Positions 1 to 64,000 of a stretch of DNA of 64,000 bases are shown here, in pieces. Origin of the DNA: Owenia fusiformis (lineage: Eukaryota > Annelida > Polychaeta > Sabellida > Oweniidae); contig CAIIXF020000010.1 of assembly GCA_903813345.2 (NCBI GenBank), positions 20,595,181 through 20,659,180 of the forward strand. The letters are read 5' to 3'. Within the stretch, counting starts at the first letter, position 1; every line of letters starts with the position of its first letter. A program made the translations under genes and the position numbers. The notes under the pieces were generated by a model that made no database searches, had not been told where the DNA came from, and saw only the letters and a list, made by a program, of their open reading frames with translations.

Positions 1-179
1 CCCTTTTTAGGAGGCATTTTAGTGATAGAATATTACGAAGTTGAATTTTTTCTCTTTCTCGTGATATAATCTTGTCTGCAAATGTGTCTGTGTTGTCTTT
101 GTGATTATAAAACATTTACTGATTGAATCTTAGCTATCATAACAGACCCATGGGACATAAAACATCTAAGACCTGTTAA

Positions 180-420
180 TAATCCAAATCAAAAACATCC
201 AATTAATTAACAATAAGGACAAACCTCCCAGATTCTCACCTTTCTCTTAATCCAAATAAAAAACATCCAAGTAATTTCCAATAATGATAAATCAATTATC
301 TTCTTGATTCACACTCTCTTAATCCAAACATAAAACATTTAGTTCTTTTCAAATAGGATAAACAAATAAACTCCTTTATTCACACCTTTCTAAAACATCC
401 TGTTGTTTTCCACAAATTAG
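180..420. repeat. minisatellite, ~68-72-bp unit, three to four imperfect copies
   Basis: Units start with TAATCCAAAT at 180, 248 and 320, followed by A-rich AAAACATCCAA-type sequence, an AAxxATGATAAA stretch and a TTCACACCTTTCT-like end. A degenerate partial unit precedes (150-179) and another follows (~390-420). Confidence 0.7.
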
Positions 421-1531
421 GGATGTCACTGAGACTAAATAAGTTAATTAGGACAATATTGGTTCTTTGATTACAATGTATATGTAAAGATAAGTAAAAA
501 CTAACATTGACTCAATATGTGGCTATTATTGAAATGTTCAGACATTTGATTTCTGATAAAAATGTTCAGATTAGACAAGTCACTTTTCATTTCTGGTTGT
601 TCACTGTTCAGATTAGGAGGTGTTCAGATGTCAAGGTTTATTTAACATGGGAGTCAAAGGGAAAAATGGGACCGAAAAAAGTGTTCAAATTGGAAGCTGT
701 TCGGATTAGCCAGGTGTTCAGATATACAGTTTCTACTGTATTCTTAAAATATTTCTATCACATTTTTAAAGAGTGATCATTGCATCATCTTCAAAATCCT
801 GGTATAAATTCAATTGTAAACCGAGTTAAATGTCTACGACTTGTCCATCACCATAATATTAACTGTATGTTCCGATCAAATATCATCAACACATGGAGCT
901 ATGAATTAAAGATTCTCTACTTATACCTTTCACACACAGATAAACATATTGCATTTCATGTAAGCATATCTTGTTTTGAAACCTCTGCAAAACAACTACT
1001 GAACCAGCTTTTGGATAATAGCCTTGCACACTGTCCAGGTATATTAATCATCATTGAGCATACAAGATAACACATGAACAGAAAACATTTAAGCAAATTA
1101 AGGGAAATATTTATATTTTGATATACATCCACGGATGTCACGTATGTTATAATTACAGTAGAAAAACATTGTGCAACATTTGTTTGTGTACATCCATGTT
1201 AAAGGAAGTGACTAAAAATACCCTTAAACACCCTATGTAAAGTTTTAAATTTTTTTTAATAATCTATTTACTATTTTTATGACATCATTTACTCTTTATT
1301 ACATTTGGGCATGCACTTGAAGAAATGGAAAGGAATCTACCATTGACTTAATGGTCTCAATACAATGTACGTACCTACCGGAGAAGAAATATGAATTATC
1401 TCAAGTTTTCATTTGTTCAAACATCTCACAAATAATGTCACTATAAAGCTGAGAAAATGATGTGAGGGATTCTATTTCAAAATGTGACTTTGTTTACCTC
1501 AAAATCATGGTAAAAATTGGTACATCTGAAT
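421..1531. other. AT-rich, no gene recognised
   Basis: Short open frames here have no recognisable product. Between 530 and 730 the degenerate motif TGTTCAGATTAG occurs repeatedly, perhaps an eroded short tandem repeat. Near 1225-1250 a TTAA followed by ACACCCTATGTAAAG resembles the terminus of the TTAA elements listed elsewhere. Confidence 0.5.
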
Positions 1532-2035
1532 CACGCCCGGTTATCCTACAAAATGGATGCAGGGGGATTAGGCGATTTCTGCAAGAAAACTCAACAAATT
1601 TGGAAGATTTATTTTTTCAAGAGAAAATTTCCAACTAAATTGCCAAATGAATAGGTGCAGTGCATGGCAAAATATGTTAGGTCATCTAGTTTGTTTTTTT
1701 AACTGATACCCTTCTAAGATATGAGATCTATTAAAAAAGGCGCATCATCAACAACATGCAAAAGTCAATGTTTTTGCTATAAATCGGGCAACAGTGGTCT
1801 ACATGACCTATAATAAATAGGTATAGGGGACGTTATCACAATACTAATGAGATTGCTCACTTTTTAAAGTTAGTTTCCATGCGTTATACAAAAATAATCG
1901 AAATAAATTAATAACGAGATGACCTAACGTATTTTGCCATGCACTGCGCCCATTCATTTGGCAATTCAGTTGTAAATTTTCTTGCAGAAATCACCTAATC
2001 CCCCCTCCATCCATTTTGTACGATCACCGGGCGTG
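1532..2035. mobile_element. 504-bp MITE with CACGCCCGG ends and 5-bp TSD
   Basis: Terminal inverted repeats (TIRs) of ~60 bp begin CACGCCCGGTTATCCTAC on the left; the right end reads ...CACCGGGCGTG. The arms share AAAATGGATG, GGGGGATTAGG and TTTCTGCAAGAAAA. Inner arms near 1650-1700 and 1915-1955 also match in inverted orientation (GCAGTGCATGGCAAAAT). The element is flanked by TGAAT at 1527-1531 and 2036-2040. There is no coding capacity. Confidence 0.8.
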
Positions 2036-4159
2036 TGAATGGTACTACGTGAAATAGGGGGCAATATTGTTTTTAACGGAATTGTAATTTTTAGCAGTTT
2101 GCGATAAACATGTGGATTGGTTGTTCAAGTTGTCTTAATTGGTTGTTCAAGTTGTCCTCTTGCACAAATCACAGATTGTAGAAAATCAGAGAAGCTTTCA
2201 CATTGCACAATTTTTGAGATTATTAGACAAAGGAACTTAGAAGATGGAGAATTCAGCAAGTACACCAATTAGAAAATTGAGCTGCATTGTTAGAGACTTA
2301 ATACAACTTGTATATCTCATTTCAAACCACTTTGGCTTATACTTTAAATATAACATGGTCTTGTCAAATGTTATCAAAATGTGGTATATGTGAAACCTTT
2401 TAACTTAATTTAAAAAAAATGGTTTTGAAGGACTTTTTTTTAAAAAAAGATGTGAATTTATTTGATTGAATATTTGAATTAACTTTATTTTCAAACTTTG
2501 CACGTGGCCTATAAGTGTTTTGAAGATCATTTTCATTAATTTCCTCATAGTTATCATTCACAGTTCAGAACAACATTGACCTTATCCCTGGGTAAAATAT
2601 AAAATCATTTTCAAAGTCACTAACAGCTAAATAAGTCATGATTATTGGTTTAGACTGAGATTATAATTGTTATTTAACAGAAAATAATTCACGTTTTCCA
2701 ATATATCAGATTTATCACAGACATTTAGTAGCATGAAGAGTTGCATGAATAGGTCATTGCAATCCTAGCTATTGAAAAAATATTCATTTTCCAGGCTATT
2801 TAGTCTAAATGTCAGATATATTTTTATTCTCTGAAGTTTATTCTTTTTATAGATGAATTATTAAAGGATTTCAACACAAAAAGCTGACAATTACAGGACA
2901 AGAGATTATGCATCAAGCTACAGTAATATGCATGATTAAACACGAGAATCATAAATCATAAACCATAAACACAAATCATAAATCGTAATCCCATGCAAGC
3001 AGCAAAAATAATTTGATGAAATTACATGTAATTTAGCACTTAAAATGTCATTTTGATATATGCTTTAAGAGGACTTTGGTCTTTAAGTACAGTATATTAC
3101 ATACAGTTTAATATTATTATTACATACAGTATTTTATATATTATATGGTATTATTAAAACAGAGTTGATATATAATCAATACATGATGTCTTCAGCCCAA
3201 CAGAGAACACTCAGCACGATGCTATCTCTCACTGTGTACATCCTGTGGAAATAAATACTTATTCAAGATGATCTTTCTAACTATATTGATATATGTGTAT
3301 ACATATATATCTCAGTCGAATTAAATGAAATAGGATTCATTCAACCTCTTCAGAATGAAATTCATATCCATGCATATTTATATAACTTCCCTGACATTTG
3401 TTTCCTTTGTGGCCAAGTTTCAAAATCCCCTTACTATTTTTGGGGGTTAATTGTTTTTATTTGCAAAATGAATTATATTGAGCTTTATACATGTACATAA
3501 TTGTGGAGGGCCGAGCATTATTGGCCCCCCTTTGGTGTGGAAAGTATACATAGTAATATAAATTTATATCAAGTTTGACTGCAGTGAGCAGACTGCCAGC
3601 CACCAGCTTTAAAGCCCCTAACTATTTTCAGGTGCTTCAAAAAATGTTCCATGACATTCCACTGTTACACTCTTGCACTTTTGTACATTTTCCATTTTCA
3701 CACACAAGTATAATACTTGAAACTGATCTGTTTCAGCTCATTATTAGATCCTTTATTCAAAGATGTTCAATGTCACATTTTATCTTAAAGAATTCTTAAT
3801 GCAAATAAATAATTCAAGATTACATTCACCACACACATAAATTACAAGATAACATGATGATAAGGCATGACATCTCATTTCATCCCAGCAATGTCATGCC
3901 ATGATATGATAGGTTTTTTGTGATCCAAGAGAAGTTAGATTTAAGGCATTTAAAATTTGAGGTCATATATTTGACATAAAAAAATAAAATCGAGGTCTTT
4001 GTTACGATTCTAATATGATAATAAACAGACAAGAAACACAACATTTGCATTCATGAATTTTAGCGGCCATAGATACTCAAATATAGACCAGTAAATCAAT
4101 TGTTCTAGCTAGCGTGACGTCACATATCATATATTAGAATTCAGCTTATATTTCATGTA
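2036..4159. other. AT-rich, no gene; fragment of a TTAA-type element
   Basis: At ~2313-2420 the sequence CAAACCACTTTGGCTTATA followed by TGTTATCAAAATGTG matches the right part of the TTAA elements (16503, 40268) in reverse orientation, without clear ends. At 2945-2990 there is a short AATCATAAA tandem run. The rest shows nothing. Confidence 0.5.
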
Positions 4160-4902
4160 CAGGGTGTTAAAAAAAACACAACCCAAACAAATCGCTATAT
4201 CTTGGAAAATACTTATACAATTGCACTCATTTTTTCAGGAAAGAAAGAAGAGACTGTGCATGTAGAGCTCCTGTAGTTATTTAGTTGTAAAACATGAAGC
4301 CTTGGACGCCTGCTCAAAAGACATTAGTATTAGAAAGATACGAAAAATGCAGTCAAAGGTGACTGCCACAGCAATAAAACTGAATAACTTTCCAACCATA
4401 GTGTTTTGGCACTTCAGATTTGGCACAAATTATCCTCATTCAATGTGTGGTGAATTTGTGGAGTTTCATCAAAATCGCTCCAGGGACTTTACAGTCATGG
4501 TCAAAATACCTTCTTAAGTCTGCCTGAACCAGGGCGTTTGACTGCGTTTTGAACGCATTTCGACCATATCTGTAAAGTCCCTGGGGTGATTTTGATTTCA
4601 CTCAACAGATTTAACATACTTTGAATGAAGATGATTTGTGCCAAATTTGAAGAGCTAAAACACTATGATTAGAAAGTTATTCAGTTTTATTTCAGTGGCA
4701 GTCACCCCTGACTGCGTTTTTCGTATTTTTCCAATACTAATGTCTTTTGAGCAGGTGTCTAAGGCATCAAGTTTTATAACTTACCAACTACAGGAGGAAT
4801 ATATACATAGTCTCTTCTTTCTTTCCTGAAAAAATGAACATAATTGCAGTAACTTTCCAAGATATAGCAATTTCTTTGGGTTGCGTTTTTTTGAACACCC
4901 TG
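4160..4902. mobile_element. 743-bp foldback MITE, CAGGGTGTT ends, TA target
   Basis: The left end is CAGGGTGTTAAAAAAAACAC and the right end is ...TTTGAACACCCTG, flanked by TA at 4158-4159 and 4903-4904. Almost the whole element is one imperfect hairpin. Pairs include AAAGACATTAGTATTAGAAA with its complement near 4730-4750, and CCAGGGACTTTACAG (4480s) with CTGTAAAGTCCCTGG (4570s). The TA target and end sequence suggest Tc1/mariner. The 71-residue frame inside is hairpin sequence and not a gene. Confidence 0.8.
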
Positions 4903-5547
4903 TAGTTAGGGGTCTTAAAACTTGTGGATCTTATATCACAGTACATGTCTTATTCTGATGGCAATGACTCGTGAATATATTTGAATAAAAGTATATGTTA
5001 CATGCAGCAAGGTTTTATTTAATACCTGGGGCTTAGTATGAGTACCCAATGAAACGACATCCTGCTTAACATGGCCCTTATACTAGAGAATAAAGGGCGT
5101 GAGTTTTCAAAGACATTAAGGCACCCTTTCTGCATCATTTTAAATTTGAAAAATGATGATGAAGTTAAAATCTAACTCCAGGATATGAACATCAACACCA
5201 ACTCAAAATATAGCCTTACGCCCATGATACCCCATGTCTCTCTTAAATACAAACAGAATAAACAGGGAAATGTAATTGAAGTTGCAATTGTGTTTTCAGC
5301 TACTCAGTGTCACTCCTCTGGAAATCCGTAGTTTATTGCATGGTACAAGGCCACACGATGCAAAGAAAATTATTGCTTTCGTAGCAGAACAAACAAATTT
5401 TCAATCTTTGTTAAACTGTTTTTTCTGAATGTTTCATGACAAAAACTCACTAAACTATCAAAATTATGCTACATTATCAGGAAAGATTGATTTTATTTTT
5501 ACTTACAAATCACTAACATCTTTATTTTTTGATATATTTACATGAAC
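4903..5547. other. no gene recognised
   Basis: AT-rich sequence with no repeat pairing found in the window. Confidence 0.4.
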
Positions 5548-6000
5548 ATACGTAAGGCCATGAGAAGTAGATTCTTTGTTTTGCGTTCCCTTGCTTGCAC
5601 GATTTTGAGTAAATCAGAAAAAACAAACACATATCCAAATAGCAATCACAAGGGTCTGAAAGTACCATCGCATTTCGTTCAATCAGAATCAGAAGAAATG
5701 ACGGTTAATTTGATGTGCCTCAAAATTGACAGAGTTATTGATTATTTTGGCATACATGGTTTATTTTCTTATTTTTTACCTTTGAATAATAGCTGTATGT
5801 TTAAATATATTGTATAAAATGTATAGATATGTGTTTGTAATCACAAATGTATGTCATCCCTTTTTATGCCCTTAAAATGCATTCATTTCTCAGCAAAAAA
5901 GTTTGTGTTTTTTCTTGAGTTTGTGTTTGTTTTCCTTGTACCCTTGCATGATTTGGATTTTGCCAGGACTTAAAACAAAGAATCTACTTCTTATGGCCTA
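5548..6000. repeat. ~450-bp inverted repeat, probable eroded foldback MITE
   Basis: Arms at 5550-5580 and 5968-5999 match over ~28 bp at one mismatch (AGGCCATGAGAAGTAG / its complement) and continue more weakly for ~60 bp (CCTTGCTTGCACGAT versus ATCATGCAAGGGT). A TAAGGCC / GGCCTA outer edge would allow a TA target. Confidence 0.55.
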
Positions 6001-6739
6001 ATCTTATAATTCTGATGTCATCAAAGATTCAATAAGTTATATTTATATACATGTATACGTGTATACAGTATGCAATATGTACCATTCTATTTATATGGTA
6101 AAATGGGTGATAACTGCAACATAATAGCATGGGCTTTCAACGGAACTATTGTTGTTGGTAACACAAGAAAAATTACCATTTAATACAGACTCTGATGCAG
6201 TTTCTCAATTATCGATGTGTAATCGTTCAAGAGCAATGTATTTTAAGAATAATTATCAAAGTAAAGTAAAACTTAATAATGAACTAGATACTTTCGGATT
6301 TTGTACTGCATTGTCATAACATGAGGTCATGATCTTATGTAAAATACCATTGTATCAGCAGGGGCTTCATTAGCAGCAGGCAACAGGGGATTTATACTTG
6401 TTGTTTTCACAAAATCGCCTGTTGTTTCTAGGGACTTTTCAACTTTTCTATGTTAAATCAATGATTTCCATTAATTTTGCCTGTTGTTTTCATTTACTTA
6501 GCCTAGTGTGAGAAATTCTAGTGAAACGCCTGTATCAGTCAACATCTGCAAAATAGCTGTTATTGGTTAATCATCTTTGGAAATGAAAATGAGAAAAAAT
6601 AGCATTGGGCTCACATGGTGAAAGTGCATTCTAGACATTATTGTTAACCTACACTTAGCTGCCTCTACATGTACATGTATATATTGCTTATGTACATTGT
6701 TCCTGCAAGGTATAAATAGAACGTAAATAGAAATATTTC
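6001..6739. other. no gene recognised
   Basis: AT-rich, no structure found. Confidence 0.4.
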
Positions 6740-7330
6740 AGGACAGATTTGCTTCAAGTTTTATATGCTGATGCTTAGCAACACAGGAGTTTTCTTGAGA
6801 AAGGATTCTCAAGATGGCAACTGACTCTCAAAATGGCCGCTGTTTTTCGTAAAATAACGTAATCTGTGATAAATACCAGTGGACTGATTTGGTTCAAATT
6901 TTATATGCTGATGTCTAGCCATACAGGAGCTCTGGTCGAGAAGGAAGTATTTAAGATGGCAGTTGATTTTAAAGATGGCCGCCATTTTTCATAAAAGAAC
7001 GAAATCTTTGATTGATAAATCAAATACCAGTTGACTTATTTGGTTCAAGTTTTATATGGTGATGCATAGAGATAGGGGAGCTCTATTCAAGAAATTTTTT
7101 TTAAGATAGCCACTATTTATCAAAATGGCCACCATCTTTCATTAAAAATATAATCTTTGATAAACATAAAAAATATAATCTTTGATAACTGAAATACCAG
7201 TGCAGTGGATGGATTTGGTTCATGCTGATACAAAGGAGCAGAAATTTTCAAGATGGCGGCTATTTATCAAAACATGTTTTGTTCTGTGGGATTTGCCTCT
7301 CCGTGGAGTTGCTGTTTTTTCTCGTTGGAA
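6740..7330 (+). mobile_element. 3' part of a Helitron-like element with ~130-bp internal tandem repeats
   Basis: Three to four imperfect units carry TTTGGTTCAAxTTTTATATG, GATGCxTAG, a GGAGCTCT-like block, AAGATGGC and AATGGCCGCCAT. The block ends TGTTCTGTGGGATTTGCC plus a CTCCGTGGAG hairpin, the same 3' tail as the elements ending at 14161 and 19389. The CTRR terminus is degenerate and no 5' end is present. Confidence 0.65.
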
Positions 7331-8520
7331 ATTGAGGATAATTCTAGTAGTTATTTATTTTGAGTGCAAGCTCATGAACTGGCTCATGTACAAAAGTTTT
7401 TACTCATGTTTTTCATCTATTTCACAGAATTTATTAGTTAAAATAGAATAATGAAGTAATATAAATTATGTTTTCTTGTTTTAATTTCTTTGTGTGGCTG
7501 GTGAAACGCATCTCTTGAAAAGAAAGTATATGTTATGGCTGCCATAGTACATTAGGTCAGAATTCAAGAAGCAATCCATAAATTAAGCTAGTATTAATAT
7601 CACAAATGAGACATATTCAATCCAAGTTAATCCAAATAAATGAAATTGTCAAATAGTAAAAGTCTTATGGAGAAAACATGATTTTAATTGGAATAAAGAT
7701 CATGCTTATTCTTGAAAAAAATACGATCATTTATCATTTTCGAACAAAAGATGAAAATTTGGTACCTTAGCAGAATATGGCCATCATTTTTTAAAAGCTG
7801 TGATTATAATGAATATTGCTTATGAGTTATACAAAATATTTTTTATGTTAGGAATGCTTTAAAGTTTAAAATTATTAAAAAGTTTTCTGGAAAATATGGT
7901 GGATGACTTGTTCTCTCCCAGCTACTCCAAGGAGAATTGGCTCCAGGATCAAACTCGATATTTTCGTCGAAATGCCGTTATTTACTGAATTTATAACCGA
8001 CTATAAATTCAAAATAAACAATTCAAAACATTTGAACCAATTATTTTGATCATTTCTTGCGAGTTTTTGAAATAAGGCCAAAATTCACAATTCAAATTTT
8101 GAAGTGAACAAAATGGCGGCTATTTGAATTCAAATTTTGTATCACAACATGTTCATATATGGGACAGAATATCGCTTTTTCTCTATATACGTACAGAGTT
8201 TCAGAGTTAATCAGTTTGTATATAAGATATATGATATACCATAGTTATTAAAGTGGTTTACATGTAGAATACCTAACTATGTTTGCATTACACTAATGAA
8301 ATAAAGTATATTATATATGTGTATGTTTCAGCTCCAGACTATACAGAACCAAATAGATGGACTGAGTTGATGTAAATACCTACAAAGGAAAATACTCTAT
8401 GGATAGAAAATATTGATTGAAAGACACATTGATTGCTGAGAATTCAATTATCAAAGAAGTGATTTGTTTCATTGTTCATAATCTCTTTATATAAACTTGC
8501 TGCAAGTCCAAGTGTAAATG
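7331..8520. other. no gene; ~80-bp segment repeated inverted at 49155
   Basis: 7945-8030 (CGATATTTTCGTCGAAATG, then ACCGACTATAAATTCAAAAT) matches the reverse complement of ~49160-49255. The rest shows nothing. Confidence 0.5.
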
Positions 8521-8672
8521 AATGTGTATATTGCACTGTGAATAAAGGTTATTGGACTGCGAATAAAAGTTACTGTGTATTGTGAACATAAAAATTATTG
8601 TACTGTGAACATAAAAATTACTGTACTACATGTATGAGCATAAAAGTAATTGTACTGTGAACAAGTGTATGT
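8520..8672. repeat. short tandem repeat, ~25-28-bp unit
   Basis: About five units of the form TGTACTGTGAACATAAAAATTA, degenerating at both edges. Confidence 0.75.
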
Positions 8673-8940
8673 GAATATGTATAAAATAAAATGCAATATT
8701 GTATTAAATCTGAATAATTCTTTATCTTTTGGATCATCTTTAATAAGATAAGGCATGTACCCGATATTGTCTTCGGGCATCTAATTCAAAGTAAGACCCA
8801 ATTTGTTGTTTGTTGTTCTGATAATAAATGCCATGGGGCATTATGGATAAAGAAAAGAAAAATATGATTTATCCAGTTCATTAAAGGCAAACTATTCAGT
8901 TAATAAAGATTCCCACATGGGAGTTCTTAAAGGCACCATA

Positions 8941-9120
8941 TAAAGTTTGAACCACTTTGGCTTATATAGTAGTCTTACCCAATGCTATCAAAATGTGATA
9001 TGTGAACCTTTGTTTTTGAATTTCAAAAAGTGGTTTATTGTTTGTTCAAAAATCGTGAATTTATTTAAATTTTAGAGCTCACACATATCTTTTAATAAAG
9101 GATAATTTACACCAATGCTT
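8941..9120 (-). mobile_element. truncated TTAA-type MITE terminus
   Basis: TTAA at 8937-8940 is followed by AGGCACCATATAAAGTTTGA and CCACTTTGGCTTATATA. These are the right terminus of the 16503 and 40268 elements in reverse. Homology fades after ~9120 and no second end is visible. Confidence 0.6.
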
Positions 9121-9131
9121 TCACTAGGTTT

Positions 9132-9158
9132 TTAGACTCCGGAGAGTCCGGAGTCTAA
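9132..9158. other. perfect 12-bp-stem palindrome
   Basis: TTAGACTCCGGA, a GAG loop, then TCCGGAGTCTAA. Related half-sites (CCGGAGTCT, CAGAGTCTAA, CGGGGTCTAAT) occur at ~9191, ~9216 and ~9459. Confidence 0.8.
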
Positions 9159-9595
9159 TGTCTTGAAACCTTCTTGCTCCAGAGTAGCTTATCCGGAGTC
9201 TGAAGTGTTTTTTCCAGAGTCTAATTTTTCATTTTTGTCACGTTATTTGAGGTAAAACTCTGGAGAAAATACATAAAACTGGGTACAAACAAGGAATAGG
9301 AAGTCAGAAACCTTTTAGAAATAAATATTGGGATTAAAATAGCAAGATAATCTTAAGAAGTGTGTTGAAAAGTATACTAATAGGATATCTCTGATCTCAC
9401 ATGGTTGAGAAATAGTCGCGCTATCGCGAAAAAAGTAGTCACAATACCGCTATAAATCCGGGGTCTAATACTTTCCTGGTGAGAACCCTGTTAGCATTCG
9501 TCCTCACATGTTTTTTGTAAAGAAAGTAGATGAATAATTAAAAGGAAAAATGAACTCATCCATGCATGAAATGGTAATATTTAAAACACAAATAT

Positions 9596-10165
9596 TCCCA
9601 TCGAACGAAGTTCGGAGGGATATAGGGAACACCTCCAGACGTATGTCAATACGTATACCCTTTCGTACGTCCGTCCAGACAATAACTCAAATACCAATGA
9701 ACCGATATTGTTCATATTTTGTACACATATACCCTAAAGCCGATTTCAAAACGCCAGCTCGTTAAAAAATGGCGCCAAATTGGAGTGCTGATTTGACAGT
9801 AATTTAGGTACAATATGTAAAACTGTAATAGCAATATGTTTTAAATTAAAAAATTATATAGGACATTAATAAAGCTAGAAATGTAGACTGCATTGAAGAA
9901 ACACATGCCAGCCATCTTGAAATAGCGGCAGCCCACGGCTGTTATCTGATTATGACGCTTTCAGTCGAAAGTGGCCATTTTGAAAAATGACCGCCATTAC
10001 GTTTTTCACTAGAACTCTAAAAGTAATGGAGCGATCCGATTTTTTTATATTTGATTTGTGAATACTATAAGCATGGCACACTGTCTAATGACACTTTGGG
10101 GAGTAGGCGCCCATTTTGAAAAATGGCAACCATTTTTACGTGTGTTAATTTACGTCTTTTTATTT
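9596..10165 (+). mobile_element. Helitron-like element, 5' part
   Basis: Starts TCCCATCGAACGAAGTTCGG like the elements at 13551 and 18393. It carries two units of the same internal repeat (GGAGCGAT..., ACTATAAGCATGGCACACTG, CATTTTGAAAAATGG). The 3' hairpin and CTRR end are missing. Confidence 0.7.
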
Positions 10166-10960
10166 TTTTTTAGCAGACGGTAGAATTTTGCTTGACCAAA
10201 ATGTTTGATTTTTCGAAACCATTGAGAAAAAGAGAGTACACAACTGCATATCATGGGTGCCCTGAAAACCTCACTTGAGCTAGGATAATGTGGCGATGCT
10301 CGATTTTGAATATGGGATATATCCTCGGGCCCTCGGTAACATATCTCAGGATATGCTCCATATCCAAAACCTCTAAAACAACCTTCATATATACTTTAGG
10401 AAGAATGTGTAGACTATTGAGTTTTCCTTTACCAAAATTACTTTCTATTTCACATATTTTTTCATATATTTGAATTTGAAGAATCTAATCCTATTTTCTT
10501 TATTGCTATATTTACTGTTATTGAATATTGCATATCGGATGTACGTTTAGCCCTAAAAAGGCATCAGTACTAATGAAATCCTATTATATACATATATTAT
10601 CCTCCATTGACACAATTTGCGCAAACGGACGTGTTCTCACTGAAGATTAATTATGGATAACTAGTATGTACAGTATATACTAGGGAAGAATTAACTGGCA
10701 CCCTCCATTGGCTCAGGGAGCGAGAAATTAATTGGTAAGATACCCGGGGTAAGACAAAATTCACATGCAGATTCTTGGGATAAGATATTAACTCCTAGAA
10801 TTACGCAGTTGTTCATCAGCTTAATTATTTCCGAACCTGGGTTTCCAAAACAATTAGGTGGAACCCAGGGACACTGCGTCATAGCTAGGTAGATGCCCGA
10901 CCACTAGTCTAAGCCGGGTTGAGTGATGATGCTACAGGTGATAGTTCTTGGACATGATTA
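10166..10960. other. no gene recognised
   Basis: No repeat or coding signal found. Less AT-rich than its surroundings toward 10700-10960. Confidence 0.4.
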
Positions 10961-11062
10961 TACTTTGGCGGAAGGATATTGCGATCAGCTTGGCGGGCAA
11001 TGACAACGCCATTCTTTGGCGGAAGAATATTGTGGTCAGCTTGGCGGACAGTGACGTCTCTC
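10961..11062. repeat. two-copy tandem repeat, 51-bp period
   Basis: CTTTGGCGGAAGGATATTG...CAGCTTGGCGGGCA at 10963 recurs at 11014 with a few substitutions. Confidence 0.75.
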
Positions 11063-11815
11063 TTTTATTCTGTGCATTTCCAAATAGACGAATCGAACTG
11101 AGGGTCAACCGATACGGCCCGGGTTGAGGGTGTAACCTTCAATGTGATATGATTAGAGGATCCTAAAGCGAGGTAGGTGGGAACCTACATTTACATGGAA
11201 ATCATTTTTGAGTGTATATTATAAAAAGTGTAAAAACACGTCAAGATGTCACAATTCGCTGCTGGCCTTTTCGTATGTTACTCTTTCTTTCTAAGTCTTC
11301 TAACTACAAAATATATATTAAAGGGGCAACAAAGACCGTAGAGAAAAAATTCGAAAATTTTTATTTAGTTCTGAACTATCGGGTCAATATTTGGCTTAAC
11401 ATCTTCTTTGACATACCTATTTTCTTTTAATGTATGAATAAACTAAGTATCAATTTCAGCATTAAGAAGTGTAAATTCAGTTCAAAGCTTCTATAAAGGG
11501 GGTCCCAGATTCACCACGGTTCAAGAGGAATATCAGTTGAAATAATGTTCATTCAGGAGGTTTCTTTGCAGATAATAAAAATATATATGTTAGTCTTGAT
11601 GAAATATCCAAACTTAAATATATATATATATTGATACTGTGATGGTTGATTGGCCCTCCTGCACAAATTGTTACACCTTTAATTAGGTAAGCAACCATGT
11701 GTATTACAGAGTAGATGAGATTATTTATTTTTGTTAATTTTTCATGATGTATCAGCTTCTGTAACAAATTCTTACAACTTCCAATAACTTAACAAATACT
11801 GTTTAGACTGACTTC
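11063..11815. other. no gene recognised
   Basis: Only an AT dinucleotide run near 11620-11635 stands out. Confidence 0.4.
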
Positions 11816-12318
11816 AATTTTTTCCAAATCATCTACAGGTTTTCAGAAGTTCAAATCTGACTTTAGATTTGAGATTTGACTTTCAATGACCTTCTCACGG
11901 TCAATAAAGGTCAAAACAAGTATTTTTCAACTTGCTTCAAATTTATCAATTTTTTTCAAAAACATCTACAAGTTTTCAACAGTTCAAATCTCGCTATAGA
12001 TTTGACCTTCTATGACATTCTCAAGGTCAAAAAAGCATTGACCCTCAATGACATTCTAAAGGTCAAAAAGGTCTTTTTTCATTTTGCTTGTATAAGTTCT
12101 CAAAAGTTCAAATCTGACTATACATTTGACCTTAAATGACATTCTCAAGGTAAAAAAAAGATTTGACCTTCAATGACCATCTCAAGGTCAAAAAGGTCTT
12201 TTTCATCATGCTTCAAATTGACCATTTTTTCAAAATCTACAAATTTTCAGAAGTTCAAATCTGACTTTAGATTTGAAATTTCACCTTCAATGACCTTCTC
12301 AGAGTCAAAAAGGTCTAA
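11816..12318. repeat. 'AAGGTCA' minisatellite, ~120-bp unit, about four copies
   Basis: Each unit runs CATCTACAAGTTTTCAG, AGTTCAAATCTGACT, ATTTGACCTTCAATGA, TCTCAAGGTCAAAAAGGTC, then a TTTTTCATCTTGCTTCAAAT-like end. The same family reappears at 26840-27460. Open frames across it are by-products of the repeat. Confidence 0.85.
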
Positions 12319-13550
12319 TTAATCATATTTTCGACGAATTATTTAAGTGCGTATTTCTGAGTTAGCTAATATATATACGATTTTTCAGAAAGTGAGCCCC
12401 GAATCTCGCCCCGATTTTTTAAATTTTCGATTTGTTTTTTTGTAGCCCTGATTTTTTAGAAGCCCCGATTTTTTCCAATTTTTAGAAAATCAACCCGATT
12501 TCTTTTTATAAACAACCACGATTTTTGATTTTACTTGGAAGGAAATGTGTCTCACAAGAGGATATTTTTGCCTCGTCGCTTATTTATTTCTCCCGTGGAT
12601 ACTGTTAATGGTACAATATTTATCAGGATTACGGGTACACCCCATACGAAACTGTCTAGTATCAAAATATTTTAAGAAATTGCTGGAGAAGAAATAAATC
12701 TGAGCTTGAAAGGATGAAAAATATTATTATTATACAATATTGTTCAAAGCAGAGCATGCAACTAATACAAGAAAATTGGACCAGTCTAAAGCTACCCAAG
12801 AGGATTACATGGGTATATCAATTCAGTTGATATAACAACAAAACCTGATCCGAATACACAGCAATCTATATGGACGGAAGTTATTAATCACATTCAGATC
12901 AGGCTATTAGGTTGAATGGCAATGGCAATAGCGTATGTCTTAATTAAACCGAAACGGGGAAGCGCATTTCACAAATACCAATACCAACCGATACGTCCAT
13001 GTTAGTAAGGAATGGTCATGAGCAAACGTATTATTGAAGTCACAGTCACATTTTCTAGTCTTTCTAAGCTGTCGCCGTACGACAAATGTGACTGGGGTAC
13101 TAATGTCGGCTTAACGCAACTTTGCGTGTATGATGGGTCTAGAAAAATGCTAAATTCAGATCTGATCTGGCGTGTAGAAATGTTTTTTTATATTTGATAC
13201 ATATACCGTTCAATTGACTTGGATCAAATCCCACGTTCTATTGTGATGTAATCTATTAAAATATCAGAGCTTTATTAGGAGTAATTCCTTAAAGCCTAGT
13301 AAGGCACTCCAAGTGATCAATTTTACATTTACGAGTAATTCATTACTTCAAATCATTGACGTCATGGTATTTGGCATGTAAATAACAAGATCATCTTTTC
13401 AAATAAATATTTACGATAGGATTTTGAAAAAAAACATTCCAGCACATCAACTATTGATAACAACGCAATAATGAATGAAACATACGGTTCGTTTTCAAGA
13501 TTTTGAAAAAATTGAAGATGATTTCCATTCAATCTTTTTACCTCTTATTA
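12319..13550. other. no gene; degenerate CCCCGATTTTTT motif
   Basis: At 12390-12530 a C-run followed by GATTTTTT recurs about six times. The rest has no recognised features. Confidence 0.45.
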
Positions 13551-14161
13551 TCCCATCGAACGAAGTTCGGAGAGATTTAGGAGACGCCTCCGTCCGTCCT
13601 TCAGTGAGTCAGTCCAGAAGATAACTCGAATACTTGTTGACGGATTTTCCTCATATTTGGTTGAAAGATGTATATTTATAAATAGTTTTAAACAAATTTT
13701 TTTTAACAAGAAGGCAGCAGCTTTTAAAAGAACAGAATTTTTCACGAAAACCTTCACATTTGCATTTTATGCCAAACTTAAAATTATTATTTTTGATTCA
13801 TAATTTCTATCTATCTATATGGCCGGAAAAACAGTAAGTTGCGTGAATTATGAGATCAAAATGGCTGTCCAAAGCAGAAATTAACTATTACGTAGAGATC
13901 TCTTCAAAGTATGGTTGCATAATGCTGCAATGTAGATTAGATCTCAAATATTGTATTATAAAATGATATGTGCCTTTGAAATCCTAAATGGACACCCAAA
14001 TACTTAAATCGGTGGAAATTCTGATATATCTCAAATGTATGTTTTATATATCTGCCTATACTTAAGTCAAGGTTAATTGATAAAAATTATATTGCGACAT
14101 ACAGACTCAGGAATATATTGTTCGTTGGGATTTGCTTCTCCGTGAAGTTGTCGATCTCTAG
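13551..14161 (+). mobile_element. Helitron-like (pearl/HINE-type) non-autonomous element, 611 bp
   Basis: Host A at 13550, then TCCCATCGAACGAAGTTCGG (a hairpin CGAAC-GAA-GTTCG near the 5' end). At the 3' end, TTCGTTGGGATTTG is followed by the hairpin CTTC-TCCGT-GAAG (14135-14147), exactly 10 nt, then CTAG (14158-14161) and host T. TC...CTRR with a subterminal hairpin and A/T insertion is the Helitron signature. Short inverted subterminal motifs (CCCATCGAAC / GTTCGTTGGG) are as described for Helentron-derived HINE and bivalve 'pearl' elements. Confidence 0.75.
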
Positions 14162-14242
14162 TTTTTTCTCTTTAACACAAAGGTGCATGACTTAAATGAC
14201 TTGAAATTAACAATACTATACATCAATTTTTCTTGTCTGTAG

Positions 14243-14530
14243 CAACACCCTATGCAGACAAATCGTATAAAACTACATTCGCATGATGAGAAACTCGACA
14301 TTGAGTAGGAAACCAGTAACATTTTGTCACCCATCCATGTAACAAATCATTTTTTACTGCTTAATAAATGGTGAATGACAATGAAAATGACAGATCCTTT
14401 TTGATATTTCAAGGTAACTCGTTGGAAATTCGGTGATTGAAATTACGATGTAAAGACAAATCCACAACGGGATATTTAAAAATTTCTTAGAAAAACTATG
14501 AAATATACACTGTACATCTCATATCGAAAT
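14243..14530. repeat. half-copy of the palindromic element at 45332-47655
   Basis: CACCCTATGCAGACAAATCG, then GCTTAATAAATGGTGAATGA, AACTCGTTGGAAAT and TTTTCAAAACAGA are in the order of the left arm at 45340-47060. The two insertions found there are absent here. Confidence 0.7.
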
Positions 14531-14559
14531 TTTCAAAACAGATAGAAGAGGTTTTCAAA

Positions 14560-14760
14560 TACTACACTTCGATGTGATGTTTTAATTAATGTAGGAATAT
14601 TCCGTTCACCTTTCTCAGCTTTCTTTATCTTAATTAATGTCAAATAAGAATCTATGATATTGGTTAACACGCCAGAAATTACATAATATTATTCGAAACG
14701 TATTTCGAAAATTTTGAAGCCGCCATTGATGACGTCATTTGTTTGTCGATTTTTGACCAA
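14560..14760. repeat. copy of the interior of the hAT-like element at 27004
   Basis: GTGATGTTTTAAT, CTTTCTTTATCTT, AACACGCCAGAAATTA, ATAATATTATTCGAA and a CGCCAT block occur in the same order at 27105-27260. The CAAGGGGGG termini are absent. Confidence 0.6.
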
Positions 14761-16498
14761 TGATTAAGGACAATATAATATAGAACTTAATAATGTACCA
14801 ATTTGAAGAAAATTACTAATACTTCCTGACGAAAAAACACTTACGTGCCTATTTCAGCGAGGCCTGTTATTTATAGGTCTTTAATATAGAAACCTAACAC
14901 GAATTAATTTTAATGCTGATTTGTCGTTCGCGTGTGTGCTTGTACATTGTTGCTGGGTCTGTCTCCCAGAACCAGTGATATTTGGAATGAAAGGAACATA
15001 TTATACATTACTATATTTAAACATCCTGATTTACCAGAGTCTCTCTTTATTTAAAGCTAGTGAAAGATTCTAATTGATTGCGCATGCGTTGATAATTGGA
15101 ACAAACGTAAGGGAGGATAGCGTTGGCAAAAACTTCTGGATTCAGTGGATTGTGTTCAACTCACTGAATGTTTAGTCTGAAATTGCCTGTTCTAAAAGTA
15201 CTGAATTGGAAGCTGATACAAGTATAGATACCAGACGATATATGATATTAAAAGTATGTTATCTGAATATACGGGTTGAGTGGTTGCAACTTGCATGAAT
15301 GAAGTTTCTCAATGTTCTAGACGCTATTTGCACAAAAACGCACGGCTTATTGTTTAATATAAATGAATAAACGCAAGTTGCTAGTGTAATTGCTGTGAAA
15401 TTGAAACAAATAAAAACAAATTAGACAACGTTACATGTACGTTGCGTTAATTTTCTATTGGATATTCTCTCTTTATTTTCAAAATCTGACGCAGAAATTG
15501 GATTAGATAACCCGGCAAATAAACAGCTCCATGTAATTCAAAGCTACAGTCACAATATCACATGCATTAAACACGCCTGTGTGTTCATTGTATTGGGTGA
15601 CTAATAGGATAGTACGTGAATTATTCAGAGGGGATCTAATCGTAGACGAACAAGCCAGAGCCATAAGACCTAAACGAGAAAGAGAAATCAAAAACAGTTT
15701 ATAAATCGACAGAAGATCAGGTAAAACGATTTGATTTTTATGGCTAATTTACGTCCAATATCAAAAAAATGACAGTCGGGTATTCATTTATTATTGTGCG
15801 AGAGGTTTTGTTACTTAATTTCAATTATTAGTTGAGTCTGGCCATAGAAAAACCGGTCTCATCACATAAATTAGAATTGTGCTACAGAGCCAAAAATGTG
15901 CCCAAGATTTAGAGGAAAATGTGATAAATTCAAATACGACTTTTTGATCTATATATGCAAGGAAAAATTGTTAAGACATAAGCCATGGCTCATTTGAAAG
16001 GTCTCTTTGTGCTTTGTAAGATAAAAAAATCAGAATATTGAAAAATTCAGTGATAAGACCCCTTTTCCTGTGGCCTGGCTCATTTATTGTGTGTCATGAT
16101 ATTTTCCTGAGTCATTTCTGTCATTTTGAAGAGATTGCTATTCACGTAACCTAACGATAGTGTCTTGCATTGATATTTTCATCATGTGCATGTTTTGCGG
16201 GCTATAAATAATATTTATAGTTCGTTATTCTCGTGTTTCTTTTCTTATCTTAATGCCCGTATAAATACACTTAGTAAAAGGTTAAATGTTTGTTTCCATG
16301 GCAAAGTCATAATTTCCACTGGAGTATACTCAATTATTTTTCACAGTTCACCAACTTCGGCGATTTTTCAGGATATTATACTTCTATGACTTATCATAAG
16401 AATTCTAGCTTAATTAACACATCAATTACTCACTTCATACTTACTTAGATTAGCATATATATTAATATCTTTCCATTGTCTTATTCTCCATCAAAGGT
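14761..16498. other. no gene recognised
   Basis: AT-rich with no repeat partner found in the window. Confidence 0.4.
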
Positions 16499-16502
16499 TT
16501 AA

Positions 16503-17306
16503 AGCCCCCGTCTAAAGTTTGAAAATATTTTTTATCATTCATTTACTATTTGTCATGACTCAAAAAGTTATTTTAGAGATTTTTGAAAAATAGCTTTTCA
16601 TTTCTCAAATATTCAAATTTCCCGCCATTTTTCAAAAAAAGTTGACATTTTTTAATCATCAAATATTTCTTAATGCATTTCAAAAAAGATTATCTTTTTA
16701 AAACCAATGCAAAGATTGAACAAAGGACACAGAATTTCAATAATAAAATGCCATATTCAATGGGCCACTTCAATGTTTTAGCATATCAAAAAGATTTTGA
16801 AACATTAGTGATGTCACTAACGTAGCAAAAACCTTTTGAAAAAATTGAATTTTTTTTTTCGATGTCAATCTTTTCTAAATATGCTAGACTTCAATAATAA
16901 ACCAATGTTGATTGTCTAACCAGGTTAAAAGAAAGAATATATTATGTTTTAGATATCATTGTACCATTGGTTTCTATGAGAACTAAAATTTTGATATGCA
17001 TTTTTTTCTCGGAACCATTTTTATGCACTGATAAGTTCATTTTTCGCTTCTTTATGAACCGATTCTCTTATTTTTTCGGCAAAAAACATGCGAGGATGAA
17101 TGCTATGCATTGGTATGAACTGTGGCTAATTAAAAGATATATTTGACCTCTAAAAGTTAGTTTTAGATAAATTCACAAATTTTGGAACAAAAAGTCTATC
17201 AAAAACCACTTTTTGAAATTAAAAAAAAAATTCACATATCACACTTTGATAACATTGGTTTAGACTACAATATAAGCCAAAGTGGTTTAAACTTTATATA
17301 GGGACT
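16503..17306. mobile_element. 804-bp TTAA-target MITE (piggyBac/Kolobok type), copy 1
   Basis: TTAA at 16499-16502 and 17307-17310. The left end is AGCCCCCGTCTAAAGTTTGA and the right end is ...TAAACTTTATATAGGGACT, so the ends are imperfect TIRs AG(C/T)CCC...TAAAGTTT. The interior aligns with copy 2 at 40268 throughout (CCCGCCATTTTTCAAAAAAA, TGGGCCACTTCAATG, AACATGxGAGGATGAATGCT, CCAAAGTGGTTT). No intact ORF. Confidence 0.8.
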
Positions 17307-17310
17307 TTAA

Positions 17311-18392
17311 GGATTTTGTCTATATTTACAGTTTGGCTTATTTTTGTCAAAATAGTAGTAACGCACGTGGGGGAAGTAAGTATGGCCTATATGTTATAGT
17401 TCCTATCTGGAGATGTCTAAAATACAGAATTGAGAGTGAATATGTTAATTGTTCGTGGTTTTCCGCTTGTGCCATCCTGCAATCAAGATTGCCAGTGGGT
17501 CTTTGCCTAAAAAAGAATATGTTTATTTTTCGGGTTTTGCCGTTGCTGCAATCAAGATTATCGCTCAATGTACGGTTATGGGTATGAAGTTGAGGTTTGA
17601 AGAATAAATCAGCTCTATTCGGTGAAGTCGTATTGACATTAATTTGATAAATCAAAAGAGCCACGTAGGTTATCGCAAACAATTTCAGACGGCATATTTG
17701 ATGATGAATATTTTCTGATCATGAAGACAGATCCATTCATTATCTCCCAAGAAAAGTATATATTCATGTATTGTATATCATGTATATGTCATGATAATCA
17801 AGTATTAAAGAGAGAATCAGATCTAGAGAATAAGCTTCAAACAAAAATCTTTTTAAAATATTCTTGGACCAGGTCATTCCATGACATTAACTAAAAATAT
17901 CCAAAATACACACTTTATTTCAGGAAAACTAAAGATTTTTACAATAATGTATCAGTTTTTCTATTCCACATTAAACATTCCCCTCCCCCATTTTTTGCAC
18001 TTTGAATCCTTGATTACTTCACCAATGTATAACTACGGATCTTTTGGGAAATATTGTCATTAATTGAGATTAAATGGAAAAGATTTGTATATCAAATGTA
18101 CACGCTGCTTGCAAAAATGTTGACCTAATTTTCACTGAAAAGTTAACCTTTCATTATAATGTTTAATGCGTATACATGTAATAAGAATGTGCTTTTGGAC
18201 ATGTTTTATTTCCTAAAAGAAACTGGATTGCTCCAGGGACTCTATTTTGAATTTGGAAGTGAGCTGTAACCAATGGATAGCATGAGTTTTCTTTATGGGC
18301 AAATAACATTTGGAACACTAATTTTAAAGCAATTCAGCTTTCCTTTCAAGAACGTACCGAATTTGATACATTTAAACAAAGAATAGTAATTA
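17311..18392. other. no gene recognised
   Basis: At 17460-17580 GCAATCAAGATT occurs twice ~65 bp apart, suggesting a small duplication. The overlapping open frames on both strands have no recognisable product. Confidence 0.4.
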
Positions 18393-19389
18393 TCCCATCG
18401 AACGAAGTTCGGAGGGATATAGGGAACGCCTCCGTCCGTCCGTCCGTCCGGGCAATAACTCAAATACCGTTGGCCCGATTTTGTTCATATTTTGTACACA
18501 TATACCCTATAGGGGTAGAAGTTCTGCTCGAAAGCCGATTTTCAAAATGGCCGCTCATTGCAAAATGGCGGCCATTTTAGTGACGATTTTACAGTAATTT
18601 AGGTGCAATATGTAAAGCTGTAATAGCAATATGTTTTAAATGTAAAAAAATTATAAAGAACATTAATAATGCTACAAATGTAGATATTAAAGAAGCACAT
18701 GGCAGCCATCTTGAAAAATGGCGGCCTTTACTCGTCATTTTACGATTTTTGCTGTAACTCAAAAAATAGTGGAGCGATTTTGTTCATATTTGGTACGTGA
18801 ATACTATAAGCATGGCACACTGTCCTATGACACTTTTGGTAGAAGGCGGCTATTTTGAAAACAATTTTGAAAAATGGCCGCCATTTTAACGTATTTCACT
18901 ATAACTCGAAAAGAAGTGGAGTTATTTTGTTCATATTTGGTATGTGAATACTGTAAGCATGGCACACTGTCTATTTCTAATGACGCTTTTGGTAGAAGGT
19001 GGCCATTTTGAAAAATGGCCGCCATTTTAACGTATTTTACTATAACTCGAAAAGTAGTAGAGCGATTTTGTTCATATTTGATATGTGAATACTTTAAGCA
19101 TGGCACATTGTCTAATAAAACTTTGGGGAGTAGTCGGCCATTTTGAAAAATGGCCACCATTTATATGTGTGTTATTTTACAAGTACGTGTGCGAATTTTC
19201 AAAAATTTTAGAGGTGGCTACTTAAAATCATATTATTTCTTCTGATGACAACTTGGCAAGTGAGCAACCATTTTGAAAATGGTGGCCTTTCTAGTGTGTT
19301 GTTTTATGATATTTGCGCTTCGTTTGTAAAAATGCCAGCCATTTCTGTTCGATGGGATTCGCTACGCTCTGGCGTTGCCGTTGTTCTGG
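18393..19389 (+). mobile_element. Helitron-like (pearl/HINE-type) element, 997 bp, with internal ~135-bp tandem repeats
   Basis: Host A, then TCCCATCGAACGAAGTTCGG at the 5' end, followed by a CCGT tandem run. The 3' end is GTTCGATGGGATTCGCT, hairpin ACGC-TCTG-GCGT (19364-19375), exactly 10 nt, then CTGG (19386-19389) and host T. CCCATCGAAC (18394-18403) and GTTCGATGGG (19348-19357) are perfect inverted subterminal repeats. Three internal units (~18718-19160) share TAACTC(G/A)AAA, GGAGCGATTTTGTTCATATT, AAGCATGGCACACTGTC and GAAAAATGGCCGCCATTTT. A 111-residue frame on the minus strand is the repeat read as protein. Confidence 0.8.
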
Positions 19390-22300
19390 TTTGCATTGTT
19401 GATGGAAATTAACTTAATTGAAAACGTATGTTGATGGGTTTATGGCACCCTCAATATCACCGAGTCCCTTTGACTTATTTAACATTGTATATACTTTTCG
19501 TTGAGATATTGAATGGATCTAGAACATGCCTGTCTTCATTGTAAGAAAATAGTCATAATTCAAGATATAACCGTTTGAAATTGTTTGTGACAACCAACAT
19601 GGTATTTTCCATGTTTATTCTTTATCATTTTAAAAATGAAAATGTATCTCAATATTCGTAATCATAACTTATTTTCCTAGTCATTATCTGATAATATTAC
19701 ATTACGATTTTTTTAAATATAATAATTTATTAATTAATAATTATAAATAATTCAACTCCGTCACTAACGTCGTTTACATACTTTCCATTGTTTTCTCCTA
19801 TGACACTTATTTGACATAGGATTATTACCATGGTAGGTCACTGCCCTTGGTACAGTATTAGATAAAGTAACTGTAAGGTAAATGAAATAACATCACTACA
19901 ATTATAGATTAATGATAGGAATAGTACACCATTTTAATGCACTGAGATATATTACAATCGTGGTACTGACATTTATTTCAAATTTATCTTTCATCGTTTT
20001 CCAATATCTTATAGGCTTACATCATAATCTACATGCAGCTGTCTTGTAAGCCAGATTTAATTCCAAATGGTATGTTTATAAAAATCTGAGATTAAACTTG
20101 ATAAATCAAATAATAATCCAATGTGTTCATAAATTGCTGTAAAGGAATGCTCTTCAAGGATTTAATTAATCAGCATTGTGTACATGTAGGACCTTCACTG
20201 GAATTCGATCTTAACATAAGTAAATGTTCTAATTTCTCAAATTTTATTTTAATTCTCCATTTACACGTCATATGATCTATTTTCAGAATGAGGCTTTGAC
20301 CTCTCAATGTAAAACAGTGAAGAGATTCATACACACTTTTTGATGATGTCATTAAGGTCAGTTCACAATCCTATATATGAGGAGTCATTCAAAGCACAAA
20401 AACGTAATCGGCTTCAAATGAGAAATCACCGGTATCCTTCAGTAATATCGGTTGACATTATTCTAGAATCAAGTTAAGATATAATGATTTTGACATTATT
20501 GCCTTATATCTGTTCTATATGGCTTTAACAACCATAAGAAACATCGAAGAGCACAACAAGTCATTAAAAATAAACCCCCAATATCCTCACCATTTCATGA
20601 ATGTACATGTTCTCTTATTAGTAAGACATCATTATGTAACTTTTTTGACTGAACCAAATTTCACTGCTTCTGATAGGGGCAAATGTTTCAACCGAGATGC
20701 TGATATGATGAGCCTCAACATGAATCCAATGCCTGTATGAACTTTATTTAAATCAGATTTCCGGCATTACGAAAATAAACAATCTTCTTTGTCACGGTAC
20801 CTAGATTTGGAACAACATCTGGACGAAAGCCTCACCTGGGACGGCAGATGTAGGCTGTACACGTACGTGATTTTGTGCAAATTCCGGATCAGTTTTTTAG
20901 TGTAGTGTTTCAGTACAGTATTTTCATTTGAGTTCTTTTTTCACCTAAATAGTAAGTTTATCGTGTTCGACTGTGTTTCTTATATCCACATTTTACTTTA
21001 AGCGAAAACGGACGGAAATTACCGTATAAGAATATCAAAGTTTTCGAAGCAAGATATACTAAAGTATACGTTCAAGCCATTAAAGATATTGGATGTGTTA
21101 TCTTAAAGTAATGAATCTGTTATTTAAATCTTTGTAATTAATTTGTTATTTTAAACAGTATTTTCCATTAATTCACGTAACTATATATTTTGATGTATCA
21201 CGTAGACTATTATGACATCCCAAGACGTGAATGCTACACTTAATGAGCATAGAAAATTGACATTTTTCATATTCCATTTGGTTAGACACTTAAAATATTC
21301 ATAGACTCTTATCATTTAAGTAGAATAACTTTATCAGTTTGAAATCATTGCTTCTTGAAAATCTACAAATAAATGTTTTTAATAGAATTGTTTTTCACTT
21401 TAAAAATAGCCACTTGGTGATGAAATGGTTAATTAGATAACTTTGTAACCAGTAAGCGGGTTTGACTTTAAAGCTGACACTATCACCTTTCAATTTAAAT
21501 GATGTATAGAAGCTTAAGACAAATTGCGTACTTGTTTCACCTTTAATAATTAACAGACTCGTTTGCTCATCTAATAAGTTGAGAGGCATTATTTACAAGT
21601 CTGCAAGTTGATTCATGAGTTTCTGTAATATATCAATTAAGTTGTGACAATGAAATGTACGGTTAAGGTGATTGACCTTATAGTTCGTAATCTTTTTAGA
21701 TATCTACACGCCACTAGACAGTTTGCATTATAGTAAAGAAAGTGTCATTTTTCTGGCCAATTAGACGTCATTTTTATATCGATATTTCAACAACTTTTCT
21801 GTAAATTATCGGTTTGTAAGAATGGCGCGGTTCTGAAATTGCATAGTTGAATTTTTCACATTGTATTATTTACTATACTGGAAAAAGATCACCAGGAGCT
21901 TATGTTTTAAATCACAATTATGATATATAGTGGATAATTATGCAATTTATATGCACTAATAATTGTGCTCAGATTACCACTATCGATCTCGACCCTTTTA
22001 AGATCGTCAGATTTAATCTCTTTGCCTGTAATCATTTATGGTTTTCAATTTTTATTGAGAGTATAACAAAAGAACGAGATAATTATTGTATTTTTGATAA
22101 AATGACGGATGTTTATGATCAAGGCATAATTTTGTATTCATGAATTTTAATCTTTTAATCTTAAAGCCGTTTAATCTCTGAGAATATCATTCCATCATTG
22201 AAATGCTACTTGTCTTCAAAAGCTGTTTCTGAAGCACCTGATTTCGGAAATAAGCGTTGTTGATCTTGATTTCTTCAACACTCTAATTTCTGTTATCAAC

Positions 22301-22506
22301 CATTCTGGTTGTTTTTAGCATCTCTCTCCCTCTCTGCATCGCATCTTGTTCAGAAGGATAGAGATGGAGAAGGCGTGACTTATCACGATGGTTATCAACA
22401 CCAAACGTAAATATGACCAGATTGTTAAATATGTCACTATATTGTATTGTATTGTATTATAAAGGCATTAATATAAAGGGTTAGTAGCAACAGCCGCAAT
22501 ATATAT
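19390..22506. other. no gene or repeat recognised
   Basis: About 3.1 kb of AT-rich sequence with only short unrecognised frames. A TATTG microsatellite sits at ~22438-22460. Regulatory elements of the downstream receptor could lie here but nothing shows it. Confidence 0.45.
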
Positions 22507-22682
22507 CGACCACGAGAACATTTTGAGCATGTTCTAAGTTCTAGAGGACCTACCCGTTCAAGTACGTTCGATGAAGTTTGTAAATAGACCCCAAACGGTT
22601 CTGTGTACGCCGAGTCCGTTCGTACACAGTTGAAGCCCGTTTTCGAGAACGTAGTGAAAACTAGTCTGGTGTGATAGTAGGG
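22507..22682 (-). mobile_element. inverted 5'-end fragment of the CpG-rich dimeric element
   Basis: The reverse complement matches the first ~176 bp of the element at 22905: CCCTACTATCACACCA, CGTTCTCGAAAACGGGCTTC, TACAAACTTCATCGAACGTA. It faces the full copy across a 222-bp spacer. Confidence 0.8.
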
Positions 22683-22904
22683 TTAGGAAACAAAGTTAAA
22701 CGAATTAAAAAATAGGTGGGAAGGCATTATCATATTAACGCTCAAAAGGCCCGAAATCTGCTATTTTTGTCCGGGTATTTTCGGTCAACGTCTCAACGGC
22801 TTATTCCAAAAGGTAAGTCTTGTCTTTAGGAAATTGAATGCTGCCCAAAAGTGGGCTTTGCTAATTTGTTTCATTCACTCTTATGTATTCTTATGTATAA
22901 GTTA

Positions 22905-23712
22905 CCCTACTATCACACCAAACTAGTTCTCACTACGTTCTCGAAAACGGGCTTCAACTGTGTACGAACGGACTGGACGTACTAAGAACCGTTTGGGATC
23001 TATTTACAAACTTCATCGAACGTACTCGAACGGGTAAGTCCTCTAGAACTTAGACAATGCTCAAAATGTTTTCGTGGTCGTCACGTTCTACAATTAGAAC
23101 GAGTGACAACGTACTAACGACGAGCTAGACGTACTACGAACGGAACCGTCGTACTTCAATCTTACTAGGGACGTTTTAACAACGAGTGGAACTGTCTGAG
23201 GACGTGTTGAGAACGAGGTAGAACTCATTGCAAACGGGTTTAAACTGATTAAGAACGTATTTAACACTGCTTATGAACGAGTTAGCAAAAATATAGCTAT
23301 CACACCAAACAAGTTGCCACTGCGTTCTTCAAAACTGGTTCTAAACTGTGTGCGAACGGAATGAACGTAGCTGCAACTTTCTAAGGTCTATTTACGAACT
23401 TTATGAACGTTCTCAGACGGGAATGTGATTTTAGAATTTTGAATCGATTCAAAATTCGATTCCGACCATACCGTTCTGTTATCAGGTCATGATGACCTTC
23501 TAGACTAAGGGACGCGTTCTACGGCGTTGCACACCGACGTGGTGCGACCTGAACGAACTGCGAACGAGATGGACGTATTGAAGACTGTTTAAGAACGAAG
23601 AAGCTAATTATTTCAGACATATTTCCCGACCACAGCCAGTTTGACCTCATTTTACGACGTTTTCGTAGGACTGGCAAGAACGGGTAAGAACGAGTTTGGT
23701 GTGATAGGGGGG
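22905..23712 (+). mobile_element. 808-bp CpG-rich dimeric MITE, copy 1
   Basis: The left end CCCTACTATCACACCAAAC pairs with the right end ...GTTTGGTGTGATAGGGGGG (TIR ~30 bp). Near the middle (~23293) the terminus recurs as CTATCACACCAAACAAG, followed by the same succession (TTCTCxAAAACxGG, AACTGTGTxCGAACGGA, ATTTACxAACTT), so the element is a head-to-tail dimer of ~400-bp units. ACG motifs are very dense. Flanks are GTTA / TAAC, so the target is TA or a longer palindrome; the exact TSD is unresolved. Confidence 0.8.
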
Positions 23713-23900
23713 TAACATATACTGTTCAATATTGACTATATATTATCACATTCGTCATCAAATTAATCAAGTCTCCATGGATCTATTAGGACCACCTATG
23801 TATTCACATGAAATTGATTTGGATTGCAATTTTATAGAGCTAGAAATCCCACTTCCATGAAATTAATTACCTTTGTTCCCCAATGTGCATATGCTGGTAA

Positions 23901-24708
23901 CCCTACTATCACACCAAACTAGTTCTCACTTCGTTCTCGAAAACGGGATTCAACTGTGAACGAACGGACTGGACGTACTTAGAACCGTTTGGGGTCTATT
24001 TACAAACTTCATCGAACGTACTTGAATGGATAGGTCCTCTACAACTTAGAACATGCTCAAAATGCTCTCGTGGTCGTCACGTTCTACAATTAGAACGAGT
24101 GACAACGTACTAACGACGAGCTGGACGTACTACGAACGGAACGGTCGTACTTCAATCCTACTAGGGACGTTTTTACAACGAGTTGAACTGTCTGAGGACG
24201 TATTGAGAACGAGGTAGAACTAATTGCAAACGGGTTTAAACTGATTAAGAACGTATTAAAGACTGCTTATGAACGGGTTAGCAAAAATATAGCTATCACA
24301 CCAAACAAGTTGCCACTGCGTTCTTCAAAACTGGTTTTAAACTGTGTGCGAACGGAATGAACGTAGCTGCAACTTTGTAAAGACTATTTACGAACTTCAT
24401 GAACGTTCTCAGACGGGAAGGTGATTTTAGAATTTTGAAATGATTCAAAATTCGATGGCGACCATACCGTTCTGTAATCAGGTCATGATGACCTTCTAGA
24501 CTAAGGGACGCGTTATACGACGTTGCACACCGACGTGGTGCGACCTGAACGAACTGCGAATGAGATGGACGTATTGAAGACTGTTTATGAACGAAGTAGC
24601 TAATTATTTTAGACATATTTCCCGACCACAGCCAGATTGAGCCCGTTTTGCGACGTTTTCGTAGGACTGACAAGAACGGGTAAGAACTAGTTTGGTGTGA
24701 TAGGGGGG
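23901..24708 (+). mobile_element. 808-bp CpG-rich dimeric MITE, copy 2
   Basis: Same length and structure as the copy at 22905 with scattered substitutions. Left CCCTACTATCACACCAAAC, internal terminus near 24290, right end GTTTGGTGTGATAGGGGGG. Flanks are TAA / TTA. The 125-residue minus-strand frame in the second half is not intact in copy 1 and is not recognisable, so I do not call it a gene. Confidence 0.8.
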
Positions 24709-25540
24709 TTATGTCCTTCGTGTAACCAAGGACGTACTTCGTGTAACATAAGAGAACCTCCTTTATTTTTGTAAGATTTCTATATAATGTTTCACTTTGA
24801 TGTACAACGTCGAATTTGCTGAATTTGGGAATTTTTTTAACCTCAAATTTTAAGAAATATGTTAGGCCTATTTTTACGCGTTAGAAAGTCCATGCATAAC
24901 CATATACAATTAAAATTATAATGAAATCACTGTACCGCGAAAGTTACACGCTCGAAAAAAGAGCATAACTCTTCCATGTTAATTTCTGTATCATCTTAGA
25001 CTTCCACGACATGAAGTTAGAGCAACCTAACCTATTGAACCAAGAAGATATACTGGAAATGCAAATCGGAGTAACAAGAACCAGGAAGATTGGTTCTTAG
25101 AATGATGCTTATTAGGCTTATTAGAGGCATTGAATATAAATATCTTTTTAGACTTGGCGGTCTATACACGGTGGTCTATAACAAAATTACTATTCACATT
25201 CGTCTCCAATCGTATCGTTAATTGACACGAAACTCAATGATAATGTGTCCCATGAGCAAATCTAGTTGTAATTAAGTTATGTTTTATACAAGAAAAAGAC
25301 TTGTGTCTACATGTTAGTGGTTTGAATATAATAAGAAATCGGGTTTGCCGTTTTAAAATTTCATCACTCAGCTTTTTACATATTCATAGTACCTAATCCT
25401 TTAATCCAAATACTAAATTCATTATGAGCCAGTTTCAGTTGATTTATGTTTCCGATTTTCGCTAAAAAACTTACTAAAATGCGAATAAAAATTGTAGACA
25501 CTTATCCGAAAACCATTGGAAGTACCCTTTGAATTGGATA
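24709..25540. other. no gene recognised
   Basis: Nothing identified beyond a short CGTGTAAC duplication at 24717-24745, just outside copy 2. Confidence 0.4.
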
Positions 25541-25985
25541 AGGATAAAGTATTCTGTTATTATTAGGTCAACTAAACTTGAAAAATGTAACGCTCGTCGT
25601 TTTTGACGTTATAAGGCTGTTTGCGCCCTATACTAAATGATATTTTGACACCATATTGTTACGCTAATTGTCCCCAGTTTCGTGCGACGAGTAAGTGCAT
25701 TTTAGATTAGAGTAGCAAATGCGTACAGTGTCTCGGGTATCGGGTTTCATAATGAACTGAGCGGCCATTATTGGTAAATTAAAGAGTGACGTAGTGCATT
25801 ATGGTGAATATGCAATTACACGTCGCACGAAACTGGGGACAATTAGCGTAACATTATGGCGTCAAAAAACCAAGACAAAACAATGAGCAGCATAGGGCGC
25901 AAACAGCCTTACAACGTCAAAAACGACAAGCGTCACATTTTTATCAAGTTTAGTCAACCTAAAAATAAAATACTTTATCATTATC
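25541..25985. mobile_element. foldback MITE, TA-type, ~400-450 bp
   Basis: Strong arms are 25564-25632 and ~25890-25961: TAGGTCAACTAAACTTGA, TGACG(C/T) and GGCTGTTTGCGCCCTAT match in inverted orientation. Inner arms TTACGCTAATTGTCCCCAG and TTTCGTGCGACG also pair. Weaker homology continues outward (GATAAAGTATT on both sides), so the true ends are uncertain; TA at 25564/25960 is one option. Confidence 0.7.
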
Positions 25986-26820
25986 TAATAATGACAAAAT
26001 TCACAAGGTAGCAAGATCTCGAGGACAATATTTCTAAAATGTTTTTGAATTTTGGAAAACGGTAAAGAAATCCACTTGGGGCGTTGGTAAAAATTGATAT
26101 GTATGGACTTTGTGGTAGAAAATCGATGCGTCACATTTTTTTCAAGTCTCGAAAACCAGCTCTTATTTTAATATTATTTGCAAAATAAACAAACTGGTTA
26201 TTGTTTTGTAAATTTCGCCATGACAATATTGTGAAGTTAATTTTTCTTTCAAATCAGACTTGAATTAGAAGGTTAAATGAAGGTAAACTTATTGCTCGTC
26301 CCATTCGCCTTCAAAACCTTACACAATTTTGAAATTTTAAAAGCGTTCATATATGATAATTTGAACTGTAGCCGTTAAGCAATTGTGACGTCATAAATGA
26401 ACATGCTCCATTGAATAAATTGTGAAATTTTAGTGGGATTTTGATCATTATTTCAAAAGTTATCCCAATTTCAACGAGCCCTGTAAGTGTAAAGTGTTAC
26501 GTCTTACAGCGTATTTGACGATTTTGGGATATGTTTAACTTTAAAAATATGTTGGATCCCATCAAAATTTTGAAGAAAAAATAATTTCACTGAAATGCGA
26601 ATAAAAAATACTTCAAAATGATATATAAAACACATAGCTAGCTTTTTAAATAAGGCAGAGATTAACGCTCAAAGCTCAAATCAGCCCGCATTTCCCGAAC
26701 TGTCCCCAGGTCCGTGCACGTCATAAATGGACAATGTCATTTTTCATGTCACCACCAAAAAGTTATAGTCTCCGTTTTTTGACGCCAATTGGTGGTTTGC
26801 GGTTGGTGGTTGGTGATTTA
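25986..26820. other. no gene recognised
   Basis: Possibly an eroded extension of the inverted repeat just upstream. Otherwise nothing. Confidence 0.35.
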
Positions 26821-27460
26821 GATTTTTTCAAAATCATCCACATGTTTTTCAGAAGTTCTAGTCTGACTTTATACTTAAGATTTGACATTCAATGACCTTT
26901 TCAAGGTCAAAAAAGGTAAAACGATTTTTTATACTTGCTTCAAAGTGACTAATATTTAAAAAAAATTAAAATCATCTACAAGTTATCAGCAGTTCAAATC
27001 TGTCAAGGGGGGAACCAGCGATGACTGACATATTACGTCTCTTGCGTACCACCTTCGTTTGCTACCACCTTCTCACAAGTTAGTTTTCGAATATAACACG
27101 TCGTGGTGATGTTTTAATCGATGTAAGCTTATTCCTTACATCTTTCTTTATCTTGATGTGAAAAACCAAGCTATGAAATCGGTAAAACACGCCAGAAATT
27201 AACATAATATTATTCGAAGCGTTATTACAGAAAATTTGGAATCCGCCATTTTGTTTATCGATACATACAGGTTTACATTATAAGCGTTCGTCAGCTTTGA
27301 ACTCTGGGGCTAATCCCCCCTGAAATCTGACTATAGATTTGACCTTCAATAACATTCTCAAGGTCAAAAAGGTCTTTTTCATCTTGCTTCAAATTGACCA
27401 TTTTTTCAAAATCATCTTCAAGTTCTAAGAAATCCAAATCTGACTTAAGATTGAACTCAT
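26821..27460. repeat. 'AAGGTCA' minisatellite block, split by an insertion
   Basis: Same unit as 11816-12318. The reading CAGTTCAAATCTG breaks at 27003 and resumes AAATCTGACTATAGATTTGA at 27323, separated by the hAT-like element. Confidence 0.8.
27004..27322. mobile_element. hAT-like MITE, 319 bp
   Basis: Ends CAAGGGGGGAACC and ...GGCTAATCCCCCCTG. The flanking 8-mers are AAATCTGT (26996-27003) and AAATCTGA (27323-27330), 7 of 8 identical. CA...TG ends with an 8-bp TSD fit hAT. The uninterrupted target is visible in other units of the host minisatellite (12105-12125). No coding capacity. Confidence 0.75.
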
Positions 27461-27848
27461 TGTGAGCGACTAGGTGGTGACATTTTGTCATGTAAATGCC
27501 TTGTTATAAAGGAGTAATAGTATATTTGAATTGCAATTAAGAACCCGTATCATTCTTTAATGGATTTTAAAGAATGCATGTACTAATCCACGTATGGGAC
27601 ATGCACTCATGCTTTTAAATTTCCGATAAAGATTGAAACAGAATTCTTTATTCCTTAGATAATCAACTAATAACAGTGAATGCAATTGAATTTATCTGAT
27701 TTAACTAACTGAATTAGGTGAAAGAGAATACACAGATCATCTAAAGAAGTACGTTTCATAACCGGACCATCTTATTCTCTAAAAATAGTAATTAAACTGA
27801 ATATATTTAAAATATATATATATATAAAATTTTACACCAGATTATATT

Positions 27849-29061
27849 CACTCCGGAATAACCTGACTACGGTAAAGTCAGATACCGTTGCCACAAATGG
27901 CGGACGTAACTGTCGCTTCAACTGTTTAATCACTTGGTCCGCATTTCATGGGATTCGTCGCTAATTCTGTGTATGCATTGAGCTGTTGTTATAATGTATC
28001 ATATGAAATTCCATTTTCGATCAAATTGGGTCGTGAATCGCTACAATATAGAGTCTTCGATATCGTCAATGACAACGGAATCTGAATTTGAGTAATTTAG
28101 ACACCGGCATATGGTAATTACAGTGTCCGTTGTCCCGTATCTCATTTTGGTCGGTTAAATTAAAGACTTTATTTCGATGGTATATACACCATACAATGGG
28201 GATTAAGACACTTTGATTGATTGTTGTTCCAAAGGAATTTAGTCTAGGTGCTGTATAAACATGCAGTTAATGAAAATCTAATAGACTAGGTGCGAGTAGA
28301 AATAATCTTGATTTACGTCATTAAAAAAATTCAGTCAAACTGATGTCATATTTGGAATCTACATGTAAAATTACATCTAGAAATGAGGTTTTGAAAAGAG
28401 TTTATCAACTTTGAAAATTTAATTTTCTTTAAAAATGTGATTATTTGGTCGGGGAGATTCCCCATTGACCCCATGTTGTAAAATCACAAAAAGTGAAATA
28501 TCTTTTCTTGTGTTGGGCAGATAACTTTTTCCTTTACTGGACATATTTTAATTTGTATAACTATCAGATACATAAGGGTAATATGAAAAGTGAACCACTA
28601 AAACTGATGAATATTCAAGTTTAAGAGAACTTTGTAATACCCTGCCATGTTATTTCCCCCGAATCAGCCACCTGGTGGCGAAACTGGTAACTACCTACTC
28701 GCATCTGAGTAATTGAAACGACGGTACGTTATGTCCGCCATTTGTGACAACGATCAAATTTGGTCGTGAATCGCCACAATATAGCGTCTTCGATATCGTC
28801 AATGACAACGGAATCTGAATTTGAGTAATTTAGAAAGACAACAGCATATGGCAATGACAGGTTAAATTAAAGACTTTATTTGGATGGTAGAACATTATAC
28901 AATGAGTATTAAGATACTTTGATTGATTGTCGTTCCAAAGGAATTTAGTCTAGGTGCTTTATTAAACATACAGTTCATGAGAATCTAATTGAAGCGACGG
29001 TTATGTCCGCCATTTGTGACAACGGTATCTGACTTTACCGTTGTCAGGCTATCCCGGGGTG
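27849..29061. mobile_element. composite CAC...GTG element with 5-bp TSD, internal duplication and nested insertion
   Basis: The left end CACTCCGGAATAACCTGAC pairs with the right end ...GTCAGGCTATCCCGGGGTG, and the TIR continues (GGTAAAGTCAGATACCGTTG, CACAAATGGCGGACG) for ~75 bp. TSD is ATATT at 27844-27848 and 29062-29066. Inside, a ~300-bp segment starting GATCAAATTGGGTCGTGAAT (28018) is repeated from 28755. Only its first copy carries the 427-bp element at 28283-28709. Same family as 37836-38509. Confidence 0.75.
28283..28709. mobile_element. 427-bp repeat-family element, copy 1 (nested)
   Basis: Starts AGACTAGGTGCGAGTAG and ends ...CTACTCGCATCTGAG (imperfect TIR), flanked by TAAT at 28279-28282 and 28710-28713. 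The duplicated sister segment reads GAATCTAATTGAAGCG without it, an empty site. Related copies are at 42378 and 58586. A TAA/TAAT target is suggestive of PIF/Harbinger but not decisive. Confidence 0.7.
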
Positions 29062-29066
29062 ATATT

Positions 29067-32000
29067 GCTAAATCCAATAATTTCACTTGTTCTTATCTCA
29101 CTATTTTCGATATCAGATATATCCAGTTTTCTCCAACATATGTTGTAATAAATTCAGTATAAATGAAGTGTCCTACAATCTCGAGATGTTGATGGTGACA
29201 ATAATTGCTGTTCGTTCCATTATTTTATTTGCATCATTATACATTTGGACTACCAATGCCACCAACTCAGTATAAGTGGAAATAATGGTCATACACGTGT
29301 ACGGTGTAACCCATTTTTTGTCTTAGTACAACTATAGATCGAACTTCAAAAAGTTCCGTCAGTCTTTTGTTATATAAAATATATACAAAGCTCAATTGTC
29401 CCAATTGAATACATATGATTATAAGGGTGAATTGATTGCTGCATCATCAGCAGGTTCAAGATTAGGTTCTAAATTGAACTGTCAATTTCAGTAGGTTTTA
29501 GATGTTTGTCAGGAGGCTTCTTATATCAGGTGCTGACATGTTTTTTCCGCTCTACATCACGGTGATACATCAAAATATTAAGTCACGTATTCTGATATTG
29601 TATAGAAGCAACAGTAAACAATACATTTTCCACAGGGCTGCCATCTTTCTGTGTAGTTGTAATATCATTTTATACTAAATGTAACTTATTGAGGATTGAA
29701 TCAACACCATGGCAACAACTGATCTTTCGGTACTGATATAAGTAAATTGCATTCATGCAATTGCAAGGTTGTGAGTACTCGATTTTGAATGATGTGGAAC
29801 AGATACAAACTTTGACTTTGAACAACTTCTATATCGGTATCTTGGCTGGTGGCAAATCTATTTTCGAATGGAATTGGACTCATGCGGTTACTCTAATGTT
29901 CTATCAACCTTTCAGATAAGCCCAGAGCAGGTTTTCAAAGGCCATTCACGTCAAACCAAGAAACAATAGGGAAGTTAAGCTACACGTTTTAAGACAACTT
30001 TGCGTTCACAATCACGCGGTACTAACTCACCGGGGCTTATCGAAACCAAAACGACCCGCAAAACCGTTAATTTGAATTTCAAACCTACCCTTTCTTTGGA
30101 AAATCAATGATTGTGAGTCTCATAGTACACCGTTTTTCTTCAAACTTGTTCCATTTAAAACCTTCACATCTGTTCTCCCTTCGTAGTATTTACTTGCCAC
30201 TTTGAGAATATCTCCCTAACATGATCATTGCATTTTATCTCTAATCATGTTAATGTGAAAGACTGATTAGATCTGACCGACTTACGATAAAAACGTAATT
30301 CAATTTCCCAGAACTATTAAGAAAATGAAATAAGTCATCTAGATTGTCAGCGAAACACAAAATGACATGAAAAATAATTATCGATGAAATGTAATCTAAT
30401 GGAAAGCTTTTGTTCACATGGAAATGGTTCAAGGGCTGACCAATTAATTAACGAAGTACATGTGACAACAGACCCCTTATCAGCCAAAACCCCCTATCAG
30501 ATCCCGTATCGGTACTATTCTCAGGGATTTCTTTTGATTATTACATCTTTTAAACTTGTTAATGAAAGTTGAAAATGTTATATGATAATTCAAATTGTAC
30601 CATTTTATGTCTCCATCATTTTTTAATCAGTAGGTTTATTTCATAACAAACAAGTGCGACACTTTAAAATGTCACGTAATTACTTTCAAGCATGTTGACT
30701 GTATTTGACACATGAAGATTCGTCCCAATCAAGGGAAAAACGATTTGGTGACGAGAACTATTTAACCTTCCTCTGTCTCAGTTATGTCAAGAACATGCTT
30801 TCCTCTGGAATTTCTTTCATTACTACTCAGATGGCGCCCTCTAACAATTATTTTCTGAAGTGCCATAATTATCACGAAAATAATAAGGTCGTCGCATTCC
30901 ATGTCACTTAGTGATTACAATGCATAGGCGTAGCCAGGGTGAGGGGGGTGCGATCTCACCCAATATCCCTTTAAAAAGCCAGTGCACTTAATCATCTACC
31001 TTCTTTGGATTTGATTATAATCTTAAAACCCTATGTTCTACTTTCAGGCGAAATGGTAGAGACAATTGCAAACACACGACTAACAATTGATTAATAATCT
31101 GATCTAGAAATGGAACGTGAGCAAGATTCCCACGTTTGTTGAAAATCCGATCCAATATTGCAAAGGAATTTCAAATCTGTTGATGTGAGCCTACTCACAA
31201 AAGATATTTCATCAGAGGTAAGGTTATCAGTTATCAGAGTGTTTGCTAATAAGAGATTTGAAATTTGGTTAAATGTCGTGTTAGAAAGATTTTAGCATTT
31301 TTAACATTTTTAGCATTTTTAACTATTAAAAACATGCCAATGGAGTTTTACATATCCAAATGGAAATAATTATGGATAAAGAAATGGGGTGATTTTCTTT
31401 ATAATATGAATAGCAGCACCTATTCTTGTCCTAACAACACACGTGCTGCCATCTATTTATCTATCTCCATATATCTATGTAACAAATTGTCCAACATGAT
31501 GCACTTTATAAAATATCTTAAATTTCATATTAGAAGGATGATTGAAACAATGTACATTACTATGCCAAGTGTTCAACGTTACGATCGATGTTACAATCCA
31601 TTATGTTATTGCCAAAATGACAGGGAATATTCTGAAATTAAAATACGGACGATATGTTTCTGCAAAAGTCAACTTTCTTCCGAGAGATGTCTTAAATTAA
31701 ACATTTAACAATATATAACTTTTCACGGGGCCTTTAAAGTTAATTAACTGTCTCAATGTCAGACATAATCCATTGTCTATATGAGACTGCATCGATCAAT
31801 CGGAAAGTTTTTCATTGTTTCATTGATTGAACAATGATATTGTATTTACTGACTTTAATTACTGACTTGTGGAAAATGATCATTCAAAATATAATGTCTC
31901 GTGGGATATACGCTTCTTGGGGTAACAACCTCATTTAATGTACACAAATAGAAAAATAAAGTTCTGGAAATAGATTGAATTGATTTTACTTGAATTTAAG

Positions 32001-32766
32001 TAATTGCAAATTTGAAAAATGGTTAGTCTATCTTATCTTAATTAAAGATCCGATCTGATCACCGAAATTGCTTCATTTTGACTACATAGTATTATTACCG
32101 TTCTGTATACCATTTCCCTTTAAAGCTTTGGCAGTTCCCCATTGGATAGTTTCATGATGCCAGTTTTTTATTAACACAGTGTGGTGTTGTGAAATGTTTG
32201 TGTCGTTTGTTGCTCAATCTTTGGAAGGGCAAAGTAGTCTAAAGTGTGACAAAAGTTTGTATTTAACAATAAGTTTGACAATAATAAACTTATTTTGTTA
32301 TAAATTGTTGCTAAAAACAGCTGCGTTCATGAACAACAATTTGCAATATCAAGGTATAATATTTCACTTCACGTTAATTGGATTGCACTTTATCCTCTAA
32401 AAGATATTTGTATGAAGGAGATGAATTTTAAATATACTTTTCATCAAAAACATCTTTCAAGATGACGTATTTCCCATTGTATACTGGACCGCAGTTAATG
32501 CATTTGATCGGTTCGCTTATTTTATGGTGCAAAACTCTTTCAATGTACTCAAAGTAAGAAATATATCATTGACGTCATTGTAAATACGGGTGTAAATAGA
32601 TTCCATAACTCTTAGATCATTTTCAGATTGGCATGATGATGTAATGTAACTATACCATTGGAGCAGCCGCGATTAAGCAACTTATTAATCAAAATTATAA
32701 AAAAGATACGATAATATAGATGTCGACAACTATATTTTAAACCACGATAAAAGCGCACAACGCAAT
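29067..32766. other. no gene or repeat recognised; upstream of the receptor
   Basis: About 3.7 kb of AT-rich sequence. At ~30924-30955 the string ATAGGCGTAGCCAGGGTGAG with a G-run resembles repeat ends common in marine invertebrates. A receptor promoter or 5' UTR exon could lie here, but I see no TATA/Inr combination or splice pair I would defend. Confidence 0.45.
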
Positions 32767-33465
32767 ATGGTTCTAGAAACAGTCGTGAACGCAAGTGGAT
32801 TGCGGTATTGGAAGGCACATAGACAAAGTGACACCTATTCATCGGACCATAATTGGAGATTTGTCGTAGATGAGGACGAGGTACTTGTAGCAGAGCTGCC
32901 AGAACACATACAACTTTCAAATAAATTAATCAATGGTTTATCAACTGAAACTTTGACATCGGTGTTTTTCCAAGGTAATCTTAGCAAAGATATGGATCTG
33001 CCAAGAGGTATGCCTAATATAGAACCGGGGACAGCGCATCCGATGCCAACCTTCAACATGGTGAGCATTATCAAGACAGTTGTGCTATCGCTCATTTTCA
33101 CCGTATCGGTAATTGGAAACATTTCAACATTGGCTAAAATGATCAAAATACGGCGAAGAAAATCCACCATAAATACGCTTATCTTACATCTGGCGATTGC
33201 TGACCTCATCGTAACATTCTTCTGCATTATTACTGATGCCATTTGGGCGTCAACTGTCGAGTGGTTCGCTGGTAACGTCATGTGTAAAATTATCAAGTTC
33301 ATGCAGGTGTTTGGACTCTATGCCTCGACGTACATGATTGTCATTATTAGCCTGGATCGCTGCATGGCCATCATGGATCCTCTGAGTCGCAACAAGGCCC
33401 CAAAGAGGGTACGGATCATGATCCTGGCTGCCTGGTTTCTCAGTGCCTTATTCAGCCTACCCCAG
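32767..33465 (+). CDS. GnRH/corazonin/AKH-type GPCR, coding exon 1 (N-terminus to TM4)
   Basis: This exon encodes residues 1-233 of a rhodopsin-class neuropeptide receptor that would sit in the plasma membrane and signal through G proteins. The N-terminus of about 96 residues has no obvious signal peptide but has N-glycosylation sequons at N8 (NAS) and N71 (NLS). TM1 (~98-122) carries GN at 117-118. TM2 contains LHLAIADL (D146). C173 at the start of TM3 is the disulphide cysteine. TM3 ends in SLDRC (195-199), so DRC replaces the usual DRY, followed by a PL pair (205-206). TM4 has W223 and ends at LPQ. An in-frame stop at 32698 precedes the ATG, which is the first Met in frame. The exon ends CAG|GTGAGC at a codon boundary (phase 0) and joins exon 2 in frame. 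TM2-TM4 resemble protostome GnRH, corazonin and AKH receptors. I cannot say which paralogue without a tree. Confidence 0.92.
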
Positions 33466-33712
33466 GTGAGCATTATATTAACCCCCTCCCCTTTTAAAAC
33501 TTTATAATTGAAGTGATCTAGAATAGGCTACGGTAAGGTCAAAAAGGTCATTGACAATCTCAAAATTAACCGACATCATAGTGTGCAGGTGTGGTGTCCT
33601 TTGATTCTACCTTTCCGGACTACTAAGCAGTAGTACGTTGGGCTCTCGTGCAAATGTCAGCTAATTTAATCTTGATGATGGACGATTAATGCATATATTA
33701 CGCACATAACAG

Positions 33713-34110
33713 GCTTTTTATAAAAAAACTCCTACTGTACCTCATACCCACCTACCCACCTGGGACATGATACAGTCTTTCAAGGGTTCAATTTTAAAGA
33801 AGTTATTAAATCTTAGTTTATGATGAATTATAGATGAATTAATGCTCCCATATGGCTTTATTTAGGGATCTGTCATCTGTCTAGTCATAAAATAAAGCCG
33901 AAATTGCAGAAATGTTAATAATTTTTTAATATTTTGATTTCATGTCTGCTTTTGATTTCTCGAAATGATTTTTGTTGATTGGGCAGTCTGGCTTTGCATA
34001 AAAAAAAACTCGTATCCACGTACGTGGGGCTTGACACAGTCTTTGAAGGGTGAAATTTTTTAAAGATTATTATTCATTCTCAGTTTATGCTTAATTATAG
34101 AGTAAATGGT
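33713..34110. repeat. diverged direct duplication, ~130-bp unit
   Basis: AAAAAACTC...ACAxxGxxxTTGACACAGTCTTT-type sequence, GGTxxAATTTTxAAAGA and a TTTATGxTxAATTATAGA block occur at ~33720-33850 and again at ~33995-34105. Confidence 0.55.
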
Positions 34111-36067
34111 GATAATATTCTTTTTATGAAGCGGGGAAGTCAAAACATTACTAATAGAAATCATAGCAAGCATTAGGAGAGTATTTTGAAGCATTTAAAA
34201 TCGAATCCACAGCAAAATCTGAAGAATGAAATATTCCCACACGGACGTATATTGAGAGTTTTAAAGTTCCGCGCTCAAAGTTTCCAATATGGTGACTGAA
34301 GATAAGCTTAAGACTAAATTGTCGGCCATTTGGGATTTGCCTTCCCAAAACCGTTTTAGGGATTATCTATGCATTTGAATTCAGACCGGATGAAGAATTG
34401 ATTTGCAATGTATTGTTGATCAATTTTTTAAGGATTATGAAAATGGCCACGTCAAATTTTTTTCTCATAAATATTGTCTATCGCATTTACTGCAAGATTA
34501 GGGGTTTAGAGCTGTTTCAGCTTGTATGAAAATCTAGAACTGATGATGCCGGGCTAATCTGAAGGTGGTAGTTTTGGATTTCCCTGCAGTTTTTCATCAT
34601 GTACTCGTAATTCCTTTGAAGGAGATCGATTTGAAAAATGGAATATTTCTTTTAAGGCGCCACTTTCCATTTTCGTCCAAAAATATTGTCTTCAGGTTTT
34701 TTCTGCCTGATGATTGATTTGGAATTTTTTAGGAATGTCCCTTCGTATGAAAATTTAGAATAAGTTAGTCTTTGTATGTTCAAAGATTATTTGATTTTCA
34801 TCCCAAAATCTTGTCCGCACGGTCTTCTCAACCTGATGTCATGTTTGGAAGTTAAGCAATCCATTAAAAAGTTTCAATGATGTAATTTGGTATTGATTTC
34901 TAGTCTTAATTTTGAGACCCTTTGGGTAAAGAGGACATTTTGGAATTTCTGTCATAGAATTATTGTCCACAAAGTTGTACGCGATTGAAGGAAAAACAAA
35001 AAAGATGAATGTTTGATATGTAATATGATTAGTTTGTTGTTGGATACGTTAGATTACATATCGTGATTTTTGATTTTTCATTCTGAAATCCCTCTAGGAA
35101 TATATCCCAAAAGTAAATAAGTTATCGCTCAACTCACTGTGTCAATTTCAGGTGGCTATTTTGACATTATTATCGATATCAGGTATGCTTTAAGTTCAAT
35201 TATATTACTGGCACATTAAAAGAGAAGACCTAATAATGGTGCCTATTGATGGGGCGGGAAAAACGCTTGCACTTGAACTTTTCGAAAATATGGACTGGTA
35301 CAGTACTGCCACGCAGTTCCAAAATGTCAGGGATATCTAATCATATACTGTGGTTAATTTGCCGAATGGTCAAAGATCATTTCCTAAATTTTTATTTTCC
35401 TAATCACAAGAAACTTCCCATTGAATAACATTATGAAGATAATATTTCCGACATTTAATTTTCCGAACCTGGCAAAAATTCGGAAATGGGCAAATTAAAT
35501 GATAAGACAAAATTACCAATTATACAGTTATGGCGGATTGGGGATTAATTGATTAGGGAAAAATATATGGAAACTCAGTTCATATCTAATTGCAAAAAGA
35601 CTCCTGGCTTAATTGCCCTCTTCAGTTGACATATTTTTCCTTTCTTGATCCTAGACAAATGCCCTGGAATTTGGTCCCTAGGGAGTTACAGCTAATTGTG
35701 ACGAAGGTCACAAAGACAAACTATTAATTGATACTGCATTTCCTTATGATGTTAAAAATTGATGCACTTATATATTCTATATTGCTGTTTAACGATCGTA
35801 AATCACAGCCTTCTGAGTCTGTTTGAAGTAAATGCAGACGTAATATAATCAAAGGAAATTACCTTGTCTTCGAGTTAATTTATAGCACGGCTTTGTGAGG
35901 CGTTTATTAATTTTATCGTGAATTATAAGTTGTTTTAGTTGATTGGGTGCTACACGTTGTGGTCTCACATATTCTTAATTATTTTGAATATTTAAAGTTA
36001 ATTTTTTGTTCATAGCCTCGATGATTGAATTCCATAAAACGTTTTCCCTTTTTCCGGTCCATCAACA
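34111..36067. other. intronic, no gene recognised
   Basis: From 34380 to 35100 there is a loose recurrence of TTGGAATTT-like and TTGTC(T/C)-type words that may be an eroded tandem array. Nothing else. Confidence 0.4.
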
Positions 36068-36385
36068 ATGACAAAAGCCTGCGTACCATCTATTTGTTCA
36101 TTACCTCCAACAAAAGTAAAATTCACGGAAAATGTATTAAGGGCTCATGTTCAAGTAGCAATTTGGTTGCATTCACTTGATGCACATCCACTAGAGCTAA
36201 ACCCAACAGATTATGGATGGACAAACGATGACAATTTGCTGACCCTAAAGATGATTACATCTGATATGATTCTAAACGAACTACTCAAAATCAGGAGTTC
36301 CTGTAAATGTCAGATCCCTTGCAAATCAAACAGATGTAGGTGCAAACAATCTAACTTATCAGTATTCTGTGGTCGGTGTCTGTAA
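36068..36385 (+). pseudogene. 3' fragment of a transposon-type ORF with a CXC-like Cys-rich C-terminus
   Basis: The open frame gives 105 residues. After a short unrelated start it reads LPPTKVKF, then VLRAHVQVAIWL (~28-39), then a Pro/Gly/Trp block ending DYGW (~48-51). A Cys-rich tail from ~82 has the pattern CKC-x3-C-x4-CRC-x7-CGRC. This order (PPT..H..RAH.Q...W, then D.. .GW, then a CXC-like cluster) is one I associate with the C-terminus of uncharacterised, transposon-linked proteins common in marine invertebrates and arthropods. The recognition is from memory and not by search. The stop comes directly after the last CGRC, and an in-frame TAA at 36035 cuts it from any upstream part. The long N-terminal region expected for the family is absent, so I read it as a truncated relic in receptor intron 1. 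It could alternatively be the last exon of an element gene. Confidence 0.5.
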
Positions 36386-36419
36386 CAAATGGCAGGTGGT
36401 GATATTCTGCATGTTGATA

Positions 36420-36870
36420 CCTTGTTAGATATGTGAAAATTATGGATATCTGATTTTTCTATTTAAACCATACAAAGCATTTCCATTCAATTTTCCTGAC
36501 CAAAATATGGCAGGTTTTGGAGATTTCACGGTGGCCATATTGGATTTTTGCATTTTGCTATGTTAAGAGAGCGAATATCTGCATTATTTCTAATTAAATC
36601 ATAGGACGTTACATGGCCATTTCCTGCCATTTGTTGGATTTTTGTATTTTGCTATGTGAAAATAGCAGATTTCTTCATTATTTCATATAAAATCATACAA
36701 AGTAACATTTCCATTTAATTCCTCTACCCTGAAAACATACAAGGCACAAAGGACTAGCTTTTATCATAGGTATGAAGAAAGTTATTTGATTTCAAAGATT
36801 TCATTGTGGCCATCTTGGATTTTAACATTTTGCTAAAATACCTCAAGGTTGAGGGTTCTTCACCTACCCA
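36420..36870. repeat. imperfect tandem repeat following the CXC-domain relic
   Basis: Three units share (A/G)TGGCCAT(A/C)TTGGATTTT, GCATTTTGCTA, TCATTATTTC-like and CATACAAAG-TTTCCATTxAATT blocks. They directly follow the stop of the 36068 frame and may be part of the same element's 3' region. Confidence 0.6.
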
Positions 36871-37835
36871 AATATCATTACAGGGAACCTTACAATGCAT
36901 AATCTGCAGAGAAAAAACTTAATCAGACAAAACATGGTTACTGTCCATGGGGCTGCTGGACTAATCTGAAAACTGAGACTGCGTGAAAAGAGTCGGGTCG
37001 TTCACATTGTTTACAGTACTTGGTAAACTTCCTATTTAAAATAATTGATTAACAAGAGTCTGTCTGACATGTCGATGAACTTAGTCGAACAAATCCCATG
37101 GAGAATACTGCATTCATTGATGTATTCGAATACCATGTGTAAAAACGAATCACCATATTTAGCGGTGATTGCCTGAACACGATCACTTCCATTGTGCTTT
37201 TAACAGTCTCCATTTCCTCTTAATATGAGAAGTCAATTGCGTTAAAGAAGCACTGATAAGTCAAAATTGATCGCTTCCATACCTTTTGGAATCAATAATA
37301 CCTTCTCAGAAAACAATGTGCTATAAATCGTCTCCGACCTGCACCTGTGATCTGCAACTTGCAGCTGCGCTTATTGGGCGACCAATACTTGGAAAACATC
37401 CTGTAGCGTATATTTATACAAGTCTATGTATTTTAACTTTAAAGTAAGAATCGGATTTAGCAAAATCTTGACAACAACTATAAACAAAAATTGTGTCAAT
37501 TTAAGAATAATTTATGTAGGACAATTTCCTTGTCCTGTCTATTTTCTAAAAATACCCAAAGTGCATGCTGTAAGTAAGGAAAACTAAAAATGTTTACAAT
37601 AATACACTCTTTTTCTATTATATGACAAATCGGTTTTATTATGTGGGAGAATTTAAACATCCCCCCTCCCCATTTTGGCACTTTGAATCCTTAACTTTAT
37701 CATTTCATAACATATCGTGGATCTCTTGTGAGATATTGAATTTGAGATCATAAGGAAGATATTGGTAGGTTATGTTACTTGTAATTTTGTCACCCCCTAT
37801 GAACCCCCTGATACCCCATTTAAGAACGCCATTCT
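36871..37835. other. intronic, no gene recognised
   Basis: At 37555-37690 a segment (GTAAGGAAAACTAAAAATGTTT, then CCATTTTGGCACTTTGAATCC) resembles 17918-18015 (CAGGAAAACTAAAGATTTTT, then CCATTTTTTGCACTTTGAA), a dispersed repeat of unknown type. Confidence 0.5.
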
Positions 37836-38509
37836 CACACTGGAACACCTTGACAACGGTTAAGTCAGGTACCGATGTCACAAATGGCGGCCACAGGTTC
37901 GTATTCGATTTGATTTTCATTAACTGCATGTTTAATAGAGCACCTAGATTAAATTCCTAAAGGTACAATATATGTGTCTTTTTATTCTTCATTTAGTTAA
38001 ATATGCTCTATCATCGAAATAAAGGCTTTAATTTTACCGATCAAAATTTGACATACATGTAGGACAACGGATGCAGTATAAGTGACAACGGTAAATGTGA
38101 GTCAAATGTGCTGTAAAATCGGAATGACAACGGTAATATTTGACAACGGTATTTATAAAGACATCGGTAAAGTGTCTAATTCGTTGTCATTTCTCTATGT
38201 TCCGATGCAATACACACTGTAGTTCGTTGTCACATCTTACCATGTGCCATTGTCTCTGTTAATTACGTTGTCATTGAAGATATAGATAATTATGGAAGAC
38301 AGTGCATAGTATTGTGGAGATTCACGACCACATTTGATCGAAATTGGGATTTCATATAATACACCATCACAAGAGCTAAATACATGCCCAAAATTAGTGA
38401 CGATAATGAGAATGAAAAGAGAACCAAGTGATTAAAGAGTCGATAGCGATGGTTACGTCCGCCGTGACAACGGTATCTGACTTTACCGTTGTCAAGGTGT
38501 TCCGATGTG
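37836..38509. mobile_element. 674-bp CAC...GTG element with 5-bp TSD
   Basis: The left end CACACTGGAACACCTTGAC and right end ...GTCAAGGTGTTCCGATGTG are flanked by ATTCT at 37831-37835 and 38510-38514. The TIR continues through ACGGT(T/A)AAGTCAG and CACAAATGGCGG. The interior shares AAATTCCTAAAGG, TTCACGACCACATTTGATCG and similar blocks with the 27849 composite. No ORF of note. Confidence 0.8.
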
Positions 38510-38514
38510 ATTCT

Positions 38515-39337
38515 ATGGCTGTTTTGACTTCGTTCATAGATCAGCTTGTGTTACATGTATTAATGAAGACCATCCGATCCAACTAAATAAGACTTCCAAG
38601 TCATCTAATCTGTATAGTACTTACACATACACATTATATGGGACTGTGTCAGAAATAGAGTAGGAAAATTTTACTTTCTAAAAAATACTGTCCAAAGTTA
38701 TACATCCTTTAAATTGCGTGTCTTGGATCAACGTGTTCTTCACATATTTCTTCTCGGAAATGTATTTTTCATTTTTTGCGGTTATGTACATCACGAACGT
38801 ATCTATACCTGGAAAAGGAAATTTCCATAATCCAAACATGTGTCTTTCCACGATGATAATTTGCGTTGATTAATGGCGAATTCGGAAACATGATCGTATT
38901 CCTCCCTTTGGAATGAATATTACGTACATGTACCTTCTTGGAATATGCACTCTACAAGGATTCACCATTTCTGGGTTGTTTTGTCACTAAGCAGTTTCTT
39001 TTGTTGATATTTGGACTTATAAGTAATGAAAACGTCTGACATACAAATTTATATAGTGTAATAACGTCATTCTGAATAACCTTGACATGTTTTTTATTCA
39101 TAATGATATGATATTTGTCATTGATGCTACTAACATAGGGGTGAAATATTTGGATACAAATCAACCTCCTTCTTGGTGAAAAGCATGAAAATAGAAATTT
39201 CCTCCGAAGGAAGTACGTTCCTTCATTTTGTTATAAAGACGTTACCTCTTTATAACTAGGTGGGGACCAGTGAAGTTGTCATCACGTTGGTTGATTCGCA
39301 CATCGTCTTTACAAGAGCGATGCATTTGTTTTATAAT
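38515..39337. other. intronic, no gene recognised
   Basis: Nothing identified. Confidence 0.4.
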
Positions 39338-39450
39338 TAGAAATCTGTCATTCGCTACGTATCTGATATTATTCTGCCACAATACGCTATTTTAATAGAA
39401 ATCTGTCATTCGCTACATATCTGATATTATTCAGCCACAATACGCTAATT
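39338..39450. repeat. two-copy tandem repeat, 58-bp period
   Basis: TAGAAATCTGTCATTCGCTA...TATCTGATATTATTC..GCCACAATACGCTA at 39338 repeats at 39396 with only a few differences, so it is recent. Confidence 0.85.
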
Positions 39451-40263
39451 CTATACAATCAATTCCGAACAGTAATTACTTTTCTCTAAGTATGTTATAG
39501 CAGATTTATCTGACTCCTATTTATGGCTGACAATTTTTTATTACATGAAGGTTTTCAACGTAAGCTATGTGTGACATTTCCAAGAATGATTATTACTGGT
39601 CAATAATGGATTGTGTCAAAGTGCTAGCAGTTGTGGAAAAGCCAGCCATTTAATTCATTTGTCATTATTTTTTTGGAAATCGGAGCAAGTGTGACCGCGG
39701 CATTAGGCGTGTTTTTATGGAAGATGTAAATTATGATAAAGTGTTACGTGTAAACTCAGTTCAGCAGCTTTTTTATTTGATTACATACATTTTCTTATCC
39801 TCTCTCGTATCCCAGAGACGTATAAAACATGTTTTATATGTCTCTGCGTATCCAAATGGTTTCCCTCCGCTCACTCCGTAAATAGTGTATCTCTGGAACT
39901 CCATGAAAGTCTCTATCGCAACCAGAACAACATAGTCTCAACCAAAATTTCTAAAGACGCTTCGTTAAGGTTTTGTGTCCTGTTGCAGAACCCCGGTTTT
40001 CAAAGCTTTGAAATAGTAATAAAGACAGTCCTTGATTTGTTTGTACTTTAGCAAAATCCCTTGGAGTTTTAGTAAGTAATAGCGGAGTTAAACATGGGTC
40101 CTTTTGTGAGCAAAAGTTTTATCAAATATCCAATTTACAAATTCACTATGATATGCTTTCTTATAGATAACTACACACATTTCTACTGGAAAAACATACT
40201 ATGGTCATTTATTGATTAATTTTGGCTATACTCAGGTCAATCAATTTAAGTATATGAAAATAA
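39451..40263. other. intronic, no gene recognised
   Basis: Nothing identified. Confidence 0.4.
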
Positions 40264-40267
40264 TTAA

Positions 40268-41100
40268 AGTCCCCGTCTAAAGTTTGAAAATATTTTTTTA
40301 TCATTCATTTACTATTTGTCAGGACTTAAAAAGTGATTTTAGAGATTTTTGAACAAAAAAAATTTTTTGAAAAAAAAGTTGTGAGCATTTCATTTCTCAA
40401 ATATTCAAATTTCCCGCCATTTTTCAAAAAAAGTTGAAATTTCTTAATCATCAAATATTTCTTAATGCATTTCAAAAAAGATTATCTTTTTAACACCAAT
40501 GCAAAGGTTGAACAAAGGACACACTATTTCAATAATAAAATGCCATATTTAATGGGCCACTTCAATGTTTTAACATATCAAAAATATTTTGAAACATTAG
40601 TGATGTCACTAAGGTACCAAAAACTTTTTGAAAAAAATTGAAATTTTTTTTTCGAAGTCAATCTTTTCTAAATATGTTAGACTTTCAATAAAAACGAATG
40701 TTGATTGTCTTACCAGGTTAAAAGGAAGAATAAATTATGTTTTAGATATCATTGTACCATTGGTTTCTATGAGAACTAAAATTTTGAAATGCATTTTTCT
40801 CAGAACCATTTTCATGCACTGATAAGTTCATTTCTCGCTTATTTATGAACCGATTTTCTTAATTTTTTCAGCAAAAAACATGGGAGGATGAATGCTATGC
40901 ATTGGTATGAATTGTGGCTAATTAGAAGATATGAGTGACCTCTAAAAGTTGGTTTTAAATAAATTCACAAATTTTGGAACAAAAAGTCTATCAAAAACCA
41001 CTTTTTGAAATTTAAAAAAAAAGTTTCACATATCACACTTTGATAACATTGGGTAAGACTACAATATAAGCCAAAGTGGTTTAAACTTTAGATGGGGCCT
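40268..41100. mobile_element. 833-bp TTAA-target MITE, copy 2
   Basis: TTAA at 40264-40267 and 41101-41104. Left end AGTCCCCGTCTAAAGTTTGA, right end ...TAAACTTTAGATGGGGCCT. It is collinear with the 16503 copy, differing by small indels such as an extra A-rich stretch near 40360. No intact ORF. Confidence 0.8.
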
Positions 41101-41104
41101 TTAA

Positions 41105-42377
41105 GGATTTGACCAAGGGTGTATTTTTTATTTTTAATATAGTTTTTTATATACATTTATTTTGTTTCATAAAAATCTGCCCAAGGGATTTACCCGGAAA
41201 GTGTTTAGGCACATCGAGAAATTTGGAGATTTTCTTAAAATATATTTTGTAACCGGCGTACTTTTTAACTAATTATATCTTTTTGAACATTTTCTCGCCT
41301 TCCACAGATAAAACAATTTTAATAATAATTAGATAACATTAATAAAAAATCAAAATTTGAACTTGTTCACTACGTTCTGGCTAAAAAATGATTTTGATAT
41401 TTACCACCAGAAAATTTGATGATAACCAGTTTGAAGATCAAAGATTAAAAAGATATAATGTGATGGTAACCCACCAGTAAGAAGATCTAAGAAAAAAGAA
41501 AACATAAAAGAGTTTATTGTCTTATCTGATGACTACAACATTTGATAACTTATATTTCATTTTTTCTGATATTATGAGTTCTAAATAATTTATCTTATAC
41601 AGAATAATTCTGTATACCGTATAGAAATTCCTTTTGAAAATACTTCCGAATAATCGCTCTTTGCTGAAATACTCCATAACTTCAAAAAACTCCAAGCGAT
41701 TTGCTTTAAAAACAGAAAACAATACAGCACTATCAATACTCAAGATTCCAACTAATATAAAGATTAGGCTTCTCCAACAGGACATATTTCTGGATTTTCT
41801 AGGGTTTTTGGTTACTACTAACACTATTATACGGCTCGATTCATTAACTATAACCATTCACCTTTCCTCTCTATGGTTTTCACCTGTAATGTGTCACATA
41901 AGAATGGCCATTTCTTCTCATTCAACTAACTATAAAAAGGTTAACTGCACAATACACCCTTATGAAGTTGTAATTCCTGCAACGAAATAGTCGCTACACT
42001 CATAGTGACGGATATAAAGGGAACAGTTAAGCTCTTATTCTTGTAAGATCCTCCTCGTTAGAGGCATTAAACCGACAGCTTTCTGAAATAAAAGAAAATA
42101 CGAGAGATAAAGATGGCAACGTTTTGAAAGACTGGCCTACTTTTGGCTCAAACGATCTGAGGTAACAGGTAATCACTTGTGTAAATGAAAAAACGAAACG
42201 TAATATAATGTAAATCAAAACACATAGACAGTATCAAAATACATACATACATACGTCGGTAGCATCGTATGGCGATGACATCCAAGATACCTCGTGCTAT
42301 AAATATGCAATTAAATGTAACATGAAACAAGAACTCGTATTTACGAGGGGTTATTATTATCATTCAGGCATACCAAT
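41105..42377. other. intronic, no gene recognised
   Basis: Overlapping open frames on both strands at 41520-41990 have no recognisable domain. No repeat partner found. Confidence 0.4.
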
Positions 42378-43630
42378 AGACTAGATGCGATTAGAAATAA
42401 TTTTGATTTACGTCATTAAATATTCAAAATTCAGTCAAAGTGATGTCATATTTGAAAGCTACATGTAAAAGTACTATAGAAATATGGTTACGAAAATTGT
42501 TTATCAACTTTGAAATTTTTTTTTTTCAAATGTGACTTCTAGTTTGGGTTGACTCCCCATAGACCCCACGTATTGGACAGATAACATATTCTTTTACTAG
42601 ACATATTTTTATTTGAATAACTATTAGATACACTCCCCTCCATAAGTTTGGCAACCTTTTTTCCCCCATTGAACTACGTGTTAAAGCCTCTTTACCTTTG
42701 AATTTTTATTTACTTAACCTGCGATGAAAATACTTATACTATTGATGGAAACGTAATTTGACTTTAATTCCAATACCTCCAAATTTTCTCAATTTTTTTC
42801 CTCAATTACAATAGGTCGAAAATTGATGCTAAATTTGATGAATTTTTGAAAATCGACATTTCCATGTTAACCAATGGGAAATGGTAGGTTTGCCGCAAGT
42901 CATATGACAAAATATCCATCCATCCGAGTCCGTGCAAAAAATACGAGTTAGGCAGGCAATTGAATTTGCTAACTTTATTTAACAAAAAATTGATATGTTT
43001 CTTCAGGTTCAACAAAGTTATAGGGCTTTAAAGTCAAAATTGTTTTTCAAAAAACCTCTCCCATTGAAATAACACAGGAGGCGAAAAATTATTTTCAAAA
43101 ATGACTTTGAAGCGCTGTAACTTTAATATTCATCATATAAACTTATCACTTAGTGTTCAAAAAAGTCAGACAATTCAATTTTCTATATAAAAATATTTTT
43201 TTGCTGAATCTTTTACTGAAAAGATATCCTGATTTCTGATTTGCCCCGAACCCTCCATTTCCCATTGGATTACATGGGAATGACGATTTTCAAAAATTCA
43301 TCAAATTTATCATCAATTTTCGACCTATTGAAATTGAGGAAAAAAATTGAGAAAATTTGGAGGTATTGGAAATAAAGTCAAGTTACGTTTCCATCAATAT
43401 TATAAGTTATTTTATCGCCGGTGAAGTAAACAAAAATTCAAACGTAAAGAGGCTTTAACACGTAGTTCAATGGGGAAAAAAGGTTGCCAAACTTATGGAG
43501 GGGAGTGTACATAAGGGTTATACGAAAATCAAACCACTAAAATAGATGTAATTTAAGTTAAAGGGAACTTTCTGCTATACCCGCCATGCTATCTGACCCG
43601 AACGAGCCACCTGGTGGTGAATCTGGTAAA
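42378..43630. mobile_element. repeat-family element, copy 2, interrupted by a TA element
   Basis: Starts AGACTAGATGCGATTAGAAA like copies 28283 and 58586, and continues GTCAAAGTGATGTCATATTT. After the 877-bp insertion (42631-43507) it resumes CATAAGGGTTATACGAAAAT and runs to CCACCTGGTGGTGAATCTGG. The last ~30 bp of the family are missing, so its 3' end is truncated. Confidence 0.75.
42631..43507. mobile_element. 877-bp Tc1/mariner-like MITE, copy 1
   Basis: TIRs of ~250 bp (~90% alike) start CACTCCCCTCCATAAGTTTG, with TA at 42629-42630 and 43508-43509. It reads identical base for base to copy 2. The 69-residue minus-strand frame is the same in both copies but is only part of the TIR/interior and looks non-coding. 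A transposase must be supplied in trans. Confidence 0.85.
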
Positions 43631-44890
43631 AAGAAATGCGATATAGCCCTGGCGTAATAGCTTCATATGAAATCGTTATTTCGAGTGACCGACAGAAGAC
43701 CCTCTCCTAGAATGTCGTACTTATGAAAGCGTCGATCACCTGGAAAAACTGATGGCGTAACGCAAACAATCTTGTATAAAGCGTATTCTTGCAAATTAAC
43801 TGGATGTGTTAGGACAATCCTTTTTGCTTCGTGAAGTGATGAGCATGAAATTTTGAAGTTCATATAGTTTCAGACCAGAACCAACATTAACCAAATTTTG
43901 CCTAGATCATTCTGAAACTCTAACAGTGCATCAGAACATCCCCCAAACTCTGTATTATAAAAAAAACAATGAAAAAGTCTTGACACTTATTGAACGCCTT
44001 GTAACTTTCAACCGTCAACGCCTTGAATTTTTTATGTCGGATAATCCTACTTACAATTTGGAATAAAATCTTGTTCTGAGTAATAGAATTCCTCATTTTC
44101 TTATAAGATCAATACGTTGTTGATTGCTCATCACCATTAATGTTTTGTAAAGTATCTCTAGAAAGTTTAATACAATTGGCATGAGCATGAAATCCTTAGT
44201 AAATCCCAGATCATTGTTCGCTAGATTATACGCACGATAATCTTGTTCGACCAACTCTCATTGTAACATAGAAATAGTCAATGACACGGCATTTATGATA
44301 GCAACTATATATCTAATAAACCTGGCAAGGTTAATGAATTCCCATGTCTGTCTTACACTGACTGGACGTAGGTTTCTTTGAACACAGTCCGTAAGAATAG
44401 TCTATTTACCAAAGGATTGTATTTTTCCATTAGGAGATGTAATGAAGTTATATCCTGTACACTTGAATAGAGCTTATGATAGGATTGACCGTATAGCATG
44501 ATGAGAATTAAAATAGATTGCTCTGAAACTGGAATGACATATGTGTCATATAGATTCACATTTGTGGCAATATAAGATAATAATCCCAGTGTTATTTGAT
44601 ACTATTTGACAGTCCACATGATGCTGGAAAATATTCTGGTACTCTACGCAAGAGCACAACTGCGTAGCGCACTATAGCTTCTCTTGAAAGCCCATGGTAT
44701 AACACGGTCAACTACTTAATAAAAGGCGGAATTGCACAATCAAAAGAAACTTTTAAACTGAAAAAACTATTGGGCGCCAAATACCATGGTACGATGTCGA
44801 TTATCGGTTTTACTCAAGCAAGCGCTATTAGAAGTCTTTAAGATAATCGGGAATGCTGTCATAAACATATGCCTTGTTATTTAATGTATA
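43631..44890. other. intronic, no gene recognised
   Basis: Nothing identified. Confidence 0.4.
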
Positions 44891-44977
44891 CAGGGTGGTA
44901 AAAAAGTATAACTTTATAGACTTATGCATCATATACGTATATGGCCTATATAGCAAACTTACATAGTGAACACCCTG
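44891..44977. mobile_element. 87-bp mini-MITE, CAGGGTG ends, TA target
   Basis: Left end CAGGGTGGTA, right end GAACACCCTG, with TA at 44889-44890 and 44978-44979. The core around ATATACGTATAT is itself palindromic. Confidence 0.65.
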
Positions 44978-45492
44978 TATAGATGAACTTAAGCTAAGCA
45001 AATTAGAAATGAATATCAGCATACATTGAATGGGATCGGATAACACACTCTTAATAATTAGATTATATCTGTTAAATGGACAATCCATTAGTTTCAAACG
45101 GACAACATCTGATCCAAACAACGCCTCAAAGTACTTGAAACAAAACATTTTCAACAATGGTAATCAGAAAATACAGCTTTGTTTTAATTGTTATGTCCCC
45201 TATAACCTTGCCTTCTGTCTTGATAAAATGAGATTTGGCGCTGTTCATTGGGTCTACTTGTATATGCTAAAGTGATTTGAACTGAAACAGGAATTGCAAA
45301 TAATGGAATTTGAATCGCACACAAGTTCCCAGGATCCACCCCATGCAGACAGATCGCCTAAAATTACATTCGTATGATGTGAGACTCGACATTTACCAGG
45401 AAAATAGAAACATTTTGTCACCTATGACGCAAATTGATTTTTTACTGCTTAATAAATGATGAATGACAGTAAGTTCTATAAGTATGAGAATA

Positions 45493-46369
45493 CACTCCCC
45501 TCCATAAGTTTGGCAACCTTTTTTCCCCCATTGAACTACGTGTTAAAGCCTCTTTACCTTTGAATTTTTATTTACTTAACCTGCGATGAAAATACTTATA
45601 CTATTGATGGAAACGTAATTTGACTTTAATTCCAATACCTCCAAATTTTCTCAATTTTTTTCCTCAATTACAATAGGTCGAAAATTGATGCTAAATTTGA
45701 TGAATTTTTGAAAATCGACATTTCCATGTTAACCAATGGGAAATGGTAGGTTTGCCGCAAGTCATATGACAAAATATCCATCCATCCGAGTCCGTGCAAA
45801 AAATACGAGTTAGGCAGGCAATTGAATTTGCTAACTTTATTTAACAAAAAATTGATATGTTTCTTCAGGTTCAACAAAGTTATAGGGCTTTAAAGTCAAA
45901 ATTGTTTTTCAAAAAACCTCTCCCATTGAAATAACACAGGAGGCGAAAAATTATTTTCAAAAATGACTTTGAAGCGCTGTAACTTTAATATTCATCATAT
46001 AAACTTATCACTTAGTGTTCAAAAAAGTCAGACAATTCAATTTTCTATATAAAAATATTTTTTTGCTGAATCTTTTACTGAAAAGATATCCTGATTTCTG
46101 ATTTGCCCCGAACCCTCCATTTCCCATTGGATTACATGGGAATGACGATTTTCAAAAATTCATCAAATTTATCATCAATTTTCGACCTATTGAAATTGAG
46201 GAAAAAAATTGAGAAAATTTGGAGGTATTGGAAATAAAGTCAAGTTACGTTTCCATCAATATTATAAGTTATTTTATCGCCGGTGAAGTAAACAAAAATT
46301 CAAACGTAAAGAGGCTTTAACACGTAGTTCAATGGGGAAAAAAGGTTGCCAAACTTATGGAGGGGAGTG
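45493..46369. mobile_element. 877-bp Tc1/mariner-like MITE, copy 2
   Basis: Same sequence, length and orientation as copy 1, exactly 2862 bp downstream. TA at 45491-45492 and 46370-46371. It is inserted in the left arm of the palindromic element; the matching site in the right arm (~47490) is empty. Confidence 0.88.
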
Positions 46370-46442
46370 TAGCATGCCGTCTTGATAGTTGAAGGAAACT
46401 CGTTTGAAAAATGATGACGGTGATTGAAATGACGATGCAAAT

Positions 46443-46971
46443 ACAGGTTGTCAAAAACAATAGCACCCCCTCTACAGCAAAAAGTCCTTAATGTTACATA
46501 TCTTGTCATACTTCATTTGAGAGATAATTTAATTCTGGAGTTACTCATCAAATGTCATTTAATAAAACTATATATTAAAAAAGCTACATTGTTTCAAAAT
46601 TTCCTACTCCGGTCCTTTGTTTGCTGCTCTGTTATTAGTTAGGTCAAATCTTCAGAAAGTGGAATATGAAAGAATTCAACTGCACTGAACATATGGGTTC
46701 AGTTCTGAAAAACAAGGTATAGGAATTGATGGAGAAAGAGCCTCTTGGAAAAAGATACAGTAAGGATGTAATTCTGAAGAATGTGAGGAAAGTGCTAAGA
46801 GGATTATGCAATGCTACACCTTTATCTGAGATTTTATTGAAATCTTTTATAGAGCTGAAATATCTCCGGTACTCCAAAATTAAATTGTCTTTAAAATGAG
46901 ATATGACACACCATGTTACATTAAGTACTTTTTGTTGTAGAGGGGGGTGCTGTTGTTTTTTGAAATCCTGT
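46443..46971. mobile_element. ~530-bp MITE with CAGG...CCTG ends (nested)
   Basis: The left CAGGTTGTCAAAAACAATAG and right ...GAAATCCTG pair through GCACCCCCTCTACA and CAAAAAGT to an inner CATATCTTGTCATA-type region, ~90 bp of TIR. It interrupts the left arm of the palindrome; the right arm reads straight through near 47410-47425. The TSD is not clear, so the superfamily is open. Confidence 0.6.
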
Positions 46972-47655
46972 TTAAAACCGCAACGAAATATTTGTAGATT
47001 TCTTTGAAAAACTAAGAAATAATACATCTCATATTGAATTTTTCAAAACAGAAAAACATGTATAAATAGTAAAGCATGTAGGTCCGATTCCCCCTCGTAG
47101 CATTAACATTGGTCTCGTATAAGTCATACTATTTAAATTTGAAACTCTACTATTATTCAAAATTATGATCGGACATACGTATGTTGTGTACTTCAATGTA
47201 ATATTAATAAAGTAACATCATTCTTATGTCCGATCATTCGAATGATAGGTGTATTTCAAATATTAATTGTACGACATGTATGAGACCAATAATGTAAACA
47301 CTATCAGGGGGAATCTTACATTTTAAGCATGTCTTTTTCTGTTTTGAAAAATTCGAAATGTGATGTATATTTTTTAGTTTTTCAAAGAAATCTACAAATA
47401 TTCCATTACGGTTTTATCTTTACATTGTAATTTCGATCACCGCCATCACTTTTCGAACGAGTTACCTTGAAATATGAAGACGTCATACTATTTTAATACT
47501 TATAGAACTCAATGTAACTGGCCTTGACCATTTATTAAGCAGTAAAAAATTAATTTGCTCCATGGGTGAGAAAATGTTTCTATTTTCCTGGTGAATGTCG
47601 AGTCTCGCATCATACGAATGTAATTTTAGGCGATCTGTCTGCATGGGGTGAGGAT

Positions 47656-48648
47656 CTTACCTCTATGGAACAAGAATTAATTTGAATTAATTTCGTATGC
47701 TTCAAAGACATTTTTCCTTCGGCATCTACAGTATACTGTATAGTGCTTTTATCCTATAATTTGCTCAGTACGCATTTGCTAAATTGCGTTCTATGACTAT
47801 GAGGTTCAAATTACTCGATTGATTAAAGTAAGATCTTAGTTCGAGATTTCTTAATTTATTAAATATTATATCTAGAAAGTAAAGGTTTTATGATTCACAG
47901 ATTTTGTTTGGGCGTACGCAAGAACCATAAAGGCCCCTCGCACATGAACGAAAACCCCCGACGTCAACTTGCTCACAGGAAGCCATTGTCATATCATTGA
48001 ATAAATCATTCTCCTTTCTCCTAATCGAATGTATCAACCACAAGAACGCAAAATTTAACATGGGCTCATGAATAGGCGGGCACCTTTTATTTATTTTATA
48101 AGTTACCTGTTCCTTGCATCATATTAAATATATTGACTACAAATCTAAATGGTTTCGTGTCTAATAACCCCCTCCCTAAAAACGGATATTCTATTTTAAT
48201 AAATGAGAGCCCGGAGCTTTCTCAAAGAGTCTGATAAATCAGAATGCTTTGTTCTAAAAATATAGTACTTGATGCAAATATAGATTAATCAACTCATATT
48301 AACCCATTGCCCACTGTACTGGTATTTTTTCTTCAAGAGAAGATATAATCTGACATAATTTGTTTATTCAATAATCCCGACTATCATCACTCACATATAC
48401 CTGGTATAACCATATTATTAGACAGTGCAGGTGATCTAGTTGTGTTATCTATAATAGTTAACTTCAAGTATATCCAATTCATACTCAGATAAAGGATAAG
48501 TTACCTGGTTTCTTAACTTTCTGAAAAATAAAACAACTACGATGCTGTGTTCCATGATGTAATCTGAATGTATCATTTACTATAAAATCACGCTTAACGC
48601 ATATTAATAGTATATTCAATGCAATTATTTTAAATATTCCCATTATAG
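47656..48648. other. intronic, no repeat recognised; ends at the exon 2 acceptor
   Basis: No repeat or coding signal. The T-rich tract TTATTTTAAATATTCCCATT precedes the TAG acceptor at 48646-48648. Confidence 0.5.
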
Positions 48649-48853
48649 GCATTCATATTTCGTGTACGACGTGGACCATGGGAAGATGACTTCTACCAGT
48701 GCGTCACCTTTGGTGCATACTCAGCCCAGTGGCAGGAACATCTTTACTCCGGGCTTACTGTCATGCTGCTATTTGTGATGCCATTGGCCACTGTTATAAC
48801 AACATACACGCTCATCTTCTACACTATTGCTCGTCAGGCCAAGGAAACCCAAT
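48649..48853 (+). CDS. GnRH/corazonin/AKH-type GPCR, coding exon 2 (ECL2, TM5, start of ICL3)
   Basis: Translation in phase 0 from the acceptor (...CATTATAG|GC) gives 68 residues, 234-301 of the joined protein. They begin AFIFRV and run through FYQCVTFG, the ECL2 motif of GnRH/corazonin/AKH receptors; C251 would pair with C173 of exon 1. TM5 is ~265-294 with the family proline at P278 and a tyrosine at Y286. ICL3 begins ARQAKETQ. The exon ends CAAT|GTGAGT in phase 1, a strong donor. It is too short and interrupted to stand out as an open frame by length, but its sequence continues exactly where exon 1 stops. The three-part plan (TM1-4 / ECL2-TM5 / TM6-7) is like that of vertebrate GNRHR genes. 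The TM6-TM7 exon is not in the window, so the gene is incomplete here. Confidence 0.92.
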
Positions 48854-48959
48854 GTGAGTATAAGTAGTTAAATGCGAACGCGTGTAGTATAGAATCGTGT
48901 TATGTTGGCCAACAAGGAAGATAGGCTCCCAGAGCGCAACATCGATATTCTGTTACATA

Positions 48960-49130
48960 AATGCACTGGCGGATTAGGGGGGGGGGGGGGCTGGGGGCCT
49001 GCCCCCCCCCTTGGGTGGGCCCAGAAAAAAAATTGGGCCAAAAAGGGCTTCAGGCCCCAAAAAGTGGGCCTTTTTGGTCATTACTGGGCCTTATCAGGCC
49101 TTATTTTTTAATTTCAGGCCAAATTTTGAA
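48960..49130 (+). repeat. G-run/GGGCC low-complexity repeat end
   Basis: ACTGGCGGATTAGGGG with a G-run, then GGGCCTGCCCCCCC and repeated GGGCC/AGGCC words among A-runs. Sequences of this kind recur at the ends of marine invertebrate repeats. Unusually GC-rich for the window, and the G-run length may be inexact. Confidence 0.55.
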
Positions 49131-49298
49131 GAAAACTCACAAGAAATGATCGAGATATTGGTTCGGATCTTTTGAACTGTTTATTTTGAATTTATAGTCG
49201 GTTATTTCAGACCACATTTCGACGTTTCTATTGTTGGAAAATATCGAGTTTCGATTTTTTGGTTTACCAGTTCATAATTCAAGACTTCATAAAATAGT

Positions 49299-52200
49299 AT
49301 GCGCCAAATCGCTTCCAAAGTGGCTTAGTTAGTCTAAACCGATGTTGAGGTAGATTACTAAGAAGTGGCCCATAGTCATTAAAGATTGGTTCATTGACTT
49401 TTCATTTTCACTTGTCTGCAGTTAATTAGGTGACACGAAAGGGCCAAACGGCTTGCTCCAAGGTGCAACCGTCAAAAATATGAGTTTGAAAAAAATCATG
49501 TTTTTCAAATAATAGCAGTGAGTATAAGAAATAGGAGGCATATTTGATATTGATATGTATGATAGTCTATTTGGGTGTGGTCATTTTTATTAAAAATAAT
49601 AATGGTGAAGAATTATACATTACTGACCTTGAAATGCCATTTTAATTCAAAAATCACTGTTGCTAATGATAATATTCCTATTTTACTTAATTAATGTTTT
49701 CTAGATGTTTCAATTACCATTATGTTAGTTTTTGGCAAAGTAAATAATTGTAGGGGTCACACAAGGATCAACTTTATTTACAACTTTTTCATATTTAGTG
49801 ATGATTTCAAAAAATACCAAGTTTAAGACAATTTTGTTTGTTAAATATTAAATAAAATGATGGTATTGTGTTTGTTTCATTGTTTCAACTAAAAATCGCA
49901 GTTCATTGCTCTTGCTCTTAGAGTTGCAGGGCATATACCAGTTCAAAAAGTCTTCAATAAAGTTGATCCTTGTGTGAGCCCTATGATTATTTACTTTGCC
50001 TAAATTGAATATACCGATTATTCAGATATTATATAAAAATCCTTTAATAGGTTAAATAGTAATACAATGATTGACTTTTGAATAAAAAGGCATTATACAT
50101 GTACATCCCTATGTAGTTGTTGCAGTAAAATTACCACACCAAAGTGGACTATCTCTCAATATTAATATCAAATGGGCCTTCTATTTGCATTTTACTGAAA
50201 TTATTTGTAACAAAAGTTTATTGTGATAAAGCAGGCAGTGATTTTGATACTTTTTTAGCTTGCAGACAGTGATCTAGTCGAGACAACATCTTGTAGTAAT
50301 GGGTGTAACAGTGATGAGGCAGGAATTGATTTTATAAATGCAACTTTTGACAATTCCATTATTGATGGTTTATCTAACAGTTAGCCATTTTGTCCAACAT
50401 TCTGCTCGGACGCCAAATTAAAAGATACTGATTTGCATCACATCAAGTTTGATTTGGTCACCGATGTTTGTCAGAGTGATACCTGTAGCAGCTGCACTCG
50501 ACTGATATGCAGCAAGATATACGTGAGCTTTCATTGCAACATTTGCATTTAGAACAGTTACAATTTTACTTAGTCTGATAGATAATTAAATAATTGAAGT
50601 ATATTTCTTTGAGTTTATTCAATTTGAACATTACTTTTACAATACAGATACCTTCGTTTTGAAACATTAGCAGCAAACGGTCAGTTTTCAACTTTGAATG
50701 ATTCATTTTTGTTCATAAAAAGTGTATTCTACAAAAGTCAAGGTCATTTCAAGGTAAAATGTCAATATTTAGGTAGTTGGCTTTTTAAGACACCTGACCC
50801 TCCACAACCAATGATTAGGTGACCTGAAGTCAAGGTCTGAATAGATCAAGGTAATTTTAAGGTCAATATCTAGCAAGTTGACATGAGAACAATTGTGACC
50901 TTTGGCGACCAATGATAAGGTGATTTCAAGGTAATTTCAAGGTGAAGGGTCAGTATCTAGGTCATAGGTAGTTGGCTACTGTGGCTACTGTGGGTCTTCA
51001 GTAACATTTGATCACCAAAGATAAAGTGACCTACGGTCAATGTAACTGTTTATGGCTCAAGGTCATCTCAAGGTCAGAGGTCAATATCTGAATATTTGGC
51101 ATTTTGGGGATGCTGCCTCATGTGAGGACCCATTGATATGTGTTCTGAGGTCAAGGTCATTCATACAAGGTCAAAATCTCTGTATTTGGCGTTTTGAGGC
51201 CATGGGGGCTGCTATGACCCTTGGCAACTCATGCTAAGGTATATATTGTTCAAAATTATAATAAGGTCAAAGGTCAATATCTAGGTAGTTGGCTCATTTG
51301 AGGCTACACCGACATTTGATCACCAATGACACAGTGACCTGAGATCAGTGTCATTGTTATAGGTCAGGGTCAAAGATCAACATCTAAATATTTGGCGTTT
51401 TGGGGCGGCTGCTGCACTTGATTCCATTGAAACGTGACCTAGGGTCAAGGTCATTCTAAGGTCAAATTTCAACATCCTAGTGTTTGGCGTTTTAAGGCTG
51501 CTGTCGTGATGATAAGGTGACATGAGGCAGTCATCATTTAATGGTTCAATTCAAGATCGTCTCAAGAAGGTCAATATCTAGGTATTGGTGTTTCAAGGCA
51601 CTCGTGGGAAGCTGTGACGCTTGGTGACACATTACAATGGTGACACATTTCAATTGACATTTCAAAAGTAATAGTCGATCATTTCTGTTTTATCATGTCA
51701 ATTTTAATAAAATTTGCCAATTTAAAGTAAAATTATAACAGAAGAGAGGTTATCCAAATATGAGGTCATATTAATGACTGCACTCAGTAATGTTCAGTCA
51801 AGCTGACGAAGTTTTTCATGAAATAGTTACTTTCTGTTGTAGTTCTAAATTGAATAAGTATAAGCAGGTGCGTTTTCAAAAATGCAAATTTAAAGCAAAT
51901 TTCACAAAATGTAGTTATTGATATGTAGAGATAGTCCATTAGGGTATGGTTACTCTCTTCAAAACAATTATGGTACAAATTTGGTACTTCTGACTATATA
52001 ATGCTTTTTTATTCAAATTTCAATTATATTATTCTTATTTTGACTATCAAATGATTTTCGTATATCCGAATAACCATTATATTAGTTTTTGGCAAAGTAA
52101 ATAATAGTAGGGTTCACACAAGGATCAACTGTATCGAAGATTGGTCATACTGGTATATGCCCAGTCGCTCTAAGATCAAGAGCAATGAATTGTGATTTTT

Positions 52201-52782
52201 CAGTTGAAACAGGGAAGCAAACACATTATCATTATTTTGTTTAACATTTAACAAATAATTTTTTGTTAAACGTAGTAATTTTTCAAAACATCACTAAATA
52301 TGAAAAAGGTGTAAATAAAGTGGATCCTTGTGTGAGCCCCATTATTATTTACTTTGACAAAAATGAATATAATGGTAAGTGTAATATATAGAAAACATTG
52401 AATAGGTAAAATAGGAATATAATTAATAACAACCGTGACTTTTGCATTAAAATGGCATTTTAAGGTCAGAAATGTATAATTCTTCAATATTATTGTTTTT
52501 AATAAAAATGACCACGCCCGAATGGACTATCATACATATCAATATCAAATCTGCCTCCTATTTCATATACTCGCTGCTTTTATTTGAAAAAAAAGATTTT
52601 TGTCAAACTCATCTTTTTGCCGGTTGCACCTTGGGGCAAGCCGTTTAGCCCTTTCGTGTCACTTTTTTGAGTGCAGACAAGTAAAAATGAATAGTCAATG
52701 AACCAATCTATAATGACTATGGGTCGAATCATAGTAACCTACCTCAACATCAGTTAATGGGATTTTCTGGAGTTTTGGCGCA
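49299..52782. mobile_element. 3.5-kb hierarchical foldback: four alternating units around a minisatellite
   Basis: Outer edges GCGCCAAA...GATGTTGAGGTAG (49301) and its complement (52740-52782) open the structure. The arms run inward through GGTGACACGAAAGGGCCAAA (49430) and TTAGCCCTTTCGTGTCAC (52640s). Each arm is itself an inverted pair. ~49500-49860 pairs with ~49880-50240, and ~51850-52230 pairs with ~52240-52620, marked by AGTAAATAAT..TAGGG.TCACAC and AGGATCAACT with their complements. The order is forward-reverse / core / forward-reverse. The core (50740-51660) is the AGGTCA minisatellite. No transposase recognised. Confidence 0.7.
50740..51660. repeat. AGGTCA-rich minisatellite core, ~130-150-bp imperfect units
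   Basis: Units share CAAGGTCATTTCAAGGTCA, GGTCAATATCTAGGTAGTTG, TTGGCGTTTT-(G/A)GGC-GCTGC and a GACATTTGATCACCAATGA-like end. At least six are seen, strongly diverged. Perfect AGGTCA direct repeats occur with 1-nt spacing at 51064-51076 and 51071-51083 type positions and with no spacing near 51148-51159. Confidence 0.7.
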
Positions 52783-53317
52783 CACTAAAAGCAGTGTATG
52801 TGTGGATTTTGTTACAGTCAATAAAACATTATCAAATAATTCAAATCTGCTTATTACATCAACTTAAATCTCGAGCAAAGTATATTCGTTTCAGAGGAGT
52901 GATATCCATAACTAGTTGGATGTTCAATTTTTGGTTTTTATTGTATAGTTATGACAGAGACATATAAATAAAAAGAGGGATGATAGTAATATAACTTTAT
53001 CACCAAAGTCCAACATAAGTCGGGATTGGGAGTTAATTAATTGAAAGTGGAGTACTTCTAGTTTCTCTCCAAGCTACGCTGATTAATCATTATTAAATAC
53101 TGAATATGCTATAAGTCTTTTGTACTTTGGAGTAATTTAATGCATTTTTTTTTATTTCATATTGTGATTTTTACAATTGTGTTATGATTCGATCTTACGA
53201 AAAAAGGCGTACTTGTTGTTTTTTCAAAATTGTAGATTTTTATCTTCAATTTTCTAAATGCTGTTCTTTAAAAATATAATAATATTACTGCTATATAATT
53301 CAATTTATATGTATATA
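52783..53317. other. no gene recognised
   Basis: Nothing identified. Confidence 0.4.
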
Positions 53318-53762
53318 GTAGCCCGGACAGAATTGTTCAAGGGTCACTTTAATATATTTTTTAATTGCACGGGTTAAACGAACTAAAGCTGCTAATCCAC
53401 TACGGAATGGCCAAAAAACGTGAAGTCCTGCGACCTTACCAATATAGTGTGCATACAATGTATGCACTTTAAGAACCGGTATACATACAAGTCAATTTAA
53501 AACAAAATGTATGTTTTTATTAGCGTATACCAGAGCAGCAGTCTAGATGACTTCATAGGCGTATGACATTTTTTAAATATTAAGTTTCATCTGAACATTC
53601 AAACCCACAAAAAATGCCACCATTTTTGAACAAATATGAGACAAAATGGTGAATTATGTATTTGCGTCACTCATACTATGAACGTCTATAATATCAATAG
53701 ATTAAGAGATGTTCCTAAAATATTTTTTGTATGTCAGAATTTTACAATTCTTTCCGGGCTAC
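53318..53762. mobile_element. 445-bp MITE, GTAGCCCGG ends, TA target
   Basis: Left GTAGCCCGGACAGAATTGT, right ...CAATTCTTTCCGGGCTAC, TA at 53316-53317 and 53763-53764. TIR of about 20 bp with one mismatch. No coding capacity. Confidence 0.75.
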
Positions 53763-53764
53763 TA

Positions 53765-54265
53765 TGTAATATAGTACTAGCATATATAGCAATGGTCTGA
53801 CGACAGACTGGACGATATAACAAAAGATTTCCTGAATAATCGTGACATCTCTCTTAATAGATTATGTTATATTAAATAACATGTCCATAACAACAAGATG
53901 AAAATGTGTCATTGATCAGGTGTCAGATTTATATAAGCATCTAATAAAACAACCAATTACATACTTTCATCAAAGTGGACGTTTACCTAGTTACTAATAC
54001 GTACAATGACATCACCGAAGGTTGAAAGGATTCTCCTAAGAGCTTTTCACAAATTACAATTATGACTGTTTGTATAGTATAACAAGCTTAGGCCGCACGA
54101 CACGACAACCAATGGAAACATGTTGCCGTGTGACAACAATGAATTGCTCCCAGAGCGGGTGGGTCCATGTTTGACCCTGTATTTTGGAATCCTTTGGTGG
54201 CTTTTGATATTTTGTAGCGGTTCAGTATTAGACCCATATATCGCAACGACTAACCCTCATTGACC
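53765..54265. other. no gene recognised
   Basis: Nothing identified. Confidence 0.4.
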
Positions 54266-55911
54266 CCTGTTACACAGGCCAGTTGAAATGCTTCGTTACG
54301 AAGCAATTTGACAAAAAGCTTCGTAACGAAGCAATTTTGGGCCAGTGTAACACCTCCGCCTTCGTTAGAAAAGCTTAGTTGATAACGAAGCAATTGAGTA
54401 GAAAATTCAACGAAGGTTAGGTCCCAACGAAGCTTTTTTGGCCTGTGTAACAGGTAGCTTCGTTAGAAAATGCTTAGTTGGCGGTTTGCGCATGCGCGTA
54501 ATAAAGAGCACATTCATCATTTTGTATTAAATGAGAGGAATCGCGAGGAAAGAACATGTTTTTAAGTACGTATTATTATAATGCTACGTTTTGATAAAAT
54601 AATTACATATTTGCGTCACTGATTGACGCTAACTCAAGACCTAAACGCCACGTACAAATGTGATTTACCGTCTTTCGTGGCATTTCATTCGATTCCCTGC
54701 CTTTCCTCGCATTGAGTATGACAAAAAATATTAAATCTAAAAAACGCAGGTTTTACCGTATATGTTTAATTTTTTCTTGCGTCTCGAATATTTATACCTT
54801 GAATGTAATTCTAAAGGTGTTAATACCATGATACTGATACAATTGCTTCCCGGTGAATCACATCAGGGAATTTAGCCGATTTGATTGATTCGAAAATGTC
54901 TCTCTTCAGAAATCGTATTCAACTGATTATCGCCCCATTGCAATACTTGTACTAGTCGTTCTATTATTTCATTCTTCGACGATTTTAAATTGTAATTACG
55001 TTTCAAAACTTCCGTATACAAATAAAGTAAAACCTGCGGACAAGGAACGGTGGCCAAAATTGTTTCTTGTCGACAGATATTTGCCACAGAGAGGCTGCAT
55101 GTTTTAGGCCAGCCCCAAACACTATTGATGTGTCGTAAGACGATGCTTACAACTGATTTTCAAGTTTCTTCCAATTTGCGCCATTTTCGAATTCAACGGA
55201 CAGCTGATGGATTAACATACTAATTTATGTCAAACTCACTCAAATATGCATGGAATATTGGCGAGACGGGTAATATTCATATTAAAATGAATTGATCATG
55301 AAATAGTAGTTAAACCACCAGCCGAACACCGAGATATTTAAGTAATGGCTACACTATTTGAAATATAACTGAGAAGTCCATTTGGAAATTGAACGTTTTT
55401 ATTATACGATATTACAGACTAGTCCTCTGTATAAACCCCAAATCCAATTCCTCCTAGTAATTAACATATGCCTATTTTTATTCCATATGTTTTCCAAAGG
55501 AAATGATAGAAAATGAAAACAATACTTGTAATCGTAATGACAGCTGAAATATATAAAAATCGAAATGATGGGAAAAACGTAATGACATGTGTACGGAATG
55601 ATCACATTCATCTGGTTTTATTTTCCCGAGAATTTTGAACTAGTCCTTTTCTGTGCTGAATTATTAAAATAAACATTAAAAATTAGATTTTTGAGTTTGA
55701 TCAATGGTTTATATCAAAAGAATAAAAATATTAATCATAATAAGTGGGTGGGGCAGATGACTACTGCGCACGCGCAACGAAGCATTTTAAGTGCAGTGTA
55801 ACACCAAATAATTGCTTCGTTAGGGTTGGATAAAGCCAGTGTGGACACAATTTTTTCGCTAACCTTCGTTACAAAAATGCTTCGTTAGACTCAACCCAGC
55901 AGTGTAACAGG
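54266..55911. mobile_element. 1.65-kb DNA-transposon-like element with GCTTCGTTA subterminal motifs
   Basis: Ends CCTGTTACACAGGCC and ...CAGTGTAACAGG. Both subterminal zones carry many GCTTCGTTA/TAACGAAGC motifs, including palindromes GCTTCGTTACGAAGC (54290-54304) and GCTTCGTAACGAAGC (54318-54332), and repeated GTGTAACA words; 54266-54454 is itself bounded by CCTGTTACAC and GTGTAACAGG. Next inward on each side are alternating GC-rich words (TGCGCATGCGCG / GCGCACGCGC). A 71-residue minus-strand frame at 54872-55087 is unrecognised. The TSD is not clear. Confidence 0.6.
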
Positions 55912-56378
55912 TACCATTGTGGAGAGATGTGACGGTGGCCCGTTCTTCACGAGATAGATGGCGTGCAGACCCCATGAGAAATAAGCGAAATGTCAACGCA
56001 TGTTTCATGAATCACAGGTGTATCAAAAGAGTGATTTAATCACGTATTTACTGTAATCCATGTTTGAATGAATTGTTGAGAACTCATTTCAATAATAAAG
56101 ATTCAAATAATATAACTCATTAAACCGGTGTAAAAGGGTAGGAGGTCCTTTCAAATTATGGTCCTACTCTCCATTGATTTATATGGTGACCTAAATACAA
56201 CTCTTTCCCTCATTTTCTTATACACAATCAGGGCCAGTAAGGGCCGTAAAGAAAGGGGACCATAATTTCTTTCACACCGGTATTCTACTATTCTAAATCT
56301 CATAAAAAATTGTTTTTAGAAAAAAATACCGATTTGATTCTTCACCAGTGCGAAAATTGTTTGTTTTTACATCTTTAC
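55912..56378. other. no gene recognised
   Basis: Nothing identified. Confidence 0.4.
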
Positions 56379-56407
56379 AAAGGTTGCCAAACTTATGGAG
56401 GGGAGTG
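56379..56407 (+). mobile_element. detached terminus of the 877-bp TA element
   Basis: AAGGTTGCCAAACTTATGGA followed by GGGGAGTG and TA is the right end of the 42631/45493 element. Homology stops at once on the inner side, so only ~28 bp remain. Confidence 0.75.
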
Positions 56408-56779
56408 TATGTCATACATGTTTCAGGTACAAATATCTTACGAAACGAACTTTTCTTTGTGAATATTGCATTTCAGGGCGCTATATGCGTGGCCTTTTAT
56501 TTTAACTTTTACTACAAATTTTATAAATATAATTATGCTCACTTTGATGAGCGTCGTTTTGAAAATGTTCCTTGTTTAATCGCGTTGCCTTTGTTCTTAT
56601 CAATGTCAAAACACCCTGACATAATATCTATACATATCCTTTATCAATATAGGATGATATATTGCCGACATTGGCATTATGTCTTTTAACTAATAAATGA
56701 TGAAAAAGATTGAAGTCTTAAAAGGTTTTTGTAAGCCATGGATTAACATCGTCCTATTTGGGGTCATTGATTAAAATAA

Positions 56780-57215
56780 AGATGTTGTGATAAATCTCCT
56801 CGCTCTCACTGCCTGGCTAGTACTGATCCTACTTACGGCTGGAATGGTTTTACAATAAATGTGCAAACCTTATCACGTAATCATTTTATATTGACACATA
56901 TTTGATTAGGTAACGATGTTATGAGAAATCTCTTCGCTCTCACTGCCAAGCTAGTACTCACGGGTGTTAAAACACGAATAAACCATGAGCACATGCTTTG
57001 AGGATCCGCCTTGTTTGAACCTACCGCCGAGCACACTTATACATTAAGACCCGTTACACAGTCATGATACAGCCGAGCAAGCTCATTGCATCATCGGGTC
57101 TGCTTTACCCCCGTGAGTACTGATCCTACTTGCGGCTCGGATGATCTTACCATAACCGTGCATATAACGTGATCGTTTATTGGCACACATGTAATTTGAA
57201 AAACATGTAGTTAGG
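56780..57215. repeat. two-copy duplication, ~125-bp unit, second copy interrupted
   Basis: Copy 1 (~56782-56905) contains CTCGCTCTCACTGCC, CTAGTACTGATCCTACTT, CGGCTxGxATGxTxTTAC and ATTGACACAT. Copy 2 starts ~56915, breaks after CTAGTACT at 56958 and resumes AGTACTGATCCTACTTGCGG at 57116. Confidence 0.75.
56959..57115. mobile_element. 157-bp CAC...GTG element, AGTACT target duplication
   Basis: Left CACGGGTGTTAAAA, right ...CTTTACCCCCGTG. AGTACT flanks it at 56953-56958 and 57116-57121. The sister repeat at ~56815-56850 is the empty site, with a single AGTACT. The AGTACT target is palindromic, so 5 or 6 bp cannot be told apart. An inner AGACCCG...CGGGTCT pair lies in the 3' half. Confidence 0.75.
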
Positions 57216-58585
57216 AGTTTCCAATGTACGATAATTTGTGAAATCAAACATGTCGGCCATATTGTAAAGCACGTCCATCTTTGCACATCTCATTTGCAGC
57301 TGCATTCTTTTCCCGAAAAGTGATTGCTGCAACATTACACAAAAGTTCCGGTCATGGACTGACCTTGATTAAGTACGATAGGCCAATAGCTACCAACTAA
57401 TTATGGACAGTGTCGATTGTTTGAATCTTGAATGTAATACATTAATGATCATTTTGATCGATCGAAAGTGATATTTATTTTGCGTATCATAGCAATCCTC
57501 GAAAGTAAAGGTTATAGTTTTGCCCAAACGTTCTGAATTATTTTTAATTTATTTTTGGAAACATATGCATTTGAAGATAAGGGGGTCTACAGTCTTGAGG
57601 CAAGACTAGATTTATCTCTCAATTGGTCCCAATGCGTTCCTGAAAATTTTCAAAATGGCTTCCGACACCGAGACCTATAATAACGTTAATGACATTTACA
57701 TCTTAACAAACGCTCGAGAAAAATCGAATTTCCCTTTTTGCTCCTTGTCCCGTTTTGCCCAATGCATTATCATTTAAAGCTTGGAAAACAAATTTTGAAT
57801 TAGATTTTCATAAAAGTTTTTTGATTGTGCAAGTTTCGGATCATAAGAATGAATTCGACTTTTGGTGGTTAAATTAGGGGTAGCACTCCTACTTTTAAGT
57901 CCTTCATCATTTCATGCCACTGCAATACTCATTCTCGAAAGGTATGGTCGACAAACTGAGTGATCGACCATCAATAAACATCAACAGAGAAAATGAAATA
58001 AAAACATCAACATCAACTCGAAAGGATTGGTCCAAATACACCTTAAACCCAACACTAGATCTAGTCCTGGTGTATTTTTGATTTATACTTAAAATGCAAA
58101 AGAACGAGTTTCAAATATAATTGATGATAAATCAACACATTTAGAAAAACTAATGCAGGAATTTACATTATCATGCAAACTACAAAAGACATGGCGTTTT
58201 GAAACTCCAAATCGAATCATTTTATCACTGTCTTGAATTCAATAAGGCCGCGGAAATCATTTCCACTTAACCGATATTTACTTAAGATGAAGAAATGAGT
58301 TCGTTAGTGCTTGTTTATTTCCCACGATAAAGTATGGATATGAAGAAAAATGTCCTGATTAGATCAACTGTCGATCTTAAAGCCAAGATCATGGAGGGCA
58401 GTAAACAAAACGCACGTGTCCTATATAAAATAGATGTCTTCAAAATATAATTTCAAGAGTCTCGATTTTGTATTTCTTACACAATATAACACAATCATGG
58501 GAAAATTTCTGAAAAAAGTTTTTCCGAGAAGAAAGACTCATTGTACTTATCCGAACGACACAAATGGAACAATACAAAATACAAT
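57216..58585. other. no gene recognised
   Basis: Nothing identified. Confidence 0.4.
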
Positions 58586-59029
58586 AGAGTAGGTGAGAGT
58601 AAAAATAATCTTGATTTACTTCATTAGAAATTCAGAATTCAGTCAAAGTGATGTCATATTTGAAATCTACATGTAAAACTGCATCTAGAGATGTGGTTTT
58701 GAATAGTTTTATTAACTTTGAAAATTTGATTTTCTTTGAAAATGTGACTTCTAGGTCGGGGAGATTCCCCTTAGACCCCATGTTGTAAAATCACAAAAAG
58801 TGAAGTATCTTTTCTGCTTATGTTGGGCAGATAATACATGTAATATTTTCTTTTCCTGGACATGTTCTAAGTATAACTATCGGATACATATAAGGGTAAT
58901 ATGAAAAGTGAACCACTAAAACTGATGAAAAATCAAGTTTACTTGGGAATTGTGTAATACCCTGCCATGTTATTTCCCCAGAATCAGCCACCTGATGGCG
59001 AAACTGGTAACGACCTACTCACATCTGAG
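58586..59029. mobile_element. 444-bp repeat-family element, copy 3
   Basis: AGAGTAGGTGAGAGTAAAAA at the start and ...GACCTACTCACATCTGAG at the end. Collinear with 28283-28709 (GGGGAGATTCCCC, GTTGTAAAATCACAAAAAGTG, CAGCCACCTGATGGCG) and close to complete. Flanks CAAT / TAAT. Confidence 0.75.
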
Positions 59030-60189
59030 TAATTAAGCGATGGGAGAAATTAATCAATTTATAGGAAGCAAGCGCAGGATCAATTGAACCTGTTGCATTA
59101 CTCTTTCCTTTACACAATTCTCTACTAACGATTCATTGTAAAATTAGGTAGATCGGGATTTATACAGATTAGGAAACATGGAAGAAGTGAAATGAATGAT
59201 ATTTTATCACGCCTAAAACCATCGCATAAACAGGCGTCACCGTACATCGTCAAAGAATACAGTAGTACAGTTTTATGTACGGTGACGAAATTAACAGATT
59301 TAAAGCAAAAACTATGACGAGTGTTATAAAAAATATAATTTGATGAAAACAGATACGATTTCGTGTGTAATGAAAACAGTATTCTCTTAGAAATGTTTTT
59401 AACTTACCAATTACGATAACAGTGTTTCAAGTGCTGCTCGCATTTTTCTGAGCAAATCGGCCCACATAATCGACCCAGGAGAAAAATATTGCTTTTTCAC
59501 ATTTCGTTTGGTTATCATTTTTCCCTGCCATCTGAGAGTATGGGTTATTTTTATTAGAATACAAGTGCGTGATACAGGGGTTGCCATTTTAGTAAAGGGT
59601 GTAAATACGTTTCTGTGCTTGATACAGGGTATAGTTGCAAAGACCCCATCAACATTTTTTTTCAAAAATGTTTTCCTGATTTTCAGTTCCTTCCATTTTT
59701 TTTATAATGTTTTCACATTAATATGTTGCATTTGTAGACAAAGTTAACATACTAAAGAGAAAATATTTTCCTTTTAAGAGTTTATTTGTGTCTCCAAATG
59801 CAACATACTGATGCATAAAACATTTATAAAAATTGAGTAGAAGGGGAAATTTTAAATTCAACGAACATATAGGCCCACTGAGCATTTATTTTGCACAGGG
59901 CCTTTATTAGAAAGAACTCAAAATAAATGCCATTGGCTTTTATTAAGACTAAGAGGGAAATTGAAAACATTTTTCCAAGGGGACAGGCATTTATTAAGAG
60001 GGAAAATAGCTTTCCCAAGCCAGTGGGTGTTTATTTCGAGGCGTATTATCAATCGAAGAGTTGACACATGGCCTTCATATACTCATGCAATAGTATCTAT
60101 CATCTCTGATTGCACACTTCTGTTTTACCTTTCAAGCATTCGATTTGGATTTTGGAATGTCATAAAGCTATGCGGTCAAAAGTAATCTT
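59030..60189. other. no gene; short GTACGGTGACG inverted pair
   Basis: CGTCACCGTACAT (59235) and ATGTACGGTGACG (59275) form a hairpin with a ~40-nt loop. The rest shows nothing. Confidence 0.5.
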
Positions 60190-60835
60190 AATACTTTTTA
60201 GTGAAAATGCATTTATATTTTAAAAATGCAGAATCTTGCGAATGCAAAATCCTCGAAATCCGATCACCTCCACATCTGAATATTTTTTTTTATAACTGGT
60301 CATGGTGTTTTAACTGGTCATGGTGGCATTTGGATTAGACAGATATTACTGTATAAGTATTAGACAGATATTACTGTATAAGTATAATAGTCCACCTGAG
60401 TAGCTCAGCGGTAGCGCAGGTACCTCTTACGCAATAGGTCCCGGATTCGATCCCCGGTTCAGGCAAGACTAAATTTGCTTGTTTGCGTGAAGTACTTCAG
60501 GGTGTTTGACTGAGTGGTTCGCAACTCGTACAAAAGGCGTCTATCGTCCATGTTAATTACGTAAATAACGACCGTATATATACGGGACATACCCAAGAGG
60601 TATTGCTCACCTTCATTGGTGGTAAACAAAATACAATACAATTACTGGAATTCCAAAAAATCATAACGCCTACAATGCTAGTAATATTAAGTGAAAATGC
60701 ATTAATATTTTTTCAAAATCAAGAATCTTTCGGATGCAAAAACCTCGAAATCAGACGTTTAAATCTGAATGTTTTTAATTTGTAGCGGTGGCATTTGGAT
60801 AAGACAGGTTTTACTGTATAAGTATAATAGACATT
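60190..60835 (+). repeat. diverged ~160-200-bp direct repeat flanking the tRNA-like SINE
   Basis: A block at ~60190-60390 recurs, diverged, at ~60677-60832. Shared landmarks, in order, are TTAGTGAAAATGCATT-type sequence, GAATCTTxCGxATGCAAAA, CCTCGAAATC, GGTGGCATTTGGAT and ACTGTATAAGTATAATAG. The first block has small local duplications: TAACTGGTCATGGTG twice near 60295-60325 and a ~25-bp AGACAGATATTACTG unit twice near 60338-60385. The tRNA-like sequence lies between the two blocks. Confidence 0.65.
60394..60465 (+). tRNA. tRNA-Lys-like sequence, probable SINE head or tRNA pseudogene
   Basis: A 72-nt cloverleaf-sized sequence. The 7-bp acceptor arms (60394-60400 / 60458-60464) pair at 6 of 7 positions. 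The D arm TAGCTCAGCGGTAG carries a near-consensus A box. The T arm has loop TTCGATC (60446-60452) and a near-consensus B box. With standard spacing the anticodon loop is CTCTTAC, giving CTT (Lys), with T33 in place. The anticodon stem pairs at only 3 of 5 positions, so a working tRNA is doubtful. Both pol III boxes remain. The following ~170 bp could be the body of a tRNA-derived SINE. No CCA or clear pol III T-run follows directly. Confidence 0.6.
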
Positions 60836-61490
60836 AATAGTATTACTGGAATTCCAAAAAATCATAAGGCCTATAGCAACAATCATGTGAACTTCAGGTC
60901 AAAATTCCAATGCTCCCTTGGCCAATCAAATCAGTTCATTGCATTTGTTTCATCAATGCTCTCAATATCATAATTATTCCACATGCAAATACTGTACTAC
61001 CGGTTAATTTGCGAGTTTAAATTTTATGAATTTTGAGAAATACCAATTTTGCGGCCATTAAATTTTGCGGATATCAAAGGTTTAACTTCCATTATTCTCT
61101 GAATCCTCAAAATTAATTTATCTTATCTACAGTAATTACACCTACCCAATATCATATACTTTGGATAAGATTTACAATCTCTAGATCTTAGTCAATGGCA
61201 TGTTGCACCTCAGCCTTTAATTGGCGATATTCGCGACTATTAATTTTCGTGATTTTTACACAATCGCGAAAAGCACGAAACTAAATTGCACGCGAAAAAT
61301 ATCGGGAGTACAGTACATTGAAACCATACACTCTTATATTTCATAAGAATTTGCAATCAAGCCTAACAAATCTATTGGCAAAATATTAGAAGGCCAGCAA
61401 ATGTACACATGCTAAAGTGATGAAACTTTAATGAATTTTAATTTTGCCTATACTGAGATGTGTTAAACTCTATTTGGGTTAGATTTATTC
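60836..61490. other. no gene recognised
   Basis: ATTACTGGAATTCCAAAAAA at 60843 repeats the sequence at 60641; otherwise nothing. Confidence 0.45.
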
Positions 61491-62300
61491 GGCTACACCC
61501 TCTACTTACAGCCTTAACATGCCCCCTTTCGGCTATCACCCGCTTCAAAATCATAACAGGTTCCTTTATATCTTCCTTTATCTTCTGTTTAAGAAAAGCT
61601 GTTAGCTATCAGCTGTATTTTTGTCAATCAAGATTTCTCTTCATCTGTGAATTACCCAGCGAGAAACCAAAATGGCAATTTTGATGGAAAGACACAAAGT
61701 ACCAGTCAAAATCTCTGAAGATTTCCGGGCAAACAATGGCAGCTCTCCCAGTTAGGTTTTAGACTGACTTCTCATATTTTGTCAATTTTATTCAATTTCA
61801 AGTATTGTTTAGAGTTGTGCGTTCAACATATTCGAGAAGTCAATAGCTATAATAAATCTGCAGATTTTGCTCGCATTTATGTAAGCTTTTCTCTTTTGAC
61901 GGATACTTTGTGTCTTTCCTTGAAATCATGACAGGTGTAACTGATCTACTGAAATCAACTTCAAGTGCTTACTACTATCTCCCAATGTGAGCTACATCAG
62001 TGCTTTTTGTTGAGAAAATATGTAAGTTATTAGCCGCTTTTTTGCCGATCAGGATTTAAATTCTCTTTATCTGTCATGTACCTAGCAAGATTCAGAGATT
62101 TTGACTTGTACGTCATGTCTTTCCGTCAAAACTTCCATTTTTGGTTTCTTGGTAAAGAGTAGCTTCTCTATGTATAATGAGAATTTGCTGTTCGGCACAG
62201 AAGCACCTTTTAATTTTTTTCGATTTTCGCAAGGAGGACACTAACACAATTTTGAAGCGGTTGATAGGGGGCTCTAAAGGCTGTTCTAACATATCAGTCA
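61491..62300. repeat. ~800-bp diverged foldback element
   Basis: Left CAGCCTTAACATGCCCCCT, ACCCGCTTCAAAAT, GAAACCAAAATGG, GACACAAAGTACCAGTCAAA. The right arm holds their complements at ~62095-62290 (TTGACTTGTACGTCATGTCT, CCATTTTTGGTTTC, ATTTTGAAGCGGTTGATAGG). The 81-residue minus-strand frame here and the 74-residue plus-strand frame are the two arms read as protein, with no recognised domain. Confidence 0.65.
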
Positions 62301-63278
62301 CAGCCTCTGAAAGAGCTAGATCTAAGGCTCTAGCTTTATAGACAAGGTGCATTTTCATCTAGAGGAAATGTGGTAGGCGTTTAGTGTTAAAAGAGTTCTG
62401 ACAAGTGTTTCTTATGTAACTTTTTATGCTGAATCCAAAAAACCATGTTGGCATGCTGAAATATGATTATTTAACCCTTAAAATACCATATTAGTCCCCC
62501 TACCCCCAAAATTCACCCCTATCAGGGGGAAAAAATTCGTCAACCTAAAATAACTTTGATTTTATGGTTTTTGTAAGTGAAATACATGGACATTGTATAA
62601 AATAAACATTTAAAGTATGAATGATACGGATTACACTTAAGAAATTTGAATAAAAGCAAAAAGTATGTACCCCAGGGGGCAAATTTATGACCCATTTTTT
62701 ACTTTTCGTGTCATAACTTTTTTATTAGACAATGATGGATGCTAAAAAAATCCATGTAAAAGGCATAATACCTGGTCTACTAATCCTGCAAGAATCAAAG
62801 TAATTCCTTTGATAATTGCCTTGAAAAAAATTAGTGAATTTAAGAAAAAATGACATTTTAGCTGGGACTGATTTTATGTGTGGCTATAACTGACCCCTAT
62901 TGCTTTAACATTTATCCATCTGTGTTCATATATTTGGCATTTTAGAATAAATCTAAAATATAAAACTTATTTTAGCTAAGTTTTAGGAAGATTTAAGCTT
63001 TCTAGCATGTTCAAATATTAAAAATTCATGAAATATGATGTCTAAAATTGATAAGTTATAGGTATACCCTTGGAAGACCCCTATAATTTCTTATTTATGA
63101 ACATATTTGTACCAATATTAGTTTTCTAGCTTAGACAAATAATGTATGATATATCCTGGCTTCGCTTTCTGGTGGTTTGAACAATCTTAGGTGTTATCAT
63201 TGAAAATTCATTCTTAAATCATAGGTCTGCAATCGATTAAATTCAAGTATACCATTAGCCTAGTATCATTCTACTGGT
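62301..63278. other. no gene recognised
   Basis: Nothing identified. Confidence 0.4.
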
Positions 63279-63280
63279 AC

Positions 63281-63800
63281 AGGGTGTCCAAAAAACAGGA
63301 CCGAAGAAAAGTTAGTTAACTTTGTCAATCCTGCATATTCTGCCTCAAAACTTCAGAATTATTCAGTTCATTCAATCTGAATTTTTTTTTGATAATCTGC
63401 CTGTGGAGTCAAAAACTACAGCACTTTACAACATATGTCCAATGTGGCCACTTCTCTACATGCACAATCAAATCTGGCGAAGGAAGTTGTTCAATTGTCC
63501 ATGGCGTGACTAAAATCTATCTAGAGAAGTAAAACTAGTGTCAGACAAATTCTCAGATGTTCTTCAATTTTAAGTGGATAGCTTCATCAGAAGCTTTGCA
63601 ATCCATGTTGGTATGTGTAGGAGAGTCATCAACAGCTTCGTTGGCTGGAGTGGTGGCCACATGGGGCATGTGTTGTAAAATGCTGTAGTTTTTTACTTTA
63701 TAAGCAGATTATCATTAAATGTTCACAACAAAATCTACATTAAATGAAGTAAATAATTCTGAAATATTAAAGCAAAATATGCAAGATTGCCCAAAATAAT
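63281..63800. mobile_element. foldback MITE with CAGGGTGTCC left end, right end decayed
   Basis: TA then CAGGGTGTCCAAAAAACAGG at 63281. The left arm (TCCTGCATATTCTGCCTCAAA, GATAATCTGCCTGTGGAG, ACTACAGCACTTTACAACAT, CAATGTGGCCAC) pairs with the right arm at ~63655-63795 (GTGGCCACATGGGGCATG, TTGTAAAATGCTGTAGT, AGCAAAATATGCAAGATTG). No matching CACCCTGTA is found on the right. Confidence 0.7.
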
Positions 63801-64000
63801 CAACATGAACAAGCTATGATTTCATAGATTAGTTTGATGTATGACATATTCCGAGCTGACTCTCTGTTTATTTAAACCATCTAAGAGGCTTAATCATTGA
63901 AAATCATTACAAATAAAGGTCTAAACAGACAGTATTAAGGTACACTATTAGAATACCCTAATTATTTCCAGGCTTAGAGTTTATTGGTACCTACTACTGT

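Follow-up and report, generated by a model that had tools for sequence, protein, structure and literature searches.

Two identical 877-bp elements at TA target sites: a probable non-autonomous DNA transposon with paralogous empty sites

Introduction

Two copies of an 877-bp sequence, each bordered by TA dinucleotides, lie in the same orientation about 2 kb apart (starts separated by 2862 bp) in a 64-kb stretch of DNA. This stretch, analysed as a whole, is referred to below as the window. What kind of element are these copies, how did they reach their present sites, and how recently? A TA duplication combined with inverted repeats is the usual signature of Tc1/mariner transposons. TA is also named as the typical target duplication of this superfamily in a passage of PMC4495683, and local hopping is described for its elements in passages of PMC2874221 and PMC3878927. 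An earlier note on the window had reported the two copies together with sites lacking them. Here, the copies, their flanks, their internal structure and their possible relatives were analysed computationally. Coordinates of the main features are collected in Table 1.

Table 1. Positions and strands of the element copies, their arms, the paralogous sites and the solo end (positions are those of the window).
Feature	Position	Strand	Evidence or remark
Copy 1 of the 877-bp TA element	42631..43507	+	TA duplicates 42629-42630 and 43508-43509; identity with copy 2, empty-site alignment
Copy 2 of the 877-bp TA element	45493..46369	+	TA duplicates 45491-45492 and 46370-46371; identity with copy 1, empty-site alignment
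Left arm of the long inverted repeat of copy 1 (outer 254 bp plus TA)	42629..42884	+	35/36 and 204/219 columns against the reverse complement of the right arm
Right arm of the long inverted repeat of copy 1, inner border approximate	43254..43509	-	Self-complementarity; DNA fold
Paralogue of the copy 1 flank, clean empty site with single TA near 28565	28274..28724	+	Alignment
Second paralogue of the copy 1 flank, site near 58880 with 2 extra bases	58582..59043	+	Alignment
Right arm of the palindrome whose left arm holds copy 2; counterpart site at the 47489 end, single TA	47489..47650	-	Alignment
Third end of this family, solo; 29 bp identical, then TA at 56408-56409	56379..56407	-	Exact match

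Results

Identity of the two copies

Pairwise comparison of copy 1 and copy 2 gave 877/877 identical bases, in agreement with the earlier note, which had read them as the same over the full length and their flanks as different. The longest exact block common to both was 882 bp (42628-43509 and 45490-46371). It is made up of the 877-bp element, two TA dinucleotides and one further A on the left, beyond which there was no exact match. In BLAST, a low-quality extension of about 12 bases was added on the left (99.66% over 894 columns); past this extension, the flanks of the two copies differ as had been claimed.

Structure of the element

The element is nearly palindromic. Its outer 254 bp are 93-97% self-complementary and its inner part about 61%. 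In alignment with its own reverse complement, 35/36 columns were identical at positions 1-36, 204/219 at positions 37-254 and 120/195 at positions 255-438. Complementarity of the termini is perfect over 38 nt, TA included. The whole element scored 1042 in self reverse-complement alignment (66 ± 31 in 100 shuffles), and the inner 367 bp alone scored 162 (20 ± 20, largest 70, in 200 shuffles). Since the inner part outscored all 200 shuffles, an inverted duplication may be the origin of the whole body, with divergence stronger in the core than in the arms. Folded as single-strand DNA, the element reached -292.9 kcal/mol (-84.9 ± 5.1 in 20 shuffles).

The longest stop-to-stop frame touching the element comprises 73 aa, so it cannot encode its own transposase. 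Terminal inverted repeats, as expected of Tc1/mariner elements, are present. Together with the non-coding body and the target duplication, they make up the set of features by which MITEs are recognised.

Empty sites

For each copy, the element and one TA were removed and the joined flanks were aligned to paralogous repeats; the empty sites are accordingly paralogues within the window, not alleles. The earlier note had named two sites without copy 1, near 28565 and 58880, of which the first stood. Here, the junction (AGATACATAAGGG) was crossed with neither gap nor mismatch, in an alignment with 336/404 aligned positions identical and 58 gap positions, all away from the junction. The repeat near 58880 (306/374 aligned positions identical, 65 gap positions) carries 2 additional bases next to the junction (ATACATATAAGG) and is not a clean empty site. 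These bases may be an excision footprint or slippage in the AT run. For copy 2, the site had been described as intact in the right arm of a palindrome near 47490, and the joined flanks were indeed aligned to the reverse complement of this arm without a gap across the junction. A relative of the copy 2 host repeat at 14246-14542 lacks TA at the corresponding site and is uninformative.

TA is thus found on both sides of both copies and singly in two paralogous empty sites, a target duplicated on insertion as in Tc1/mariner elements. The two clean empty sites and the differing flanks demonstrate transposition into TA with TA duplication, and the direct evidence of insertion that the earlier note had seen in this locus was borne out.

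The host palindrome of copy 2 (45337-47650) contains an inner inverted repeat (46973-47416), and its diverged relative is the sequence at 14246-14542. It probably represents an older repeat family.

The complete identity of two copies whose starts are only 2862 bp apart is also what would be seen if a single element had been placed a second time by repeat mis-assembly. However, the exact ends of each copy join different flanks, and each flank pair is continuous with an independent paralogue once the element is removed. A mis-joined repeat would be unlikely to yield two clean TA junctions, and an assembly artefact is very improbable.

Time since the shared source

Recent movement of at least one copy, as proposed in the earlier note, is well supported by the zero differences over 877 bp. 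If the rate is taken as 8e-9 to 1e-9 per site per year, values that may not be those of this organism, the 95% upper bound for the time since the shared source would be approximately 0.2-1.7 million years, an estimate that gene conversion would void. Conversion is the formal alternative to recent movement: both insertions could be older and the copies made identical afterwards. Nearby homologous DNA can undergo conversion, and the complete identity is confined to the element. Against this, tracts spanning all 877 bp would be required. Moreover, about 7% of the columns at positions 37-254 are mismatched between the two arms of each copy, a divergence that arm-to-arm conversion has not erased. 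Taken together, such homogenisation of older copies is improbable, and recent movement is preferred.

A solo third end

The terminal 29 bases of the element recur exactly at 56379-56407, followed by TA at 56408-56409, an end that the earlier note had not reported. Besides this solo end, the family is represented in the window by the two complete copies; MITEs typically have a high copy number and a homogeneous size. The 29-mer occurs 5 times, against about 1e-13 occurrences expected in 64 kb of the same base composition. The first 11 end bases, with at most 2 mismatches, were found 9 times (3.3 expected). Of these matches, 5 are exact; none of the remaining 4, which lie scattered, could be extended into a good 29-mer match.

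The 121 bases adjoining the solo end on its inner side did not match the arms of the 877-bp element better than shuffled sequences did: of 300 base shuffles, 154 and 80 reached the score. The best ungapped 29-mer matches outside the known copies, considered as partners for the solo end, were 19/29 (+) and 18/29 (-), and none adjoins it. When its first 150 bases were aligned locally to positions 50000-56378, only an inner hairpin was returned and no convincing partner end. A heavily decayed partner end is possible. Conservation of 29-bp ends beside a differing interior would be expected of the part recognised by a transposase, as judged from this single solo end.

Search for a transposase and for relatives

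The window was searched with a single Tc1-clade query, the Sleeping Beauty catalytic segment, and yielded no transposase (best E 0.46). A short motif scan of the window gave 4 matches, none transposase-like. Pfam analysis of the 8 stop-to-stop frames of at least 60 aa in 53000-56400, upstream of the solo end, likewise gave no transposase (best E 0.03, all below curated cut-offs).

The ends were additionally searched in prokaryote and viral collections; these do not comprise animal genomes, and absence from them says little. A 26-mer of the end matched 0 stretches in viral contigs, and a 20-mer (CACTCCCCTCCATAAGTTTG) matched 0 prokaryote genome contigs. The 20-mer was present in 10 viral contig stretches, all inside one common sequence, as recognised from the 40 bases before and 50 bases after it. 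In these, there was no TA directly before the 20-mer and no exact reverse end (12-base probe) within the stretches examined. With a common sequence, no TA and no reverse end, the viral contigs were rejected as transposon relatives and regarded as one coincidence. When the Sleeping Beauty segment was compared to viral contigs, one stretch matched a pattern and none was confirmed.

Other features of the window

The initial portion of a receptor of the rhodopsin family is encoded by the frame at 32701-33507 (Pfam 7tm_1, E 1.8e-24). The best match of this frame among solved structures was a chain annotated as a fusion with gonadotropin-releasing hormone receptor (E 7.4e-29), ahead of vasopressin and oxytocin receptors. 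It is probably an exon of a rhodopsin-family peptide receptor, and because of this frame the window looks like animal DNA.

Several further repeats were seen. The pair 16499-17316 and 40264-41110 is 90.6% identical over 850 columns and has roughly inverted ends like AGTCCCCGTCTAAAGTTT, with TTAA adjoining both ends; matching fragments lie near 2321 and 8926. We take this pair to be possibly a TTAA-target, piggyBac-like non-autonomous family. At 4158-4904, a near-palindrome of 747 bp, 81% identical when aligned with its reverse complement and with the ends TACAGGGTGTT...AACACCCTGTA, is possibly another TA-flanked element. A large inverted repeat spans 49337-52755; the agreement between its arms is 84% over 762 columns. 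In the interval separating copy 1 from copy 2, a short sequence at 44891-44977 with the ends CAGGGTG...CACCCTG is located between TA dinucleotides, as read by eye.

Discussion

Both copies very probably belong to a DNA transposon that is non-autonomous, targets TA and carries long, near-palindromic inverted repeats. It would be mobilised by the transposase of a relative elsewhere, most likely of the Tc1/mariner superfamily. Because no transposase was matched in the window with the one query used, this most likely assignment is drawn from the target and the ends. Membership of another TA-target superfamily, or of an uncharacterised one, is unlikely. It would fit the lack of a transposase match in the window with one Tc1-type query, and none of the papers listed for the 7 or 11 outermost bases was a transposon paper; however, the TA duplication and inverted repeats are those usual for Tc1/mariner (passage in PMC4495683).

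Under the Tc1/mariner assignment, the element would have been inserted into TA dinucleotides by cut-and-paste, with duplication of TA. An autonomous relative elsewhere in the genome would supply the transposase, a DDE/D enzyme of this superfamily, in trans. Its recognition sites would be the ends, probably about 29 bp at the extreme termini, which the solo end at 56379 has retained as well. Both copies would go back to a common recent source, either by one local hop or by two insertions from one recently amplified source. Local hopping would fit two copies in the same orientation 2862 bp apart; two insertions from a third source would fit equally.

A structural counterpart is Submariner_Ps1, a Tc1/mariner MITE of Pandoravirus salinus, which according to passages of PMC4495683 is likewise nearly palindromic and non-coding, with long TIRs and a TA duplication. 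The evidence given there is of the same kind as here (near-palindrome, TA duplication, paralogous empty site). The likeness is one of structure and not of end sequences: the Submariner_Ps1 consensus has 243 bp and TIRs of about 100 bp, whereas the present element has 877 bp and arms of about 254 bp. Its copies are 8-30% from the consensus, in contrast to the two identical copies described here.

Plant Stowaway MITEs and the mariner-like elements Ppmar and OsMar share the 2-bp target duplication and have pyrimidine-rich ends, TACTCCCTCCGTCCC compared to TACACTCCCCTCCATAAG here (passages in PMC6696609 and PMC4561436). These are plant elements and the present one is animal, and in those passages the ends are unmatched beyond a CTCC-like run; the resemblance is a lead only. 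The CTCCCTCCGT-type end of Stowaway was not found, the end here being CACTCCCCTCCATAAGTTTGG as against TACTCCCTCCGTCCC in the TIR-variant table of PMC6696609. Stowaway was rejected, as only the pyrimidine run resembles the Stowaway/Ppmar end TACTCCCTCC given in that source.

The mariner-like MITEs of aphids are non-autonomous Tc1/mariner elements of 349-1165 bp, some of them forming a long-TIR tribe (LTIR), and a full-length relative is known for all but one sublineage (passage in PMC5490172). Those of their TIRs that are given in this passage differ from CACTCCCCTCC here. The present element can at most be called MITE-like, because its 877 bp exceed the MITE length of 80-500 bp stated in a passage of PMC2874221, although it falls within the range of the aphid elements, which are called MITEs up to 1165 bp (passage in PMC5490172).

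Among the papers listed for the end string CACTCCCCTCC, no title concerned a transposon, and none of those listed for CACTCCCTCC with 'transpos' was about a transposon family by title. CACTCCC combined with mariner and 'terminal inverted' gave no paper, which weighs little on novelty as ends are often given only in figures or in Repbase. The family is perhaps undescribed. A more far-reaching proposal is that it is a currently active, undescribed TA family in which the near-palindromic body itself matters: read-through transcripts would fold into a hairpin, its arms about 250 bp long, and so supply a small-RNA pathway that silences the family, and the 29-bp end alone would suffice for mobilisation. 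This proposal is speculative and unlikely.

As a TA transposon that is non-autonomous and bears long inverted repeats, the element is of an ordinary kind, and the understanding of DNA transposons is unchanged by it. It does provide a clean case: about 28 kb (28274-56407) contain both identical copies, the pre-insertion site of each and a solo end related to them. The 29-bp end can serve as a probe for the autonomous partner, and the family is worth checking for present activity.
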